From Rhodospirillaceae bacterium (GTDB taxonomy: Bacteria; Pseudomonadota; Alphaproteobacteria; Bin65): a stretch of DNA of 64,000 bases. The translations under genes were made by a program, and so were the position numbers. Position 1 is the first letter of the stretch, and each line of letters opens with the position of its first letter. Where the stretch lies: the NCBI GenBank assembly GCA_011523655.1, contig WTGH01000010.1, positions 124,001 through 188,000 of the forward strand, given 5' to 3'. The notes beneath the pieces are model-generated. The model saw only the letters and a program-made list of their open reading frames with translations, did no database searches and was not told the origin of the DNA. Below, piece after piece: positions 1 through 64,000 of this stretch.

Positions 1-1
1 A

Positions 2-1021
2 GTCCTGATCCTCGCGCTGCTGTTCATGACCGCCGGCCAGCGCCATACACCCGCCGTCGTGGGAGCGGTGATCCCCGGCGGGGCAGCCGAAAGCGCCGGC
101 CTGCACACCGGCGACACGATCGTGCAATTCGCCGGCCGGAACATCGATCGTTTCGAAGAGGTCGAACAGGTCGCCCTGTTGCACCCCGGACAGGCGCTTC
201 GGATTGTCGTCAGGCGCGACAACGCCGAGCGTGCGTTCCGGCTGACGCCGGAACCGCGCACCGTGCGCGACAAGCACGGCAATACCGAGGTCTACGGCGT
301 GCTCGGCGCCGTGCGGATGGTCGCGCCGGTCGTCGGGCGGGTTCTGGAGAATTCGGCCGCCGCCGAGGCCGGGCTTATGAACGGTGACCGGATCGTCGCA
401 ATCGACGGGCGGCCGGTATCGACCTTCCAGGAAGTCCGCACAGTCGTGATGGCCGGGCCGGAAAAGCGGCTGAGATTGCGGATCCTGCGCGACGGCCGTT
501 CCCTCGGTCTGACGGTCGTTCCGAAAGTTTATTCGTACAGGGACGGTGCCGGCGTCGCGCGGACGGTCGGGCGGATCGGAATCGGGGTCGCGCCGCCGCC
601 GATGAAACGTCACGGTCCGCTTGCCGCGCTCTGGGCGGCCGTGGGCGAGACCTGGTCGCTGACTGTCATATCCGCCACGGCCATCGGGCAGATGTTCGCC
701 GGCAAGCGGGAGCTCAGGGATATCGGCGGTCCGCTGCGCATCGCAGAAATGTCCGGCGACATGGCGCAGATCGGAATTTATGCATTCGTCTGGTTCATGG
801 CGGCGATTTCGCTTTCCCTGTGCCTGATCAATCTTCTGCCGGTGCCGATGCTCGACGGCGGCCATCTTCTGTATTACGGGATCGAAGCAATTCGCGGTAA
901 ACCATTGGGCGAGAAGGCTCAGGAATTTGGTTTCCGAATAGGCATGGCTTTGGTATTAGGGCTCATGGTCGTCGTTACGTGGAACGATCTGCTCCGACTG
1001 TTCGGAGCGCACGGTTCGTAA
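2..1021 (+). CDS. rseP: RIP metalloprotease RseP, C-terminal part (5' end outside window)
   Basis: This is the C-terminal part of a site-2 intramembrane zinc protease, which cleaves anti-sigma factors and leftover signal peptides in the inner membrane. The frame is open from base 2, and the ATG at 26 is internal, because a hydrophobic stretch (LILALLF) precedes it. Two PDZ domains follow (about nt 50-290 and 320-560), then a membrane segment and the second active-site motif (PMLDGGH, about nt 844-864). The HEXXH zinc motif must lie upstream of the window. The next gene is bamA, the usual alphaproteobacterial order. The family identification is firm; only the N-terminus is missing. Confidence 0.93.
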   Translation, partial: VLILALLFMTAGQRHTPAVVGAVIPGGAAESAGLHTGDTIVQFAGRNIDRFEEVEQVALLHPGQALRIVVRRDNAERAFRLTPEPRTVRDKHGNTEVYGVLGAVRMVAPVVGRVLENSAAAEAGLMNGDRIVAIDGRPVSTFQEVRTVVMAGPEKRLRLRILRDGRSLGLTVVPKVYSYRDGAGVARTVGRIGIGVAPPPMKRHGPLAALWAAVGETWSLTVISATAIGQMFAGKRELRDIGGPLRIAEMSGDMAQIGIYAFVWFMAAISLSLCLINLLPVPMLDGGHLLYYGIEAIRGKPLGEKAQEFGFRIGMALVLGLMVVVTWNDLLRLFGAHGS

Positions 1022-1092
1022 TCCTGTCGAGTAGTGCGATCGCCGGCGATGGAATCGGCGGTCGCGTTGACTTGTGGCTGAAAGGGTCTGGC

Positions 1093-3390
1093 GTGCGAAT
1101 ATTGACGGTGTTGCTGCTGGGCGTAGCGCTGCTTGCCGGAATCGCACAAGCGATCGCCGTCAGCCCTGCAACCGCCCAGGCGCGCGGCGGAACGATCCGG
1201 AACATAATTGTCGAGGGGACGCGGCGCATCGATCCCCAGTCGGTCGCCGGCTATCTGACGATCAAGCGCGGCGAACCGTTCGATAGTGCAAAGATCGATG
1301 CCTCGCTGAAATCGTTATTCGCGAGCGGCCTGTTCCGCGATGTGTCGATCCGCCGCCGCGGCCGGGATCTCGTCGTCCGCGTTGTCGAAAGCCCGATTGT
1401 CAACCGGGTGGCCTTCGAGGGCAACTCCAAGCTCGACAATGAGGATCTGAACGCTGCCGCCAACATCAGTCCGCGCAGCGTCTATTCCCGCGCCAGGGTC
1501 GAAGAAGCGATCCGGAATATGCTGGTCGCCTATCGGGCCGCGGGCCGGTATGCGGCAGCCATAACGCCGAAGGTCATTGCGCGCTCGCAGAACCGCGTCG
1601 ACGTCGTATTCGAGATCGAGGAAGGGGCCAAGACCCTGGTCCGTCGGATCACCTTTATCGGTAACAGAAACTATTCCGACGGGTCGCTACGCGATGCGAT
1701 TGTCACCAAGGAAACGGCTTTCTGGCGTTTTCTCGGCCGCTCGGACATTTACGACCCCGGAAAGCTTGAGGCGGACAAGGAACTTCTGCGTCGATACTAT
1801 TTGGAGCGCGGTTTCGCCGAATTTCAGGTTTTATCTGCGGTCGCCGAACTGGCTCCTGACCGGGAAGGTTTCTTTATAACCATAACTGTCAGCGAAGGTC
1901 CTCGCTACCGGTTCGGCAAGCTGGTGGTGGATTCCCGGCTCCCGCGGATCGAATCGAAAGAGCTGACTGCCGCCGTCAAGGCGCAAACCGGCGATCGGTA
2001 TAACGCCGGGAAAATCGATCGTTCGGTCGTTGCCCTTACCAATGTTGCAGGCACCCACGGCTATGCGTTTGCCAGGGTGAACCCGCGGGTCAAGCTGAAC
2101 CGCGACAAAGCGACGGCAGACGTTACCTTCACGATCGACAGAGGGCAGCGGATCTTTATCGAGCGGATCGAGATTCTGGGGAATGTTCGAACCCGGGATT
2201 CGGTGGTTCGGCGAGAGATCCTTGTTTCCGAAGGCGACGCGTTCAATACGACCAAGATCAGCCAGTCGCGGCGGCGTTTGGTCAACACCGGCTATTTCGA
2301 ATCCGTCAATATCGAGCGGAGGGAAGGCACGACACCGGACAGGGTACGCCTGGTCATTGTCGTCGTCGAACGCGCTACAGGCCAACTGTCGCTGGGCGGC
2401 GGATTTTCGACGCGGGACGGACCGCTGGGCAATATCGGCATACAGGAATCCAATTTTCTCGGACGAGGCTACGATGTGCGCTTGTCGGGCCAACTGTCTC
2501 TGAGAGCTTCGCAGATCGACGCCAGCTTTACCGATAAGCATTTCCTGGGGCGCGACGTCTCCTTCGGCGTGGATCTGTTCCGGACCAAACGCGGATTTCA
2601 GAGCAATTTCTCGGAATCTTCGGATTTCCAGATAGAACGGCTGGGCGGCCGGGTCCGGTTCGGTTATCCGCTGGCTGAAAACGTCCGCCAGGGGGCGTTC
2701 TACGAACTGACGAACCGTCGAGTGACAGATGTGGCGGAGGAACGCTCCCAATTCCTTCGAAACGACACGGGCACTTCGACGAAGTCGGCTGTCGGCACCA
2801 ACATCGTTTGGGATACCCGCGACAATCGCTTCGAAGCGACGGACGGCTTCGTTCTGGGCGGCGGTACGACGATCGCCGGTCTCGGAGGATCGGAGAGTTT
2901 CTACAAATTCACTGCCGAGGCCGGCTATTGGCAATCGTTGACACCGGGCCTGGTGCTGGCGTTGCTCGGCGAGGCCGGCCATGTTGGCGGAATTGGTCAG
3001 GACGTCAAGCTGGGCGAACGCTTTTTCCTCGGCGGCGATAGGCTCCGCGGCTTCGAATACGGCGGAGTCGGTCCGCGCGATCGGGCGACGAACGATTCCC
3101 TTGGCGGCAATAACTACTGGCTGCTGACCGCCGAATTGAGTTTTCCGCTCGGCCTGCCGAAGGAACTGGGTATCAAGGGGCGGGTTTTCACCGATACCGG
3201 CAGCGCCTTCGGAATCGACGCGAGCGGATCGAATCTGATCGACAATGGGTCACCGCGTATTTCCGCAGGCGCCGGCCTTTCCTGGCGTTCGCCGCTCGGG
3301 CCGCTCCGGTTCGACTTCGGTTTTCCGCTGGCGCGTCAACCCCATGATCGCGCCCGCCTGTTCAACTTCCGCTTCGGAACCAGGTTTTAG
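1093..3390 (+). CDS. bamA: Outer membrane protein assembly factor BamA
   Basis: BamA is the central beta-barrel of the BAM complex, which inserts proteins into the outer membrane. I chose the GTG at 1093 because AAAGGG lies six bases before it and the product then opens with a classic signal peptide (RILTVLLLGVALLAG, cleavage near ATAQA). Longer in-frame starts (979, 1072) would overlap rseP or add a charged leader. After the signal come repeated POTRA domains (roughly residues 35-385) and a 16-strand-type barrel ending in aromatic F-N-F-R-F-G-T-R-F, a typical outer-membrane C-terminus. About 765 residues is normal for the family. Confidence 0.95.
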   Translation: MRILTVLLLGVALLAGIAQAIAVSPATAQARGGTIRNIIVEGTRRIDPQSVAGYLTIKRGEPFDSAKIDASLKSLFASGLFRDVSIRRRGRDLVVRVVESPIVNRVAFEGNSKLDNEDLNAAANISPRSVYSRARVEEAIRNMLVAYRAAGRYAAAITPKVIARSQNRVDVVFEIEEGAKTLVRRITFIGNRNYSDGSLRDAIVTKETAFWRFLGRSDIYDPGKLEADKELLRRYYLERGFAEFQVLSAVAELAPDREGFFITITVSEGPRYRFGKLVVDSRLPRIESKELTAAVKAQTGDRYNAGKIDRSVVALTNVAGTHGYAFARVNPRVKLNRDKATADVTFTIDRGQRIFIERIEILGNVRTRDSVVRREILVSEGDAFNTTKISQSRRRLVNTGYFESVNIERREGTTPDRVRLVIVVVERATGQLSLGGGFSTRDGPLGNIGIQESNFLGRGYDVRLSGQLSLRASQIDASFTDKHFLGRDVSFGVDLFRTKRGFQSNFSESSDFQIERLGGRVRFGYPLAENVRQGAFYELTNRRVTDVAEERSQFLRNDTGTSTKSAVGTNIVWDTRDNRFEATDGFVLGGGTTIAGLGGSESFYKFTAEAGYWQSLTPGLVLALLGEAGHVGGIGQDVKLGERFFLGGDRLRGFEYGGVGPRDRATNDSLGGNNYWLLTAELSFPLGLPKELGIKGRVFTDTGSAFGIDASGSNLIDNGSPRISAGAGLSWRSPLGPLRFDFGFPLARQPHDRARLFNFRFGTRF

Positions 3391-3393
3391 ATC

Positions 3394-4005
3394 ATGAAAA
3401 TTTGCGGATTGCTGGGTTTGGCTGCGGCGATCGCCTTGGGCACCGTTTCCGCATCGCAGGCGCAGACAAAGGCGCCGGCGATCAGGATCGGAATCGTCGA
3501 CGTGCAACAGGTACAGCGCGATTCGCATGCGATGATCGGCATCCGGAAAGCGCTGGAGGCATTGCGTACCAAGTACAACAAGAATTTCGAATCCACCGAA
3601 AAGGAAATGCAGGCGGAATACGACCGGCTGCGCAAGGACAAGGAAATGTCGCGCGGCGAGTATGAGCGGCGTGTTCGTGCCCTTCAGGCCGAACTGGTGA
3701 AGCTGCGGCGGCAGAGCCGGGCGCGGAACGATGCATTGGGCCAGGCCTTCCAGCAGGCGTTTGCCAAATTCCGGCAGGAAGTGGTTCTGGTTGTGAAGGC
3801 AATGGCGGTCGAGGACGGCCTGACGCTGATTCTGAACCAGGTCGCGTTCATTCACGCCTCCCCGCAGTTCAACATCACGGAAAAGGTCATCGCCCGCCTG
3901 AACAAGCGCCTGCCGAAACTGGCCCTGAACTTCAAGGATCCGGTCGGCAGTGCCAGGAAAGAAGTAAAAAAACGGCGCGAAAAGGCGAAGAAAAAGAAAC
4001 AATAA
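3394..4005 (+). CDS. OmpH/Skp-family periplasmic chaperone
   Basis: This is a periplasmic holdase of the OmpH/Skp family that carries unfolded outer-membrane proteins to BamA. It starts 3 bases after bamA and is clearly co-transcribed. The N-terminal signal peptide ends near SQAQT. The body (residues about 50-140) is a charged coiled coil (repeated E/K/R heptads such as EKEMQAEYDRLRKDKEM), matching the tentacles of Skp. The C-terminus carries an unusual lysine/arginine-rich tail (KKRREKAKKKKQ), longer than in classical Skp. The family assignment is strong; the role of the basic tail is unknown. Confidence 0.88.
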   Translation: MKICGLLGLAAAIALGTVSASQAQTKAPAIRIGIVDVQQVQRDSHAMIGIRKALEALRTKYNKNFESTEKEMQAEYDRLRKDKEMSRGEYERRVRALQAELVKLRRQSRARNDALGQAFQQAFAKFRQEVVLVVKAMAVEDGLTLILNQVAFIHASPQFNITEKVIARLNKRLPKLALNFKDPVGSARKEVKKRREKAKKKKQ

Positions 4006-4073
4006 CCGCCGCCGCTCTTCGGCAAGCGTCCGCGATCTGAATTGTTCGCATGGCGGTCGCGGCGAACCGGTAA

Positions 4074-4544
4074 ATGACAGTGTCCGACGAAACGCCTCCC
4101 TCGACCCTGGACATTCAGCGCATCCTGGAGGTGCTGCCGCATCGCTATCCGTTCCTGATGGTTGACCGGATGGAAGATGTGGTCCGCGGCGAAAGCGCGG
4201 TCGGGATCAAGAATGTGTCGATCAACGAGCCGTATTTCCAGGGGCATTTTCCGGGTGCTCCCGTAATGCCGGGCGTGTTGGTGATCGAGGCGATGGCGCA
4301 GACCGCCGGGATCCTGGTCATCGAAACGCTGGGGCCGGAAATGGAAGGCAAGCTGGTCTATTTCATGTCGATCGAGAATGCGCGCTTCAGAAAGCCGGTC
4401 CGTCCCGGCGACCGGATGCGCATCCATGTGGTCAAGCGCCATGCGCGGAAGCTGGTCTGGAAGTTCGGCGGCGTGTGCAGCATCGACGGCGAAGTGGTCG
4501 CCGAAGCGACCTACACCGCCATGATCGTCGATGAAGTGAGCTGA
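4074..4544 (+). CDS. fabZ: 3-hydroxyacyl-[acyl-carrier-protein] dehydratase FabZ
   Basis: FabZ dehydrates 3-hydroxyacyl-ACP in type II fatty acid synthesis and competes with the lipid A pathway for 3-hydroxymyristoyl-ACP, which explains its place beside lpxA. The hot-dog fold signature is visible: the catalytic His sits in GHFPGAPVMPG and the helix carries VIEAMAQTAG with the acidic partner. The length of 156 aa is typical. It follows ompH after 68 bases, where many relatives have lpxD; no lpxD is present here. The ATG at 4074 fits the family N-terminus (DIQRILEVLPHRYPFLMVD). Confidence 0.95.
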   Translation: MTVSDETPPSTLDIQRILEVLPHRYPFLMVDRMEDVVRGESAVGIKNVSINEPYFQGHFPGAPVMPGVLVIEAMAQTAGILVIETLGPEMEGKLVYFMSIENARFRKPVRPGDRMRIHVVKRHARKLVWKFGGVCSIDGEVVAEATYTAMIVDEVS

Positions 4545-4558
4545 GTGGCGGCGCCGGC

Positions 4559-5356
4559 ATGTCAGGAATTCACCCGACCGCCATTGTCGATCGATCCGCC
4601 ACACTGGGGGACGCCGTTCGCATCGGTCCCTACGCCACGATCGGAGCCCATGTCGTTCTTGCGGACGGTTGCACGGTGATGCAGCACGCCGTGGTCGAAG
4701 GCCATACCAGCGTCGGCGCCGGCACGATCATTTACCCGCATGCCTGTGTGGGTTTGCCGCCTCAGGACGTAAGTTATCGAGGCGAACCGACCCGCCTCGT
4801 GGTCGGCAGGAACACCGTGATCCGCGAACACGCCACGCTGCATACAGGAACGGCGAAAGGCCATGGCGTCACGACAGTCGGCGACAATTGCCTCTTCATG
4901 GTGAATACCCATGTCGCGCACGATTGCACCATAGGCGACAACGTGATCCTGGCGAACAATGCCGTAATGGGAGGACACGTCACCATCGGCGACTACGCGA
5001 TCCTCGGCGGCAATTCGGCGATCCAGCAGTTCGCCAGGGTCGGCCGGCATGCCATGATGGGCGGGATGTCGGCCTCCGAAGCCGATATCATTCCCTACGG
5101 CCTGGTGATCGGCGTGCGTGAGGGCCTTTCGGGCCTGAACCTTATCGGTTTGCGCCGCCGCGGCTATACGCGCGACCAGATCCACGAGTTGCGCCGCGCC
5201 TACAGATTGCTGTTCGCCGCCGAAGGCACGCTGACCGAGCGCACCAACGATGTCGCCGAAATGTTCAACGGCAGCGCTGCGGTTCGGGAAATCGTCGATT
5301 TCATCCGTGCCGATCCGGCACGGCCGATCTGCCAGCCGCCGGCGACCAGTGGCTGA
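4559..5356 (+). CDS. lpxA: UDP-N-acetylglucosamine acyltransferase LpxA
   Basis: LpxA catalyses the first step of lipid A synthesis: transfer of a 3-hydroxyacyl chain from ACP to the 3-OH of UDP-GlcNAc in the cytoplasm. The left-handed beta-helix is evident as hexapeptide repeats from residue 1 to about 190, followed by a C-terminal alpha-helical bundle. The catalytic His lies in the MVNTHVAHDC segment (about residues 118-127). The 265-aa length is standard. It starts 14 bases after fabZ and its end overlaps lpxI, so translation is probably coupled. Confidence 0.96.
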   Translation: MSGIHPTAIVDRSATLGDAVRIGPYATIGAHVVLADGCTVMQHAVVEGHTSVGAGTIIYPHACVGLPPQDVSYRGEPTRLVVGRNTVIREHATLHTGTAKGHGVTTVGDNCLFMVNTHVAHDCTIGDNVILANNAVMGGHVTIGDYAILGGNSAIQQFARVGRHAMMGGMSASEADIIPYGLVIGVREGLSGLNLIGLRRRGYTRDQIHELRRAYRLLFAAEGTLTERTNDVAEMFNGSAAVREIVDFIRADPARPICQPPATSG

Positions 5357-6209
5357 GACGGCGGCCGGAACGCTCGCCATCATCGCCGGCGGCGGCGAAA
5401 TCCCTTCGCTGGCCATTGAAGCCTGCGAAGAGGCGGGCCGGCCCTATTTCGTCTTTGCGCTGAAGGGGCACGCCGACCATCCTGCCGTTTTCGCCGCGCC
5501 GCACGAGGTTATACGGATCGGCGCCGCCGGGCGCTTCGAAAACCGGGCGCGCGAACTGGGCGTCAGGGATATCGTCATGGTCGGTCGGGTTCGCCGCCCG
5601 GCTCTCAGGGAAATCCGGCCGGATGCCAAGGCGGCGGCCTTCCTGGCGCGCGTCGCGGTCAAGTCGCTGGGCGACGACGGATTGCTGCGCGCGGTCGCCG
5701 GGGAGCTGGAACGCTTCGGTTTCAGGGTGGTTGCCATCCAGGATATCGTAACCGGCCTGCTGGCGCCGTCCGGCAACCTGAGCCGCGCGCGGCCGGATCG
5801 AGAGGCGCAACGCGATATCGCATACGGGGTCGGCATCGCCCGGTCCCTCGGCAAACTGGATGTCGGCCAGGCCGTTGTCGTACAGCAATCCCTGGTCTTG
5901 GGCGTGGAAGCTATCGAAGGCACGGATGCCCTGCTCGAACGCTGCGCAGCCCTCAAGCGCAGCGGACCGGGCGGTGTCCTGGTCAAGCTGCGGAAAACCG
6001 GTCAGGACCGGCGCATCGATCTGCCAACGATCGGCGCTGCGACAGTGGAAAAGGCGGCGGCGGCCGGCTTGCGCGGCATTGCAGTCGAGGCGGGCGCGAC
6101 GCTCCTGGTCAACCGGGATGCCATTATCGCGGCAGCGGACGAGGCCAGCCTTTTCCTGGTCGGTCTGGATCTGGATGGCAACGGAACGGATGCCGGGCAC
6201 ACCGTCTGA
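5349..6209 (+). CDS. lpxI: UDP-2,3-diacylglucosamine pyrophosphatase LpxI
   Basis: LpxI (DUF1009 family) hydrolyses UDP-2,3-diacylglucosamine to lipid X. It replaces LpxH in alphaproteobacteria and is unrelated to it. I chose the GTG at 5349, giving VAETAAGTLAIIAGGGEIP; the conserved IIAGGGxIP near the N-terminus is the family hallmark. It overlaps lpxA by 8 bases and lpxB by about 20. An upstream ATG at 5250 would add a non-conserved arginine-rich leader inside lpxA and is unlikely. The catalytic C-terminal domain (KxxxxxQDRRIDLPTIG region, about residues 215-235) is intact. Confidence 0.93.
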   Translation: MAETAAGTLAIIAGGGEIPSLAIEACEEAGRPYFVFALKGHADHPAVFAAPHEVIRIGAAGRFENRARELGVRDIVMVGRVRRPALREIRPDAKAAAFLARVAVKSLGDDGLLRAVAGELERFGFRVVAIQDIVTGLLAPSGNLSRARPDREAQRDIAYGVGIARSLGKLDVGQAVVVQQSLVLGVEAIEGTDALLERCAALKRSGPGGVLVKLRKTGQDRRIDLPTIGAATVEKAAAAGLRGIAVEAGATLLVNRDAIIAAADEASLFLVGLDLDGNGTDAGHTV

Positions 6210-7392
6210 TTCCGGCCGATCAGGCAGCCGCCGCCCGTTCGTCTACTTCATCGTGGGCGAACCGTCCGGCGACCAGATCGGCGGGCACCTGATCCGGGCG
6301 CTGCAGCGCCGAACCGGGGGCGAGGTCGATTTCGGCGGGATCGGCGGCCCGGCAATGGCCGCGGCCGGTCTCGAGAGCCTGTTTTCCATCGATCTGTTCT
6401 CAGTCATGGGCCTCGACTATGTGCCGCGCCTGCGCAGCATTCTCGGGCGCATGAAACAGCTTGAGCGCGACATCGCCCGCCGCCGGCCCGATTGCGTCGT
6501 CACGATCGACGCCCAGGCCCTGTCCGGCCATATGGGGCGACGCCTGGCGCGGCGCGGCCAGACCTTGGTGCATTATGTGGCGCCGACGGTATGGGCGTGG
6601 CGCCCGGGGCGGGCCCGGGTGATCGCGCGGCGCCTGACGCATCTGTTGACGATTTTCCCGTTCGAAGCGCCGTGGTTCGAACCGCATGGTTTGCCGGTCA
6701 CGTTTGTCGGCCATCCCGCCGCCGAACCGGATCCGCCCGATGCCGCCGCCGTGGCCCGGTTCCGGGAACGTTACGCCGCCGAGGGCGGAAGGCCCTTGCT
6801 GTGTCTGCTGCCCGGCAGCCGGCGCAAGGAGGTCGGCCGGCAATTGCCGCTGTACCGCGCCGCGATCCGGCGCCTCAAGAGCCAGGGCCTGGCGCCGGTT
6901 TGCCTGATGCCTACGGTGGCATCGGTTCGGGAACTGGCGTCGGCCCTGACGGCGGACTGGCCCGTACCGCTGTTCCCGCTGCCCGCCGACGATACGAGAT
7001 ACCTCGCCCTGGCTGCGGCCGACGCGGCGCTGGCGGCCTCCGGCACCGTTACGGTCGAACTGGCGCTCGCCGGCACGCCGGCCGTGGTGACCTACAAGCT
7101 GCCCCGGCTCGAAGGGCGGATCGCGGGGTTCCTCGTCAACACGCCGTATGTATCGGCGGTCAACGTCGCCGCCGGCGAGGAGATCATGCCGGAATGCCTG
7201 CTGGAGCGGTGCCGGCCGGAACCGGTCGCCGACGCGCTGGCGCCGCTGTTGCGCGATCCGGCGTTGCGCCGCGCCCAGGCGGAGCGTATTCGTGCGGTCG
7301 CCCAAACGCTGTCGGTGCCCGGCCGTAAACCCAGCGACCTGGCCGCCGAAACGGTCCTGAACATCATCCGGGAAAAGAAGCGCGATGAATGA
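6190..7392 (+). CDS. lpxB: Lipid-A-disaccharide synthase LpxB
   Basis: LpxB is a GT19 glycosyltransferase that condenses lipid X with UDP-2,3-diacylglucosamine at the inner membrane. The N-terminal FIVGEPSGDQIGGHLIRAL motif is conserved, and PTVWAWRPGRA and LLPGSRRKEV mark the family. The start is either the ATG at 6175 or that at 6190; I use 6190, which is nearest the conserved region. The gene overlaps lpxI upstream, and its stop overlaps the next ORF start (ATGAATGA), so the whole cluster reads as one operon. About 400 aa is the normal size. Confidence 0.94.
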   Translation: MPGTPSDSGRSGSRRPFVYFIVGEPSGDQIGGHLIRALQRRTGGEVDFGGIGGPAMAAAGLESLFSIDLFSVMGLDYVPRLRSILGRMKQLERDIARRRPDCVVTIDAQALSGHMGRRLARRGQTLVHYVAPTVWAWRPGRARVIARRLTHLLTIFPFEAPWFEPHGLPVTFVGHPAAEPDPPDAAAVARFRERYAAEGGRPLLCLLPGSRRKEVGRQLPLYRAAIRRLKSQGLAPVCLMPTVASVRELASALTADWPVPLFPLPADDTRYLALAAADAALAASGTVTVELALAGTPAVVTYKLPRLEGRIAGFLVNTPYVSAVNVAAGEEIMPECLLERCRPEPVADALAPLLRDPALRRAQAERIRAVAQTLSVPGRKPSDLAAETVLNIIREKKRDE

Positions 7393-7789
7393 CGGAAGGC
7401 CCGCTTTTCGAATGCTGCACACCATGCTGCGGGTGCGGGATCTGGAAGCGTCCATCGCGTTCTACACCGGACATCTCGGCATGTCGCTCCTGCGCAAGCG
7501 GGACTTTCCGGGCGGCCGGTTCACGCTCGCCTTTGTCGGCTACGGCGACCAGGCCGGCAATACCGTGCTGGAGTTGACGCACAACTGGGACCGGGAAGAG
7601 CCCTACGAAATCGGGACCGGCTATGGCCATATCGCGCTGGGCGTGCCGGATATCCACGGAACCTGCGCAAAGCTGGAAGCCGCCGGTGTCGCGATCCTGC
7701 GTCCGCCGGGCCCGATGAAGTACAGCTCAATGGTCATCGCCTTCATCGAAGACCCGGACGGTTACAGGGTCGAACTGATCGAAACGTAG
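7385..7789 (+). CDS. gloA: Lactoylglutathione lyase (glyoxalase I)
   Basis: GloA converts the hemithioacetal of methylglyoxal and glutathione to S-lactoylglutathione. The two VOC beta-alpha-beta-beta-beta modules and the four metal ligands can be seen: His in MLHTMLRV, Glu in VLELTHN, His in GYGHIALGV and Glu in YRVELIE. The length of 134 aa is typical of the Ni-type bacterial enzyme. The start overlaps the lpxB stop by 8 bases; a downstream ATG at 7412 is a possible alternative start. It is the last gene of the lipid A operon. Confidence 0.94.
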   Translation: MNDGRPAFRMLHTMLRVRDLEASIAFYTGHLGMSLLRKRDFPGGRFTLAFVGYGDQAGNTVLELTHNWDREEPYEIGTGYGHIALGVPDIHGTCAKLEAAGVAILRPPGPMKYSSMVIAFIEDPDGYRVELIET

Positions 7790-7873
7790 AGGCACGGCAA
7801 CATTCGAAACGGGCGCGGCCCTGCCGAATGTCGGTATTCCTGACCTGGACTCCGGAATTCGCGGGCGTCCGGA

Positions 7874-8635
7874 TCAGGTCATCGACTCGGCCTTGATCGA
7901 CCACGGCAACCAGAATTTCTGCACCTGTTGAACGATCTGGTAGAGCACCACGCTCATCAGCGCCAGCGCCACGACCGACGCGATTGCCTGGGCCAGATCG
8001 AAATTGGTGGTGGCGGATACGATCAAAAATCCGAGACCCTTTTGCGACGTAATGAATTCGCCGACGACGGCGCCGATCACTGAAAGGGAAATCCCGATCT
8101 TGAGGCCGCTGAAAATGAAAGGCGCGGCGTGCGGCATCCGGATGGTCAGGAGTTCGGTTGCGAACGAGGCGCCCGTCGATTTGCCGAGGTCGAGATATTC
8201 CCGGGGCGTGTCGAGGATGCCGGTCGCAGTGGCGACCATGATGGGGAAGAAACAGACCATCAGGGTGATCACCAAGCGCGATTCCAGACCGGTTCCGAAC
8301 ATGACCACGATGATCGGCGCAACCGCGATCACCGGCACCGCATTGGCGAAGACCAGCAGCGGATAAAGCGCTTCGGAAACGGTCTTGTTGATCGAGAGGC
8401 CGACCCCCAGGGGTATGGAAATTGCGGCAGAAAGCGCAAATCCCGAGAGAACGGTCACGAGCGTCGCCATGATGTGACGCGGCAGGACCGCCGCGATATC
8501 GACTGCAGCCGACCAGACGCGGCTGGGCGCCGGCAGGAGATAGGCCGGAATCTCCAGGGCGAACACCGCAAGCTCCCACAATGCCAGCATCGCGGCGAGG
8601 CTTGCGGTCGGCAACAGGATCAGGCGCAGTTTCAT
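7874..8635 (-). CDS. ABC transporter permease (SsuC/TauC/ThiX type)
   Basis: This is the inner-membrane permease of an importer in the nitrate/taurine/thiamine-precursor family. About six hydrophobic segments are visible from the N-terminus (LRLILLPTASLAAMLALWELAVF) onward. The EAA-type cytoplasmic loop that contacts the ATPase lies around residues 135-160 (DLGKSTGASFATELLTIRMPHA). I chose the ATG at 8635, so the gene overlaps the ATPase end by 4 bases, as expected for coupled translation. The length of 253 aa is normal. The substrate is not determined by the sequence alone. Confidence 0.9.
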   Translation of the reverse strand: MKLRLILLPTASLAAMLALWELAVFALEIPAYLLPAPSRVWSAAVDIAAVLPRHIMATLVTVLSGFALSAAISIPLGVGLSINKTVSEALYPLLVFANAVPVIAVAPIIVVMFGTGLESRLVITLMVCFFPIMVATATGILDTPREYLDLGKSTGASFATELLTIRMPHAAPFIFSGLKIGISLSVIGAVVGEFITSQKGLGFLIVSATTNFDLAQAIASVVALALMSVVLYQIVQQVQKFWLPWSIKAESMT

Positions 8636-9426
8636 TCCTGTCCCCGGTCCCGTCCGTAGATCAGCTGCCGAATCCGGCCATCGAGCTCCCGAGCCCTGTC
8701 GAGCCGGAGCGATTCGAGGGTGCGCGGATGCGGCATGCCGGTTTCGAGCGTTTCGGCGATTCTTCCCGGCGAGGTCGCCATGACGACGATCTTCGACGAC
8801 ATCAGGACGGCCTCGGGAATGGAATGCGTTACGAAGATGATCGTCTTGCCGCTGTCGGCGTGAATACGGAGCAACTCGAACTGCAACTCCTCGCGCGTCA
8901 TGGCATCGAGCGCGCTGAACGGCTCGTCCATGACCAGGATTTCGGGATCGAGGATCAGCGAGCGGCAGATTGCGGCGCGCTGCTGCATCCCGCCGGACAG
9001 GCTGCTCGGCGGCTGGTCGGCGACCCGCGACAGGCCGACCATGTCCAGCAGGCGCAGGGCTTCGCCTCGTTTTTCCCGTGCCAGTCGTTGCGAGCGCACC
9101 CGTGCCGGGTAGACGACGTTTTCGAGTATCGACAGCCACGGCAGGAGCGTGGGCTGCTGAAAGACCATCCCGATCCGCTCGAACCCGGCGGCGATTGGGT
9201 CTCCACTGACGCGGATGTCACCCCGGGTCGGCGCGTCGAGGCCGGCAATCAGGCGCAGAAGCGTGGACTTTCCGCAGCCCGACGGACCCAGCAGGAGGAC
9301 GAATTCTCCCTGATCGATCGTCAGGTCGATATTGTCGAGGGCCACGAATGGTTCCGTGGCCCCCGTTTCGAATTCCTTCGCAACTTCGGATACGACGACG
9401 TGCGCCCGGTCGACGCCCGCCGTCAT
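8632..9426 (-). CDS. ABC transporter ATP-binding protein
   Basis: This is the ATPase of the same importer. The Walker A motif (GPSGCGKSTLL, about residue 47), Q-loop (MVFQQPTLLPWL), signature (LSGGMQQR), Walker B (ILVMDEPFSALD) and H-loop (FVTHSIPEA) are all present. It resembles the SsuB/TauB group. It lies between the substrate-binding protein and the permease on the minus strand, with a 34-base gap upstream and a 4-base overlap downstream. Confidence 0.93.
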   Translation of the reverse strand: MTAGVDRAHVVVSEVAKEFETGATEPFVALDNIDLTIDQGEFVLLLGPSGCGKSTLLRLIAGLDAPTRGDIRVSGDPIAAGFERIGMVFQQPTLLPWLSILENVVYPARVRSQRLAREKRGEALRLLDMVGLSRVADQPPSSLSGGMQQRAAICRSLILDPEILVMDEPFSALDAMTREELQFELLRIHADSGKTIIFVTHSIPEAVLMSSKIVVMATSPGRIAETLETGMPHPRTLESLRLDRARELDGRIRQLIYGRDRGQE

Positions 9427-9460
9427 CCCGGGTGTCCGAAGTCACTGAAGCCGGCACGGA

Positions 9461-10447
9461 TCATTTGAACTTGTGCACATAGGCGGCGCCCGCAGCGCCT
9501 TCCACCTTTTCGCCCTGTGCGGTCAGCGCCAGCTGGAACGTCCTGGCGACTTTGTCCATGTCCCAATCGAAACCGTGAGTCTTGTAGGTCCCGGCTCCGA
9601 AGGTCAGGATGATGCCGCCCCGGATGCTGGCGAGTTCCGCGCCTCGCTTCTTCGACGGAAACGCGGCAAGCAGCGCATCCGCCGCCGCATCGGGATTGGC
9701 GCGGGCGACCTCGTAGGCGCATTTCATGCCGGCCATCAGCCGTTTCGCCACCGCCGGACGCTCCTTGAGGAACGTGTCGGTCGCGAAGATGACCGAACCG
9801 TAGATCTTCAAATCCCTGCCGTAGTGGTAGAAGGCAACCTCCTTGCCGGCATTCTTGGAAACGGCTTTCAGAATTTGTGCGGTCGTCAGAAACGTGGTGA
9901 ACGCCTCGACCTTTTCCCGCAGAAGCAGCCCGAGCAGCGCCGAGAAATCGGCCCGCTCGGCTTTCACTTTCTTGAAATCCGCCCCGGCGAGCTGCATCGC
10001 GTACGGCAGCATCTGGATGTTGGAATCGCCCGGACCGGCCGCCAGCTTCAGCCCTTCGAGATCCTTCAACGAGGCGATTTTGGTGGTTTTCAGCGACAGG
10101 ATGCCGAACGGGTTGTCCATATAGACGGGAAAGATCGCTTTCACGCCGGCCTTGTTCTTGTGCGCGCCGATCATCACCGTTCCGAGATCGGCCATGCCGA
10201 CGTCCGCAAGCCCGGACGCCACCTTCGCGACGGTATCGACGCCGCCCGAACCGCGCTGCAACGAGACCTCCAGCTTCCGGTCACCGAAGCAGCCGTTCAC
10301 TTTGCCGGCGTACCAGGCGGCGTGCCAGCCGCCGGGAATCCAGTCGAACATCACCTTGACGCTGTCGGCAGCAGATGACGGGGATGCCGCTGAAGCCGTA
10401 ATCGCAGCGGCAACGAAGCCCTTTTTCAATATTGCTAGCGGTTTCAT
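9461..10447 (-). CDS. ABC transporter substrate-binding protein (NMT1/THI5-like)
   Basis: This is the periplasmic binding protein of the importer. A signal peptide is clear (lysine start, GFVAAAITASAASPSSAADS). The mature part has the NMT1/THI5 layout (FDWIPGGWHAAWYAGKVNGCF near residue 40), seen in binding proteins for pyrimidine-type thiamine precursors, riboflavin, nitrate and sulfonates. It overlaps the adenine deaminase stop by 4 bases (ATGA), so the importer and the deaminase are made together. A purine or other nucleobase ligand is therefore an inference from context, not something shown by the binding-site residues. Confidence 0.87.
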   Translation of the reverse strand: MKPLAILKKGFVAAAITASAASPSSAADSVKVMFDWIPGGWHAAWYAGKVNGCFGDRKLEVSLQRGSGGVDTVAKVASGLADVGMADLGTVMIGAHKNKAGVKAIFPVYMDNPFGILSLKTTKIASLKDLEGLKLAAGPGDSNIQMLPYAMQLAGADFKKVKAERADFSALLGLLLREKVEAFTTFLTTAQILKAVSKNAGKEVAFYHYGRDLKIYGSVIFATDTFLKERPAVAKRLMAGMKCAYEVARANPDAAADALLAAFPSKKRGAELASIRGGIILTFGAGTYKTHGFDWDMDKVARTFQLALTAQGEKVEGAAGAAYVHKFK

Positions 10448-12246
10448 GTCACTGTTCCTCCTTCTTCGATGACTGTCTCGACAAGCTGCATGCGTTGGTC
10501 CGAAGCGACGAGCCCCTTGTTGGTGAAGCCGTAGTCCGGAATATTCGGCAGCGAGAGAAAATTCATGTTGATCAGCGCCTTGTCGTCCAGGTCCGCGCCA
10601 AGGAAATCGCGCAGCGCCTCCTCGAGCGACCTCAGGTCCGACGCCACCTCCTCGATGCTCGCTTCCGACATGAGCCCGGCAATGGGCAGTGCGAGTTCGG
10701 CGACGATTTCGCCGTCGCAGGCCAGAACGTATCCGCCGCCGATTTCCGCGAGGCGGTTGCCGGCCAGCGCCATGTCGCGGTGATTGGCGCCGAGCAGCAT
10801 CACATTGTGCGCATCGTGGTTGACCGAACAGGCAATGGCGCCGCGCCGGAGCTTGAGGCTGGTCGCAAAGCCGCGCCCGATCTCGCCGCTGGCCTTGTGC
10901 CGCTCGACGACGGCGAGCGCATTGATGCCGCATTCCGGCGCGGGAACGATGATCCCGTCTTCGACCGGAAGCTCGACCTCCCGCGCCGTCTTCCTGCCCT
11001 TGCCGGTGGGCGCCGCGATGCAGCGGACCTTTGCCGAATCGGCGTTGCCCGGCGGTCGCAGCGAAAGATCGGCGGCCGTCAGCGGCTTTGCATAGCGGAT
11101 TGTCGATTTCGTCCAGTCGGGGTAGCGCAGGCTTTCGCCGGCCCCGCGATATTCTCCATCGGCATAGACGATCCGGCCGGCAATGATCGTGGCCGCGACG
11201 GAAACCGCCCGAAGGTCGTCGAGGAGAACGATATCGGCGACCTTGCCGGGACCGATGCTGCCGTAGTCCCGGTCGACGCGAAGGCCCTGCGCGACGTTCA
11301 GGGTGGCGAACTGAAAGGCCTCGACCGGATCGAATCCGGCTTCGATCACGACCCGCAGGCGGTGGTCCAGATGACCTTCGTGGAGCAGATCGTGGGCGTG
11401 AATGTCGTCGGTGCAAAGCTGGAACAGCCTGGTGTCGAGCCTTTCCTCGGCCACGCGCCGGGCCAGTTCCGCCATATGCGCGGCATCGAGCCTCCGGGCC
11501 GGCCGCAATGCGAGGACCGACCGCATCCCGACGCGGGTATTTTCCACAATTTCGTCGACCGAACTCGCAACGTGCGAGTCTTCGGGGCCGGCGGCGACGA
11601 ATGCCGACAACGCCCTCCCGCTCAAGCCCGGCGACTGGCCGGAGATCGTGACGCCCAATTCATCGGCCAGTTCGAATTTATCGAGCTGTTCCCGGTCCTG
11701 CCGCAGGACCAGATTCGGATTGATGTCCCCGGCGAGGCACAGGGCCTCCGGCCAGTCGAACATGGCGCGGGTGTCGGCAACGCTCAGCTCGCCGTTGGAG
11801 GTCTCCATCCATGCCGGCACCGCGGGGATTCGTCCGGGCACCCGCAACCTGACCCGCAGAGGCGCCGCGCTCGCTTCTTCGAACAGGGCTTTCATGCCGG
11901 GAAGCCCCAGCACGTTGCCGATTTCGTGCGGATCCGCTGCAACCATCGTGGTGCCGCGCGGAATCACGGCGCGGGCGTATTCAGCCACGGTGATCATGGA
12001 ACTTTCGATATGGACGTGCGGATCGATGAAGCCCGGCGCAGCGAACCGGCCTTCGGCCTCGATGACGCGAACGCTCCGATCGTATTCGCCGCCAGGTTCG
12101 AGGACGGCCGCGATGCGGTCGCCCTTGACCACGATGTCCGCTGGGTGAAGCTCGCGGCTGATTACGTTGACCAGCGTTGCCGACCGAATGACCAGGTCAG
12201 GGGGGTCAACGCCCAATGCGACACCGATAAGGTCTCGTCGCTTCAT
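10444..12246 (-). CDS. ade: Adenine deaminase
   Basis: This is an amidohydrolase-superfamily enzyme that deaminates adenine to hypoxanthine. The metal-binding PGFIDPHVHIESSM motif (about residues 65-80) and later ligands (TDDIHAHDLLHEGHLD) match bacterial AdeC. The C-terminal adenine-deaminase domain, with VNHDAHNVMLLGANHRDMA, is present. I chose the ATG at 12246 (MKRRDLIGVALGVDPPDLVI); a longer ATG at 12312 only adds an arginine-rich leader. About 600 aa is usual. As first gene of the four-gene minus-strand operon, it suggests the downstream importer serves purine salvage. Confidence 0.92.
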   Translation of the reverse strand: MKRRDLIGVALGVDPPDLVIRSATLVNVISRELHPADIVVKGDRIAAVLEPGGEYDRSVRVIEAEGRFAAPGFIDPHVHIESSMITVAEYARAVIPRGTTMVAADPHEIGNVLGLPGMKALFEEASAAPLRVRLRVPGRIPAVPAWMETSNGELSVADTRAMFDWPEALCLAGDINPNLVLRQDREQLDKFELADELGVTISGQSPGLSGRALSAFVAAGPEDSHVASSVDEIVENTRVGMRSVLALRPARRLDAAHMAELARRVAEERLDTRLFQLCTDDIHAHDLLHEGHLDHRLRVVIEAGFDPVEAFQFATLNVAQGLRVDRDYGSIGPGKVADIVLLDDLRAVSVAATIIAGRIVYADGEYRGAGESLRYPDWTKSTIRYAKPLTAADLSLRPPGNADSAKVRCIAAPTGKGRKTAREVELPVEDGIIVPAPECGINALAVVERHKASGEIGRGFATSLKLRRGAIACSVNHDAHNVMLLGANHRDMALAGNRLAEIGGGYVLACDGEIVAELALPIAGLMSEASIEEVASDLRSLEEALRDFLGADLDDKALINMNFLSLPNIPDYGFTNKGLVASDQRMQLVETVIEEGGTVT

Positions 12247-12410
12247 TTCGCTGCGCCCGGATTTGTCCCTACAGGGCAGGGACGATCCTAATCCCCGTCG
12301 GAAGGCCGTCAACGAATTAGCTATGCGCCTTTCTCAAGCGACGGCTTCGGCAGATTCGGATCCGGCTTCCGAACCGCCCGGACCTGTCGCGGCGGCGGCG
12401 GCGCGTCGGC

Positions 12411-13736
12411 CTACCGCTCGTCCAGCGGCACGAAGGGCCGGCGGGCTTCGCCGGTGTAGAGCTGGCGCGGGCGGCCGATCTTCTGGACCGGGTCCTCGAT
12501 CATTTCCTTCCACTGGGCGATCCAGCCGACCGTGCGGGCGAGCGCGAACAGCACGGTGAACATCGAGGTCGGGAAGCCCATCGCCTGCAGCAGGATGCCG
12601 GAATAGAAATCGACGTTCGGGAACAGCTTGCGTTGCTGGAAATACTCGTCTTCCCCGGCGATCCGCTCCAGTTCCAGAGCCAGTTCCAGCAGCGGCTCGT
12701 TGCGCACGCCCAGTTCGTCCAGCACCGAATCGGTGGATTTCTTGAGGACCGCGGCGCGCGGGTCGTAGTTCTTGTAAACGCGGTGGCCGAAACCCATCAG
12801 GCGGAACGGGTCGTCCCTGTCCCGGGCCCGTTTCAGAAACTCAGGGATACGGTCCTTGCTGCCGATCTCCCGCAGCATGTTCAGTACGGCTTCGTTCGCG
12901 CCGCCATGGGCCGGGCCCCACAGGGAGGCGATGCCCGCGGCGATGCAGGCGAACGGGTTGGCGCCCGAAGAACCGGCGAGGCGGACCGTCGAGGTCGAGG
13001 CGTTCTGTTCGTGATCGGCGTGCAGGATGAAGATGCGGTCCATCGCGCGGGCGAGCACCGGCGAAACCGGCTTGTCCTCGCACGGCACGTTGAACGTCAT
13101 GTGCAGGAAGTTTTCCGCGTAGCGCAGTTCGTTGCGCGGATACATGAAGGGCTGGCCGATCGAGTATTTGTAGGCCATGGCCGCGATGGTCGGAATCTTG
13201 GCGATCAGCCGGTGCGACGCGACCATGCGCTGGTACGGATCGTCGATGTCGGTGCTGTCGTGATAGAAGGCCGACATGGCGCCGACAACGCCGACCATAA
13301 TCGCCATGGGATGCGCGTCGCGGCGGAAGCCGCTGAAGAAGGTCCGCATCTGCTCGTGGACCATCGTGTGCATGGAGATGGTCTGTTCGAAATCCTCCTT
13401 TTCCGCCTTGTCCGGCAGATGGCCGTAGAGCAGGAGGAAACAGACCTCCAGGAAATCGCTGTGCTCGGCCAGTTCCTCGATGGCGTAGCCGCGGTGCAGC
13501 AGCACGCCCTCGTCGCCGTCGATGAAGGTGATCTTGGATTCGCAGCTGCCGGTGGCGGTGAATCCCGGATCGTAAGTGAATATGCCCAGATCGCTGTAAA
13601 GACGGCGGATGTCTGCGACCCGCGGGCCTTCCGTGCCCTGGCGCACCGGCAGCTCAAGCCTCTGTCCGGTCGCATTGTCGGTCACGGTAAGGGTGTGCGT
13701 GGTGGCGCCGCCGGCGGTCTCGGACATATCGTTCAT
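12411..13736 (-). CDS. gltA: Citrate synthase
   Basis: Type II hexameric citrate synthase condenses oxaloacetate and acetyl-CoA at the entry of the TCA cycle. Catalytic segments are visible: His in [11 protein letters not shown], His in [15 protein letters not shown] and the Asp within [13 protein letters not shown]. The 441-aa length with a beta-rich N-terminal domain ([13 protein letters not shown]) is typical for Gram-negative bacteria. It lies downstream of gltX on the same strand, separated by 184 bases, and probably has its own promoter. It lies beside the lipid A region, a common alphaproteobacterial layout. Confidence 0.96.
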
Positions 13737-13920
13737 GGTGTTCCCGACTTAGGGTTCGCGATCGTTCCCGATGCTGCCCCGACCGGCGTTCCGCATGTCC
13801 GTGCGCAGGGCGCGGACAGGGCCGTGGTGCAGCGCAGCATCAAGCGGAAAATAGGCCGTCGGGCCCGGTTGGGCAAATGCAACGTCGGGCAGGGAACCGC
13901 GGGGACGGCGACGGCGCGGT

Positions 13921-15333
13921 TCAACCGGCGGTCCGCCCGAGACTGTCGTCGATCCGGCCGAGGCTCTCCGCCCGGCCGAGCACTTCCAGAACCTCGAAAA
14001 TTCCCGGCGAGACCGTGCTGCCGGTGAGCGCCGCGCGCAAGGGCTGGGCGAGGCTGCCCAGTTTTTCGCCGGAGGATTCGGCGGCGGCGCGGATGGCCGC
14101 TTCGGCATGTCCAGCGGACCAGTCGTCCAGCCCGGCGATCGCCGCCCGGCCGAGCGCCAGCCGGGCCTTGCCGGCGTCGTCCAGCAGTTTCGCCGCCTTG
14201 GCGTCCGGCGCCAGAGGCCGCGGCCGGCAGTAGAACAGGGCGGACTCGGCGAGGTCGGCCAGCGTCTTGGCCCGCGGTTTCAGGCCGGACAGGCCGGCGC
14301 GCAGCCGCGTGCGCTGCGTCTGCGAAAGCGGCGCGCCGAGCAGCCCGGCGACCAGGGGCTCGATCATGTCGGCGAGCGGGCCGTCGGCCATCTCCCGGAT
14401 GTAATGGGCGCTGAGGCTGGTCAGCTTTGCGGGATCGAAGCGGGCCGGGGACCTGCCGACATCCTTGAGATCGAACCAGTCCGCCGCCTGCGCCATGGAG
14501 AAGATCTCGTCGTCGCCATGGCTCCAGCCGAGCCGGGCGAGATAGTTGCACACGGCTTCCGGCGGAAAGCCCATGTCGCGATAGGCCTCGACGCCCAGCG
14601 CGCCGTGCCGTTTGGACAGTTTGGCGCCGTCGGGCCCGTGGATCAGCGGGATATGCGCGAAGGCCGGGATATCCCAGCCCATGGCCCGGTAGATCAGGGT
14701 CTGGCGGAATGCGTTGGTCAGGTGGTCGTCGCCGCGCACGATATGGGTGATGTCCATGTCGTGGTCGTCGACGACGACGGACAGCATGTAGGTCGGCGTG
14801 CCGTCCGCGCGCAGCAGGACCATGTCGTCGAGTTGGTCGTTGCGTACGGTCACCCGGCCCTGGACCGCGTCGTCGACGACGGTCTCGCCGTCCAGCGGCG
14901 CTCTCAGGCGCACCACCGGCGCGACTCCCTCCGGCGCCTCCGCCGGATTGCGGTCGCGCCAGGTGCCGTCATAGAGCCGCCCGCTGCCGCGTCTGCGCGC
15001 CGCCTCCCGCATCGCGGCCAGTTCGTCCGGGCTGCAATAGCAGCGATAGGCCCCGCCCGCATCGAGCAGTTCTTGCGCCACTGCGGCGTGCCGTTCGAGG
15101 CGGTCCGACTGGTAAACCGGCGCGCCGTCCCATTCCAGGCCGAGCCAGCGCAGGCCGTCCAGGATGGCCCGTTTGGCGGCGTCGGTCGAGCGCGCGGGGT
15201 CCGTGTCTTCGATACGCAGCAGGAATTGCCCGCCGTACCGCTGCGCGTAAAGCTGGTTGAACAGGGCGGTCCGGGCGCCGCCAATGTGGAGAAATCCCGT
15301 CGGCGAAGGGGCAAAACGGGTAACGACAGTCAT
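13921..15333 (-). CDS. gltX: Glutamate--tRNA ligase
   Basis: This class I aminoacyl-tRNA synthetase charges tRNA-Glu (and perhaps tRNA-Gln, for later amidation). The HIGH-type motif is [16 protein letters not shown] and the KMSKS-type motif is AKLSKRHG (about residue 245). The length of 470 aa matches the bacterial discriminating/non-discriminating type. The zinc-binding region holds [13 protein letters not shown]. Alphaproteobacteria often carry two GltX copies, and which type this is cannot be told from the window. Confidence 0.95.
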
Positions 15334-15484
15334 CGGCGCTTCATGTAGATTTCGCGGCTACGGCCGGAGCGCCGCGCGTCGTACGGGCAGAGGCGTGGAA
15401 GCGGGCCGGACGGGTGGGTGCCATAGCACAGCCGCTGTCGCCATGCACGCACCCGGAAAAAAAGAAGAATAGACGTTCAGAGGA

Positions 15485-17683
15485 GTGCGCCCGATCCCCG
15501 GCTGGATCGGCCAGATGGCAAGGATGCGGCGCCGCCTGCCGGAGGATGCGGGCGGCGCGTTCGGTCGTGCGGCAAGGCTGTTCGCCGCCGGGCTGGCAGC
15601 GCGACTGTCCGACGAACGGGAACGCTGGCTGCTCTGGTCTCCGGCCGCGGTCGGCTTGGGTGTCTTTCTCTATTTCTCCGGGACGGCCGAACCGGCCCTG
15701 TCGATGGCGCTCGCCCTGCCGGCAATTGCGGCCGTCGTTCTGGGGGCGGGATGGCGCCGGGAACTCCTGCGCTTCCCGGCATTCCTGCTTCTCCTCTGCG
15801 CGATCGGCTACGCCGCCGGCGCGGTGCGGACCTGGAGCGTCGAGGCTCCGGCGATCAGCCGGAAGATCGGTCCCGTGACCGTGACCGGCCGGGTGGTCGC
15901 CGTCGATCCGCTCCGCCACGGCGCGCGCGCGGTGCTGGACGATCTCGCAATCGGCAGGCTTGCCGCAGCCGAAACGCCGGAGCGGGTTCGCCTCACGGTT
16001 CGCCTCGGCTGGACCGGCCTGTGGCCCGGCCGGACCGTCATGCTGCGCGCCGTCCTGCTGCCGGTCCGGCCGCCGGTTGCGCCGGGCGCGGCGGATTTCC
16101 AGCGCCGGGCCTTTTTCGAGCGCATCGGCGCCAGCGGCTTTGCGGTCACGGCGCCCGTTGCGGTCCGGGAAGCGGGCGCCGGATGGCTCGATTCGCGGAT
16201 CGAGCGTCTGCGGGATACCGCGATGCGGCGTATCGGGGCCGTTCTGTCCGGCGATGCCGGCGCGGTGGCGGCCGCCCTGCTGACCGGGCATCGCGGCGGC
16301 ATTTCTCCCGAAACGATGACGGCGATCCGCAACGCCGGCCTGGCGCATCTGCTGGCCATTTCCGGATTGCATATCGGCATGATCGCCGGCATCGCCTTCT
16401 TCGCCCTGTGGTTCGGTCTGGCGCTGGTTCCCGGCGCGGCCCTCCGCTGGCCGACGCGAAAGATTGCCGCGATCGGCGCGCTGGCGGTCGCGGCGGGCTA
16501 CCTGCTGCTGACCGGCGCGACGATTCCGACCCAGCGCGCTTTCCTGATGCTGGCGGTGGTGATGGCGGGCGTCCTGGTCGGCCGGGTCGCAATCTCGATG
16601 CGGCTGGTGGCGGCGGCGGCAACGGTCCTGCTTCTGCTGTCGCCGGAGAGCCTGCCCACGCCCAGTTTCCAGATGTCCTTCGCCGCGGTGGTTGCGCTGG
16701 TCGCGGCTTACGAAGCCTGGTCGATCTGGCGGATGAGAAACCGGACGCCGCGGCTGCCGCGGCCGGTGCGCGCCCTGGTCGGCATCGGTGCGGCGAGCCT
16801 GATCGCCGGCGCGGCGACCGGGCCGTTCGCCCTGTTCCATTTCCACCGGCTGGCGATGTATGGCCTGGCCGCCAACCTGGCCGCGGTGCCGATCGTTTCC
16901 TTCTTCGTCCTGCCGATGGGGCTGCTGGCCCTGTTCGCCATGCCGTTCGGGCTGGAAGCCGGGCCGCTCTGGCTGATGGCCCGGGGCATCGACCTGATGC
17001 TGTGGGTCGCCCACGGCGTTTCCGGCCTGCCCGGTGCGCTGGCATTGGCGCCGGCGCCGCTGGCCTGGGGCATGGCCCTGATCGTTGCCGGCGGCCTCTG
17101 GCTCACGATCTGGCAACGCCGCTGGCGGTTCGCCGGCGTTGCCGCCATTGCGGCCGGCCTCGCCAGCAGCCTCACCGTCGCCCCGCCCGATATCCTGGTC
17201 TCGCCGGAGGGGCAGCTCGTCGCGACCCGCACGGCCGACGGGGCGCTCGCCGTGTCTTCCGCGCGGCGCGGCCGTTTCATCGCCCGGGTCTGGCGCGAGG
17301 GCGAGGCGCAACGCCTGCCGCGGTTCTGGCGCAGCGACCGGCTGAGCCGGGTACGCTGCGACCCGCTTGGCTGCATCTACCGGCTGGATGGCGCGCTGAT
17401 CGCCTTCCCGTCCGACCCGGCGGCTTTGGCGGAAGACTGCCGGCGCGCCTTCATGATCGTGGCGGACTTCGATGTCCGGCGGCGGTGTCCCACGGTCCCA
17501 TGGGCAATCGACCGGCGGGCACTGATGCGCAACGGCAGCTACGCAATCGGCATTTCGGCGGGGCGGGTGACGATCCGCACCGATCGGGACGTGCGCGGCG
17601 ACCGGCCCTGGGTCAGCCGCCCGCCCTTGCAGACGCGTCAAATCCGGTTGGCGCGCGGGCGCGCCGTGGCCGATATAAGGTAA
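15485..17683 (+). CDS. comEC: ComEC/Rec2-family DNA uptake channel
   Basis: This multi-pass inner-membrane protein is of the competence family that moves single-stranded DNA into the cytoplasm. The N-terminal DUF4131-like part is followed by the Competence domain, with the conserved LLTGHRGGISPETMTAIRNAGLAHLLAISGLHIGM segment split here as LLTGHRGG and LAISGLHIGM (about residues 260-300), and many membrane helices to about residue 560. The C-terminal region resembles the metallo-beta-lactamase domain but lacks a visible HxHxDH motif. The start is GTG at 15485 or ATG at 15515. It is divergent from gltX. Confidence 0.88.
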   Translation: MRPIPGWIGQMARMRRRLPEDAGGAFGRAARLFAAGLAARLSDERERWLLWSPAAVGLGVFLYFSGTAEPALSMALALPAIAAVVLGAGWRRELLRFPAFLLLLCAIGYAAGAVRTWSVEAPAISRKIGPVTVTGRVVAVDPLRHGARAVLDDLAIGRLAAAETPERVRLTVRLGWTGLWPGRTVMLRAVLLPVRPPVAPGAADFQRRAFFERIGASGFAVTAPVAVREAGAGWLDSRIERLRDTAMRRIGAVLSGDAGAVAAALLTGHRGGISPETMTAIRNAGLAHLLAISGLHIGMIAGIAFFALWFGLALVPGAALRWPTRKIAAIGALAVAAGYLLLTGATIPTQRAFLMLAVVMAGVLVGRVAISMRLVAAAATVLLLLSPESLPTPSFQMSFAAVVALVAAYEAWSIWRMRNRTPRLPRPVRALVGIGAASLIAGAATGPFALFHFHRLAMYGLAANLAAVPIVSFFVLPMGLLALFAMPFGLEAGPLWLMARGIDLMLWVAHGVSGLPGALALAPAPLAWGMALIVAGGLWLTIWQRRWRFAGVAAIAAGLASSLTVAPPDILVSPEGQLVATRTADGALAVSSARRGRFIARVWREGEAQRLPRFWRSDRLSRVRCDPLGCIYRLDGALIAFPSDPAALAEDCRRAFMIVADFDVRRRCPTVPWAIDRRALMRNGSYAIGISAGRVTIRTDRDVRGDRPWVSRPPLQTRQIRLARGRAVADIR

Positions 17684-17733
17684 TCGGGAATTTGCCCATT
17701 TCCCCCGCTCCCGTTCGCCGCTAAGGAACCGCC

Positions 17734-18120
17734 ATGCGCAGAACGATCTCCTCCGGCTCCCGTCTGGAAGCCGATTATGCCTTTTCCCGCGCCGTGGTGG
17801 ACGGGGACTGGGTATTCGTCGCCGGCACGACCGGCATGGACTACGCGACCGGCGAGATGCCCGACGATGCCGCGGCGCAGGCCGAACAGGCTTTCCGCAA
17901 CATCGAGCGTATCCTGAACGAGGCCGACGCCTCGATCGAAGATACCGTGCGGGTGCAATACACGCTGACCGATGCCGCCGACCTGCCGGCCCTGGAGCCG
18001 GTCATGCATCGGTGGTTCGACACGGTGCGCCCGGCCGCGACCGCCGTGATCGCCGGGCTGGTCGACCCGCGCATGAAGATCGAGATCGAAGTCACCGTCC
18101 GGAAGAGAACCGCCCCATGA
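17734..18120 (+). CDS. RidA/YjgF/YER057c family protein
   Basis: This is a small cytoplasmic protein of the RidA superfamily, some members of which hydrolyse reactive enamines/imines made by PLP enzymes. Typical features are the FVAGTTGMD segment near residue 32, AEQAFRNIERIL in the helix, and VRVQYTLTD. A final RidA-type Arg lies in the LVDPRMKIEIEVTV segment. The length of 128 aa is normal. Its stop overlaps the start of the following SDR gene (ATGA). It belongs to the broader YjgF family, so the exact substrate is open. Confidence 0.85.
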   Translation: MRRTISSGSRLEADYAFSRAVVDGDWVFVAGTTGMDYATGEMPDDAAAQAEQAFRNIERILNEADASIEDTVRVQYTLTDAADLPALEPVMHRWFDTVRPAATAVIAGLVDPRMKIEIEVTVRKRTAP

Positions 18121-18806
18121 ACCCCATGAACAACGTCCTGATTACCGGCGCGGGCCGCGGCATCGGCCTGGAATTCGCCCGCCGCTTCGCCGCCGCCGGC
18201 GCCCACATCCACGCAACGGTGCGCGACCTCGCCAAGGCCGACGCCCTGCGCGCGCTGGGCGCGTCGGCGACCATCCACACCTGCGACGTCACCTCGGACG
18301 CCCATGTCGGGGCGCTCGCCGACCTTCTGGGCGATACGCCAATCGACATCCTGATCAACAATGCGGGAATCCTGCTGAACCGCGGCGAATCCTTCGACAC
18401 GCTCGACGTCGCCGACCTGGAGGAGACGCTGCGGGTCAACACCGTCGCGCCGGTGCGCGTGATGCAGGCGCTCGCCGGCAACGTGGCGCGTTCGCAGCGC
18501 AAGCTGATTGTCAACATCTCCAGCCGCATGGGCTCGGTCAGCGAGGCGAGCGGCAGCAACTATTCGTACCGCGCCTCCAAGGCCGCGCTGAACATGGCGG
18601 TCAAGATTCTGGCGAACGACCTGAAGGGCCGCGGCGTCACGGCGATCGTCGTCCATCCGGGTTGGGTACAGACCGATATGGGCGGCCCCTCGGCATCGCT
18701 GACGATCGAGCAGAGCGTCGACGGCCTGATGAAGGTGATCGACGGGGTCGGCCTCCGCGACACCGGCAGCTTCATCAACCACGACGGCAGCCGGATTCCC
18801 TGGTAG
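18117..18806 (+). CDS. Short-chain dehydrogenase/reductase
   Basis: This is an NAD(P)-dependent oxidoreductase of the classical SDR family. The cofactor motif TGAGRGIGLEFARRF lies near the N-terminus, NNAG near residue 80, and the catalytic Ser and YxxxK can be seen in ISSRMGSVSEASGSNYSYRASKAAL (Y and K with the spacing YRASK). I chose the ATG at 18117, which overlaps the RidA stop, over a longer start. The length of about 229 aa is on the short side of the family. The sniffer/CsgA-like subgroup is a possible fit; the substrate is unknown. Confidence 0.88.
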   Translation: MNPMNNVLITGAGRGIGLEFARRFAAAGAHIHATVRDLAKADALRALGASATIHTCDVTSDAHVGALADLLGDTPIDILINNAGILLNRGESFDTLDVADLEETLRVNTVAPVRVMQALAGNVARSQRKLIVNISSRMGSVSEASGSNYSYRASKAALNMAVKILANDLKGRGVTAIVVHPGWVQTDMGGPSASLTIEQSVDGLMKVIDGVGLRDTGSFINHDGSRIPW

Positions 18807-18842
18807 CCGGGTGCGGTTTTCAGGAACGAGGACACCCGGACC

Positions 18843-19976
18843 ATGCTGACCGGCGACCAGATCATGATCCGGGACACCGCCCGGCAGTTCGCGCAGGAGC
18901 GGCTGGCCCCGACGGCGGCCGAGCGCGACCGCACCGGCGAGACCCCGCGCGGATTGCTCGCCGAAATGGGCGCGCTCGGCTTCATGGGCATGACGATCCC
19001 CGAGGAGTGGGGCGGGGCGGGCGCCGATACGGTCGCCTATGTCCTCGCGATGGAGGAGATCGCGGGCGGCGACGGCGGCGTTTCGACCGTCATGAGCGTC
19101 AACAATTCGCCGGTCGCCGCGGCGCTCTTCGGCTACGGCTCGACGGAGCAGAAGGAGCGCTTCCTCAAGCCGCTGGCCCGTGGCGAGATCAACGCGGCCT
19201 TCTCGCTCACCGAACCCCAGGCCGGCTCCGACGCCTCGAACCTCAAGACCCGGGCCGAGAAGCGAGGCAACAAATACGTCCTGAACGGCGCCAAGCAGTT
19301 CATCACATCGGGCGAAACGGCCGACATCAACCTGATGTTCGCTGTCACCGATCCCGCGGCCGGCAAGCGCGGCATCAGCGCCTTCATCGTGCCGACCGAC
19401 ACGCCGGGCTATAAGGTCGTGCGCAAGGAGGAGAAGCTCGGCCAGCGCTCGTCCGACACCTGCGCGCTGATCCTGGAGGACATGGAGGCGACGCCGGACC
19501 TGCTGGTCGGCCAGGAGGGCGAGGGCTACCGGATCGCGCTCGCCAACCTGGAGGCCGGGCGCATCGGCGTCGCGGCCCAGGCCGTCGGCATGGCGCGGGC
19601 GGCCTACGAGCACGCCGTCGCCTATGCCAAGGAACGGGTCTCGTTCGGCAAGCCGATCGTCGAGCATCAGGCGGTCGCCTTCCGCCTCGCCGACATGGCG
19701 ACGCAGATCGAGGCGGCGCACCAGATGGCGCTCAACGTGGCGCGGCTGAAGGACGCCGGCCTGCCCTGCCTGAAGGAAGCCGCCATGGCCAAGCTGTTCG
19801 CCAGCGAAATGGCCGAACGGGTCTGCTCCGACGCCATCCAGGTCCACGGCGGCTACGGCTATCTGCAGGATTTTCCGGTCGAGCGCATCTGGCGCGACGT
19901 CCGGGTCTGCAAGATCTACGAGGGCACCAGCGACGTCCAGAAGATGATCATCAGCCGGGCGATCGCGGCGGAGTAG
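18843..19976 (+). CDS. Acyl-CoA dehydrogenase
   Basis: This FAD enzyme oxidises acyl-CoA thioesters to enoyl-CoA, with electrons passed to ETF. N-terminal, beta and C-terminal helical domains are all present in 377 aa. Signatures are AFSLTEPQAGSDASNL (FAD and substrate binding) and the C-terminal VHGGYGYLQDFPVERIWRD with the catalytic Glu in IYEGTSD. It most resembles short/branched-chain enzymes. It could supply isovaleryl-CoA or 2-methylbutyryl-CoA dehydrogenation for the nearby leucine pathway, but the isovaleryl-specific assignment is not proven. Confidence 0.92.
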   Translation: MLTGDQIMIRDTARQFAQERLAPTAAERDRTGETPRGLLAEMGALGFMGMTIPEEWGGAGADTVAYVLAMEEIAGGDGGVSTVMSVNNSPVAAALFGYGSTEQKERFLKPLARGEINAAFSLTEPQAGSDASNLKTRAEKRGNKYVLNGAKQFITSGETADINLMFAVTDPAAGKRGISAFIVPTDTPGYKVVRKEEKLGQRSSDTCALILEDMEATPDLLVGQEGEGYRIALANLEAGRIGVAAQAVGMARAAYEHAVAYAKERVSFGKPIVEHQAVAFRLADMATQIEAAHQMALNVARLKDAGLPCLKEAAMAKLFASEMAERVCSDAIQVHGGYGYLQDFPVERIWRDVRVCKIYEGTSDVQKMIISRAIAAE

Positions 19977-20072
19977 TCGAAAGAAGCACAGCCCGGTTGC
20001 GCGGGCCGCATGGCGCGGCCGGGCCGTCCATGATAGAGCGGGGCCGGTCCCTGTTTCCGTCCGGAGCGCGCC

Positions 20073-21293
20073 TTGTCCGCACCGCCCGCCGCTTCCGGCG
20101 CCGCCGACTTTCCGCACTACAAGCGCAACATCGCCCTGCTGTTCGTCTGCTGGGCGCTGACCAGCACGTCGATGATGCTGCTGATCACGGTGTCGGCGCT
20201 GGTCGGGGCCAGCCTGGCGGAGAACAAGGCGCTGCTCGCGCTGCCCATCGCGATCCAGTGGTACGCCTCGGCCTTCTTCACGATCCCGGCGTCCTTCATC
20301 ATGGCGCGGATCGGTCGGCGCAACGGCTTCCTGCTGGCCGTCACCGCCATGACCATCGGCGCCGGCCTGTCCCTGCTGGCGGTCTACGAGGGCAGCTTCG
20401 CGCTGTTCTGCTTCGCCAGCCTGGTGGTCGGCTTCGCCACCGGATTCCAGTGGTACTACCGCTTCGCGGCCGCGGAGGTCGTGCCGGATTCCTTCCGCAG
20501 CCGGGCGATTTCGCTGGTTCTCGCCGGCGGCGTGGTCGCGGCGATCGTCGGCCCGACGCTGGCGCGCTATTCGGTCGACTGGCTGGCGCCGGTGACCTAC
20601 GCCGGCGCCTATGTCGGCGTGGTCTGCATCCAGGCGACGATCATGCTGATCCTGCTCGCCGTCCAGATCCCCCGGCCGCCCAGAATGGCCTTGCGCGGCG
20701 GCCGGCCGCTCGCCGAGATCGCCCGCCAGCCGAAATTCATGCTGGCGGTCGCCGGCGGCGTGATCGGCTACGGCGTCATGGTGCTGCTGATGTCGGTGAC
20801 GCCCAAGGCGATGGAAATGTGCGGCCTGACCTTCGGCGAGGCGACCCATGTCATCCAGTGGCATGTGCTGGGCATGTATGTCCCCGCCTTCTTCACCGGC
20901 CATCTCATCAAGCGCTACGGCCCCCAGCGCATCATGCTGGTCGGCGGGCTGCTCAACGTCGCCTGCCTCGCCATCGCGATGGCCGACATCGCCTTCGAGA
21001 ACTTTCTCGTTTCGCTGCTGCTGCTCGGCGTCGGCTGGAACTTCCTCTACACCGGTGCGACGACCCTGCTGACCGAGACCTACACGCTCGCCGAGCGCGC
21101 CAAGACCCAGGCGCTCAACGAATTCCTGGTGTTCGGCTTCGTCGCGACGGCGACCTTCTTCTCGGGCGTGACCCTGCAGCTCTACGGCTGGCAGAACCTG
21201 GCGATCGGCGTGCTGCCGCTGCTGCTGATCGTGCTCGCCGCCACCGTCTGGCTCATGATGCTGTCCCAGCGCGAGGCCGCCGCGAAGGCGTGA
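20073..21293 (+). CDS. Major facilitator superfamily transporter
   Basis: This is a 12-helix inner-membrane transporter of the MFS type. Hydrophobic segments run through all 406 residues and the family loop between helices 2 and 3 reads MARIGRRNGF. The likely start is TTG at 20073 (L/MSAPPAASGAADFPHYKRNIALLFVCWALTST), since no ATG lies upstream of the first helix. The gene follows the acyl-CoA dehydrogenase after 96 bases on the same strand. The substrate is unknown. Confidence 0.88.
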   Translation: MSAPPAASGAADFPHYKRNIALLFVCWALTSTSMMLLITVSALVGASLAENKALLALPIAIQWYASAFFTIPASFIMARIGRRNGFLLAVTAMTIGAGLSLLAVYEGSFALFCFASLVVGFATGFQWYYRFAAAEVVPDSFRSRAISLVLAGGVVAAIVGPTLARYSVDWLAPVTYAGAYVGVVCIQATIMLILLAVQIPRPPRMALRGGRPLAEIARQPKFMLAVAGGVIGYGVMVLLMSVTPKAMEMCGLTFGEATHVIQWHVLGMYVPAFFTGHLIKRYGPQRIMLVGGLLNVACLAIAMADIAFENFLVSLLLLGVGWNFLYTGATTLLTETYTLAERAKTQALNEFLVFGFVATATFFSGVTLQLYGWQNLAIGVLPLLLIVLAATVWLMMLSQREAAAKA

Positions 21294-21362
21294 GGGCGCG
21301 CGGCGCGTACCGGTCGAAGCGGCCGTTCGGGTTCCGGCTGCGGCGCGCGTCGGTCGCAAACC

Positions 21363-21392
21363 GTCATGAATTGTCATGAAATGTCATGTTCG
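21363..21392. repeat. GTCATG decamer cluster A
   Basis: Three copies of a decamer beginning GTCATG (GTCATGAATT, GTCATGAAAT, GTCATGTTCG) lie end to end with exact 10-bp spacing, one DNA helical turn. The cluster overlaps the end of the terminase-like gene and supplies its stop codon. Related pairs lie inside that gene at 21854-21873 and 21953-21972. The periodicity is read directly from the sequence; a protein-binding role is inferred. Confidence 0.75.
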
Positions 21393-22627
21393 CCGTCCGT
21401 GCGCGCCGCTTCCTGCGCGCCGCGGCACGGGCGGTCGCAGGTGAACGCGAGGAGATAGGCGCCGGCGATTCCGGTCACATAGGGCGGGCGGGTCCGGGCG
21501 AGACGCCGGAGGAAGGCCCGTTCTTTCTCTTCCGCGCGCCGCTCGTCGGGCCCGGGCTCTCCGGCGGGCTGCGGGAAACCGGCGCAGCCGGGGTGCTTTA
21601 CCCCCTGGATGCTGTCGGGGAAACGGGCGTTGCGTATCCGCATCTTCGCAGCGTACCGGTCGACGGACGTCCTGTAGGCGAGCATTTCCAGATCGGTGAA
21701 GCGGCGGCCTTCGGCCTCGATGCGCGCCATCTCGGCGTGGTGATCGGCGAACCAGGCCGGCCCGTCGAGCGCGGGCGCCCCGCCCGCCGAAGCCCCGCCC
21801 GCCGTCTCGGCCGGCAGCAGGCCAGCCCGGCTCAAGGACCGGTGTAAGGAAATGTCATGATCTGTCGCGACCGGCGCGCCCGGTGGGCTGTCCGGCATCG
21901 GCGCGTCCGCGGCCCTGTGTGAGGACCCGTGTAAGGTCCCGTGTAAGGAAATGTCAGGATTCGTCATGGCGGGCGCGGGCCTGCCGGTCTGCCGCTCCGG
22001 ACGGCGGGGCCGGCGCTCCTCGACGGTGGCGTGCAGGCGCTGGGCCGTCGCCAGCCAGGCCGCCTCGTCGAAATCCGGGTGCCGCTCCAGCGCCCTGCGG
22101 CTCGCCCGGTGGGCGGCGAGGGCCCGTTCGGTGCGGTGCCGGCCCCGGCGCACCGCTTCGGCCAACGGACCGGGCTCCGCGTCGGCCGGGCGGGGCAAGG
22201 TCTCTTCTCCCGGCAGGGGCCACAGGCCGGTGCGCCGGTGGGCATTGCGCCGGTCGAGACCGGACAGCTCGGCCTGCAATTTGATCATCCGGAGCATGAG
22301 CGACGCCGAGCCCTTCTCCACCGCCGCGTCCCAGGCCTGCTCGAGCCGGCCGAGCAGGATCTGCGCCTCCTCGCGCTCGACCCCCTGCCACGCCGCCCGG
22401 ATGGCCCGCACCCGCGCGGCGATAGCGGGCCGCTCCAGCAGCTCGTGCCCGGTCTGGCGCGCCGAGCCTGCGGCATAGCCGGCATCCCGCGCCGCCCCGG
22501 CGGCATTGCCGGTCGCGGCGTAGTGGCGGCAGAACTCCTCCTGCCGCTGGGTGAGGGGCGGGGCAGGGGGCGGCGCGGGCGCGGCGGTTTCCGCTGCGGG
22601 CGCGATGCGGGATGGAGACTCGATCAT
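21374..22627 (-). CDS. Solitary terminase-small-subunit-like protein with DISLH repeats
   Basis: The first about 110 residues after a Pro/Ala leader match the phage terminase small subunit fold (LTQRQEEFCRHYAATGNAAG, then GYAAGSARQTGHELLERP), a helix-turn-helix DNA-binding domain that recognises packaging sites. The rest is a long, low-complexity Arg/Ala/Pro tail with NPDISLHGTLH, DHDISLHRSLS and a terminal EHDIS, each encoded by a GTCATG decamer cluster. No large terminase, portal or other phage gene is near. I chose the ATG at 22627. It may be a domesticated DNA-binding protein or a phage relic; the function is unknown. Confidence 0.7.
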   Translation of the reverse strand: MIESPSRIAPAAETAAPAPPPAPPLTQRQEEFCRHYAATGNAAGAARDAGYAAGSARQTGHELLERPAIAARVRAIRAAWQGVEREEAQILLGRLEQAWDAAVEKGSASLMLRMIKLQAELSGLDRRNAHRRTGLWPLPGEETLPRPADAEPGPLAEAVRRGRHRTERALAAHRASRRALERHPDFDEAAWLATAQRLHATVEERRPRRPERQTGRPAPAMTNPDISLHGTLHGSSHRAADAPMPDSPPGAPVATDHDISLHRSLSRAGLLPAETAGGASAGGAPALDGPAWFADHHAEMARIEAEGRRFTDLEMLAYRTSVDRYAAKMRIRNARFPDSIQGVKHPGCAGFPQPAGEPGPDERRAEEKERAFLRRLARTRPPYVTGIAGAYLLAFTCDRPCRGAQEAARTDGEHDIS

Positions 22628-23155
22628 GGCGGGCTTCCTTATGTTCGATAAATGTTCTTTTTGAAGATATAGGAAAAAAACATGAAAATCAACAATTTTT
22701 CCTCTGCTTCGATAAACCCTATCCGTCATTCCGACCGGAGCGCCCCGCAAGGCCTGTCCTGAGCGAAGTCGAAGGGGGTGCGGAGTGGAGGAATCCCGTC
22801 GCCGGTCTCGGGGTTCTTGTCGTCGGGTTCGAGCCGAGTTCCCTCCGCTCGCTCCGCTTCGGTCGGGATGACGATGGGGGGAGGCTCGGTCGGGATGACG
22901 GTGAGGGGATGGTTGGCGGGAATGACGAATCGGGGGGACGGCCGGTCGGGACAATGGGTTGGGGACGTTCGGGTCGGGACGACGGTGAAGGAAGGGCGGG
23001 TGACGGCGAAACGCCCGTCTCGAAGGCCCATCTCGAAGGCCCGTCTTGAAGGCCCGTCTTGAAGGCCCGTCTTGAAGTATGGTCCGCATTCGCCGCTACC
23101 GCCGGCGGGGGAGCTGTTCTAAAACGGGCCGTCTTCTTCTGGCCGGGCCGGCGCT
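22628..23155. other. Repeat-rich intergenic region between terminase-like gene and mccB
   Basis: No gene is convincing here. An A/T-rich leader (about 22640-22720) may hold the promoter of the terminase-like gene. Bases about 22725-22880 hold a dispersed-repeat type sequence (GTCATTCCGACCGGAGCGC at the left, and ending GGTCGGGATGACGATG) common between alphaproteobacterial genes. Five 13-bp tandem copies (consensus CCCGTCTTGAAGG) occupy 23014-23078. The mccB promoter must lie in or after these repeats. Confidence 0.6.
23014..23078. repeat. 13-bp tandem repeat, five copies
   Basis: The unit CCCGTCTTGAAGG is repeated five times without gaps, starting at 23014, 23027, 23040, 23053 and 23066. The first two copies carry a C for T change, and the second a further change. 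It lies about 80 bases before the mccB start. It is a plain minisatellite; no hairpin or spacer pattern suggests CRISPR. Confidence 0.85.
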
Positions 23156-24763
<1,608 letters not shown>

Positions 24764-24885
24764 GGCGCGGGTCCGGCAGGCAAGGTCGTAATGGTGTCGA
24801 TGGTCTCACGCGAACCGCCCGCAGCCGTGCCAAGCCGGAACCGAAAAGTGTTGCGGCTTCGTTCCCGCTGTTCTATATCTTGCGG

Positions 24886-25140
24886 ATGGCGATCTTCGAT
24901 ACCCTGACCGCTGCGACGGCGCTTGAGACTGCCGGATTCACTCCGAAGCAGGCCAAGGCGGCTGCGGCGCAATTGCACGCTGCGGCGGAAGCGGGGCGTG
25001 GCGAGCTGGCGACAAAGACCGATCTGGACATCACAAAGGCCGATCTCAGAGCCGAAATCGCCAGTGTCAAAGTGTGGACGATGAGTTGGACCGCCGTCAT
25101 CGGCGGATTGATCGTCGCCGCCATCAAACTGATTCCGTAG
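24886..25140 (+). CDS. Small coiled-coil membrane-anchored protein (DUF1640-like)
   Basis: This protein of 84 residues has an N-terminal amphipathic part (FDTLTAATALETAGFTPKQAKAAAAQL), a short charged coiled coil (LATKTDLDITKADLRAEI) and one C-terminal membrane helix (WTAVIGGLIVAAIK). This layout is that of the DUF1640/CCDC90-like bacterial family, often found as several copies per genome. The start ATG is at 24886. It sits alone between mccB and liuC, with repeat sequence on its downstream side. Family recognition is moderate; the function is unknown. Confidence 0.72.
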   Translation: MAIFDTLTAATALETAGFTPKQAKAAAAQLHAAAEAGRGELATKTDLDITKADLRAEIASVKVWTMSWTAVIGGLIVAAIKLIP

Positions 25141-25515
25141 CTGCGACTTCCCCGTTCGGGTTCGACTGGCCCTGCGCCACGGCATCGGCCGCGTACGCGG
25201 ACGCCGAATTTCCGCCACGCTCCGCCCGGAACGATACGAACGGGTTGCATGGCGCAGGGACCGGATGACGTTCCTCTCCCGCATATCGATCGAAGCCGCC
25301 CAACGGGCGGCGTAGCGGAGATATCTTTCACGCGCGGTGCAGAATCCGAAGCGCTTCAGCGGAAAGATTTCTCCGCTCCGCAACCCCTTCGGGGTCGCTC
25401 CGGTCGAAATGACAGAGTGGGCCGAATACGCTCCGCAAGCCGATTGGTCCGCCCATGCGGCTTTGGTGTATAAGCCTGCACGTTAACTGGCGGATGCCGG
25501 AACCCGGAGACAGGA
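25141..25515. other. Intergenic stretch with dispersed repeat
   Basis: No gene is supported here. A repeat of the type ending CGGTCGAAATGACAGAG (about 25335-25420, including the short hairpin around CAACCCCTTCGGGGTCGC) is visible. Downstream, about 25440-25510, must contain the promoter for liuC-mccA-liuE; TGGTGTATAAGCC at about 25464 could supply a -10 box but I do not see a clear -35. Confidence 0.45.
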
Positions 25516-26319
25516 ATGGACGAAGACCGCCCCAGGACCGTCCTCACCGAAATCGATGGCCGCGGCGTCGCGCGGATCGTGCTGAACCGGCCGGAGGTGC
25601 GAAACGCGATGAATGCGGCCTTCATCCGCGACCTGACCGAAGCGGTGGAGACGGTCGGCGCGGACGAGTCCGTGCGGGCGGTGATTCTGACCGGAAAGGG
25701 CAAGGGCTTCTGCGCCGGGGCGGATCTCGCCTGGATGCGCGAGACGGCCGGCTATTCGGTCGAAGAGAATTACGCCGACAGCGGCCGGCTCGGCCGGATG
25801 CTCAACCGGCTGAACACGCTGCCCCGGCCGGTCATCGGGCTGATCAACGGCCACGCTTTCGGCGGCGGCGTCGGCCTCGTCGCCTGTTGCGACATCGCGA
25901 TCGCCAGTTCGGCGGCGAAATTCTCGCTTTCGGAGGTGCGGCTCGGCCTGACCCCGGCGACCATCAGCCCCTATGTCGTGCGCAAGATCGGCCAGAGCCA
26001 TGCGCGGCGCTATTTCCTGACCGCCGAGGTCTTCGACGCCGCGCGCGCCGAGGAAATCGGCCTCGTCCACGCGGTCGCCGAACCGGATGCGCTGGAGGCG
26101 GCGGGGCAGGAATTCGTCGACCTGCTGCTGCTCGGCGGGCCGAAGTCGCAGGCGGTAAGCAAGGACCTGATCTTCCAGGTCAGCGACCGGGAGATCGACG
26201 GGGACCTGATCGACTGGACCTCGCGCCTGATCGCCGACATCCGCGCGAGCGACGAGGGCAGGGAAGGGGCGGCCGCCTTCCTGGAGAAGCGCAAGCCGGC
26301 CTGGCAGGCCAGGGACTGA
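25516..26319 (+). CDS. liuC: Enoyl-CoA hydratase, probable methylglutaconyl-CoA hydratase
   Basis: This crotonase-fold enzyme is expected to hydrate 3-methylglutaconyl-CoA to HMG-CoA. The oxyanion-hole segments are GKGKGFCAGADLAWM (about residue 60) and INGHAFGGGVGLVACCDIAIA (about residue 110). Catalytic Glu lies near LSEVRLGLTPATISPYV. The length is 267 aa. It starts 14 bases before mccA at its end, with HMG-CoA lyase next, so the leucine-pathway assignment rests on both family and context. Confidence 0.9.
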   Translation: MDEDRPRTVLTEIDGRGVARIVLNRPEVRNAMNAAFIRDLTEAVETVGADESVRAVILTGKGKGFCAGADLAWMRETAGYSVEENYADSGRLGRMLNRLNTLPRPVIGLINGHAFGGGVGLVACCDIAIASSAAKFSLSEVRLGLTPATISPYVVRKIGQSHARRYFLTAEVFDAARAEEIGLVHAVAEPDALEAAGQEFVDLLLLGGPKSQAVSKDLIFQVSDREIDGDLIDWTSRLIADIRASDEGREGAAAFLEKRKPAWQARD

Positions 26320-26332
26320 GGGCGGCCGCCGC

Positions 26333-28333
<2,001 letters not shown>

Positions 28334-28336
28334 GCG

Positions 28337-29260
28337 ATGGGTTCTGAGAACGGGCGCGGAGACCGCTTTGTCCGGGTTCAGGAAGTCGGGGCGCGCGACG
28401 GGCTGCAGAACGAGCCCCGGACGGTGCCCGCCGAAATCAAGGTCGACCTGATCGAGCGCCTGGCCGCCGCCGGCCTGCCCGCCGTCGAGTCCGGCGCGTT
28501 CGTGTCGCCGAAATGGGTGCCGCAAATGGCGAATTCCGAAGAGGTCTTCCGCCGGATCAACCGGCGCGACGGCGTGACCTATCCGGCACTGACGCCGAAC
28601 ATGAAAGGTTTCGAGCGCGCGGCCGCCGTTGGCGTGACGGAAGTCGGCGTGTTCGCGGCGGCTTCCGAGACCTTCTCGCAGCGCAATACCAACTGCACCA
28701 TCGAGGAGAGCTTGGAGCGCTTCCGGCCGGTCTGCGCTGCCGCTGCGGAGGAGGGTGTCAGGGTCCAGGGGTATGTTTCGACCGTCCTCGGCTGCCCTTA
28801 CGAGGGCGCGGTCGATCCCGGAATCGTCGCCGATCTGTGCGGCCGGCTCTACGCGATGGGCTGCTACCGGGTTGCGCTCGGGGACACGATCGGCGTCGGC
28901 ACGCCGTCGAAGGCGGCGGCCCTGATCGACCGGGTCGCGGAGGCCGTGCCGCTCACGGACATCGGCATCCATTTCCACGATACCTACGGCCAGGCGTTGG
29001 CCAATACGCTGGCCTGCCTGGACCGCGGCATCCGGACAGTGGATGCCTCGGTATCCGGGCTTGGCGGCTGTCCCTATGCCCCGGGTGCGGCCGGCAACCT
29101 GGCGACCGAAGACCTGATCTACATGCTTGACGGCCTCGGCATGGAAACCGGGGTCGATCTCGACGCCGTGGCCGAAACGGGCGCCTTCATCACCGGCTGG
29201 CTTGGCCGCGCGCCGGTCTCGCGGGTCGCCCAGGCCCTCGCCGGTCGCAAAGCCGCCTGA
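28337..29260 (+). CDS. liuE: Hydroxymethylglutaryl-CoA lyase
   Basis: This DRE-TIM enzyme cleaves HMG-CoA to acetoacetate and acetyl-CoA, the last step of leucine breakdown. The metal/catalytic motif VQEVGARDGLQNEP is near residue 12-25, later histidines lie in IGIHFHDTYGQALAN, and the catalytic Cys lies in GLGGCPYAPGAAGN. The length of 307 aa is typical. The ATG at 28337 follows mccA with 3 bases between. Confidence 0.96.
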   Translation: MGSENGRGDRFVRVQEVGARDGLQNEPRTVPAEIKVDLIERLAAAGLPAVESGAFVSPKWVPQMANSEEVFRRINRRDGVTYPALTPNMKGFERAAAVGVTEVGVFAAASETFSQRNTNCTIEESLERFRPVCAAAAEEGVRVQGYVSTVLGCPYEGAVDPGIVADLCGRLYAMGCYRVALGDTIGVGTPSKAAALIDRVAEAVPLTDIGIHFHDTYGQALANTLACLDRGIRTVDASVSGLGGCPYAPGAAGNLATEDLIYMLDGLGMETGVDLDAVAETGAFITGWLGRAPVSRVAQALAGRKAA

Positions 29261-29267
29261 CCGGAGC

Positions 29268-29684
29268 ATGACGCTTCACCTGCTCAAGCTAAGCGTCGGG
29301 TCCGCCTCGGTCGAAACCCTGGCGCGCTGGCAGGCAACCCGTCTCGCGCGCACCGGCGCGCTGTTCCACGAAACGCGCCACCATCCGCGCCGGGCCGGGG
29401 AAATCCTCGACGGCGGCTCAATCTACTGGGTCGTCAAGGGCTTTGTCCGCGTGCGCCAGCGGATCGTTCGGCTGGAACGGCGCGCCAGTGCGGAACGGGG
29501 CCGGTTCTGCCGTATTCATCTCGATCCGGAATTGATCCGGACCGAGTTGCAGCCGCGCCGGCCGCACCAGGGCTGGCGGTATCTCGAAGACATGAACGCC
29601 CCGCCGGATGCGCCGGCCGGCGCCGTCCCGGAAGAGCCGCCGCGCGAAATGGCCGCCGAATTGCGCCACCTGGGCCTGCTGTAG
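29268..29684 (+). CDS. DUF1489 family protein
   Basis: This conserved alphaproteobacterial protein of unknown function is 138 aa long. The N-terminal MTLHLLKLSVGSASVETL, the central GSIYWVVKGFVRVRQRI and the C-terminal LRHLGLL match the DUF1489 family. It is basic, with no signal peptide or membrane helix. The start ATG at 29268 is 7 bases after liuE, so it is probably co-transcribed, but no link to leucine catabolism is known. Confidence 0.8.
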   Translation: MTLHLLKLSVGSASVETLARWQATRLARTGALFHETRHHPRRAGEILDGGSIYWVVKGFVRVRQRIVRLERRASAERGRFCRIHLDPELIRTELQPRRPHQGWRYLEDMNAPPDAPAGAVPEEPPREMAAELRHLGLL

Positions 29685-29706
29685 CTTAGCGGGGCCGGCC
29701 GGGACG

Positions 29707-30735
29707 CTACCGGATGAAGCGTTCTTCGGCGATCGCGTCCGCGACATCCGCGGTCGGCCGGTCTTCGGCGTCGGCGCGCGCGAAAATTTCGGTCAGCGTC
29801 CCGTCGATCCGGTGCAGCTTTGTCCGCGCCGTTTCGATATCGAACCCCAGCGCGAAGCGTGCGACGTCGATCAGGCCGCCGGCGTTGATGACGTAGTCCG
29901 GCGCGTAGAGGATGCCGGCGCGGCGCAAGGCGGCGCCGTGCCGTGCTGCGTCCAGCACATTGTTGGCCGATCCGGCGACGATCGGGCATTTGAGGCCGGG
30001 CAGGGTGGCGTCGTTGACGACGGCGCCGAGCGCGCAGGGGGCGAACAGGTCGCAATCGAGCCCGAAGATCTCGTCCGGGCCGACGACGGCGGCGCCGAAA
30101 TCGCGTTCCGCCCGCTCCAGCGCGGCCCGGTCGATATCCGTGACCGAGAGCCGGGCGCCGGCCTTGTGCAGGTAATCGCACAGGAAGCGCCCGACATGGC
30201 CGACGCCCTGGACGGCGACGTGCAGTCCGTCGAGCGTGTCCCGGCCCAGCTTGTGGCGCACGGCTGCCAGAATGCCGATACAGACGCCGTGCGCGGTCGA
30301 GTTGGACGGATCGCCGGCGCCGCCGGTCACGCCGACGACATGGTCGGTCACGGTCCTGATCGTATCCATGTCGGCCACGGTCGTGCCGACGTCCTCGGCG
30401 GTGATGTAGCGCCGGTTGAGGCGGTCGACCGCGCGGCCGAACGCCTTCATCAGCGCTTCGGACTTGTCCGTCTTCGCATCGCCGATAATGACGGCCTTGC
30501 CGCCGCCGAGGTCGAGACCGGCCATCGCCGCCTTGTAGGTCATGCCGCGCGACAGGCGCAGCGCGTCTTCGAGCGCCGCGGTTTCGTCGGCATAGGGCCA
30601 CATCCGGCAGCCGCCGAGCGCCGGGCCGCGGCTGGTGTTGTGGATCGCGATGATCGCGCGCAGGCCGGTTGCGCCGTCATGGCTGAAGACGACCTGCTCG
30701 TGGCCGGAAAATTCGGGGTGATCGAACAGGGTCAT
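29707..30735 (-). CDS. Leucine/amino acid dehydrogenase (Glu/Leu/Phe/Val family)
   Basis: This NAD-dependent oxidative deaminase of branched-chain amino acids would make 2-ketoisocaproate from leucine. The substrate-binding GPALGGCRMW and catalytic Lys in LDLGGGKAVIIGD (about residue 80) are seen, and the NAD domain has VAVQGVGHVGRFL. The 342-aa length fits leucine/valine dehydrogenases. I chose the ATG at 30735 (MTLFDHPEFSGHEQV). It is convergent to the leucine operon, 22 bases from DUF1489, which supports but does not prove leucine as substrate. Confidence 0.9.
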   Translation of the reverse strand: MTLFDHPEFSGHEQVVFSHDGATGLRAIIAIHNTSRGPALGGCRMWPYADETAALEDALRLSRGMTYKAAMAGLDLGGGKAVIIGDAKTDKSEALMKAFGRAVDRLNRRYITAEDVGTTVADMDTIRTVTDHVVGVTGGAGDPSNSTAHGVCIGILAAVRHKLGRDTLDGLHVAVQGVGHVGRFLCDYLHKAGARLSVTDIDRAALERAERDFGAAVVGPDEIFGLDCDLFAPCALGAVVNDATLPGLKCPIVAGSANNVLDAARHGAALRRAGILYAPDYVINAGGLIDVARFALGFDIETARTKLHRIDGTLTEIFARADAEDRPTADVADAIAEERFIR

Positions 30736-30893
30736 CGGTCGCGTCGAACAGGCTGCCGCGCCAAAAATGTCCGGCGGCGCGGTGCCCTGTAGCCATGTCG
30801 GTCCGGCCATGCTAGCCGCCGTTCCCGAACCGGCGGCGGGCCGGTCCGGCGCCGGAAACGGGTCCTTTTCGCCACGGTGCTGCTTCTCATGCC

Positions 30894-31190
30894 TTGGAGA
30901 TGGTGCGTTTGATCGGCAGTGTCGACCAGATTCTGGTCATCGTCATTGTCGGCGGGTTCGCGGGCTGGCTCGCCGCCGCCTTGTTGCGCGTCCGAGCCCT
31001 GAGCATCGTCGGCACGATGATCGTCGGCGTGGCCGGCTCCTTCATCGGCATCGTGCTGTTCCGCCAGTTCGACATCCGCATCGAGGGGTACCAGATCGGC
31101 CCGCTGCCGATCGGACACCTGTTCGCCGCCTTTCTCGGCGCCGTGTTGCTGATTGTCGTGCTGCGTCTGGTCCGGCGGCAGCGCTACTAG
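30894..31190 (+). CDS. GlsB/YeaQ/YmgE-like small membrane protein
   Basis: This 98-residue protein has three hydrophobic segments: VDQILVIVIVGGFAGWLAAALL, IVGTMIVGVAGSFIGIVLF and IGHLFAAFLGAVLLIVVLRL. That pattern, with paired glycines, is that of the transglycosylase-associated/GlsB family. The start is TTG at 30894 or ATG at 30900. It stands alone between an opposed dehydrogenase and the vWA gene. The function of the family is loosely tied to envelope stress. Confidence 0.72.
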   Translation: MEMVRLIGSVDQILVIVIVGGFAGWLAAALLRVRALSIVGTMIVGVAGSFIGIVLFRQFDIRIEGYQIGPLPIGHLFAAFLGAVLLIVVLRLVRRQRY

Positions 31191-31289
31191 CCGGGGGTCG
31201 TTGGACAACATCCCGCAATCGGGCGGCGAGACTGGACGCGGGATTGGCCGACTCCTATCTACGAAACGCAGCAGATCAGCGGATCGATC

Positions 31290-32015
31290 ATGGGAAAGTC
31301 CGTCACGCCGCGCAGCCGGGCGCTGCCCGATTCCCAAACGGCCAGCGAAGTTGACGCCTTCCTGCAATCGATGGCGCAGACGCCGGCCGCCGGCGCCGGA
31401 CGCGGCCGGCTGATCTTCGCCATGGACGCCACGGCGAGCCGCGAACCGACCTGGGACATCGCCTGCGACATCCAGGCGGAAATGTTTGCCGAAACGGATT
31501 CTTTGGGCGGCCTGGAGGTCCAGCTCGTCTTCTACCGCGGCATCGGCGAATGCCGGGCGACGCAGTGGCTGATCTCCTCCCGCGACCTTGTCGACCGGAT
31601 GGTCAAGGTGCGCTGCCTGGGCGGGCGGACCCAGATCGGCCGGGTGTTCAGACACGCGATCAAGGAGGCCGAATCCCAGGCGGTCGGCGCGCTCATCATC
31701 GTGGGCGACGCTTTCGAGGAAGCGATCGATCCGGTCTGCGATCTGGCCGGCCGGCTCGGCCTGATGGGCACCAAGGCGTTCCTGTTCCAGGAAGGGGACA
31801 ATCCGGACGCCACGCTGGCCTTCCGCCAGTTCGCCCGCCTGACCGGCGGCGCCTGCTGCCGCTTCGACGCCGGCAGCGCCAAACAGTTGCGCGAGCTGCT
31901 TGCCGCGGTCGCCGTCTATGCCGCAGGCGGCCGGCCGGCGCTGGAAGACTATTCCGCCGGCCGCAGCGGTCCGGTGCTGCAGATCACCCGTCAGATCGGC
32001 GGCAGCGGCGGATAG
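31290..32015 (+). CDS. vWA-like domain protein
   Basis: This 241-aa protein has a von Willebrand factor A-like fold. The first strand carries LIFAMDATASREPTWD, which supplies a MIDAS-like DxTxS; a later strand, GALIIVGDAFEEAID, carries a second acidic cluster. There is no signal peptide. The next gene, a DnaJ-domain membrane protein, starts at the base right after its stop, so the two are probably translated together. The link to DnaJ suggests a membrane-associated client or chaperone role, but no function is known. Confidence 0.72.
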   Translation: MGKSVTPRSRALPDSQTASEVDAFLQSMAQTPAAGAGRGRLIFAMDATASREPTWDIACDIQAEMFAETDSLGGLEVQLVFYRGIGECRATQWLISSRDLVDRMVKVRCLGGRTQIGRVFRHAIKEAESQAVGALIIVGDAFEEAIDPVCDLAGRLGLMGTKAFLFQEGDNPDATLAFRQFARLTGGACCRFDAGSAKQLRELLAAVAVYAAGGRPALEDYSAGRSGPVLQITRQIGGSGG

Positions 32016-32690
32016 ATGGGCTGGTTCCTGCTCGGCGTCGCCCTGATCGCGGCGGCCATTCTTCTGCTATTCTCGCTGCCCCAGGCGAGCGTCGGACAGA
32101 TCGTCCGGCTGCTGCGCGGCATTGCGATCGCCTGCGCCGCGCTTTTCGGCCTGTTCGGCCTGCTCACCGGCAAGCTGCTGTGGGGCGTGCTCGGCCTCGG
32201 CGCCGCCCTGGTCATCTACCTGATGGGCGGCTCGATGCCGTGGAATTTCAGGAAGCCGGAAAAGGGCGTCTCCGAGGTCGAAACGCCCTGGCTCAAATTG
32301 CAGCTCGATCACTCGACCGGCGGCATTACCGGCGACGTGCTCGCCGGCAGCTATGCCGGTTCCAGGGTCGAATCGCTCGACCGGGACGACCTGATGGTCC
32401 TGCTGGCCGAATGCGCCCGCGACGACGCCCAGTCCGCCCGGCTCATCGAGGCCTATCTCGACCGGATGTGGCCGGAATGGCGCAATATCCACCGCGCCGG
32501 ACAGGGCGCCTCCGGCCCCATGGACCGGGCCGAGGCGTTGTCCGTCCTGGGTCTGGACGAGACCGCCGCCGACGACGATATCCGGCGCGCCCATCGCGAC
32601 CTGATGCGCAAGCACCACCCGGACCATGGCGGTTCGGACTGGCTGGCCGCCAAGCTCAACCAGGCCAGGGAAGTCCTGCTCGGCGAGTGA
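32016..32690 (+). CDS. Membrane-anchored DnaJ-domain protein
   Basis: This protein has 224 residues. Two N-terminal hydrophobic segments (residues about 1-20 and 28-70) anchor it, and a J domain at the C-terminus holds the HPD motif in MRKHHPDHGG followed by LAAKLNQAREVLL. The layout, with C-terminal J domain, is like Tim14/DjlA-type proteins and unlike full-length DnaJ; no Gly/Phe or zinc region is present. It should stimulate a DnaK ATPase at the membrane. The vWA-like gene immediately before it is the likely partner. Confidence 0.85.
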   Translation: MGWFLLGVALIAAAILLLFSLPQASVGQIVRLLRGIAIACAALFGLFGLLTGKLLWGVLGLGAALVIYLMGGSMPWNFRKPEKGVSEVETPWLKLQLDHSTGGITGDVLAGSYAGSRVESLDRDDLMVLLAECARDDAQSARLIEAYLDRMWPEWRNIHRAGQGASGPMDRAEALSVLGLDETAADDDIRRAHRDLMRKHHPDHGGSDWLAAKLNQAREVLLGE

Positions 32691-32841
32691 CCGCGCACCG
32701 ACGGCGTCGGCAAAACCGGCTGCCGAACCGGCGGGGGCGCGCATTTTGGCGCGTGGTCACGCAACGGGTTTCGTGCTGCAAACGCCGCGCTTCCGGGCCG
32801 GCCGGACCCGCGCAGCCGCCATCCAAGCTCCGATCCCGCCC

Positions 32842-33756
32842 ATGCCGAAACCGATCCGCAAAGCCGTCTTTCCCGTTGCCGGCCTGGGAACGCGCTTCCT
32901 CCCTGCGACCAAGGCCGTGCCCAAGGAATTGCTGCCGGTCGTCGACCGGCCGCTGATCGACTATGCCGTCCGGGAGGCGGCGGAGGCGGGCGTGACCCGC
33001 GTGATTTTCGTTACCTCGGGACGTGACGCGGCGCTGAGGCGCCACTACCGCCCCGATACCGAGCTCGAAAAAACGCTGGAATCCCGGGGCAAGGTCGCAG
33101 AGCGCGACCGGTTGGCCGCAATTGTGCCGGAAGGCGTTCAGCTTGAGTTTGCGGACCAGCCGGTACCGCTCGGGCTCGGCCATGCCGTCCGGTGCGCGCG
33201 GGAGCATGTCGGCGACGAACCGTTCGCCGTGCTGCTGCCGGACGACCTCGTGCAAGCCGAACCGGGCTGTCTTGCGCAAATGTTCGGGCGTTATCGCGAA
33301 ACCGGGGGCAACCTGCTGGCGGCTGAGACCATCCCGCCGGACCGGACGGACCGCTACGGCATTCTCGATGTCGGCGCCGGAGGCATGGTGCCGGGCGGAC
33401 TGGCGGATGTCCGGGGACTGGTCGAAAAACCGCCGCCGGCGGCGGCCCCGTCGACCCTGGCGGTTGTCGGCCGTTATATTTTGCAGCCTGAGATTTTCGC
33501 CGCGCTGGACGGCGTCGCGCCGGGCGCGGGCGGGGAAATCCAGCTGACCGACGCCATCGCCGCCCTGATCGGCCGCCAGCCGGTTTCGTGCTTCCGTTTC
33601 GAGGGCGTGCGTTTCGACTGCGGCGACCGTCAGGGCTGGCTGATGGCGAATGTCGCCTTCGCGCTGGACCGGCCCGATTTCGACGGCATCGGCGACGAAC
33701 TGCGGGCCTTGCTGGAGACGGCCGGCCGCCGCAACCAGATCGGAGGCGCCGAATGA
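32842..33756 (+). CDS. galU: UTP--glucose-1-phosphate uridylyltransferase
   Basis: GalU makes UDP-glucose from UTP and glucose-1-phosphate. The nucleotidyltransferase motif GLGTRFLPATKAVPKELLPV lies at residues 14-33, and the Asp of LLPDDL is near residue 130. I start at the ATG at 32842 (MPKPIRKAVFPVAG); longer in-frame starts would cross the upstream DnaJ gene. The length of 304 aa is normal. Its stop overlaps the start of ugd (ATGA), so UDP-glucose is passed straight to UDP-glucuronate production. Confidence 0.95.
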   Translation: MPKPIRKAVFPVAGLGTRFLPATKAVPKELLPVVDRPLIDYAVREAAEAGVTRVIFVTSGRDAALRRHYRPDTELEKTLESRGKVAERDRLAAIVPEGVQLEFADQPVPLGLGHAVRCAREHVGDEPFAVLLPDDLVQAEPGCLAQMFGRYRETGGNLLAAETIPPDRTDRYGILDVGAGGMVPGGLADVRGLVEKPPPAAAPSTLAVVGRYILQPEIFAALDGVAPGAGGEIQLTDAIAALIGRQPVSCFRFEGVRFDCGDRQGWLMANVAFALDRPDFDGIGDELRALLETAGRRNQIGGAE

Positions 33757-35075
33757 AAATCGCCATGATCGGAGCCGGTTACGTCGGCCTCGTATCCGCC
33801 GCGGGCTTTTCCGAGTTCGGAACCGATGTCGTCTGCATCGACAAGGACGCATCCCGGATTGCGACGCTGCGTAACGGCGGGTTGCCGATATACGAACCCG
33901 GTCTGGAAGACCTGGTCGCCCGCAACGTCGAAGCCGGCCGCCTGCGTTTCGGGACCGATCTCGAGGAGGCCGTCGCCGGCGCCGAGGCGGTCTTCATTGC
34001 CGTCGGAACCCCGTCGCGGCGCGGCGACGGCCACGCCGACCTCAGCTATGTCCACGATGCCGCCCGGGAGATCGCCAGGGCGATCCGCGGCTATACCGTC
34101 GTCGTCACCAAGTCGACGGTGCCGGTCGGCACCGGCCGCGAGATCGAGGCGATCATCCGCGAAGTCAATCCGGCTGCCGAGTTCGACGTTGCGTCCAACC
34201 CGGAATTTCTGCGCGAAGGCTCGGCGATCGCCGACTTCATGCGGCCCGACCGGGTCGTGATCGGCACCGGCAGCCCGCGCGCGCGCGATGTCATGCGCAG
34301 ACTGTACCGGCCGCTGTACCTGATCGAGACCCCCATCCTGTTCACGCGCCGCGAAACGTCCGAACTGATCAAGTATGCGGCCAATGCGTTCCTGGCGACC
34401 AAGATCACCTTCATCAACGAAATCGCCGACTTGTGCGAAAAGGTCGGCGCCGACGTCCACCAGGTCGCGCGCGGCATCGGGCTGGACGGGCGGATCGGCC
34501 CGAAATTCCTTCATCCCGGCCCGGGTTACGGCGGCTCCTGCTTTCCGAAGGACTCGCTCGCCCTGATCAGAACCGCCCGGGACACGAGCGCGCCGCTGCG
34601 CATCGTCGAGGCCGTGGCCGACATCAACGCCGCGCGCAAGCGCGCGATGGCGCAGCGGGTGATCGACGCGTGCGGCGGCGAGGTGAAGGGCCGGACGGTT
34701 GCGATTCTCGGCGTCACCTTCAAACCGAACACCGACGATATGCGGGAGAGCCCGAGCCTGGATATCGTTCCCATGTTGCAAGCCGCCGGCGCGAACATCC
34801 GCGCCTACGATCCAGAGGGCATGGCGGAGGCCGGCCCGCTGCTTCCGGACGTTACATGGTGCGACGACGCCTATGACGCCCTGATCGACGCCGATGCGGT
34901 GGTGATCCTCACGGAATGGAACCAGTTCCGGAATCTCGATCTGGACCGGGTCAAGGCCCTGATGAGGGCGCCGGTCTTCGTCGATTTCCGCAATATCTAC
35001 CATCCGCGGGAAATGGCCGAGGCCGGCTTCCGCTACGCCTCCATCGGCCGGCCGCTGGAAGCGACGACCGGTTGA
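33753..35075 (+). CDS. ugd: UDP-glucose 6-dehydrogenase
   Basis: This enzyme oxidises UDP-glucose to UDP-glucuronate with two NAD+. The N-terminal GAGYVGLVSAAGF is the NAD motif, catalytic Cys is in GPGYGGSCFPKD (about residue 263) and catalytic Lys is in ELIKYAANAFLATKITFINE. The length of 440 aa matches the family. The ATG at 33753 overlaps galU by 4 bases. Together galU-ugd supplies polysaccharide or lipid A sugars. Confidence 0.96.
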   Translation: MKIAMIGAGYVGLVSAAGFSEFGTDVVCIDKDASRIATLRNGGLPIYEPGLEDLVARNVEAGRLRFGTDLEEAVAGAEAVFIAVGTPSRRGDGHADLSYVHDAAREIARAIRGYTVVVTKSTVPVGTGREIEAIIREVNPAAEFDVASNPEFLREGSAIADFMRPDRVVIGTGSPRARDVMRRLYRPLYLIETPILFTRRETSELIKYAANAFLATKITFINEIADLCEKVGADVHQVARGIGLDGRIGPKFLHPGPGYGGSCFPKDSLALIRTARDTSAPLRIVEAVADINAARKRAMAQRVIDACGGEVKGRTVAILGVTFKPNTDDMRESPSLDIVPMLQAAGANIRAYDPEGMAEAGPLLPDVTWCDDAYDALIDADAVVILTEWNQFRNLDLDRVKALMRAPVFVDFRNIYHPREMAEAGFRYASIGRPLEATTG

Positions 35076-35082
35076 GCGCGCG

Positions 35083-35577
35083 GTGGCGGTCGATTTCTTC
35101 TTCTACGGCACCCTGCGCGACGCCGAAGTCCGGCAGATTGTGTTCGGTCCGGACGACTCCGCCGGAGCGGCGGAACCGGCGACCTTGGAGGGCTACCGCT
35201 GCGCGCCGGTCGAGCGCGGGCGCTTTCCGGCCGCCGTCGCCCGGCCGGGCGCCGTGACGCCGGGCGTGCTGGTGCGCGGGGTTTCCCTCGATGCCGCCGC
35301 CCGGGTCAGCTTTTTCGAAGATGACGGCTCGCTTTACAGCGTCGCCCTGAAGCCGCTCGGCGTCGCCGATGCCCGAAGCGCCGCGGCGTGGGTCTGTATC
35401 GCCGGCGCGGCCCTGCCGGTCGAAGCGGGCACATGGCGTTTCGACGCCTGGCAGCGCCATTGGAAGCCGGGGTTTCTGACCGCCGCCGCGGCGGCGATGG
35501 CGGCGGCTGCCCCGGCCGATCTCCGCCGGTATCGGCGGGTCTGGCTCGGCCGTCTCAGCCGCGCGCCGGAAGCTTGA
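35083..35577 (+). CDS. Gamma-glutamylcyclotransferase-like (AIG2/GGCT) protein
   Basis: This small 164-aa protein has the AIG2/GGCT fold. The FFYGTLRD motif at residues 5-12 is the diagnostic substrate-binding loop. A Glu in the FFEDDGSLY region fits the catalytic acid. The start is a GTG at 35083 just after ugd. Its last 23 bases overlap the end of the opposing carboxypeptidase gene (35555-35577). True activity in this broad family is uncertain. Confidence 0.82.
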   Translation: MAVDFFFYGTLRDAEVRQIVFGPDDSAGAAEPATLEGYRCAPVERGRFPAAVARPGAVTPGVLVRGVSLDAAARVSFFEDDGSLYSVALKPLGVADARSAAAWVCIAGAALPVEAGTWRFDAWQRHWKPGFLTAAAAAMAAAAPADLRRYRRVWLGRLSRAPEA

Positions 35578-37204
35578 ACGCCATGCAGTTGAGGCTGCGC
35601 CGTTTCAGAATCGAGCAGGCTTCGCGGGCCTGGCTGAAGGAGAGGCCGGTGATCCGGGCCCGGTAGATCGCCCGGTTCGACCGGTTGCGCCGGGCCTGGA
35701 TATGGGCGCCGGTTCCGCGCGCCAGGCGGTTGGGCAGAACCTTCTGCGCCTGGGTGAGGCCGCGCCGGGCCCGCCGGTACTCGGTAAAGGCGCCGACCTG
35801 GATGCCGAACCGCGACTTGGACTTGCTCCGGCGGGCGGTGACGGCCTTCGGTTTTGGTTTGGCGGCGGCTATCCTGACGGAGACCGGCACGCAATCGATG
35901 CCGCGCCGATGCACCGTCCGGCACGCGCGCTGCGCCTGGCGCAGGCCGAAGCCCATCAACCGGGCGAGGTAGATGGTGCGCTTGCGTCCGCGCGACCGGA
36001 CGATCGCGCCGTTTGCCTGGCGCCGGTAGCTGCGCGGCAGAGCCTGTTTCGCCCGCCGGATCGCCGATCGCGCCTGATGCCGGCGGTAGTACGCGCCGAC
36101 CTGGACGCCATGAACAACGCGCCGGCGCACCGTTGAACTGCGGGTTGGCCGCGCGACCGCGGCCGGGCGCGGCGCCGCCACCGCCGACGATGTCAGCGAC
36201 AGGCCGACCCGCGGCTTGTCCGGGCGCTTCTTCGGCAGCGCGGCGACCTGCCGGGACGGGACGGGCCGGCGCGCGGCGCCCGGTTTGGCCGCACCCGATT
36301 TGCGTGCAGTCCTGACCGCCGGCTTGCCCTTGATGCTGTCGCGCATCGCGATGCGAACGTAGCCGCGCGGCCTCTTGCGCAGATAGGCCGTGTTGTGCGC
36401 GGTGCGCCATCCGCCGGCGAGAAGGCGCTTGGTCTTCCAGTAGCGGTGGTTGGATGTCCGCGCACCCAGAACGACCGTAATCAGATGGATGTTCCCGTTA
36501 CGGGCGCTGGTCACGAGATTGTAGCGCGCGCGCCGGGTGTAGCCCGTCTTCATCCCTTCGACATGGGGATGGGACTGAAGCAGCCGGTTCGTGTTGCGGA
36601 AGCCGCGCCGGCCGAACCGGTAATAGCGGGTCGAGAAGACCTTTGCGTATTGCGGATAGTGGTGGACCAGGGACCGGGCCAGGATCGCCATGTCCCGCGC
36701 CGTCGTCCGCTGGCCGCGGGCGGGCAGGCCGGAGGCCGTGCCGAAAACGGTGCGGCGCATGCCGAGCTGGCGCGCGCGTTGCGTCATGAGACGGGCGAAC
36801 CGGCGTTCGCTGCCGGCAATTTTCTCGGCCAGCGCCGCGGCGGCGTCGTTGGCCGATTTGATCGCCGTCGCGTAGACCAGGTCGCGGACCCGGACGCGCT
36901 GCCCGGTGCGCAGATAGAGCTTCGACGGCTGCCTCCGCGCCGCGTATCGGGAAATCCGCACCCTGGTATTCCAGCCGAACCGGCCGCGCGACATGGCTTC
37001 GAAGGTCAGGTAGAGCGTCATCAGCTTGCTGAGCGACGCGGGCGGGTGGCTGGCGTCCGCGTTGTGCGCCTGAAGCACGAGGCCGCTGCGGGCGTCGATC
37101 GTGATCGAGGATTTCGTGTAGGCCCGTGCCGGTTCGACCGCCGCTGTCGCGGCAAGGCCGGCCGCAAGGCAGATGGCTGCGGCAACGCGCCCGACAGAAC
37201 GCAT
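35555..37204 (-). CDS. D-alanyl-D-alanine carboxypeptidase with two C-terminal SPOR-like repeats
   Basis: This is a peptidoglycan enzyme of the S11 (DacA) type in the periplasm. A signal peptide is seen (RVAAAICLAAGLAATAAVEPARA). The three active-site motifs are SLSK in ASLSKLM, SAN in IKSANDAAAAL and KTG in EGMKTGYTRRARYN. After a Pro/Lys/Arg linker come two duplicated modules, one opening VHGVQVGAYYRRHQARSAI and one RFGIQVGAFTEYRRARRGL; both look like SPOR domains that bind denuded glycan. The product is very basic. I chose the ATG at 37204. The gene is about 550 aa, larger than classical DacA because of the tail. Confidence 0.9.
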   Translation of the reverse strand: MRSVGRVAAAICLAAGLAATAAVEPARAYTKSSITIDARSGLVLQAHNADASHPPASLSKLMTLYLTFEAMSRGRFGWNTRVRISRYAARRQPSKLYLRTGQRVRVRDLVYATAIKSANDAAAALAEKIAGSERRFARLMTQRARQLGMRRTVFGTASGLPARGQRTTARDMAILARSLVHHYPQYAKVFSTRYYRFGRRGFRNTNRLLQSHPHVEGMKTGYTRRARYNLVTSARNGNIHLITVVLGARTSNHRYWKTKRLLAGGWRTAHNTAYLRKRPRGYVRIAMRDSIKGKPAVRTARKSGAAKPGAARRPVPSRQVAALPKKRPDKPRVGLSLTSSAVAAPRPAAVARPTRSSTVRRRVVHGVQVGAYYRRHQARSAIRRAKQALPRSYRRQANGAIVRSRGRKRTIYLARLMGFGLRQAQRACRTVHRRGIDCVPVSVRIAAAKPKPKAVTARRSKSKSRFGIQVGAFTEYRRARRGLTQAQKVLPNRLARGTGAHIQARRNRSNRAIYRARITGLSFSQAREACSILKRRSLNCMAFKLPARG

Positions 37205-37654
37205 TCGCTCTCCGGTGCGCGGATCCGGACCGCACGCCGGCATTGAGGCTGTCAAGCCCGTCTTACCCATGAAGCTGTTCCGGCTCCCGATCGCATGCAA
37301 CAGTCCGCGGTCTGCCGGCCGCCGCCCCTGGCAGCGCTGCGGCAGGGTTACTCTCCCCGCACTCCGCATCGATTACGCAGGTTTCGGCGGAATATCCCGC
37401 CGCGACCGGTCGGCCGTTCCTGCGCCAGGCTTGTATCGCCTACCGGATAGAAATCCTAACATAGACGTATCTTGAACGGATGTCAAAAATTCCTTTGCCG
37501 GCCGGATTCGGCGCCCCGCCGCCGCCCGGGATCAAATTCGATCTTCACCGGAGACTGTGCTTTGCCCTATCATTCCCTACCTTAGAGTGCCGGAGCGACA
37601 GCCGGCGGCAACAGGGAAACCCGGCGCCGGGAAGCAGGCGTGAACGAGACGGAA
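37205..37654. other. Divergent intergenic region before clpS
   Basis: This stretch separates the minus-strand carboxypeptidase from clpS. It must contain divergent promoters, but I see no strong -35/-10 pair. A 68-codon open frame (37480-37686) reads into the micro-ORF chain below and ends with the residues MSDPE; its composition (GAPPPPGIKF) does not look conserved, so I do not call it a gene. Confidence 0.4.
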
Positions 37655-37756
37655 TTGAGCGACCCGGAATGAGTGACCCGGAATGAGCGACCCGGAATGA
37701 GCGACCCGGAATGAGCGACCCGGAATGAGCGACCCGATATGAGTGATCCTGAATGA
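37655..37756 (+). repeat. 14-bp tandem repeat forming a chain of overlapping micro-ORFs before clpS
   Basis: A 14-bp unit (ATGAGCGACCCGGA) repeats so that start codons fall at 37655 (TTG), then ATG at 37669, 37683, 37697, 37711, 37725, 37739 and 37753. Each unit reads ATG-AGC-GAC-CCG-GAA-TGA, a five-codon frame MSDPE, and the TGA overlaps the next ATG as ATGA. The chain ends exactly at the clpS start codon (37753). Unit 37739 changes three third positions and still encodes MSDPE; unit 37725 encodes MSDPI. No Shine-Dalgarno sequence other than the repeated GGA lies before clpS, so coupled initiation is plausible but unproven. Confidence 0.85.
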
Positions 37757-38076
37757 GCGACAGGGATCGTAACGGCGACGACGGTCAGACCGGCGTTATC
37801 GTCCGGTCGAAGACGCGCACCAAGAAGCCGGCGCTCTACAAGGTGCTGATGCTGAACGACGACTACACGCCGATGGAATTCGTCGTCCATGTGCTGGAGC
37901 GCTATTTCGGCAAGAGCCGGGAAGAGGCGACCCGCATCATGCTCCACGTCCATCAGCGCGGCGTCGGCGTCTGCGGCGTTTACACCTATGAAATTGCGGA
38001 GACCAAGGTGAACCAGACCATGGAGCTGGCGCGCAAGCACCAGCATCCGCTGCAATGCACCCTGGAAAAGGAATGA
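37753..38076 (+). CDS. clpS: ATP-dependent Clp protease adaptor ClpS
   Basis: ClpS delivers N-degron substrates to ClpAP. The core ([20 protein letters not shown]) and later [19 protein letters not shown] match the family, including the hydrophobic pocket residues and the DD pair. The N-terminal [14 protein letters not shown] is disordered, as usual. The length of 107 aa is typical. clpA follows after 32 bases. Its start is the final ATG of a chain of 14-bp micro-ORF repeats, which is unusual. Confidence 0.95.
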
Positions 38077-38108
38077 CCTCTTGAAGGACGGGCTGAGGGA
38101 CAGGCGCG

Positions 38109-40457
38109 ATGCTGTCGTCAAATCTGGAACGTAGCCTCCACCGTGCGCTGGCGCTCGCCAATGAGCGGAGCCACGAGTTTGCGACGCTGGAGCATCTCCT
38201 GCTGTCCCTGGTCGAGGATCAGGACGCGCTCTCGGTCCTGCGCGCGTGCAATGTCGATGTCGACAAGCTGCGCGCCGACGTCTCGGACTATGTCGACACC
38301 GAACTGACCGGTCTGGTCACGGACCGGGACGAAGACGCCAAGCCGACGGCCGGCTTCCAGCGCGTCCTCCAGCGCGCCGCGATCCACGTCCAGTCGTCCG
38401 GCCGCGAGGAGGTGACCGGCGCCAACGTCATCGTCGCCATGTTCGCCGAGCGCGAGTCCCACGCGGTGTATTTCCTGCAGGAGCAGGACATGACGCGCTT
38501 CGACGCCGTCAACTACATCTCCCACGGCATCGCCAAGGTGCCGGGCGAGGACGCGGCGCGGACGCCCGAAGGCGCCGACGACGACGCCGGCGGCGAATCG
38601 GTCGTCAAGCAGGGGACGGAGGCGCTGGCCGCCTATTGCGTCGATCTCAACGCCAAGGCGGAGGACGGCCGGATCGACCCGCTGATCGGCCGCGAGGCCG
38701 AGGTCGAGCGCACCGTCCAGATCCTGTGCCGGCGGACCAAGAACAACCCGCTCTATGTCGGCGATCCGGGCGTCGGCAAGACGGCGATCGCCGAAGGCCT
38801 GGCGCGCCGGATCGTCAACGACGAAGTGCCGGAGGTGCTGAGCGAATCGACGATCTACGCCCTCGACATGGGCGCGTTGCTCGCCGGCACCCGCTATCGC
38901 GGCGATTTCGAGGAGCGGCTCAAGGCGGTGCTGAAGGAGCTGGAGAACACGCCGGGCGCCGTCCTGTTCATCGACGAGATCCACACGGTGATCGGCGCCG
39001 GCGCCACCAGCGGCGGCTCGATGGACGCGTCGAATCTGCTCAAGCCGGCCCTGCAGAGCGGCGGGCTGCGCTGCATCGGATCGACCACCTACAAGGAATT
39101 CCGCAACTATTTCGAAAAGGACCGCGCGCTCGTTCGCCGCTTCCAGAAGATCGACATCCACGAACCGTCGCTCAAGGATTCGATCAAGATCCTGCGCGGC
39201 CTGAAGCCCTATTACGAGGAGCATCACAGCGTGCGCTATACCAGCGACGCGCTGACCGCCGCGGTCGACCTGTCGGCCCGCTACATCCACGACCGCAAGC
39301 TGCCCGACAAGGCGATCGACGTGATCGACGAGGTCGGCGCGGCGCAGAACCTGGTGGCGCCGTCGAAGCGCAAGAAGTCGATCACGGTGCGCGATATCGA
39401 GGATGTCGTCGCCAAGATCGCCCGCATTCCGCCCAAGAACGTCTCGCGCGACGACAAGGAGACGCTTCGCAACCTGGAGCGCGACCTCAAGCGCATGGTG
39501 TTCGGCCAGGACAAGGCCATCGACGCGCTGGTTGCGGCGATCAAGCTGGCCCGCGCCGGGCTGCGCGAGCCGGAGAAGCCGATCGGCAATTACCTGTTCT
39601 CCGGCCCGACCGGCGTCGGCAAGACCGAGGTCGCCCGCCAGCTCGCCATGACGCTCGGCGTCGAACTGGTCCGCTTCGACATGTCGGAATACATGGAGCG
39701 CCACAGCGTCTCCCGCCTGATCGGCGCGCCGCCCGGCTATGTCGGCTTCGACCAGGGCGGCCTGCTGACCGACGCCATCGACCAGAATCCCTATGCCGTG
39801 CTGCTGCTCGACGAGATCGAGAAGGCGCATCCCGACCTGTTCAACGTGCTGTTGCAGATCATGGATCACGGCAAGCTGACCGATCACAACGGCAAGCAGA
39901 TCGATTTCCGCAATGTCATTCTGATCATGACGACCAACGCCGGCGCCATGGACCTGGCGAAGGCGGCGATCGGCTTCGGCCGCACCGTGCGCGAAGGCGA
40001 CGACAAGGAAGCCATCGACCGCATGTTCTCGCCGGAATTCCGCAACCGGCTCGACGCGACCATCGGCTTCGCCAGCCTGCCGCCGGAGATCGTCCGCCGG
40101 GTCGTCGACAAGTTCGTCATGCAGCTCGAGGAGCAGCTCGCCGACCGCGGCGTGACCATCGAGCTGGACGACGACGCGCGCGGCTGGCTGGCCGAGAAGG
40201 GCTACGATCCCAAGATGGGCGCCCGGCCGCTGGCCCGCCAGATCCAGGAGCATCTCAAGAAGCCGCTCTCCGAGGAGCTGCTGTTCGGCGAACTCGCCAA
40301 GGGCGGCTCGGTCCTGGTCTCGCTCAAGGACGGCAAGCTCGACTTCAAGGCCCTCAAGAGCCCGGCCGGGCGCAAGAAGGGCAAAGGCGGGAAGAAGGCG
40401 AAGTCCGAAGAGACAGACGCTTCCGGCGAACCGGCGGTCGAACCCGAAGACGCCTGA
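38109..40457 (+). CDS. clpA: ATP-dependent Clp protease ATP-binding subunit ClpA
   Basis: ClpA is a AAA+ unfoldase that feeds ClpP. The N-domain spans residues 1-145. The first AAA+ module has Walker [15 protein letters not shown] and Walker [12 protein letters not shown], the second [14 protein letters not shown] and [13 protein letters not shown]. The C-terminal tail is Lys/Glu-rich ([19 protein letters not shown]). The length of 782 aa is normal. It lies right after clpS, the typical pairing. Confidence 0.96.
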
Positions 40458-40474
40458 CCTGCTCCTGACCGCGT

Positions 40475-40610
40475 CCTTCGATACGCCCCGGCCTGGCGGC
40501 CGGGGCTACTCAGGATGAGGGCGTGTGGTGGCGGGTTAAACAAATCCCTCATCCCGAGTAGGCGCGCCAGCGCCGTATCGAGGGGCCGTATCGAGGGGCC
40601 GTATCGAGGG
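40475..40610. repeat. Dispersed intergenic repeat, copy 1
   Basis: This sequence runs CCTTCGATACGCCCCGG ... GGCTACTCAGG ... CCTCATCCCGAGTAGGCGCG and finishes with three near-identical copies of the 14-bp unit GCCGTATCGAGGGG. A second copy with the same framework lies at 50437-50572. It behaves as a conserved mobile-looking intergenic element, placed between the convergent clpA and FemAB-like genes. No open frame is inside. Confidence 0.8.
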
Positions 40611-40622
40611 ACGCTCACCACC

Positions 40623-41789
40623 TCACCCGCCGTCCCCCTGCCGGTAGGGCGAGTGGCGGGACATGATGCGCATTTCGTGCAGGATCGCCGCGCTTTCCCG
40701 CTCCAGGAAATCCTCGACGGCGTTGCGGAAGCCCCGGTCGGCGATCCAGTGGGCGCTCCAGGTCTCGACCGGCAGATAGCCGCGCTGGACCTTGTGCGGC
40801 CCCTGGGTGCCTGCCTCGACGCGCTTCAGGCCCCGTGAAATGGCGAAGTCGATGGCCTGGTAGTAGCAGGTCTCGAAATGCAGGAACCGGATGTCGGCCG
40901 CGCAGCCCCAGTTGCGGCCGAAGAGGGCGTCGGCGCCGATGAAGTTGAGCGCGCCTGCGACCGGCGCGCCGTCTGCCGTCGCCCAGATCAGCGCCACCTT
41001 GTCCGGCATGCGCTCGTGGAGCAGCCGGAAGAAGCCGCGGGTCAGATAGGGATAGCCCCACTTGCGGTCGTAGGTATCGGTGTAGAAGCGGTGGAACGTA
41101 TCCCAGTGCTCGCTGCGCAGATCGCCGCCGGTGAGCGCGCGCACGTCGATCCCGGCCGCGGCGATCGCGGCGCGCTCCTTGCGGATCGTCTTGCGCTTGC
41201 GCGAGGCCAGCGCGCCGAGAAAGTCGTCGAAGCTGCCATAGTCCCGGTTGTGCCAGTGATACTGGAAGGCGCGGCGGCGCAGCAGGCCGAGATTTTCGGC
41301 GAGGTCCGCTTCCGCTTCCGTAGGGAAGGTGATGTGCAGGTTGGTGACGCCGATGCGCCCGGCGATGCGCACCAGCGCGTCGACCAGCGTGCGCTGCAGA
41401 TCGCGCCGGCGCGGGCCCGGCGGCACCAGCAGGCGCGGCCCGGTCACCGGCGTGAAGGGCACGGCGACGATCAGCTTGGGATAGTAGCGCCCGCCGGCCC
41501 GCTCGTAGGCGTCGGCCCAGCCCCAGTCGAAGACGTATTCGCCCTGGGAATGGTTCTTCAGATACATCGGCGCAACGCCGAGCACCGCCCCGGCGGTATC
41601 CTCCAGCACCGCATGCTGGGGCAGCCAGCCGGCCTCGGCCCCGACCGAGCCGCTTTCCTCCAGGGCGTTGAGGAACTCCCACGACAGGAACGGGTTTTCG
41701 GCCCCCGCGCAGCGGTCCCACACCGCCCGGTCGACCCGGGCGACGGCGTCCACGGTGCGGACGGCGAAGGTTTCCGAGCCGTCAGGCAT
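40623..41789 (-). CDS. FemAB/GNAT-like N-acyltransferase family protein (COG3146 type)
   Basis: This 388-residue protein has two GNAT-like halves and belongs to the family loosely called peptidoglycan biosynthesis protein (PF04339, DUF482). The motifs GVAPMYLKNHSQGEYVFDWGWADAYER and YPKLIVAVPFTPVTGPRLLV are conserved, as is the C-terminal RGLKRVEAGTQGPHKVQRGYLP. No signal peptide is present. The ATG at 41789 gives the natural start. The substrate in alphaproteobacteria is unclear. Confidence 0.82.
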   Translation of the reverse strand: MPDGSETFAVRTVDAVARVDRAVWDRCAGAENPFLSWEFLNALEESGSVGAEAGWLPQHAVLEDTAGAVLGVAPMYLKNHSQGEYVFDWGWADAYERAGGRYYPKLIVAVPFTPVTGPRLLVPPGPRRRDLQRTLVDALVRIAGRIGVTNLHITFPTEAEADLAENLGLLRRRAFQYHWHNRDYGSFDDFLGALASRKRKTIRKERAAIAAAGIDVRALTGGDLRSEHWDTFHRFYTDTYDRKWGYPYLTRGFFRLLHERMPDKVALIWATADGAPVAGALNFIGADALFGRNWGCAADIRFLHFETCYYQAIDFAISRGLKRVEAGTQGPHKVQRGYLPVETWSAHWIADRGFRNAVEDFLERESAAILHEMRIMSRHSPYRQGDGG

Positions 41790-41841
41790 GGCAGGCCCGG
41801 CAGCGCGGCGCGGCCGCGGTCCGGCCGGTGCGCAGCGCCGT

Positions 41842-41861
41842 GTCAGGAAATGTCATGATGC
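41842..41861. repeat. GTCATG decamer cluster B
   Basis: Two decamers (GTCAGGAAAT and GTCATGATGC) lie in exact 10-bp register, identical in framework to cluster A at 21363. The C and D clusters follow within 300 bases. Confidence 0.7.
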
Positions 41862-41917
41862 GGGTTGCCGGTTGAAATTCCGGCGGGCGGGGCGGGGGCG
41901 CCCCGGGGTCGGGAAGT

Positions 41918-41947
41918 GTCATGAAATGTCATGGTCTATCATATGAT
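41918..41947. repeat. GTCATG decamer cluster C
   Basis: Two decamers (GTCATGAAAT, GTCATGGTCT) and a degenerate third (ATCATATGAT) are in 10-bp register. The first decamer is identical to the central copy of cluster A. Confidence 0.75.
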
Positions 41948-42119
41948 CCTGCATTTCTACCTTCCATTGCCGCCCCGGACTTGATCCGGGGCCCAGGGGC
42001 GACCCGAAAGGCCTCGACTTGTGGCCCCTTCGACAGGCTCAGGGCAAGCTCCTGGACCCCGGATCTCCGCTGCGCTCCGTCCGGGGTGGCACGGAGGAGT
42101 GGCGGTGAGTCTGGGATGT

Positions 42120-42149
42120 GTCATGAAATGTCATGCCCTGTCATGGCCC
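42120..42149. repeat. GTCATG decamer cluster D
   Basis: Three decamers (GTCATGAAAT, GTCATGCCCT, GTCATGGCCC) lie in exact 10-bp register. Together with clusters A-C and two pairs inside the terminase-like gene, six clusters share the same helical spacing. Confidence 0.78.
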
Positions 42150-42211
42150 ATCGGGAAGGGAGCGGAATTACGGACATCTGCCGCCTGCGGGCGGAACGGT
42201 ACGGCGACCGC

Positions 42212-42246
42212 TTGACAATCGGTTTAATATTGAACCAATATAGAAC
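42212..42246 (+). promoter_or_regulatory. Possible promoter and palindrome for the DUF4328 gene
   Basis: TTGACA at 42212 is a perfect -35 box. The best -10 candidate is CAATAT or TATAGA downstream with a long (19-21 base) spacer, so the match is only fair. A near-perfect palindrome, GGTTTAATATTGAACC (42221-42236), lies between the boxes and could bind a repressor. An AGAGGA ribosome site then sits six bases before the ATG at 42277. Confidence 0.4.
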
Positions 42247-42276
42247 ATATCATGAATAATTTCAAGAGGACCGGCC

Positions 42277-42981
42277 ATGAAGGACCCGAGGCAAGCCCAC
42301 AGCTACAAAGGTCTGCATCCGCTTGCCAAGGCGGTCACAATTCTTCTGGCTCTGGGGATCGTCGCGGCGGCCGTCGACCTCGGCCATAACGTCCACCTGC
42401 TCGTTCTGCTCGACGCCGTGATCGAGGAACGGAGCAGGGAGGCCGTGCTGGACATGGCGGCGGCGTTCGAACTGGGCGACAGGATTCTCTTTCCGACACT
42501 CGGCATCGTCGCCGTCACGGCGATTGCATTCCTGGGCTGGGTCTACCGCGCCAACGCGAACGCCCATGCCCTTGGCTTCGCGGACCTGAAATTCCCGCCC
42601 GGCTGGGCGGTCGGCTGGTGGTTCGTCCCGATCGCCAACCTGATCCAGGCGCCGCGGGTGATGCTGGAGCTTTACCGCGTCGCCCTGGCGGGTGATCCCG
42701 CTGCCCGGCGCGCCCATATCGGCAGCGCCCCCGTCATCGTCTGGTGGCTGCTGATTCTGTTCGCGAACGGCGCCGACCGCTACGGCGCCGGCCGGATCGG
42801 CGGCGAGGAAGGATTCGAACAGTTCCGGCAGGCGCTGATCGCCTATATCGCCGGGGACGTCATGTTTCTCGCCGCCGGCGCGCTCGCGATCTGGCTGGTG
42901 CGCCGGATCACCGCCGGCATCGAAAGCGCGAAGGCGGCGGCCGATCAGGCTGAGAGGGAGGCTGCGCGCGGGCGCGCGTGA
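42277..42981 (+). CDS. DUF4328 family membrane protein
   Basis: This 234-aa membrane protein has four or more hydrophobic segments and the diagnostic PPGWAVGWWFVPIANLIQAPRVMLELYR of DUF4328 (split here: PGWAVGWWFVPIAN, then LIQAPRVMLELYR). A charged C-terminal helix (ESAKAAADQAEREAARGRA) follows. The ATG at 42277 has AGAGGA before it. Function is unknown. It lies among repeats with no evident operon. Confidence 0.8.
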   Translation: MKDPRQAHSYKGLHPLAKAVTILLALGIVAAAVDLGHNVHLLVLLDAVIEERSREAVLDMAAAFELGDRILFPTLGIVAVTAIAFLGWVYRANANAHALGFADLKFPPGWAVGWWFVPIANLIQAPRVMLELYRVALAGDPAARRAHIGSAPVIVWWLLILFANGADRYGAGRIGGEEGFEQFRQALIAYIAGDVMFLAAGALAIWLVRRITAGIESAKAAADQAEREAARGRA

Positions 42982-43011
42982 TCGTCCGCAAACCTTCGCG
43001 GCCACCTTGTC

Positions 43012-43136
43012 CTTCCCCCTCTTCAGAGGGGGAAGTGGCCGAGCGCAGCGAGGTCGATGGGGGTGCCGTCGTTCCTGTAGGGTCGTACAAGCGCTACGGC
43101 ACCCCCACCTGGCCTCCCCCTCTGAAGAGGGGGAGG
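43012..43136. repeat. Long inverted-repeat intergenic element
   Basis: Two outer arms, CTTCCCCCTCTTCAGAGGGG near 43012 and TCCCCCTCTGAAGAGGGGGA near 43116, are each self-palindromic and pair with one another. Inner parts GGGGGTGCC and GGCACCCCC also pair. The whole can fold into a long hairpin and resembles the small palindromic elements seen between alphaproteobacterial genes. It lies between the DUF4328 gene and the convergent MetE-like gene. Confidence 0.75.
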
Positions 43137-43238
43137 AATAGCGTTGCGGATGGGCGCGGCTTTTCGCAGAGGAATCCCTTGGGGCGGGAGATTCCGCGCT
43201 TGTTGCGCCTTACGGGCAATTCCGTCCGGCGGCCCCGT

Positions 43239-44279
43239 TCACCCGCCTTCCAGCGCGATGCGGTGGCTGTCGAGCAGGCCCGGCGCGCGGGCCGGGTCGC
43301 CGCGGCCCCAGCCGCATTCGGTGGCGATGCCGAAATCGGCCACGGTCTGCGCCGCGGCGGCGATGCGGCGCCGGTCGCCGTCGCGGTCGTCGTGGTGGAT
43401 GATGCCCAAATAAAGCTCGCATCCCTCCGGGAGGCTCAGTGCTGAAAGAGGCGCGTAATAGGCCGCATCGTCCCGGTGTTTCGGCGCCGGGACGTGGACG
43501 AACTGCAGCGAACGGTCGAGCCCGGCGAGGATGCCGTGGATCATCTCGACCGCGTTGGCGAGGTCAGCGGGCATCACGACATGCTCGTCGTTCGGCGTGC
43601 CGTAGCACAGATGGTAGCCGAGCTCGGCGGGCTCCGGCACGGCGTTGCCGAGGCGGGCGAGCATCCCCGTGATGTCGTCCTTGTAGCTCGCCGGCCGGTT
43701 CGGGAAATAGCCCTCCCAGGCCAGCACCTCCTGGCAGACGTCCCACTGGATCGCCAGGTCGCCGTGGGGAATGGCGGCGCAGATTTTCGCCAGGTCCGCC
43801 TTGAAGGCGCGCTCGTAGGCGGCGAAGAAATCCGGCCGCGCCGCCGGCGAGACGAACCAGTAGCCGATCGCCATCGGCGTCGGCAGGCAGACCTGGAAGC
43901 GCACGCCGGCCGGCAGCGTCCCCGCCTCGCGCATCGCCACGAAGCGGGCGTAGGAGGCGATGGCTTCTGGCGCATAACCGGGGTCGAAATCGACCGTCGC
44001 CGGATCGACGCCGGGGCGGAAGCGGAACAGCTCCCACTCGCGGATCAGCTTGCCGTCCCACTGGTGGATGCGCTGCATGTCCTCGTCGGCGGCGACCTCC
44101 ATCGCCGGATGCTCCGCCACCTTGGCGCGCTGCCAGAAGATCCAGCGCGCCCGCTCGCCGGTCTCGCCGTCAGGAATGCGCTTCAGATGCCCGCCGAGCC
44201 GGCCGGCAATCTCGCGGAAGGTCGTCTCGGCATCCGCATAGGGCAGGCTGCCGACAAGATGGGCGCAGGTGAGGGGCAT
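43239..44279 (-). CDS. MetE/UROD-like TIM-barrel protein (uncharacterised)
   Basis: This 346-residue protein has the fold pattern of cobalamin-independent methionine synthase C-terminal domains. It starts CAHLVGSLPYADAETTFREIAGRLGGHLKRIPDGETGER, carries QWDVCQEVLAWEG, and ends with ATECGWGRGDPARAPGLLD, which contains a Cys like the MetE zinc region. No complete MetE N-domain exists, so it is not MetE itself. It could be a vinyl/methyl-transfer or aromatic catabolism enzyme of COG0620. The start chosen is the ATG at 44279. Confidence 0.7.
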   Translation of the reverse strand: MPLTCAHLVGSLPYADAETTFREIAGRLGGHLKRIPDGETGERARWIFWQRAKVAEHPAMEVAADEDMQRIHQWDGKLIREWELFRFRPGVDPATVDFDPGYAPEAIASYARFVAMREAGTLPAGVRFQVCLPTPMAIGYWFVSPAARPDFFAAYERAFKADLAKICAAIPHGDLAIQWDVCQEVLAWEGYFPNRPASYKDDITGMLARLGNAVPEPAELGYHLCYGTPNDEHVVMPADLANAVEMIHGILAGLDRSLQFVHVPAPKHRDDAAYYAPLSALSLPEGCELYLGIIHHDDRDGDRRRIAAAAQTVADFGIATECGWGRGDPARAPGLLDSHRIALEGG

Positions 44280-44366
44280 GGGGGATATCCTTGGGACCGG
44301 CGAAAGAGTTTGCCAGACTAAATGGAAACAATGGCTGGGGGCAGAGGCTCGCCGCAAAAAAAACTC

Positions 44367-44416
44367 TTGACGGCGTAACTTTTTTCAATCACGATCGTGA
44401 CAGAGAAAAGTTACGC
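44367..44416 (+). promoter_or_regulatory. Operator-like 44-bp palindrome with -35 box before the low-GC module
   Basis: Arms GCGTAACTTTT (44373-44383) and AAAAGTTACGC (44406-44416) are perfect 11-bp inverses, and a second perfect 12-bp palindrome, TCACGATCGTGA (44389-44400), shares the same centre at 44394.5. A TTGACG box begins just before it at 44367. The first gene starts at 44425, eight bases beyond the palindrome. This is a dyad operator in shape; the XRE-domain protein of the module is the natural candidate to bind it. Confidence 0.65.
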
Positions 44417-44424
44417 GAGGCACC

Positions 44425-45063
44425 ATGATAGCTGTGATCACCCGTGACCCTAGGTTTGTCGACCGAAGGCTCCAGCGCGATTTCGACACCACCCGCGAGC
44501 AGCTGATTGAAATCGTAAAGGCTGCAGTTGCAGCGCGAGGCCAAAGCACAGACGACTCGCCAAGATCAGCTGCTGCTTACTACGCATGGGCGGCGGCTAC
44601 GACGAGATTGCGCCAAGTGTTCCGACAGAAGGGTTGGGATAAGGGTGATGAGAATGGAATCGAAACCGTTGTTTGCCACGAGCGCAAGACACAAATTGCT
44701 GTCCTAAGTACAGATCGGTGGACGGCTGATGAGCGGCGCCCTCCTCGAAATCGAACGATAAAAGGACCTGCTTCAGAGAAAATTATTGATCTGAATGAAC
44801 AGTTTGAATTTTTTAGTCCCGAGGAAATGGGGCAAATTGCAAGCTCACCATATGCCTTGTGGTATTTGTGCATATATGACAATGGAAGTAAGGTTCGCGC
44901 AGAGATTTCGAAACCGATTGAATTTCTCGGAGGTTACATTACCAAGTATAGTGAGCGTATTTTTCTGTTACAGGAAGGCGATTGGGAGAAGGTAACTATT
45001 GCGCCGTTTGGAGATGACACAGCAGCTAGCGATGACCTCGAAATTAATGTTCGTCGCAAGTAG
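44425..45063 (+). CDS. Uncharacterised protein of the low-GC module
   Basis: I do not recognise this 212-aa protein. It has a charged N-terminal half (FVDRRLQRDFDTTREQLIEIVKAAV) and a C-terminal half rich in aromatic and charged residues (LNEQFEFFSPEEMGQIASSPYALWYLCIYDNGSKVRAEISK). No signal peptide, membrane helix or catalytic motif is evident. Codon use is notably more A/T-rich than neighbouring genes. It lies 5 bases before the XRE/ImmA gene and likely forms a two-gene unit with it, as a toxin, inhibitor or phage-type sensor partner. That role is an inference from layout only. Confidence 0.72.
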   Translation: MIAVITRDPRFVDRRLQRDFDTTREQLIEIVKAAVAARGQSTDDSPRSAAAYYAWAAATTRLRQVFRQKGWDKGDENGIETVVCHERKTQIAVLSTDRWTADERRPPRNRTIKGPASEKIIDLNEQFEFFSPEEMGQIASSPYALWYLCIYDNGSKVRAEISKPIEFLGGYITKYSERIFLLQEGDWEKVTIAPFGDDTAASDDLEINVRRK

Positions 45064-45068
45064 CCGAA

Positions 45069-46142
45069 ATGTTCAATCCGTTACGCCTCACGCTTGCGAG
45101 GAAGCGCCGTCGATTCAGTAAAAAGGAATTGGCCGAAGCTGTTAAGGTTACACCGCACTCTATCTTACGTTATGAGTCTGGTGCTATATCACCAACGGAT
45201 GAAGTAGTCGCACGCCTATCCATCGCGTTGAATTTTCCCGTCAGTTTCTTTTTCGGAACCGACGTAGAAGAGCTGCACGAAACTGCCGCTAGCTTTCGTA
45301 GTCTCAGTTCAATCTCAGCAAAGGAGAGAGATGCGGCACTAGCGGCTGGAAGTCTGTCATTTATGTTTTCGGATTGGGTTGTTGAGCGATTCGAGCTACC
45401 AGAACCCGACTTGCTCGACCTTGGTGGCGACACACCAGAAATCGCGGCGCGGTCACTACGTGAAAAATGGGGTCTCGGAGAAAGGCCAATTAACAATATG
45501 GTGCGTCTCCTTGAAGCTAAAGGTGTGCGCTTGTTTTCGATGGCTGAAAATACAATGACGGTAGATGCGTTTTCAGTTTGGCGAACGGAAACACCGTTCA
45601 TATTCCTCAATACCATGAAAACGGCAGAGCGCAGCCGATTTGACGCCGCGCACGAACTGGGACATCTCGTGTTGCACAGAGAAGGCGGGTCGAAAGGCCG
45701 CGCTGCTGAGCATGAGGCAAATCAATTTGCTTCCGCCTTCCTTCTTCCAGAGGCTGATATTTTAGCAGCCCTTCCCCGTGTCCATACGCTTAACCAAGTT
45801 ATTGAAGCAAAAAAACGGTGGTCCGTTTCGGTTATGGCTCTACTACATCGGCTAAGGCATTTAGAAATAATGTCCGACTGGCAATACCGAATGTTTTGCA
45901 TAAATGCTACCAATCTTGGATATAGACGATCAGAACCATTTGGAATTGCTAGAGAGCATTCGATTGTTTGGGAAAAAGTATTAACTGCACTTTGGAATGA
46001 GCGGATTACAAAATCGGATATAGCAATAGATCTCGGTCTACCATCGGATGAAATAGAAAACCTTTTGTTTGGTCTTACTGGCGAACCGTCGGGCGAAAAA
46101 TTACTAGACAGCCGGCCACCCTTGCGCCTAATTTCCCCCTAA
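45069..46142 (+). CDS. XRE HTH regulator with ImmA/IrrE metallopeptidase domain
   Basis: This 357-aa protein combines an N-terminal Cro/C1-type HTH (residues about 5-62, RLTLARKRRRFSKKELAEAVKVTPHSILRYE) with an ImmA/IrrE-like Zn peptidase domain. The HEXXH zinc motif is seen in DAAHELGHLVLHREG (about residues 194-208), with AEHEANQFASAFLLP supplying a third ligand. Such proteins cleave or are cleaved to lift repression in mobile elements, stress responses and defence modules. Codon use is A/T-rich, unlike the chromosome around it. It probably binds the palindrome upstream of its partner gene. Confidence 0.88.
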   Translation: MFNPLRLTLARKRRRFSKKELAEAVKVTPHSILRYESGAISPTDEVVARLSIALNFPVSFFFGTDVEELHETAASFRSLSSISAKERDAALAAGSLSFMFSDWVVERFELPEPDLLDLGGDTPEIAARSLREKWGLGERPINNMVRLLEAKGVRLFSMAENTMTVDAFSVWRTETPFIFLNTMKTAERSRFDAAHELGHLVLHREGGSKGRAAEHEANQFASAFLLPEADILAALPRVHTLNQVIEAKKRWSVSVMALLHRLRHLEIMSDWQYRMFCINATNLGYRRSEPFGIAREHSIVWEKVLTALWNERITKSDIAIDLGLPSDEIENLLFGLTGEPSGEKLLDSRPPLRLISP

Positions 46143-46212
46143 TTATGTCGATCGGCCCTGTCAAAACTAATTCCTCAAGTTGAAGAAATTGTACTTTGCT
46201 TACCAGAAAGAA

Positions 46213-46237
46213 GGGGCGGCCCCTTCGGGCGCGCCCC
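46213..46237 (-). terminator. Probable terminator of nrdJ
   Basis: GGGGCG...GCCC, a short loop, then GGGC, one bulged base and CGCCCC give a ten-pair stem with a one-base bulge (46213-46237). On the minus strand it is followed by the T-rich TTCTTTCTGG. It lies about 40 bases past the nrdJ stop and is convergent with the low-GC module end. Confidence 0.5.
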
Positions 46238-46278
46238 GCAGTTTCAGGGAGGAGTAACGGACGGGCAAAAATGCCCGA

Positions 46279-49200
46279 TCAGCTGCACCCGCTGGTCGCC
46301 CCGCAGGTGTCGCACTTGAGACACGTGCCGTTGCGCACCAGGGTGAAATTCCCGCATTCGCCGCAGGAGTCGCCCTCATAGCCCTTCATCCGCGCCTCGC
46401 GGATCTGGTCGAGCTTGAGGTCGACCGCCTCGGCGACTGCGGGAGATACCTCGAGAGCCGCTGACCCGCCCTCGAGCTCCGCGGTCTGCAAGCCGCCGTT
46501 GCCGCCGCCGGAGGATGCGGCGGAAACGCCTGCCGGCTTGCCGGCCGAAGACTGTTGTCCCGAAACATTGCCGGCGCCGTTGCCGGCCCCGTGGCCTGAA
46601 CCGTTCCCGGCGCCATGGCCGGAACCGTTGCCTGATCCGTTGCCTGATCCATTGCCGCCGGCGTTCGCGGCCAGCGACAGGCCGCCCTCAAGGACGGCGA
46701 ACTTGTTGCGCACGAAGCCGTTGCTCGCGACCTTCTGGACCCCGTCGAGCACGGCGGCGGCGGCGGCCTGGGCGGCCGCGTCGTCGGCCAGCGCGCTCTC
46801 CGCGACGCCGCTGCCGATGATGTCGGGCAGCATGTCGGTGCCGGTGGCGTGGGCGAGGTCTTCCCGGTCCAGGTAGGAGACCGCCAGCTCGCGGAAGATG
46901 TAGTCGATCACCGACGTCGCCATCTTGATGGCGTCGTTGCCCTCGACCAGACCCTGGGGCTCGAAGCGGGTGAAGGTGAAGGAGTCGACGAACTCCTCCA
47001 GCGGCACGCCGTATTGCAGGCCCATCGAGACGGCGATGGCGAAGCTGTCCATGATGCTGCGGAAGGAGCTGCCTTCCTTGTGCATGTCGATGAAGATTTC
47101 GCCGAGCGTGCCGTCGTCGTATTCGCCGGTGCGCAGATAGACCTTGTGGCCGCCGACGATGGCCTTCTGGGTATAGCCGCGGCGCCGGTGCGGCAGGCGC
47201 TCCCGGCTGGCACGCTCTGCCTTCTCGGCGACCATCTGCGTCGCCTGCATGGCGATCTGCGCGGCCTGTTCCGCCGCCGGGGCCCGGATGACGGCTTCCT
47301 TGGCGTCCTCGGCCGCGTCCTCGTCGTCGAGATCGTCAAACACGGTGGCCGAGAGCGGCTGGCTGAGCTTGGAGCCGTCGCGGTAGAGCGCGTTGGCCTT
47401 CACGCCCAGCTGCCACGACAGTTCATAGGCCTTGCGGCAGTCCTCGACCGTCGCCGCGTTCGGCATGTTGATCGTCTTGGAGATCGCGCCGGAGACGAAG
47501 GGCTGGGCCGCCGCCATCATGCGGATGTGGCTCTCCCAGCTCAGGAAGCGCCTGCCGGACCGCCCGCACGGCGAGGCGCAGTCGAACACCGGCAGATGCT
47601 CGTCCTTCAGGTGCGGCGCGCCTTCCAGGGTCATCGCCCCGCACACCCAGGCGTTCGCCGCCTCGATCTCGCGGCGCGAGAAGCCGAGGGCGGCGAGCAT
47701 GTCGAATTCCGGATCGTCGAGCGCGTCCGGGTCGAGGCCGAGCCGGTTGACGCAGAAATCCTCGCCCAGGGTCCATTTGTTGAAGACGAACTTGATGTCG
47801 AAGGCCTGGGCGAGGGCGTCCTCGACCCGCTCGATCATCGGCTCGGTGAAGCCGGCCTTGCGCAGCGCCGCATGGTCGATCGCCGGCGACTCCTCCAGCG
47901 AGCCGTTGCCGACGGCATAGCGGATCATCTCCTCGATCTGCGGCGTGGCGTAGCCCAGGGTGCGCAGCGCCAGCGGCGCCAGCCGGTTGATGATCTTGAA
48001 ATAGCCGCCGCCGGCGAGCTTCTTGAACTTGACCAGCGCGAAGTCCGGCTCGATCCCGGTGGTGTCGCAGTCCATGACCAGGCCGATCGTGCCGGTCGGC
48101 GCGATCACCGTGGCCTGGGCGTTGCGGTAGCCGGCGGTCGCGCCTTTCTCATAGGCCCGGTCCCACGCCGCGCGGGCGGCGTCGAGCAGCGCCCGGTCCG
48201 GGCAGGCCGCCCGGTCGAGCGGGACGGGCAGGACGGCGAGGTCCTCGTAGCCCTCGGTCTCGCCCCAGGCGGCGCGGCGGTGGTTGCGCATCACCCGCAG
48301 CATGGCGCCGGCGTTCTCGGCATGGCCGGGGAAGGGGCCGAGCTCGGCGGCCATGTCGGCCGAGGTCTCGTAGGCCGCGCCGGTCATCAGCGCGCTCACG
48401 GCGCCGCAGAAGGCCCGGCCTTCGTCGCTGTCGTAGGGCAGGCCCGAGGCCATCAGGTAGCCGCCGACATTGGCGAAGCCGAGGCCCAGCGTCCGGTAGC
48501 GGTAGGACAGCTCGGCGATCCGGCGCGACGGGAACTGCGCCATCAGGACGGAGATTTCCAGCGTCAGCGTCCACAGCCGCACGGCGTGCTCGAAGCCGGC
48601 GACGTCGAACGCGCCGTCGGCCTTGCGGAAGGCGAGCAGGTTGAGCGACGCCAGGTTGCACGCCGTGTCGTCCAGGAACATGTATTCCGAGCACGGATTC
48701 GACGCGTTGATGCGCCCGCCGGCCGGGCAGGTATGCCATTCGTTGATTGTCGAATCGAACTGGACGCCGGGATCGGCCGACTGCCAGGCGGCCTCGGCGA
48801 TCTGCCGCCACAATTCGCCGGCATTGATTTTGCGGTGCTCGTCCCCGGTCGTGCGCTTGTAGAGCGTCCATTCGCCGTTCGCCATCGCGGCGTCGAGGAA
48901 TTCGTTGGTGACACGCACCGAGTTGTTGGAATTCTGGCCAGAGACGGTGAGGTAGGCCTCCGAATCCCAGTCGGTGTCGTAGGTCGTGAATTCGATCTCC
49001 TCGAAGCCCTGCTGGGCGAACTGGATGACCCGCTGGATATAGTTCTGCGGCAGCATCGCCTTGCGCGCCTTGCGGATCGCCTTGCGCAGGCTCGGATTGG
49101 CGCGCGGGTTGAAGGGCTCGGCGCCGTCGAACGCGCGGCAGGCGCGCATGATGTCGTTGAGATGCTTGCGCGCGAGCTTCGAGCCGGCGACCAGCGCGGC

Positions 49201-50106
49201 GACCTTCTGCTCTTCCCTGACCTTCCAGTTGACGAAGTCCTCGATGTCGGGATGGTCGACGTTAACGATGACCATCTTGGCGGCGCGCCGCGTGGTGCCG
49301 CCGGACTTGATCGCGCCGGCCGCCCGGTCGCCGATCTTGAGGAAGCTCATCAGGCCGCTGGACTTGCCGCCGCCGGAAAGGGGCTCGCACTCGCCGCGCA
49401 GGGTCGAGAAGTTGGTGCCGGTGCCCGAGCCGTATTTGAACAGTCGTGCCTCGCGCACCCACAGGTCCATGATGCCGCCGTCGTTCACCAGGTCGTCGGC
49501 GATCGACTGGATGAAGCAGGCATGGGGCTGGGGGCGTTCGTAGGCCGAAGACGCCTCGGTCAGCGTTCCGGTCTCGTGGTCGACATAGTGGTGGCCCTGG
49601 CCGGGGCCGTCGATGCCGTAGGCCCAGTGCAGGCCGGTGTTGAACCATTGCGGCGAGTTCGGCGCCGCCATCTGGCGCGCCAGCATGAAGCGCATCTCGT
49701 CGAAATAGGCGCGGGCGTCGGCCTCGCCGTCGAAATAGCCGCCCTTCCAGCCCCAGTAGGTCCAGGTGCCGGCGAGCCGGTCGAACACCTGCTTGGCGCT
49801 GGTCTCGCCGCCCGTCCCCGCGTCCATCCGGGCGCCCTTCTTCGGCGCGCGCCGGGCCAGCCAGCCGGGGACATTCTCTTCCGGGACGGGTTCGAGATCG
49901 GCTTCGTCCGCCACCCCGGCCTTGCGGAAATATTTCTGGGCCAGGATGTCGATGGCGACCTGGGACCAGTCCTCCGGCGCCTCGACCCGGTCGTTGCTGA
50001 ACACGACGGAGCCGTCCGGATTGCGGATCTCGCTCGTCGCCTTCCGGAAGGCGATACCGTCATAGGCATCCCGGCCTTCGACCGTGAACTGGCGCCGGAT
50101 TTTCAT
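46279..50106 (-). CDS. nrdJ: Vitamin B12-dependent class II ribonucleotide reductase
   Basis: NrdJ reduces ribonucleotides to deoxyribonucleotides using adenosylcobalamin, with or without oxygen. The N-domain has [22 protein letters not shown]. The catalytic barrel carries the Cys/substrate region [21 protein letters not shown] with the Asn-x-Cys-x-Glu. The C-terminal zinc-finger-like [22 protein letters not shown] contains the reducing cysteines. Before that finger is an odd Gly/Asn/Ser-rich linker (about [17 protein letters not shown]). I chose the ATG at 50106 because AGGGAG lies six bases before it. About 1275 aa matches the long alphaproteobacterial form. Confidence 0.95.
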
Positions 50107-50227
50107 CGGCATCTCCCTGTCCGCCAGGCGCCCGGTCGGCGCCGCGACCTCATCCCTATATGTTGAGCTTTGTCGGCCCGTTACCCCAAGATATTGCGCG
50201 GCTCAGGCGAATGAGTCAACAAATTTT

Positions 50228-50243
50228 CCACAATATGTTGTGG
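50228..50243 (-). promoter_or_regulatory. Candidate NrdR box upstream of nrdJ
   Basis: CCACAATATGTTGTGG has perfect six-base arms with a TATG centre and resembles the NrdR consensus (ACACWATATWTWGTGT). A weaker half-like site, CCAAGATATTGCGC, lies 42 bases nearer the gene, a whole number of helical turns. NrdR represses ribonucleotide reductases, so this site fits the nrdJ promoter; the match is partial, so I call it a candidate. Confidence 0.5.
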
Positions 50244-50436
50244 GTGAAAGGATCATGACAGACAATATCATGAGAAAACCGCTACATTCAGCGACTTTTT
50301 CCAAGACTTGCATAACGTGGAAAAGTCCCGCGTCTCACCATCCCGTCAGGGCGTACGGGAGGGTTTGAAACCCTCCCCTACAATTCCCTGTCCGCCCGCT
50401 TCGTCAGGCTCAGGGCGGGCATTCGACACGCCCCGC

Positions 50437-50572
50437 CCTTCGATACGCCCCGGCCGGGGGCCGGGGCTACTCAGGGTGAGGATGAAGGGGATAACCTTCC
50501 ACCAACCCCTCATCCCGAGTAGGCGCGCCAGCGCCGTATCGAGGGGGCCGTATCGACGGGGCCGTAGGGAGG
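50437..50572. repeat. Dispersed intergenic repeat, copy 2
   Basis: This copy shares both conserved ends with 40475-40610 (CCTTCGATACGCCCCGGCC and CCTCATCCCGAGTAGGCGCG), while the middle (GATGAAGGGGATAACC) differs. The two copies flank very different genes 10 kb apart, so the unit is dispersed, not a local duplication. Confidence 0.8.
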
Positions 50573-50577
50573 GGCGC

Positions 50578-50742
50578 CTACGCCTTCCGCCCGGCCAGCG
50601 TCACGCCGACGATCGCCAGGACGACCAGCGCCGCGCCGAGCCACTGGGTCGCGCCGAAGGCTTCGCCGAACAGGAAGACGGCCATGACGATGGTGAAGAC
50701 CGGCTCCAGATTCATCACCAGGGCAGTCCCGGTATCCCCCAT
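50578..50742 (-). pseudogene. C-terminal remnant of an EamA/DMT transporter
   Basis: Only the last 54 residues of an EamA-type permease remain (GDTGTALVMNLEPVFTIVMAVFLFGEAFGATQWLGAALV, then VVLAIVGVTLAGRKA, written in two parts). The open frame continues upstream into sequence unlike the family, so the 5' part has been lost or replaced. The remnant lies between a dispersed repeat and a strong promoter for the next gene, which suggests a deletion or rearrangement here. Confidence 0.72.
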
Positions 50743-50813
50743 CCGATACGCCACGTTCCGCTGCTTGCGGAGCAACACCGGAACCATGTCCGTCTGCGCC
50801 CGCCGCTCAATAG

Positions 50814-50843
50814 TTGACGGCAGGTTTCCCTCACTGCTATAAT
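50814..50843 (+). promoter_or_regulatory. Strong promoter of the XRE-cupin regulator
   Basis: TTGACG (50814-50819) and a perfect TATAAT (50838-50843) are spaced by 18 bases. The sequence before and over the -35, AATAGTTGAC, matches the element ACATAGTTGAC at the cupin promoter (52511) and resembles ACTATGTTGAC at the TRAP promoter (53200), suggesting shared control, possibly autoregulation. Confidence 0.7.
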
Positions 50844-50975
50844 ATGATCCGAAAAGGGATACCGTATTTACCGGGCTGAATGTAAGCGTCGGATGCGGCC
50901 GGGCCGCAATTCGATCCGGGCGACAAGTCCGATACCGGGATCTGCCGAGCCAATCCGGCGAACGGGGCAAGCGAA

Positions 50976-51563
50976 GTGAGCGACGCCAACCTGGAAGAAC
51001 TGATCGCCAGGCACCTGAAGGAGTTGCGTGCAATCAGGGGCGCGACCCTGGAAAGCCTCGCCGCGCAAACGGGTTTCACGAAGGGCTATCTTTCGAAGAT
51101 CGAAAACGGGCGAAAGCTGCCGCCGATCGGGACGCTGTCGCGCATCGCCAGCGCCCTGAACACGGACATCGCGTACTTCTTCCAGAAAGACGAGGATATC
51201 GAGGACGACGACGACAGTTTCTCCATCGTGCGGGCGCAGGAGCGCAAGCGCATCGTCCGGGGCGGCACGTCCTTCGGCTACGACTACGAGAGCATCGCCT
51301 ACAAGAAAATCGCCAAGTCGATGGAGCCCTTCGTCTTCACGTTTCCCGAATCCTTCGACGACGACACCAATTTTTCCCACGAGGGCGAAGAGATGGTGTT
51401 CGTGTTGAGCGGCACCGTCGAATTCGAGGTCGGGGGCAAGAGCGCCATCCTGTCTCCCGGCGATTGCATCTATATGGACGCCATCGTCGAACATCGGGGC
51501 CGCGCGGTCGGCGGCGAAGCGAAGGCCCTGGTCGTGATCTTTCAGCCAAACGCCGAATCCTGA
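50976..51563 (+). CDS. XRE-family regulator with C-terminal cupin domain
   Basis: This 195-aa transcription factor has an N-terminal HTH (about residues 8-62: HLKELRAIRGATLESLAAQTGFTKGYLSKIENGRKLPPIGTL, read here as HLKELRAIRGATLESL and YLSKIENG) and a C-terminal cupin (about residues 115-190: HEGEEMVFVLSGTVEFEV...LSPGDCIYMDAIVEHRG). The cupin usually senses a small ligand. The start is a GTG at 50976. It is the first gene of a catabolic block (DJ-1, cupin, TRAP, BHAC) and the best candidate regulator for it besides BhcR. Confidence 0.9.
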   Translation: MSDANLEELIARHLKELRAIRGATLESLAAQTGFTKGYLSKIENGRKLPPIGTLSRIASALNTDIAYFFQKDEDIEDDDDSFSIVRAQERKRIVRGGTSFGYDYESIAYKKIAKSMEPFVFTFPESFDDDTNFSHEGEEMVFVLSGTVEFEVGGKSAILSPGDCIYMDAIVEHRGRAVGGEAKALVVIFQPNAES

Positions 51564-51653
51564 AGGAATGAAACCCCACGAAGGGCGCGCCGCCTGTTTC
51601 CCCGACGGGCCGGCCGCCGGGCCGAACCGGACGCTGCCAGGGACAGCCACGCC

Positions 51654-52304
51654 ATGAAATTCGCGATCCTGATCTATGACGACGTCGAGCCGATCGACAT
51701 TGGCGGGACGGCGGGAGTCCTCTCCATGGCGCGCCGCTTCGAGGACAGCATCGAGATCATGTGCGTCGCCGAAGAGGCGGGCGAGGTGCGTTTCGCCGGT
51801 GGCGTGCGCGCGATCGCGGACTACGGCTACGACACCTGCCCGGACTTCGACGTCCTGATCGTGACGGGCGGGCCCGGATGGATCCGGCAGGCCGGGACCC
51901 CGGCAACGGTCGACTTCGTCAAACGGGCGAGCCGGCGCGCCACCGTCGTATCGGTCTGCACCGGCGCGATGATCCTGGCGGCCGCGGGCCTCGCCGACGG
52001 CCGCGCGGTGACAACGCGCCGCCGGAGCGGGCCGGGCGAAACGGCGCCCCTGGACCTGCTGTCCGACCGCGCGCCGGCCGCCAAACCAAGAGAGGCGCTG
52101 CTGGTCGACACCGGCAGTGTCGTCACCGGCGGCGGGGTGACCCTGGCCATCGATGTCACCTTTCACCTTCTGGAGCGCTTCTTCGGCACCGGGCTCCGGG
52201 ACAGGACGGCGGCCCTGATGGAATACGACCGGGCCCTGGCGGCGAACGCGCGGCATCTCGACGTGGTCCGCGAGAGTCCGGCTGCGCCGCCGGGCGCCGC
52301 ATAA
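51654..52304 (+). CDS. DJ-1/PfpI family protein
   Basis: This is a cytoplasmic protein of the DJ-1/PfpI/GATase1-like superfamily with 216 residues. The nucleophile elbow carries Cys in TVVSVCTGAMILAAAGL (about residue 104), and the early LIYDDVEPIDIGGTAGVLSMA is typical of the isonitrile hydratase/AraC-like branch. Such proteins act as hydratases, glyoxalases or deglycases. It follows the XRE-cupin gene after 90 bases. A glyoxal- or glyoxylate-linked role would fit the nearby BHAC but is not shown. Confidence 0.83.
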   Translation: MKFAILIYDDVEPIDIGGTAGVLSMARRFEDSIEIMCVAEEAGEVRFAGGVRAIADYGYDTCPDFDVLIVTGGPGWIRQAGTPATVDFVKRASRRATVVSVCTGAMILAAAGLADGRAVTTRRRSGPGETAPLDLLSDRAPAAKPREALLVDTGSVVTGGGVTLAIDVTFHLLERFFGTGLRDRTAALMEYDRALAANARHLDVVRESPAAPPGAA

Positions 52305-52515
52305 GCCCGGGCATTTTCCCGTCCAGACCGCGCCGGCGGCAGGATCGGCGCAGGAATTCCACCCCGTAAAGCGCGTTCGAACGGGCTGCCGGCATCCGCC
52401 CCGGCGGCGCCGGGCCGCGCATCGTCCGCTGCCTCCGAGGAGGGGAACGGTGCGCGCGCCGTCGGCCCGCCGTCGCCTCCCGCATGTCCCGTCTGCATCT
52501 ATTTGGGAAACATAG

Positions 52516-52544
52516 TTGACTTTCTTAAATATGTTGCCTATTCA
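52516..52544 (+). promoter_or_regulatory. Promoter of the cupin gene with operator-like repeats
   Basis: TTGACT (52516-52521) and TATTCA (52539-52544) are spaced by 17 bases. The motif GAAACATAGTTGAC overlaps the -35 box, and related copies occur at 52526 (AAATATGTTG) and 52554 (GAAACCATGTTG). AACATAGTT is the reverse complement of AACTATGTT in the TRAP promoter, so one protein could bind both in opposite orientations. Confidence 0.55.
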
Positions 52545-52592
52545 GGCTTTCATGGGAAACCATGTTGCAAAACTTAGCTATCGGAGAGCGCG

Positions 52593-53006
52593 ATGACTGC
52601 AAAACGAAAGCCCAAGGTCGAACCGACGATCGGCGGCTCGGTATATGTCGACCCGAAGACGATCGAATGGGCGCCGAGCCAGTTCGACGGCATCGAGATC
52701 AAGGTTCTCTACGAGAACAAGGCGGAAGGGGAGATGACCTGCCTGCTCAAATGGCAGCCGGGCGCATCCCTGCCGTTTCACAAGCACCCGGAGATCGAGC
52801 AGTCCTACGTCATCGAGGGGTCGTTCTACGATCACGACGGGATCTGCCGCGCCGGCGAGTTCGTCTGGCGGCATCCCGGGTCGTTCCACCAGACCCATAC
52901 AGACGAAGGCTGCGTCCTTCTCGCCGTCTACCGCAAGCCCAACGTCTTCCAGAATACGGCGGGCTTCTACAAGGATTCCGCGGCCAAGGGCTTCGGAGAC
53001 GGCTGA
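52593..53006 (+). CDS. Cupin-domain protein (ChrR-like)
   Basis: This 137-residue single-domain cupin has the sequence CLLKWQPGASLPFHKHPEIEQSYVIEG (split: CLLKWQPGASLPFHKH and EIEQSYVIEG), providing the His-x-His-x(n)-Glu metal ligands, and a later His in HPGSFHQTHTDEGC. It resembles ChrR/2,4'-dihydroxyacetophenone dioxygenase-type proteins. It is the first gene under its own promoter, ahead of the TRAP transporter. The substrate is unknown; it might be a dioxygenase, isomerase or sensor. Confidence 0.82.
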   Translation: MTAKRKPKVEPTIGGSVYVDPKTIEWAPSQFDGIEIKVLYENKAEGEMTCLLKWQPGASLPFHKHPEIEQSYVIEGSFYDHDGICRAGEFVWRHPGSFHQTHTDEGCVLLAVYRKPNVFQNTAGFYKDSAAKGFGDG

Positions 53007-53337
53007 CCGGCGGGAACGGTGGTGGCGGGGACGGGCGCTCCGGCGGGCAGGACCGCCGGACGGTCCGGGACCTGCTCGATGAGCGGTGTCCCGGAGCCGT
53101 CCCGCCCCGCAACCCCTTGATGTTTCCCATTTTGCTGAATTTTTCTCCCAATAAAGAAAATATGTTGAATCATCGATTTCTTTTGTGTCATATTAAGAAA
53201 CTATGTTGACCAAATGACCGTGTCGGGTCAAATGCGGGCGCGAGCCCGGCGCCGGCCGGTCGGGACAACATGCCAATCGAAATCGGCGCAGGGGCCGGAT
53301 TGTGGGCCGAGGGCGCCGGAGCCAGTGGGAGGCACCC
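53007..53337. other. TRAP promoter region
   Basis: The left 100 bases are GC-rich with no gene. From about 53130 the sequence becomes A/T-rich and holds two copies of the regulatory motif: AAGAAAATATGTTGAAT (53154-53170) and AAGAAACTATGTTGACC (53195-53211), 41 bp apart, which is close to four helical turns. The second overlaps a TTGACC -35 (53206-53211), with TCAAAT (53228-53233) as -10 at 16 bases. Confidence 0.55.
53206..53233 (+). promoter_or_regulatory. Candidate TRAP operon promoter
   Basis: TTGACC at 53206 and TCAAAT at 53228, spaced 16 bases, form a moderate sigma-70-type promoter. The -35 is part of the repeated GAAACTATGTTGAC element also found in mirror form before the cupin gene. 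The dctP start follows about 100 bases downstream. Confidence 0.45.
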
Positions 53338-54399
53338 ATGACGAGTTCGAATTCCCGAGCGTTGACGGCAGTCGGCGCAATCGTCCTTTTCGCGGCGGCG
53401 TTTGCGACTGCGGCGCCCGCCGCCGAAAAGTCCGTACGGTGGAAGATGCAAAGCTGGTTCCCCAGCAAAGCGCCTCATGCCGGATCGACGGGCAAGGACA
53501 TCCAGACGAAAATCAAGCGGGTTTCCGGCGGCAAGTTCCGGATCCGGTTCTTCGAGCCGGGCGCCCTGATTCCGCCCGCCGAATGTTTCGATGCGGTGAA
53601 GAACGGATCGGTCGACGCCTGCTGGTCGACGCCGGCCTACTGGTACGGCAAGGAGCCGGCGTTCGCCCTCTTTTCGGCCGCGCCCTTCGGTCCGGACTGG
53701 CCGGGGCTCCTGGCGTGGTTCAACTACCACGGCGGCAAGGAGATCTACGAAAAGCTCTATCGCAAGCACAACATGCACGCGATCCATTGCGGCGGGATGA
53801 TTCCGGAGGCGTCGGGCTGGTTCAAGAAAGAGATCACGTCCGTGGACGACTTCAAGGGCATGAAGATCCGCTTTCTCGGACTGGGCGCGCTGGTTCTCGA
53901 CCGCCTCGGCGCGTCGACGCAGCTGCTCGCCGGCGGCGACATCTTTCCGGCGCTGGAGCTGGGCACGATCGACGCGACCGAGTTCGCCGCGCCTTCGGTC
54001 GACTGGAACCTCGGCTTCTACCAGATCGTGAAGAACTATTATTTCCCCGGCTGGCATCAGCCGGCGACGATCTACGACATCATGATCAACCTGGACCGCT
54101 GGAACGCGCTCAGCGATACCCAGAAAGCCCAACTGGAAATGGTCTGCGGCGACAACGTCCGCCAGGCGATCGCCCAGGGCGAGGCGATGCAACCGGCCGC
54201 CCTGACGCGCCACAAGGGCAAGGGCGTCAAGATTCGCAGATGGAGCCCCAAGATCCTGGCTTCTCTGGAATCGACATGGCGCGACGTGGCGCGGGATCTT
54301 TCCGAAAAAGACGAAACCTTCAAACACGCCTACACCTCCCTGACGGCGTGGCAGAAGAGATACAGCACCTGGCTGAATATCGGCTATCTGGACCGCTAG
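53338..54399 (+). CDS. TRAP transporter substrate-binding protein DctP
   Basis: This is the periplasmic binding protein of a TRAP transporter for small carboxylates. The signal peptide (AVGAIVLFAAAFATAAPAAE) is clear when starting at the ATG at 53338, preceded by GGGAGG. The DctP signature (KFRIRFFEPGALIPPAECFDAVKNGSVDACWSTPAYWYGKEP, read here as IRFFEPGALIPPAECF and SVDACWSTPAYW) and the later LGLGALVLDRLGAST-like ligand loop are present; the carboxylate-binding Arg probably lies in KIRFLGLGALV. This branch resembles 2-oxo acid and dicarboxylate TRAPs of the TakP type. Linked to BHAC, glycolate/glyoxylate-related acids are possible substrates but not shown. Confidence 0.9.
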   Translation: MTSSNSRALTAVGAIVLFAAAFATAAPAAEKSVRWKMQSWFPSKAPHAGSTGKDIQTKIKRVSGGKFRIRFFEPGALIPPAECFDAVKNGSVDACWSTPAYWYGKEPAFALFSAAPFGPDWPGLLAWFNYHGGKEIYEKLYRKHNMHAIHCGGMIPEASGWFKKEITSVDDFKGMKIRFLGLGALVLDRLGASTQLLAGGDIFPALELGTIDATEFAAPSVDWNLGFYQIVKNYYFPGWHQPATIYDIMINLDRWNALSDTQKAQLEMVCGDNVRQAIAQGEAMQPAALTRHKGKGVKIRRWSPKILASLESTWRDVARDLSEKDETFKHAYTSLTAWQKRYSTWLNIGYLDR

Positions 54400-54423
54400 A
54401 GATCTCCGGCACAGGAAAATTAA

Positions 54424-54456
54424 GGAGCTCCGGCATTTCGGAGCTCCGATTTTTTT
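54424..54456 (+). terminator. Intra-operon terminator/attenuator after dctP
   Basis: A perfect nine-pair stem (GGAGCTCCG 54424-54432 with CGGAGCTCC 54439-54447) with a six-base loop is followed by a run of T residues (54450-54456). It sits exactly between the binding-protein gene and the first permease gene. It should let the binding protein be made in excess over the membrane parts, a common arrangement in ABC and TRAP operons. Confidence 0.85.
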
Positions 54457-54461
54457 AATTC

Positions 54462-55070
54462 ATGCCTGAACGAGACCGGACGATGATTTTTCTGCAAATA
54501 GCGTGCATCGGACTCAATCGCATCATCTGTTACGTCGGCAGGGCGGCGACGTGGATGGCGCTCGCCCTCATGATCGTGATTATCTTCGACGTGGTGTCCC
54601 GGCGCTTTTTCGTACTCGGATCGACAAAGCTCCAGGAACTCGAATGGCACCTTCACACCGTACTTTTCATCTTTTGCCTCGGTTACGCTTTCCTCGCCAA
54701 CGCCCATGTCCGGATCGATCTGTTTCGAAGCCGGATTTCGAACAGGCTGCAGTCCTGGATCGAACTGATCGGATGTCTTTGTTTCGTTATTCCCTATTGC
54801 GGAATCCTGGTCTTCAACGGAATCGGGTTCGCGGTTGAATCCTATGTGAGCAATGAAGTGTCGTCGGCCGGCACGGGGCTGTCCGACCGCTGGATCATAA
54901 AATCCGCCCTCACAATCGGATTGGGCATGCTCATGCTGGCCGGAATATCGGTCGCGCTGCGGCAGTTCCTTATCCTGTTCGGACCGGCCGAAGCCGAAGC
55001 TGCCATCGCACAAAGTCTTCACAGGGACGCCGGGCGCCTCGCGGACGAAACCGACGCTCCGGGACACTGA
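54462..55070 (+). CDS. TRAP transporter small permease DctQ
   Basis: This 202-aa protein has four hydrophobic helices, including AATWMALALMIVIIFDVVSRRFF and LIGCLCFVIPYCGILVFNG, matching DctQ. It starts at ATG 54462 or 54483, immediately after the terminator hairpin. The large permease follows after 59 bases. It is needed for the membrane complex with DctM. Confidence 0.88.
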   Translation: MPERDRTMIFLQIACIGLNRIICYVGRAATWMALALMIVIIFDVVSRRFFVLGSTKLQELEWHLHTVLFIFCLGYAFLANAHVRIDLFRSRISNRLQSWIELIGCLCFVIPYCGILVFNGIGFAVESYVSNEVSSAGTGLSDRWIIKSALTIGLGMLMLAGISVALRQFLILFGPAEAEAAIAQSLHRDAGRLADETDAPGH

Positions 55071-55129
55071 AGCGAGCGCCGGATTTACCACGCGTACGTC
55101 ACGCGACAGCCGGAAAAGCGAACCAAGCC

Positions 55130-56494
55130 ATGACCCTCGTCGACCTGTTGCCCGCCTTCATGTTCATGGCCCTGGCCGTCCTGCTGTTCAGCGGCTTTCC
55201 GGTCGGATTCGTTCTCGGTGGCGTGGGGCTGCTCTTCGCCGGCGTCGGCAACCTGCTGGGCGTGTTCTCGACCAAGGAGTTCTTCAACATCCTCGTCAGA
55301 CTGTATGGCGGTGTCGGAGAAAATCTCGTTCTGACGGCGATTCCGATGTTCATCCTGATGGGCACGATGCTGGAGCGCAGCAACGTCGCGCGGGACCTGC
55401 TGTACTGTCTCCAGGTTCTTCTGCGGCGCGTCCCCGGAGGGCTGGCCCTTGCGGTCACCATCATGGGCACGATCATGGCCGCCACGACGGGGATCGTCGG
55501 CGCTACGGTCGTGATGATGACGCTGATGGCGCTGCCCGTGATGCTGAACCGGGGCTATTCGGCGCCGCTGGCAACCGGGACGATCGGCGCGGCCGGAACG
55601 CTCGGCATCCTGATTCCGCCCAGCATCATGCTCGTCATCATGGCCGACCTGCTGTCCACGTCGGTCGGCACGCTGTTCGTCGCGGCCCTGCTTCCGGGCC
55701 TCATGCTGTCCGGTCTTTTCCTGATCTACATCTTCTCGATCGGCGCATTCAAGCCGGCACAGGCGCCGATGATGCTTCGGGACGAGGGGCCGACCGCGCT
55801 CGGCGACATCGCGCTCCTGGTTCTGAAGAGCTTTCTGCCGCCGCTGCTTCTCATGTTCCTCGTTCTCGGATCGATCGGGTTCGGCTGGGCGACCCCGACC
55901 GAGGCGGCAGGCGTCGGCGCGTTCGGGGCAACGTTGCTGGCGATCCTGAACAAGCGCCTGAACCTGGCCGTCCTGACCGGCGTCCTGCACCGTTCGATGC
56001 TGACGAACGCGATGCTGTTCCTGATCTTCCTGGGCGCGACGGCGTTCGCCTACGTCTTCAGGTCGTTGGGCGGCGACTTCCTGTTCGAGGATTTCGTCGG
56101 CTCCGCGGAACTCGGCGCCTGGTCGACCCTTTTCATCATCATGGCGATCATCTTTATTCTCGGATTCTTTCTCGAGTGGATTGAAATCACGTTGATCGTT
56201 TTCCCGATATTCGCGCCGATCATCGCGCAGCTGGACTTCGGCAATCATGTTCCCCAGGCCAACATGATGCACTGGTTCGCGCTTCTCGTCGCGATCAATC
56301 TGCAAACGTCCTTTCTCACGCCGCCATTCGGAATAACGCTCTTCTACATGAAGGGATGCGCGCCTTCGAACATCGCGATAACGGATGTTTACAAGGGAAT
56401 CATCCCCTTCGTTCTGTTGCAGATCATCGGACTCCTTCTGGTCATCGCTCTCCCCGATATCGCCCTTTGGCTGCCGAACACGATACTGGATTGA
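55130..56494 (+). CDS. TRAP transporter large permease DctM
   Basis: This is the channel-forming subunit, with about 12 hydrophobic helices over 454 residues. Typical are GTIGAAGTLGILIPPSIMLVI and the C-terminal FLTPPFGITLFYMKG segment. It follows dctQ on the same transcript. The FNT gene starts 8 bases after its stop, so the two are probably co-transcribed. Confidence 0.93.
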   Translation: MTLVDLLPAFMFMALAVLLFSGFPVGFVLGGVGLLFAGVGNLLGVFSTKEFFNILVRLYGGVGENLVLTAIPMFILMGTMLERSNVARDLLYCLQVLLRRVPGGLALAVTIMGTIMAATTGIVGATVVMMTLMALPVMLNRGYSAPLATGTIGAAGTLGILIPPSIMLVIMADLLSTSVGTLFVAALLPGLMLSGLFLIYIFSIGAFKPAQAPMMLRDEGPTALGDIALLVLKSFLPPLLLMFLVLGSIGFGWATPTEAAGVGAFGATLLAILNKRLNLAVLTGVLHRSMLTNAMLFLIFLGATAFAYVFRSLGGDFLFEDFVGSAELGAWSTLFIIMAIIFILGFFLEWIEITLIVFPIFAPIIAQLDFGNHVPQANMMHWFALLVAINLQTSFLTPPFGITLFYMKGCAPSNIAITDVYKGIIPFVLLQIIGLLLVIALPDIALWLPNTILD

Positions 56495-56502
56495 GATCGG
56501 CG

Positions 56503-57321
56503 ATGCCCAAGCAGAATACGATAGAGCAGTTATCCGATGTCGCCGTTACGAAGATCGGGTTCCTGAGGTCCAATCCTCTGGGATTTTTCGTGTCTTCGAT
56601 GTTGGCGGGCAGTTACATCGGATTTGGCATTGCCCTGATCTTCACGATCGGGCATGTCGCAGATCCGTCATGGCGAAGCCTGGCGATGGGCGCCTGCTTC
56701 GGCATTGCGCTGACACTGGTCGTCTTTGCCGGCGCGGAACTGTTTACCGGTCATGTGATGTACATGACCATCGGCGTTCTCCAGCGCAGGATTCCGCTGC
56801 GCGACCTGGCGGCGTCCTGGGCCGTGACCTGGACCGGAAACCTCGCCGGCGCCCTTGTTCTTTGCGTGCTGCTGGTCGCCGGCGGGACGACCGTGGCGAC
56901 CGCCGGCGCCGACTATTTGAACGGCGTCGCCGCCGGCAAGATGAACGGCGCCGCGCACGCCCTCTTCGCGCGCGCGATCCTGTGCAACTGGCTGGTCTGC
57001 CTCGCCCTGTGGATGAGCGTCCGGACGGCCAGCGATACGGCAAAATGCATCGTCATCTTCTGGTGCCTGCTGGCCTTCATTGCCAGCGGGTTCGAGCACT
57101 CGGTGGCCAACATGGCGATCTTCGGCATCGCGCTGCTGACCGGCCCGGCGGTTTCCGATCCGCTCGCCGGCATGGCCCATAACCTGTTCTGGGTCACGCT
57201 CGGGAACATCGTCTCCGGATGCGTCTTCGTGAGTTTCTGCTACTGGCTGGCGAACCGGCGGGTGGCGCGGTGCCGGGCGCCGGTCGCGCTCGTTCCCGCC
57301 AGTGAAAGGAACCGCATATAG
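56503..57321 (+). CDS. Formate/nitrite transporter (FNT) family channel
   Basis: This is a pentameric membrane channel of the FNT family, with six helices over 272 residues. The sequence GSYIGFGIALIFTIG and GFEHSVANMAIFGIALL (with NMA and the conserved Glu-His) are typical, together with the cytoplasmic slit residues of the ASWAVTWTGNLAG segment. I chose the ATG at 56503. Known family members carry formate, nitrite, acetate or hydrosulfide; which applies here is unclear. It ends the TRAP gene group and is convergent with bhcD. Confidence 0.88.
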   Translation: MPKQNTIEQLSDVAVTKIGFLRSNPLGFFVSSMLAGSYIGFGIALIFTIGHVADPSWRSLAMGACFGIALTLVVFAGAELFTGHVMYMTIGVLQRRIPLRDLAASWAVTWTGNLAGALVLCVLLVAGGTTVATAGADYLNGVAAGKMNGAAHALFARAILCNWLVCLALWMSVRTASDTAKCIVIFWCLLAFIASGFEHSVANMAIFGIALLTGPAVSDPLAGMAHNLFWVTLGNIVSGCVFVSFCYWLANRRVARCRAPVALVPASERNRI

Positions 57322-57386
57322 CGGGGTTCGGCCGGTCCGGTATCGGGCCCGGGCAGCGGGCGTTGCCCGTAGCGCGCTTTAAGGGA

Positions 57387-58430
57387 CTACAAGTCGACGA
57401 ATGCGATGCCGCCCTGGCCGGCGCTGCGTCTCAGCGCGAGATCGGCGACGGCCAGGTCCTGCAAGCCAACGCCGGTGCCGTCGAACAGGGTGATCTCCGC
57501 GTCCGACGAACGGCCGGGATGCGTCCCGTCGATCACGGCTCCGATGGGCGTGATGGCGCTCTCGGCGATCGTTCCCGCGGCGATGGCGTGCTGCGCCTCG
57601 CCGATGGAAACGGACTGGGCGACCTCGTCGGTAAAGACGGAGGCGGCGGCGAGCAGCGCCGGTTCGACTTCCTGTTTGCCCCTGGTGTCGGTCCCCATGC
57701 AGGCCAGATGCGTTCCGGGCCTGATCCAGTCCGCTTTCAGGAGCGGGGCGAAGGAGGAGGTTATGGTCACGATGACGTCCGCCTGGGCGGCAAGCTCCTC
57801 GGCGCCGACCGCCTCGAACGGCAGGCCGGCCTCCGCCGCAACCTGCGCCAGCTCCGGCAGCGTTCGGCGATGGGGGCTCCAGGCGACCACCCGCTCGAAA
57901 TCGCGCTGCTCGGCCGCGGCCCGCAGCTGGAAGGGCGCCTGGTGGCCGGCGCCGACGATGCCCAGCACACGGGCATCCCTGCGGGCCAACTGCGCAATGG
58001 AAACGGCAGAAGCGGCGCCCGTCCGGATCGCGGTCAGGTGGTTGCCGGCGACCAAAGCCTTCAGCTGTCCGGTATCGGCGTCGAACAGGAAAACCGCCGA
58101 CTGGTGCCTGGCCAGGCCCCGGTCGGAATTGCCGGGCCAGTAGCCGCCGGACTTGACGCCGAGGACGAGCCGCGACCGGTCGAAACCGGACTTGAAGCCG
58201 TAGAGCGCATCGCCATGGCCGATCGCCTCGCGCACGACCGGAAAGTTCCGGGCCGCGCCCGCCGCGGCGGCGGCGAAGACCGCCTCGACCGCCTCGAACG
58301 CGTCCTGCCGGCTGACCAGCCGGGCGCAGACTTCGTCCGAGAGGACCGGAATCCGGACCTTCGCCGCGGCGCCCGCGGCGCTTCCGGCAGTATCCGGCTG
58401 GCCGGCCCGCGCGGCCGGTTCCGGCGGCAT
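57387..58430 (-). CDS. bhcD: Iminosuccinate reductase BhcD (ornithine cyclodeaminase family)
   Basis: BhcD reduces iminosuccinate to L-aspartate with NADH and closes the beta-hydroxyaspartate cycle. It belongs to the ornithine cyclodeaminase/mu-crystallin family, so automatic annotation usually gives that name. The Rossmann motif VLGIVGAGHQA and the substrate Arg/Lys region in GFKSGFDRSRLVLGVKSGGYWPGN (split as GFKSGFDRSRL and VKSGGYW) are present. I chose the ATG at 58430; it overlaps the bhcC stop by 1 base. The assignment rests on the complete bhcABCD set with a divergent IclR gene. Confidence 0.85.
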   Translation of the reverse strand: MPPEPAARAGQPDTAGSAAGAAAKVRIPVLSDEVCARLVSRQDAFEAVEAVFAAAAAGAARNFPVVREAIGHGDALYGFKSGFDRSRLVLGVKSGGYWPGNSDRGLARHQSAVFLFDADTGQLKALVAGNHLTAIRTGAASAVSIAQLARRDARVLGIVGAGHQAPFQLRAAAEQRDFERVVAWSPHRRTLPELAQVAAEAGLPFEAVGAEELAAQADVIVTITSSFAPLLKADWIRPGTHLACMGTDTRGKQEVEPALLAAASVFTDEVAQSVSIGEAQHAIAAGTIAESAITPIGAVIDGTHPGRSSDAEITLFDGTGVGLQDLAVADLALRRSAGQGGIAFVDL

Positions 58431-59593
58431 CAGTAGGCCTTGCCGCGGGCGCTCACCGGCCAGACCGTCTCGACCTTGCCGCCGCGCACGCCGACATACC
58501 AGTCGTGGACGTTGCAGGTCGGATCGCAGTGGCCGGGCACGAGGCGCAGCTTTTCGTTGATCGCGAGCGCGCCGGCCGGGTCCTCGATCACGCCATGCTC
58601 GTCCGAGCACTTGACGTATGTCACGTCATCGCGGCCGAACACCACGGGAAGGCCGCTGTCGACCGACTGCGCTTTCAGGCCGGCGTCGCAGATCGCCTTG
58701 TCGGGTTTGGCGTGGCTCATGACCGAGGTCAGGATGAACAGGGCGTTCTTCCATTCGCCGCTGTCGATGCGGTTTCCGTCCTTGTCGAGAATGCGGCCGT
58801 AATCGGCGTCCATGAACGCGTAGGAGCCGCACTGGAGCTCGTTGTAGACGCCGGAATTGCCCTCGAAATAATACGAGCCGGTGCCGCCGCCGCCGACGAT
58901 GTCGCAGTCGAGCCCCTCGGCTTTCAGCGCCTCGACGGCGTCCCGGACCATGTCGACCGCGATGTCGATCTTTGCCTTGCGGTCGGCATACAGGTCGAGA
59001 TGCTGCATCGCGCCCTGATAGGCCTGGAGCCCGGAAAATTTCAGGCCCCGGGCGGCGTCGATCGCCCTGGCGATCGCGACGACTTCGGACGTTTCCGTGA
59101 CGCCGCACCGGCCGGCGCCGCAATCGATCTCGACCAGGCATTCGATCTGCGTGCCGTGTTTCGCCGCCGCGGCGGAGAGTTCGGCGACATTTGCCATATC
59201 GTCGACGCACACGACGATCCGCGCGCCCATCTGCGGCAGCCGCGCGAGCCGGTCGATCTTGGCCGGATCGCGCACCTGGTTCGACACCAGCACGTCCCGG
59301 ATACCGCCGCGCACGAAGACTTCCGCCTCGCTCACCTTCTGGCAGCAGACGCCGCAACTGCCGCCGAGCTTCTCCTGCAGGAGGGCGATATCGACCGACT
59401 TGTGCATTTTCCCGTGGATCCGGTGGCGCACACCCATCCGTTTCGCGAAATCGCCCATCTTGACGATATTGTCCTCCAGCGCGTCGAGATCGAGCACGAG
59501 GCAGGGGGTCTGGATCTCGCTTTCGTCCATCCCGACCGTGGCCGGCAGGTCATAGCCGACTTCCAGGTGTTTGGTTCCGATGGGCATGTCCAT
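58430..59593 (-). CDS. bhcC: 3-hydroxy-D-aspartate aldolase BhcC
   Basis: BhcC condenses glycine and glyoxylate to (2R,3S)-beta-hydroxyaspartate. It is a PLP enzyme of the D-threonine aldolase fold: TPCLVLDLDALEDNI near the N-terminus, the PLP Lys in HGKMHKSVDIALLQ (the K in MHKS), and a C-terminal metal region with PGHCDPTCNVHDWYV. The 387-aa length is typical. It is usually misread as D-threonine aldolase. It lies between bhcB and bhcD in the order known for the cycle. Confidence 0.9.
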   Translation of the reverse strand: MDMPIGTKHLEVGYDLPATVGMDESEIQTPCLVLDLDALEDNIVKMGDFAKRMGVRHRIHGKMHKSVDIALLQEKLGGSCGVCCQKVSEAEVFVRGGIRDVLVSNQVRDPAKIDRLARLPQMGARIVVCVDDMANVAELSAAAAKHGTQIECLVEIDCGAGRCGVTETSEVVAIARAIDAARGLKFSGLQAYQGAMQHLDLYADRKAKIDIAVDMVRDAVEALKAEGLDCDIVGGGGTGSYYFEGNSGVYNELQCGSYAFMDADYGRILDKDGNRIDSGEWKNALFILTSVMSHAKPDKAICDAGLKAQSVDSGLPVVFGRDDVTYVKCSDEHGVIEDPAGALAINEKLRLVPGHCDPTCNVHDWYVGVRGGKVETVWPVSARGKAY

Positions 59594-59603
59594 GGATGTC
59601 CTC

Positions 59604-60557
59604 CTACTGTTGCGTCCACGGCAAGGCGTCGAGATCGACGTTGCCGCCGGTAAGGATGACGCCGACCCGGCGGCCGGCGAACGTATCCCTGTGCTTGAGA
59701 ATGGCCGCGACCGTTACCGCGCTCGACGGCTCGATCACGAGCTTCATGCGCTTCCAGACGAGCTTCATGGCGTCGACGATTTCCCGCTCGCTCACGGTCA
59801 GGATGTCGGTGACGTGGTTTGCCACGAAGTGCCAGGTCAACTCCTTGAGCGGCACCTTCAGCCCGTCCGCGACGGTCTCCGGCGCATCGTCCGCGATGAT
59901 ACGGCCGGCCCTGAGGCTGCGGCAGGCGTCGTCGGCCTGCTCCGGCTCGGCCGCGTAGATCTCGGTGCCGGGCGCCAGGCTCGACAGCGCAAGGCAGGTG
60001 CCCGAGACCATGCCCCCGCCGCCGATCGGCGCGATCACGGCATCGAGCCCGTCGATCTGGGCGACAAGTTCCCTGGCGCAGGTCGCCTGGCCGGCGATGA
60101 CGCGGGCGTCGTTGTAAGGGTGCACGAATTCCGCCCCGGTGGCCGCCTGCACCTCGGCGAACGTGGCTTCGCGCGACGATGTCGAGGGTTCGCACTCGGT
60201 GATGATCCCGCCATAGCCGCGCACCGCGCTCTTCTTCGCCTCAGGCGCCGTGTGCGGCATGACCACGTTGCAGGGGATGCCGCGCCGGCCGGCGGCGTAG
60301 GAGAGCGAGAGAGCGTGGTTGCCGGAGGAGTGGGTGGCGACCCCGCGCCCGGCCCGCGCGTCGTCGAGCCCGAACACCGCGTTCGACGCGCCGCGAACCT
60401 TGAACGCGCCCGCCTTCTGGAGGTTCTCGCACTTGAAGAACAGCGCGGTCCCGGCGAGCCGGTCGATGCAGCTCGACGTCATGACCGGCGTCCGGTGGAT
60501 GTGCGGCGCAATCCGCTCGTGCGCGGCGGCGACGTCGTCGTAGGTCGGAATGTCCAT
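59604..60557 (-). CDS. bhcB: beta-Hydroxyaspartate dehydratase BhcB
   Basis: BhcB eliminates water from beta-hydroxyaspartate to give iminosuccinate. It is a PLP enzyme related to threonine dehydratase and serine racemase: catalytic Lys in LQKAGAFKVRGA, glycine-rich phosphate loop GGGGMVSG, and the HSSGNHALSLSYA segment. The length is 317 aa. I chose the ATG at 60557 because GAAGGAG lies about nine bases before it; a longer ATG at 60575 adds only six residues. It is often labelled threonine dehydratase. Confidence 0.9.
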   Translation of the reverse strand: MDIPTYDDVAAAHERIAPHIHRTPVMTSSCIDRLAGTALFFKCENLQKAGAFKVRGASNAVFGLDDARAGRGVATHSSGNHALSLSYAAGRRGIPCNVVMPHTAPEAKKSAVRGYGGIITECEPSTSSREATFAEVQAATGAEFVHPYNDARVIAGQATCARELVAQIDGLDAVIAPIGGGGMVSGTCLALSSLAPGTEIYAAEPEQADDACRSLRAGRIIADDAPETVADGLKVPLKELTWHFVANHVTDILTVSEREIVDAMKLVWKRMKLVIEPSSAVTVAAILKHRDTFAGRRVGVILTGGNVDLDALPWTQQ

Positions 60558-60586
60558 GTCGCCGGACTCCTTCATGGAGCGCGCCG

Positions 60587-61777
60587 TCACGCCGCCGCCC
60601 GCAGCGCGGGGCGGGCCGTCCGGCGGTAGTATTCCTGGGCCGCTCTGATGCCCGAACCCGTTTCGACCGGATAGCCGAGATCCGCCATCGCCATCTCGAC
60701 GGCGGCGATTCCCGACAACGCCATCACGTCCGTCATCGCGCCGAGATGGCCGATCCGGAAGACCTTGCCGGCCAGCGGGCCCAGACCGACGCCGAACGAG
60801 ACGGCGTAGGTCTCGCGGATGTGGTCGGTCAGCGCCTCGGCGTCGAAACCCTCGGGCACGCGGATGGCGCTGACCGTATCCGAATAGAGGTCCGGCGATC
60901 GGGCGCAAAGGTCCAGCCCCCAGGCATGAACCGCCTGCCGGACGCCTTCGGCGACGCGCCGGTGCCGGGCGAAGACATTGTCCAGCCCTTCCTCGAAAAG
61001 CATGTCCAGGCTCTTGCGAAGACCGTGCATGAGTTGCAGCGGCGGCGTGTAGGGAAAGCCGCCCGCCGCGTTGGCGGCGGCCATCTCGCCGAAATCGAAG
61101 AACGAGCGGGCGCACCCGGCCGTGCCGGCGGCCTCGAGCGCCTTCCGGCTGACGCCCACGATCGCCATGCCGGTCGCCAGCATGAAGCCTTTCTGGGAGC
61201 CGGTAACGGCGACGTCCACGCCCCACTCGTCCATGCGGAAGTCCATCGAAGCCAGCGAGGAGACGCAGTCCGCGAAGAGCATCGCCGGGTGGCCGCAGAC
61301 ATCCATCGCGCGGCGGACCGCGGCGACATCGGACCTGACGCCGGTCGCCGTCTCGTTGTGCGTGACCAGGACGGCCTTGATCTCGCGGCGCCGGTCGGCG
61401 TCCAGCCGCGCGCCGAAGCGTTCCGCCGGCGCGCCGGTGCCCCAGTCGCACTCGATCGCCTCGACGTCCATGCCGTGCCGCCGGCACAGCTCGATCCAGC
61501 GGTCGGAGAATGTCCCGTAGCGGGCGGCGAGGACCTTGTCGCCGGGAGAAAGCGTGTTGGCGATCGCCGCTTCCCATCCGCCGGTGCCCGAGGCGGGGAA
61601 CAGGAAAACCTGCCCGGACGCCGTCTTGAAGACCGTCTTGAGATCGATCAGCAACGGCCCGAGCAGCGCCGCGAAGCCGGGCGAGCGATGATCGGCCGTC
61701 TGGACGTTCATCGCCCGGCGCAATCGGTCCGGAATGTTGGTCGGTCCGGGAATGAAGACGGGATTCTGTCCGGGCAT
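60587..61777 (-). CDS. bhcA: Aspartate--glyoxylate aminotransferase BhcA
   Basis: BhcA transfers the amino group of aspartate to glyoxylate, giving glycine and oxaloacetate. It resembles serine-glyoxylate aminotransferase: NPVFIPGPTNIPDRLR at the N-terminus, SGTGGWEAAIANTL, and the PLP Lys in GSQKGFMLATGM (about residue 193). The sequence follows Paracoccus-type BhcA closely in my recollection. It is 396 aa long. The first gene of bhcABCD, it reads away from bhcR. Confidence 0.92.
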   Translation of the reverse strand: MPGQNPVFIPGPTNIPDRLRRAMNVQTADHRSPGFAALLGPLLIDLKTVFKTASGQVFLFPASGTGGWEAAIANTLSPGDKVLAARYGTFSDRWIELCRRHGMDVEAIECDWGTGAPAERFGARLDADRRREIKAVLVTHNETATGVRSDVAAVRRAMDVCGHPAMLFADCVSSLASMDFRMDEWGVDVAVTGSQKGFMLATGMAIVGVSRKALEAAGTAGCARSFFDFGEMAAANAAGGFPYTPPLQLMHGLRKSLDMLFEEGLDNVFARHRRVAEGVRQAVHAWGLDLCARSPDLYSDTVSAIRVPEGFDAEALTDHIRETYAVSFGVGLGPLAGKVFRIGHLGAMTDVMALSGIAAVEMAMADLGYPVETGSGIRAAQEYYRRTARPALRAAA

Positions 61778-61994
61778 GACGCGTCCTCCTCGTCGCCGCT
61801 GCCATGAAATCTAGGGCGCACATCAAATTTGTCAATTTTTTCAGAAAAATATTCCATTTTTATTTAATATTAGAACATCGTTAATTAACAATGCGTTGTA
61901 TTTTCCAGATTTCCTGTCGGAAAAAATTGCCGAAATTTTTTTTTCGTTTACACTGGGATTCTGCCTCGGTTTCGCCCAGGAAGAAACGCCGCTC
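61778..61994. promoter_or_regulatory. Divergent bhcA/bhcR control region
   Basis: This A/T-rich gap lies between the divergent bhcA and bhcR genes. A perfect 10-bp palindrome, GTTAATTAAC, lies at 61880-61889, and further A/T-rich near-inverts (CAGAAAAATATTCCA near 61841; GGAAAAAATTGCCGAAATTTTT near 61919, given as GGAAAAAATTGCC) flank it. These fit binding sites for an IclR-type regulator, but no promoter boxes are certain. Confidence 0.5.
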
Positions 61995-62813
61995 ATGGAT
62001 CGGGCTCCTCCGAAACGTCCGCGTGGCCGCCCGCGCAAGGCCCTATCCGATGCCGATACGGGCACGGTGCGGGCGCTCGACCGCGGATTGCAGCTACTGC
62101 GCCTGCTCGCGCGCGAAAACCGGATCGCGCTGACCAGCCTCGCCATGCAGGTCGGCATGCCGCCGTCGACCGCCCACCGGCTCCTGACGACGCTCCAGAA
62201 ACACCGGTTCGCCGAATTCGACGAGGACGCCCAGGAGTGGATGATCGGGGTCGAGGCCTTCCGCGCCGGCTCCGGCTTTCTGAAGCGGATCGACCTGGTA
62301 GAGGCCAGCCGGGACATCATGCAGCGCCTGATGAGCGAGACCGGCGAGACGGCCAACCTCGCGATTCCCGACGACGGCGACATGGTCTTCGTCAGCCAGG
62401 TCGAGACCGCCAATCCGATCCGGGCCTTCTTCCGCCCCGGCGCGCGCAGCCCGATGCACGCCTGCGGCGCCGGCAAGGCGCTGCTCTCGCAGCTGGCGCC
62501 CGGGGACATCGAGAAACTGCTCCAGAGGAAGGGGCTGGCCGAGTTCACGCCCAACACCCTTACCAAACCGCAACTCCTGTTCGCCGAACTCGACACGATC
62601 CGGACACGCGGCTGGGCCTTCGACGACGAGGAACGCTATGAGGGCATGCGCTGCATCGCGGCGCCGGTCTTTAATGCGCGGGGCGACGCGGTGGCGGGCG
62701 TATCGGTCTCCGGCCCGACCGCCCGCTTTACGGACCGGGATATCGGCCTCTACGGCAACGCAGTCCGCCGGGCCGCGGCCGATCTGACCGAACGCATCGG
62801 CGGGTCGGCATAG
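61995..62813 (+). CDS. bhcR: IclR-family regulator, probable BhcR
   Basis: This transcription factor has an N-terminal winged helix (about residues 20-80: ALDRGLQLLRLLAREN, MPPSTAHRLLTTLQKH) and a C-terminal ligand-binding domain (about 95-265: ANLAIPDDGDMVFVSQVETANPIRAFFRPGARSP, shortened here to DGDMVFVSQVET). BhcR in Paracoccus senses glyoxylate and controls bhcABCD. I chose the ATG at 61995, giving MDRAPPKRPRGRPRKALSD; a longer frame starts at 61896 but adds an unlike leader. The gene is divergent to bhcA, as expected. Confidence 0.87.
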   Translation: MDRAPPKRPRGRPRKALSDADTGTVRALDRGLQLLRLLARENRIALTSLAMQVGMPPSTAHRLLTTLQKHRFAEFDEDAQEWMIGVEAFRAGSGFLKRIDLVEASRDIMQRLMSETGETANLAIPDDGDMVFVSQVETANPIRAFFRPGARSPMHACGAGKALLSQLAPGDIEKLLQRKGLAEFTPNTLTKPQLLFAELDTIRTRGWAFDDEERYEGMRCIAAPVFNARGDAVAGVSVSGPTARFTDRDIGLYGNAVRRAAADLTERIGGSA

Positions 62814-63122
62814 CGCAGCGGCGCAGGGGTCGAGGCGATACGGAAGCCCGGACCGCCCGCCGTCCGACCGGCGATATCCTGTAACCTTCTGTTTCAGGTC
62901 GATTTTATTGAGATAATTGGAGGGCGATCGGGGACTCGAACCCCGGACCCGCTGATTAAGAGTAACCGTCTGACAGGTTTTCGGCGTTTTAGCCTGATTT
63001 AGTCGACATAATTTTTCTTCAATGGTACCAGTCAGTTATACCTATATCCGCTTTCGCTTGCGTTAATCGGCATTAGTCAATATTTTGGCTCGATGGCGAC
63101 ACAGTGGCGACATGGCGGCGAC
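62814..63122. other. Intergenic region with integration site
   Basis: The left half has no gene. At 62918-62963 lies the 3' part of a tRNA-Lys gene on the minus strand. After that, to 63122, the sequence is A/T-rich and belongs to the integrated element; it may contain the integrase promoter but I see no clear boxes. Confidence 0.5.
62918..62963 (-). other. Partial tRNA-Lys(CUU) gene, attachment site of the integrated element
   Basis: Read on the minus strand, this stretch runs ACTCTTAATCAGCGG, then GGGTTCGAGTCCCC (T arm), then GATCGCCCTCCA, the 3' end with CCA. It holds the anticodon loop with CTT (Lys) and everything 3' of it. The 5' half of the tRNA is absent: the sequence turns to unrelated A/T-rich DNA immediately beyond 62963. 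This is the usual direct-repeat end of an element integrated in a tRNA gene. The intact tRNA should lie at the other end of the element, beyond the window. Confidence 0.82.
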
Positions 63123-64000
63123 ATGAGACTGACCGAGAAGCGAATCCGGGACGCGAAACCCGGCGCGAAAACCTACATCCTGCGAGACGACGACGTGATC
63201 GGCCTGGGCTTTCGGGTGACGCCTGCCGGGGCGAAAGCCTATGTGCTGGACTATCGGGTCGCCGGCAAGCGGCGCCTGCTGACGCTGGCGCGGGCGGGGG
63301 AGATATCCCTTGCCGAGGCCCGCCAGCGCGCCGGCCGGGAACTGGCGGCGATCCGCGATGGCGCGACGGACCCGCTGCGACGCCGGCAGGAAGCGCGCGA
63401 GGCCCCGACCTTTGCAGACCTATGGGAGCGGTTCGAGACCGAATTCGCACCGGAGCGGATTTCGTTGGGCCGCATGACGCCCAACACGCTGCAGAACTAT
63501 CGGAAGCAGGCCCGTCGGTATCTGTTGCCGGCCTTCGGCGGCCAGCGCATTACCGACCTGTCGCGGGCGGACGTTGATCGCATGGCCCGCCGAATGGCGC
63601 ATGCGCCGGCACAACGGAACCGGACGCTGGCGCTCGCCAGTCGCCTTTTCACGTTGGCAGAGACATGGGAGTGGCGACCGCAGAACACCAACCCGGTCAA
63701 GGGCGTCATGCGCGCCCGCGAAGAAGCGCGGGACCGTACCCTGTCCGGCGGCGAACTGGCGGCGTTGGGCGGGGCGCTGGATAGCCTTGCCGAGCGCTAC
63801 CAGGCCGCCGTCGCCGCGATCCGCGTTGCCGCCCTGTCCGGGATGCGCATCGGCGAGGTCATTGGCATGGAGTGGCCGATGATCGACTTCGAGCGGGGCA
63901 GCGTGACCCTGCCGGAGACGAAAACGGGACGGCAGGTTCGGGTACTGCCGAGCGCCGTGCTGGAGCTGCTGGCCGATATGCCGCGGATCCATGGATGCGA
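63123..64000 (+). CDS. Tyrosine-type site-specific integrase (5' part, cut by window end)
   Basis: This reads through the window end. The N-terminal DUF4102-like arm-binding part (RLTEKRIRDAKPGAKTYILRDDDVIGLGFRV) and SAM-like core-binding part (TFADLWERFETEFAPERI, then TPNTLQNYRKQARRYLLPAFG) are typical of P4-type integrases. The catalytic domain begins with the first Arg in LSGMRIGEVIG and the Lys region ETKTGRQVRVLP; the HxxR and Tyr lie beyond. The adjacent tRNA-Lys fragment is its attachment site. The ATG at 63123 is the likely start. Confidence 0.93.
   Translation, partial: MRLTEKRIRDAKPGAKTYILRDDDVIGLGFRVTPAGAKAYVLDYRVAGKRRLLTLARAGEISLAEARQRAGRELAAIRDGATDPLRRRQEAREAPTFADLWERFETEFAPERISLGRMTPNTLQNYRKQARRYLLPAFGGQRITDLSRADVDRMARRMAHAPAQRNRTLALASRLFTLAETWEWRPQNTNPVKGVMRAREEARDRTLSGGELAALGGALDSLAERYQAAVAAIRVAALSGMRIGEVIGMEWPMIDFERGSVTLPETKTGRQVRVLPSAVLELLADMPRIHGC

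Follow-up and report, generated by a model that had tools for sequence, protein, structure and literature searches.

Two neighbouring promoters in this alphaproteobacterial genome carry rare, paired, and conserved copies of a 15-bp pseudo-palindrome, and the element is associated with a subfamily of XRE-cupin transcriptional regulators. We consider it very probable that these copies are operators of the XRE-cupin protein encoded at 50976-51563 on the forward strand, read by a dimer of an autoregulated local repressor that would occlude the promoters until released by a ligand.

The analysis covered a window of 64,000 nucleotides, that is, the whole stretch of DNA examined. Within it, the XRE-cupin gene is followed on the same strand by a gene for a DJ-1/PfpI-family protein (51654-52304), the genomic partner of this XRE-cupin subfamily, then by a gene for a small ChrR-like cupin (Cupin_7, 52593-53006), the candidate target gene, by the TRAP transporter genes for DctP (53332-54399), DctQ (54462-55070), and DctM (55130-56494), and by a formate/nitrite-family (FNT) transporter gene (56404-57321) that ends the block. 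On the opposite strand lie bhcD, bhcC, bhcB, and bhcA (57387-61777), and then, on the forward strand, bhcR (62010-62813; NF045644), encoding the IclR-family regulator of the bhc genes. The region 57387-62813 thus holds a complete beta-hydroxyaspartate cycle cluster, with all five genes (bhcDCBA and bhcR) above the NCBIfam equivalog cut-offs. The product of 50976-51563 has the architecture that defines XRE-cupin repressors, an N-terminal XRE/Cro-CI helix-turn-helix (HTH_3, 46.5 bits) and a C-terminal cupin domain (Cupin_2, 55.5 bits), both above their gathering scores.

The block has no conserved left border: the ~96% identity with the related genome G002 stops at 50725, just 5' of the XRE-cupin promoter, and the region upstream of the ribonucleotide reductase gene matches a different contig there. 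Directly 3' of bhcR lies a phage-like element, called by eye from translations only, with a tyrosine-recombinase-like integrase and then terminase- and capsid-like ORFs (63093-64000, continuing into L085 1093-8201).

Paired sites at the cupin and dctP promoters

The first-pass annotation had described a -35 element shared by three promoters. Its three strings are present where it placed them (AATAGTTGAC at 50809-50818, ACATAGTTGAC at 52510-52520, and ACTATGTTGAC at 53200-53210), AACATAGTT is indeed the reverse complement of AACTATGTT, and the 41-bp spacing of the pair given as 53154/53195 is correct. The GAAA-type copies, GAAANNATGTTG, also exist, at 52556, 53156, and 53197, but had been placed 2 bp too early (52554, 53154, and 53195). 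The element itself had to be redefined. Comparison with relatives revealed a 15-bp pseudo-palindrome, about GGAAAC-N3-GTTKMC. The shared feature is best read as an operator rather than as a -35 element: one copy of each pair overlaps the -35, and its partner sits past the -10. The annotated 12-mer AACTATGTTGAC was dropped as a motif, having one exact copy in the window. The overlap of every string with a -35 box survives in part: the promoter scan placed only 50814 in a consensus promoter, and TTGACT at 52516 is a plausible one, backed by an orthologous TATAGT -10, but TTGACC at 53205 belongs to a downstream operator and is not a -35, since no -10 follows it and it reads TTGCCC in the related genome G003.

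At the cupin promoter, operator S1 (GGAAACATAGTTGAC, 52506-52520, forward strand) overlaps the -35 TTGACT (52516-52521). A half-site ending in GTTGCC, S2 (52524-52538, forward), directly precedes the -10 TATTCA (52539-52544), and operator S3 (GGAAACCATGTTGCA, 52555-52569, forward) lies 49 bp from S1, past the inferred start. Together, S2 and S1 make up a 33-bp inverted repeat, of which the GTTKCC of S2 is kept within the genus only. At dctP, a half-site GTTTCC in GATGTTTCC (53122-53127, reverse strand), invariant in the window, G002, and G003, stands 5' of the promoter. Operator S4 (AGAAAATATGTTGAA, 53155-53169, forward) overlaps TTGAAT (53165-53170), the likely -35, and operator S5 (AGAAACTATGTTGAC, 53196-53210, forward) falls at the inferred dctP start, 41 bp from S4; the presumed -10 (TCATAT) is a weak match at an inferred position. 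In both pairs, the -35 shares its TTGA with the end of the upstream copy, and the downstream copy comes after the -10 or start, which places GGAAAC-N3-GTTKMC palindromes in the core promoter. The copies are separated by 41 bp at dctP and by 46-49 bp at the cupin promoter, a spacing too variable for us to claim looping.

The same arrangement recurs in relatives with different letters: ATGAATATTGTTGAC ... GGAAACATTGTTTCC in locus L007, where the latter is a perfect palindrome, GGAAACTTAGTTGAC ... GGAGACCATGTTTCC in locus L008, and GGAAACATCGTTGAC ... GGAAACTATGTTGTA in G003. Locus L008 has its site at the cupin promoter and not directly before dctP; the dctP promoter could be compared within the genus only. 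A matrix built solely from the four sites of two distant loci, L007 and L008, and applied to 127,972 window positions ranked S1 first, S5 second, S3 sixth, and S4 tenth. The operator is nonetheless degenerate: its spacer is 3 nucleotides in the genus and in L007 and L008 and 4 in L009 and L013, and Cupriavidus- and Alcaligenes-like loci carry mainly half-sites, GGAAAC(T).

Rarity was assessed by counting patterns over the genome and the window. In the 64-kb window, RGAAANNNNGTTGM has 6 matches where 0.20 would be expected, and four of them lie within 52506-53209; 100 shuffles never gave as many as 6. Three of the four occurrences of GAAANNATGTTG in the 4.27-Mb genome are in this block. The genome has precisely two instances of the pair GAAANNNNGTTG-N24-40-GAAANNNNGTT, one before the small cupin gene and one before dctP, and none of its reversed control. 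Judged by sequence alone, the targets are few, with the pair pattern at two neighbouring promoters only, in a neighbourhood that is kept in relatives. Of 385 alphaproteobacterial genomes, three have a stricter form of the pair; all three encode the XRE-cupin protein, and the pair invariably precedes their cupin gene.

Lone matches are of little use here. Allowing one mismatch, RGAAACNNNGTTKMC matched the genome 119 times against 41 for the control; in a G+C-rich genome such single matches are uninformative, and a wider regulon drawn from them was rejected. One exact extra match (C6:188782) sits in the phage-like element downstream of bhcR. A near-match (GGAAAATTTGTTGAC) at 50216, upstream of the ribonucleotide reductase gene (46279-50112, reverse strand), was likewise rejected as an operator, being a single, chance-like copy beside a CCACAACATATTGTGG palindrome (50215-50250) that presumably represents an NrdR box. 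This combination of GGAAAATTTGTTGAC and CCACAACATATTGTGG was not found in the corresponding stretches of five genomes of the genus, where the region aligned only in part.

Candidate owner of the sites

The XRE-cupin protein is the best candidate owner, and comparison among loci supports the operator family well. The first-pass annotation had named the same protein, and a dimer reading both reverse-complementary strings; 6-mer enrichment, independent locus groups, and the behaviour of distant XRE-cupins point to both. Within the genus, the pair at this block is confined to G000, G002, and G003, all of which encode the XRE-cupin protein. Genome G004 keeps the bhc genes (bhcA 92%) without the XRE-cupin, cupin, and TRAP genes, and its alignment to the window ends inside the FNT gene; no pair was found in this genome, which retains bhcR-bhcABCD. 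What remains of the block in G004 is the FNT gene's 3' end, next to bhcABC (L144 12800-13320), and bhcD of this genome may be frameshifted, as it was recovered in two tblastn pieces. Matches to the pair pattern in G005 and G007 are single, dissimilar in sequence, and without any of the block's genes.

Across loci, no 6-mer is more enriched than GGAAAC in front of the XRE-cupin, cupin, and DJ-1 genes; 33 of 39 loci have it there, against 9.9 expected. Its density there is 4.69 per kb, compared with 0.69 per kb across whole loci, while control A+G-rich 6-mers show no rise (GAAAGG 0.54 vs 0.49, CAAAGG 0.65 vs 0.46). Grouping 25 loci from outside the genus by upstream similarity gave 12 independent groups, all of which contain GGAAAC (3.9 expected, P about 1e-6), with 45 sites against 5.7 expected. 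Most of these loci are without bhc genes. Upstream of more distant XRE-cupins (below ~44% identity, without a cupin partner), GGAAAC is mostly absent. The loci were gathered partly through the recognition-helix peptide KGYLSKIE, so conservation of this helix among them is not independent evidence, and since XRE, DJ-1, and cupin genes travel together, their co-occurrence alone would also fit a regulator encoded elsewhere.

The promoter of the XRE-cupin gene had been the original reason for assigning ownership, and it proved to be the weakest part of the case, as AATAGTTGAC is mainly the -35 and its flank is not conserved. This promoter (50814-50843, forward, by promoter scan) consists of a -35 TTGACG (50814-50819), 18 nucleotides, and a -10 TATAAT (50838-50843), and it is without a good full operator. 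In the four related sequences compared (the window, G002, G003, and L006), the AATA of AATAGTTGAC reads GCCG in G003 and L006, whereas three blocks are invariant: GTTGACGG, which holds the -35; a GTTTCC half-site between -35 and -10 (50824-50829, GGAAAC on the reverse strand); and GGATAC-N3-ATTTAC. The last is part of a degenerate putative operator, GGATAC-CGT-ATTTAC (50857-50871, forward), just behind the inferred start; it matches the consensus weakly and lies at a distance of 42 bp from the 15-mer upstream, which has GTTTCC at its end. Autoregulation is plausible, but through these weaker sites rather than through the element as first annotated.

Ownership by BhcR, switching transporter and pathway together, is distinctly improbable. 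The gene bhcR is about 9 kb away, the TRAP and bhc genes are adjacent, and IclR boxes can contain GGAAA...TTTCC. Yet the motif tracks the XRE-cupin gene in loci without bhc genes, and G004 has bhcR-bhcABCD but no pair. The element was not shown at the bhcDCBA genes, and no matching site was seen at bhcA. Instead, the bhcA promoter bears a different conserved box, AAAAATGGAATATTTTTCTGAAAAAATTGACA (61830-61861, reverse strand), near identical in G000, G002, G003, and G004, which is likely BhcR's own site. By curated cut-offs, the bhc genes and bhcR of the window are orthologous to those of Paracoccus denitrificans, where BhcR, of the IclR family, has a palindromic site upstream of the bhcA -35 (PMC11323563). 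The AAAAATGGAATATTTTTCTGAAAAAATTGACA box lies at the matching position, just upstream of the bhcA -35, and is unlike the element studied here. What had been annotated as one catabolic block therefore needs splitting, with the bhc genes under their own regulator and a different promoter box.

That the resemblance reflects only a shared sigma-70 -35 (TTGAC) in A+T-rich promoters, with no regulator involved, is highly improbable. Two of the three annotated strings do hold a real or likely -35, and the one at 50809 is mostly that. However, S3 and S5 lie behind a -10 and neither has one to match it, the genome holds the pair nowhere outside this block, distant loci conserve it, and the enriched GGAAAC is no promoter element. 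An XRE-cupin owner acting as an activator, or as an activator at one promoter and a repressor at the other, is improbable as well. The XRE-family regulator NceR is reported to activate ompA (PMC10470515), and a site upstream of the weak dctP -10 could serve recruitment. On the other hand, the sites cover the -35 and the start, the usual position for a repressor, and in Pseudomonas aeruginosa every XRE-cupin studied acts as an inhibitor of neighbouring genes (PMC7901475).

A predicted local repressor

We infer binding, a repressive sign, and a ligand, together with the dctP -10 and start and a tie to glyoxylate metabolism. A dimer of the XRE-cupin protein would read each 15-bp pseudo-palindrome, with one copy covering the -35 and the other just behind the -10 or start, and two dimers would keep RNA polymerase off the cupin and dctPQM promoters. 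As a dimer on each copy would block the polymerase, local repression by the XRE-cupin protein is the most likely mode of control for the cupin and TRAP genes. Through the weaker sites, the protein would also repress the operon that its gene forms with the DJ-1/PfpI gene. A ligand in the cupin domain would release the repressor, and is probably the transported compound or a product thereof. The nearest solved protein to DctP is 2hzk (deposited as SmoM), which we take to be the keto-acid binding protein TakP, and DctP also matches 7ug8 (a ketoacid-binding protein) and the lactate-binding TTHA0766. Given these relatives, the ligand is probably a small 2-oxo- or 2-hydroxy-acid; such a compound would fit the neighbouring beta-hydroxyaspartate cycle.

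Repressor behaviour is already known for XRE-cupins. As described in the available part of Trouillon et al. 2021 (PMC7901475), characterised members are local inhibitors with palindromic core-promoter sites, and the Pseudomonas XRE-cupins PsdR, PauR, ErfA, and PA0535 share with the window protein a helix-turn-helix plus cupin architecture, a gene adjoining its targets, and targets in uptake and small-molecule metabolism. Neither GGAAAC-N3-GTTKMC in pairs 41-49 bp apart nor a target set of ChrR-like cupin and TRAP transporter is among those described in that part. DbuR of Pseudomonas putida is similarly an XRE-cupin beside a catabolic/transport operon with a palindrome over promoter elements, but the palindrome that it protects, AATTCTCATATATTAGAATT, covers the target's -10 and has a different half-site (PMC12724383). 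The best NCBIfam relative of the window protein is PuuR of E. coli, also an XRE-cupin repressor, which differs in its neighbouring genes; we rejected an assignment as the putrescine-responsive PuuR equivalog, at 40.4 bits against a cut-off of 211 (NF007408). A literature search for XRE, cupin, and GGAAAC together returned no match. What is new here is the operator sequence and the target set only.

A recurrent cassette and its link to the beta-hydroxyaspartate cycle

The trio of XRE-cupin, DJ-1/PfpI, and ChrR-like cupin genes is found again in Herbaspirillum, Cupriavidus, Alcaligenes, and others. The transporter seems exchangeable, as TRAP proteins accompany the cassette in some loci (L008, L033) and a shikimate-transporter-like MFS gene in others (L024, L037). 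In the latter two, which are Cupriavidus- or Alcaligenes-like, an MFS metabolite/H+ symporter stands beside the cupin and XRE-cupin genes in the place of the TRAP transporter (L024 6398-7777, L037 5343-6788). The link to the beta-hydroxyaspartate cycle seems specific to a few alphaproteobacteria (G000, G002, G003, and L008), and a literature search for this cycle together with a TRAP transporter returned no match. Tentatively, these loci may represent a widespread proteobacterial XRE-cupin subfamily with its own GGAAAC operator, controlling a conserved cassette of cupin, DJ-1, and, interchangeably, a TRAP or an MFS transporter for an acid yet to be recognised. In this genus, the cassette would have been coupled to the beta-hydroxyaspartate cycle, giving glyoxylate assimilation a second input with its own sensing.

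For an XRE-cupin subfamily that is found repeatedly in Alpha-, Beta-, and Gammaproteobacteria but is so far uncharacterised, our analysis provides a concrete candidate operator and a set of targets. With these given, the regulon would be predictable elsewhere, and the ligand could be traced through the transporter. The analysis also distinguishes two predicted regulons that adjoin each other at the beta-hydroxyaspartate cycle, itself an important pathway for carbon from glycolate and glyoxylate.
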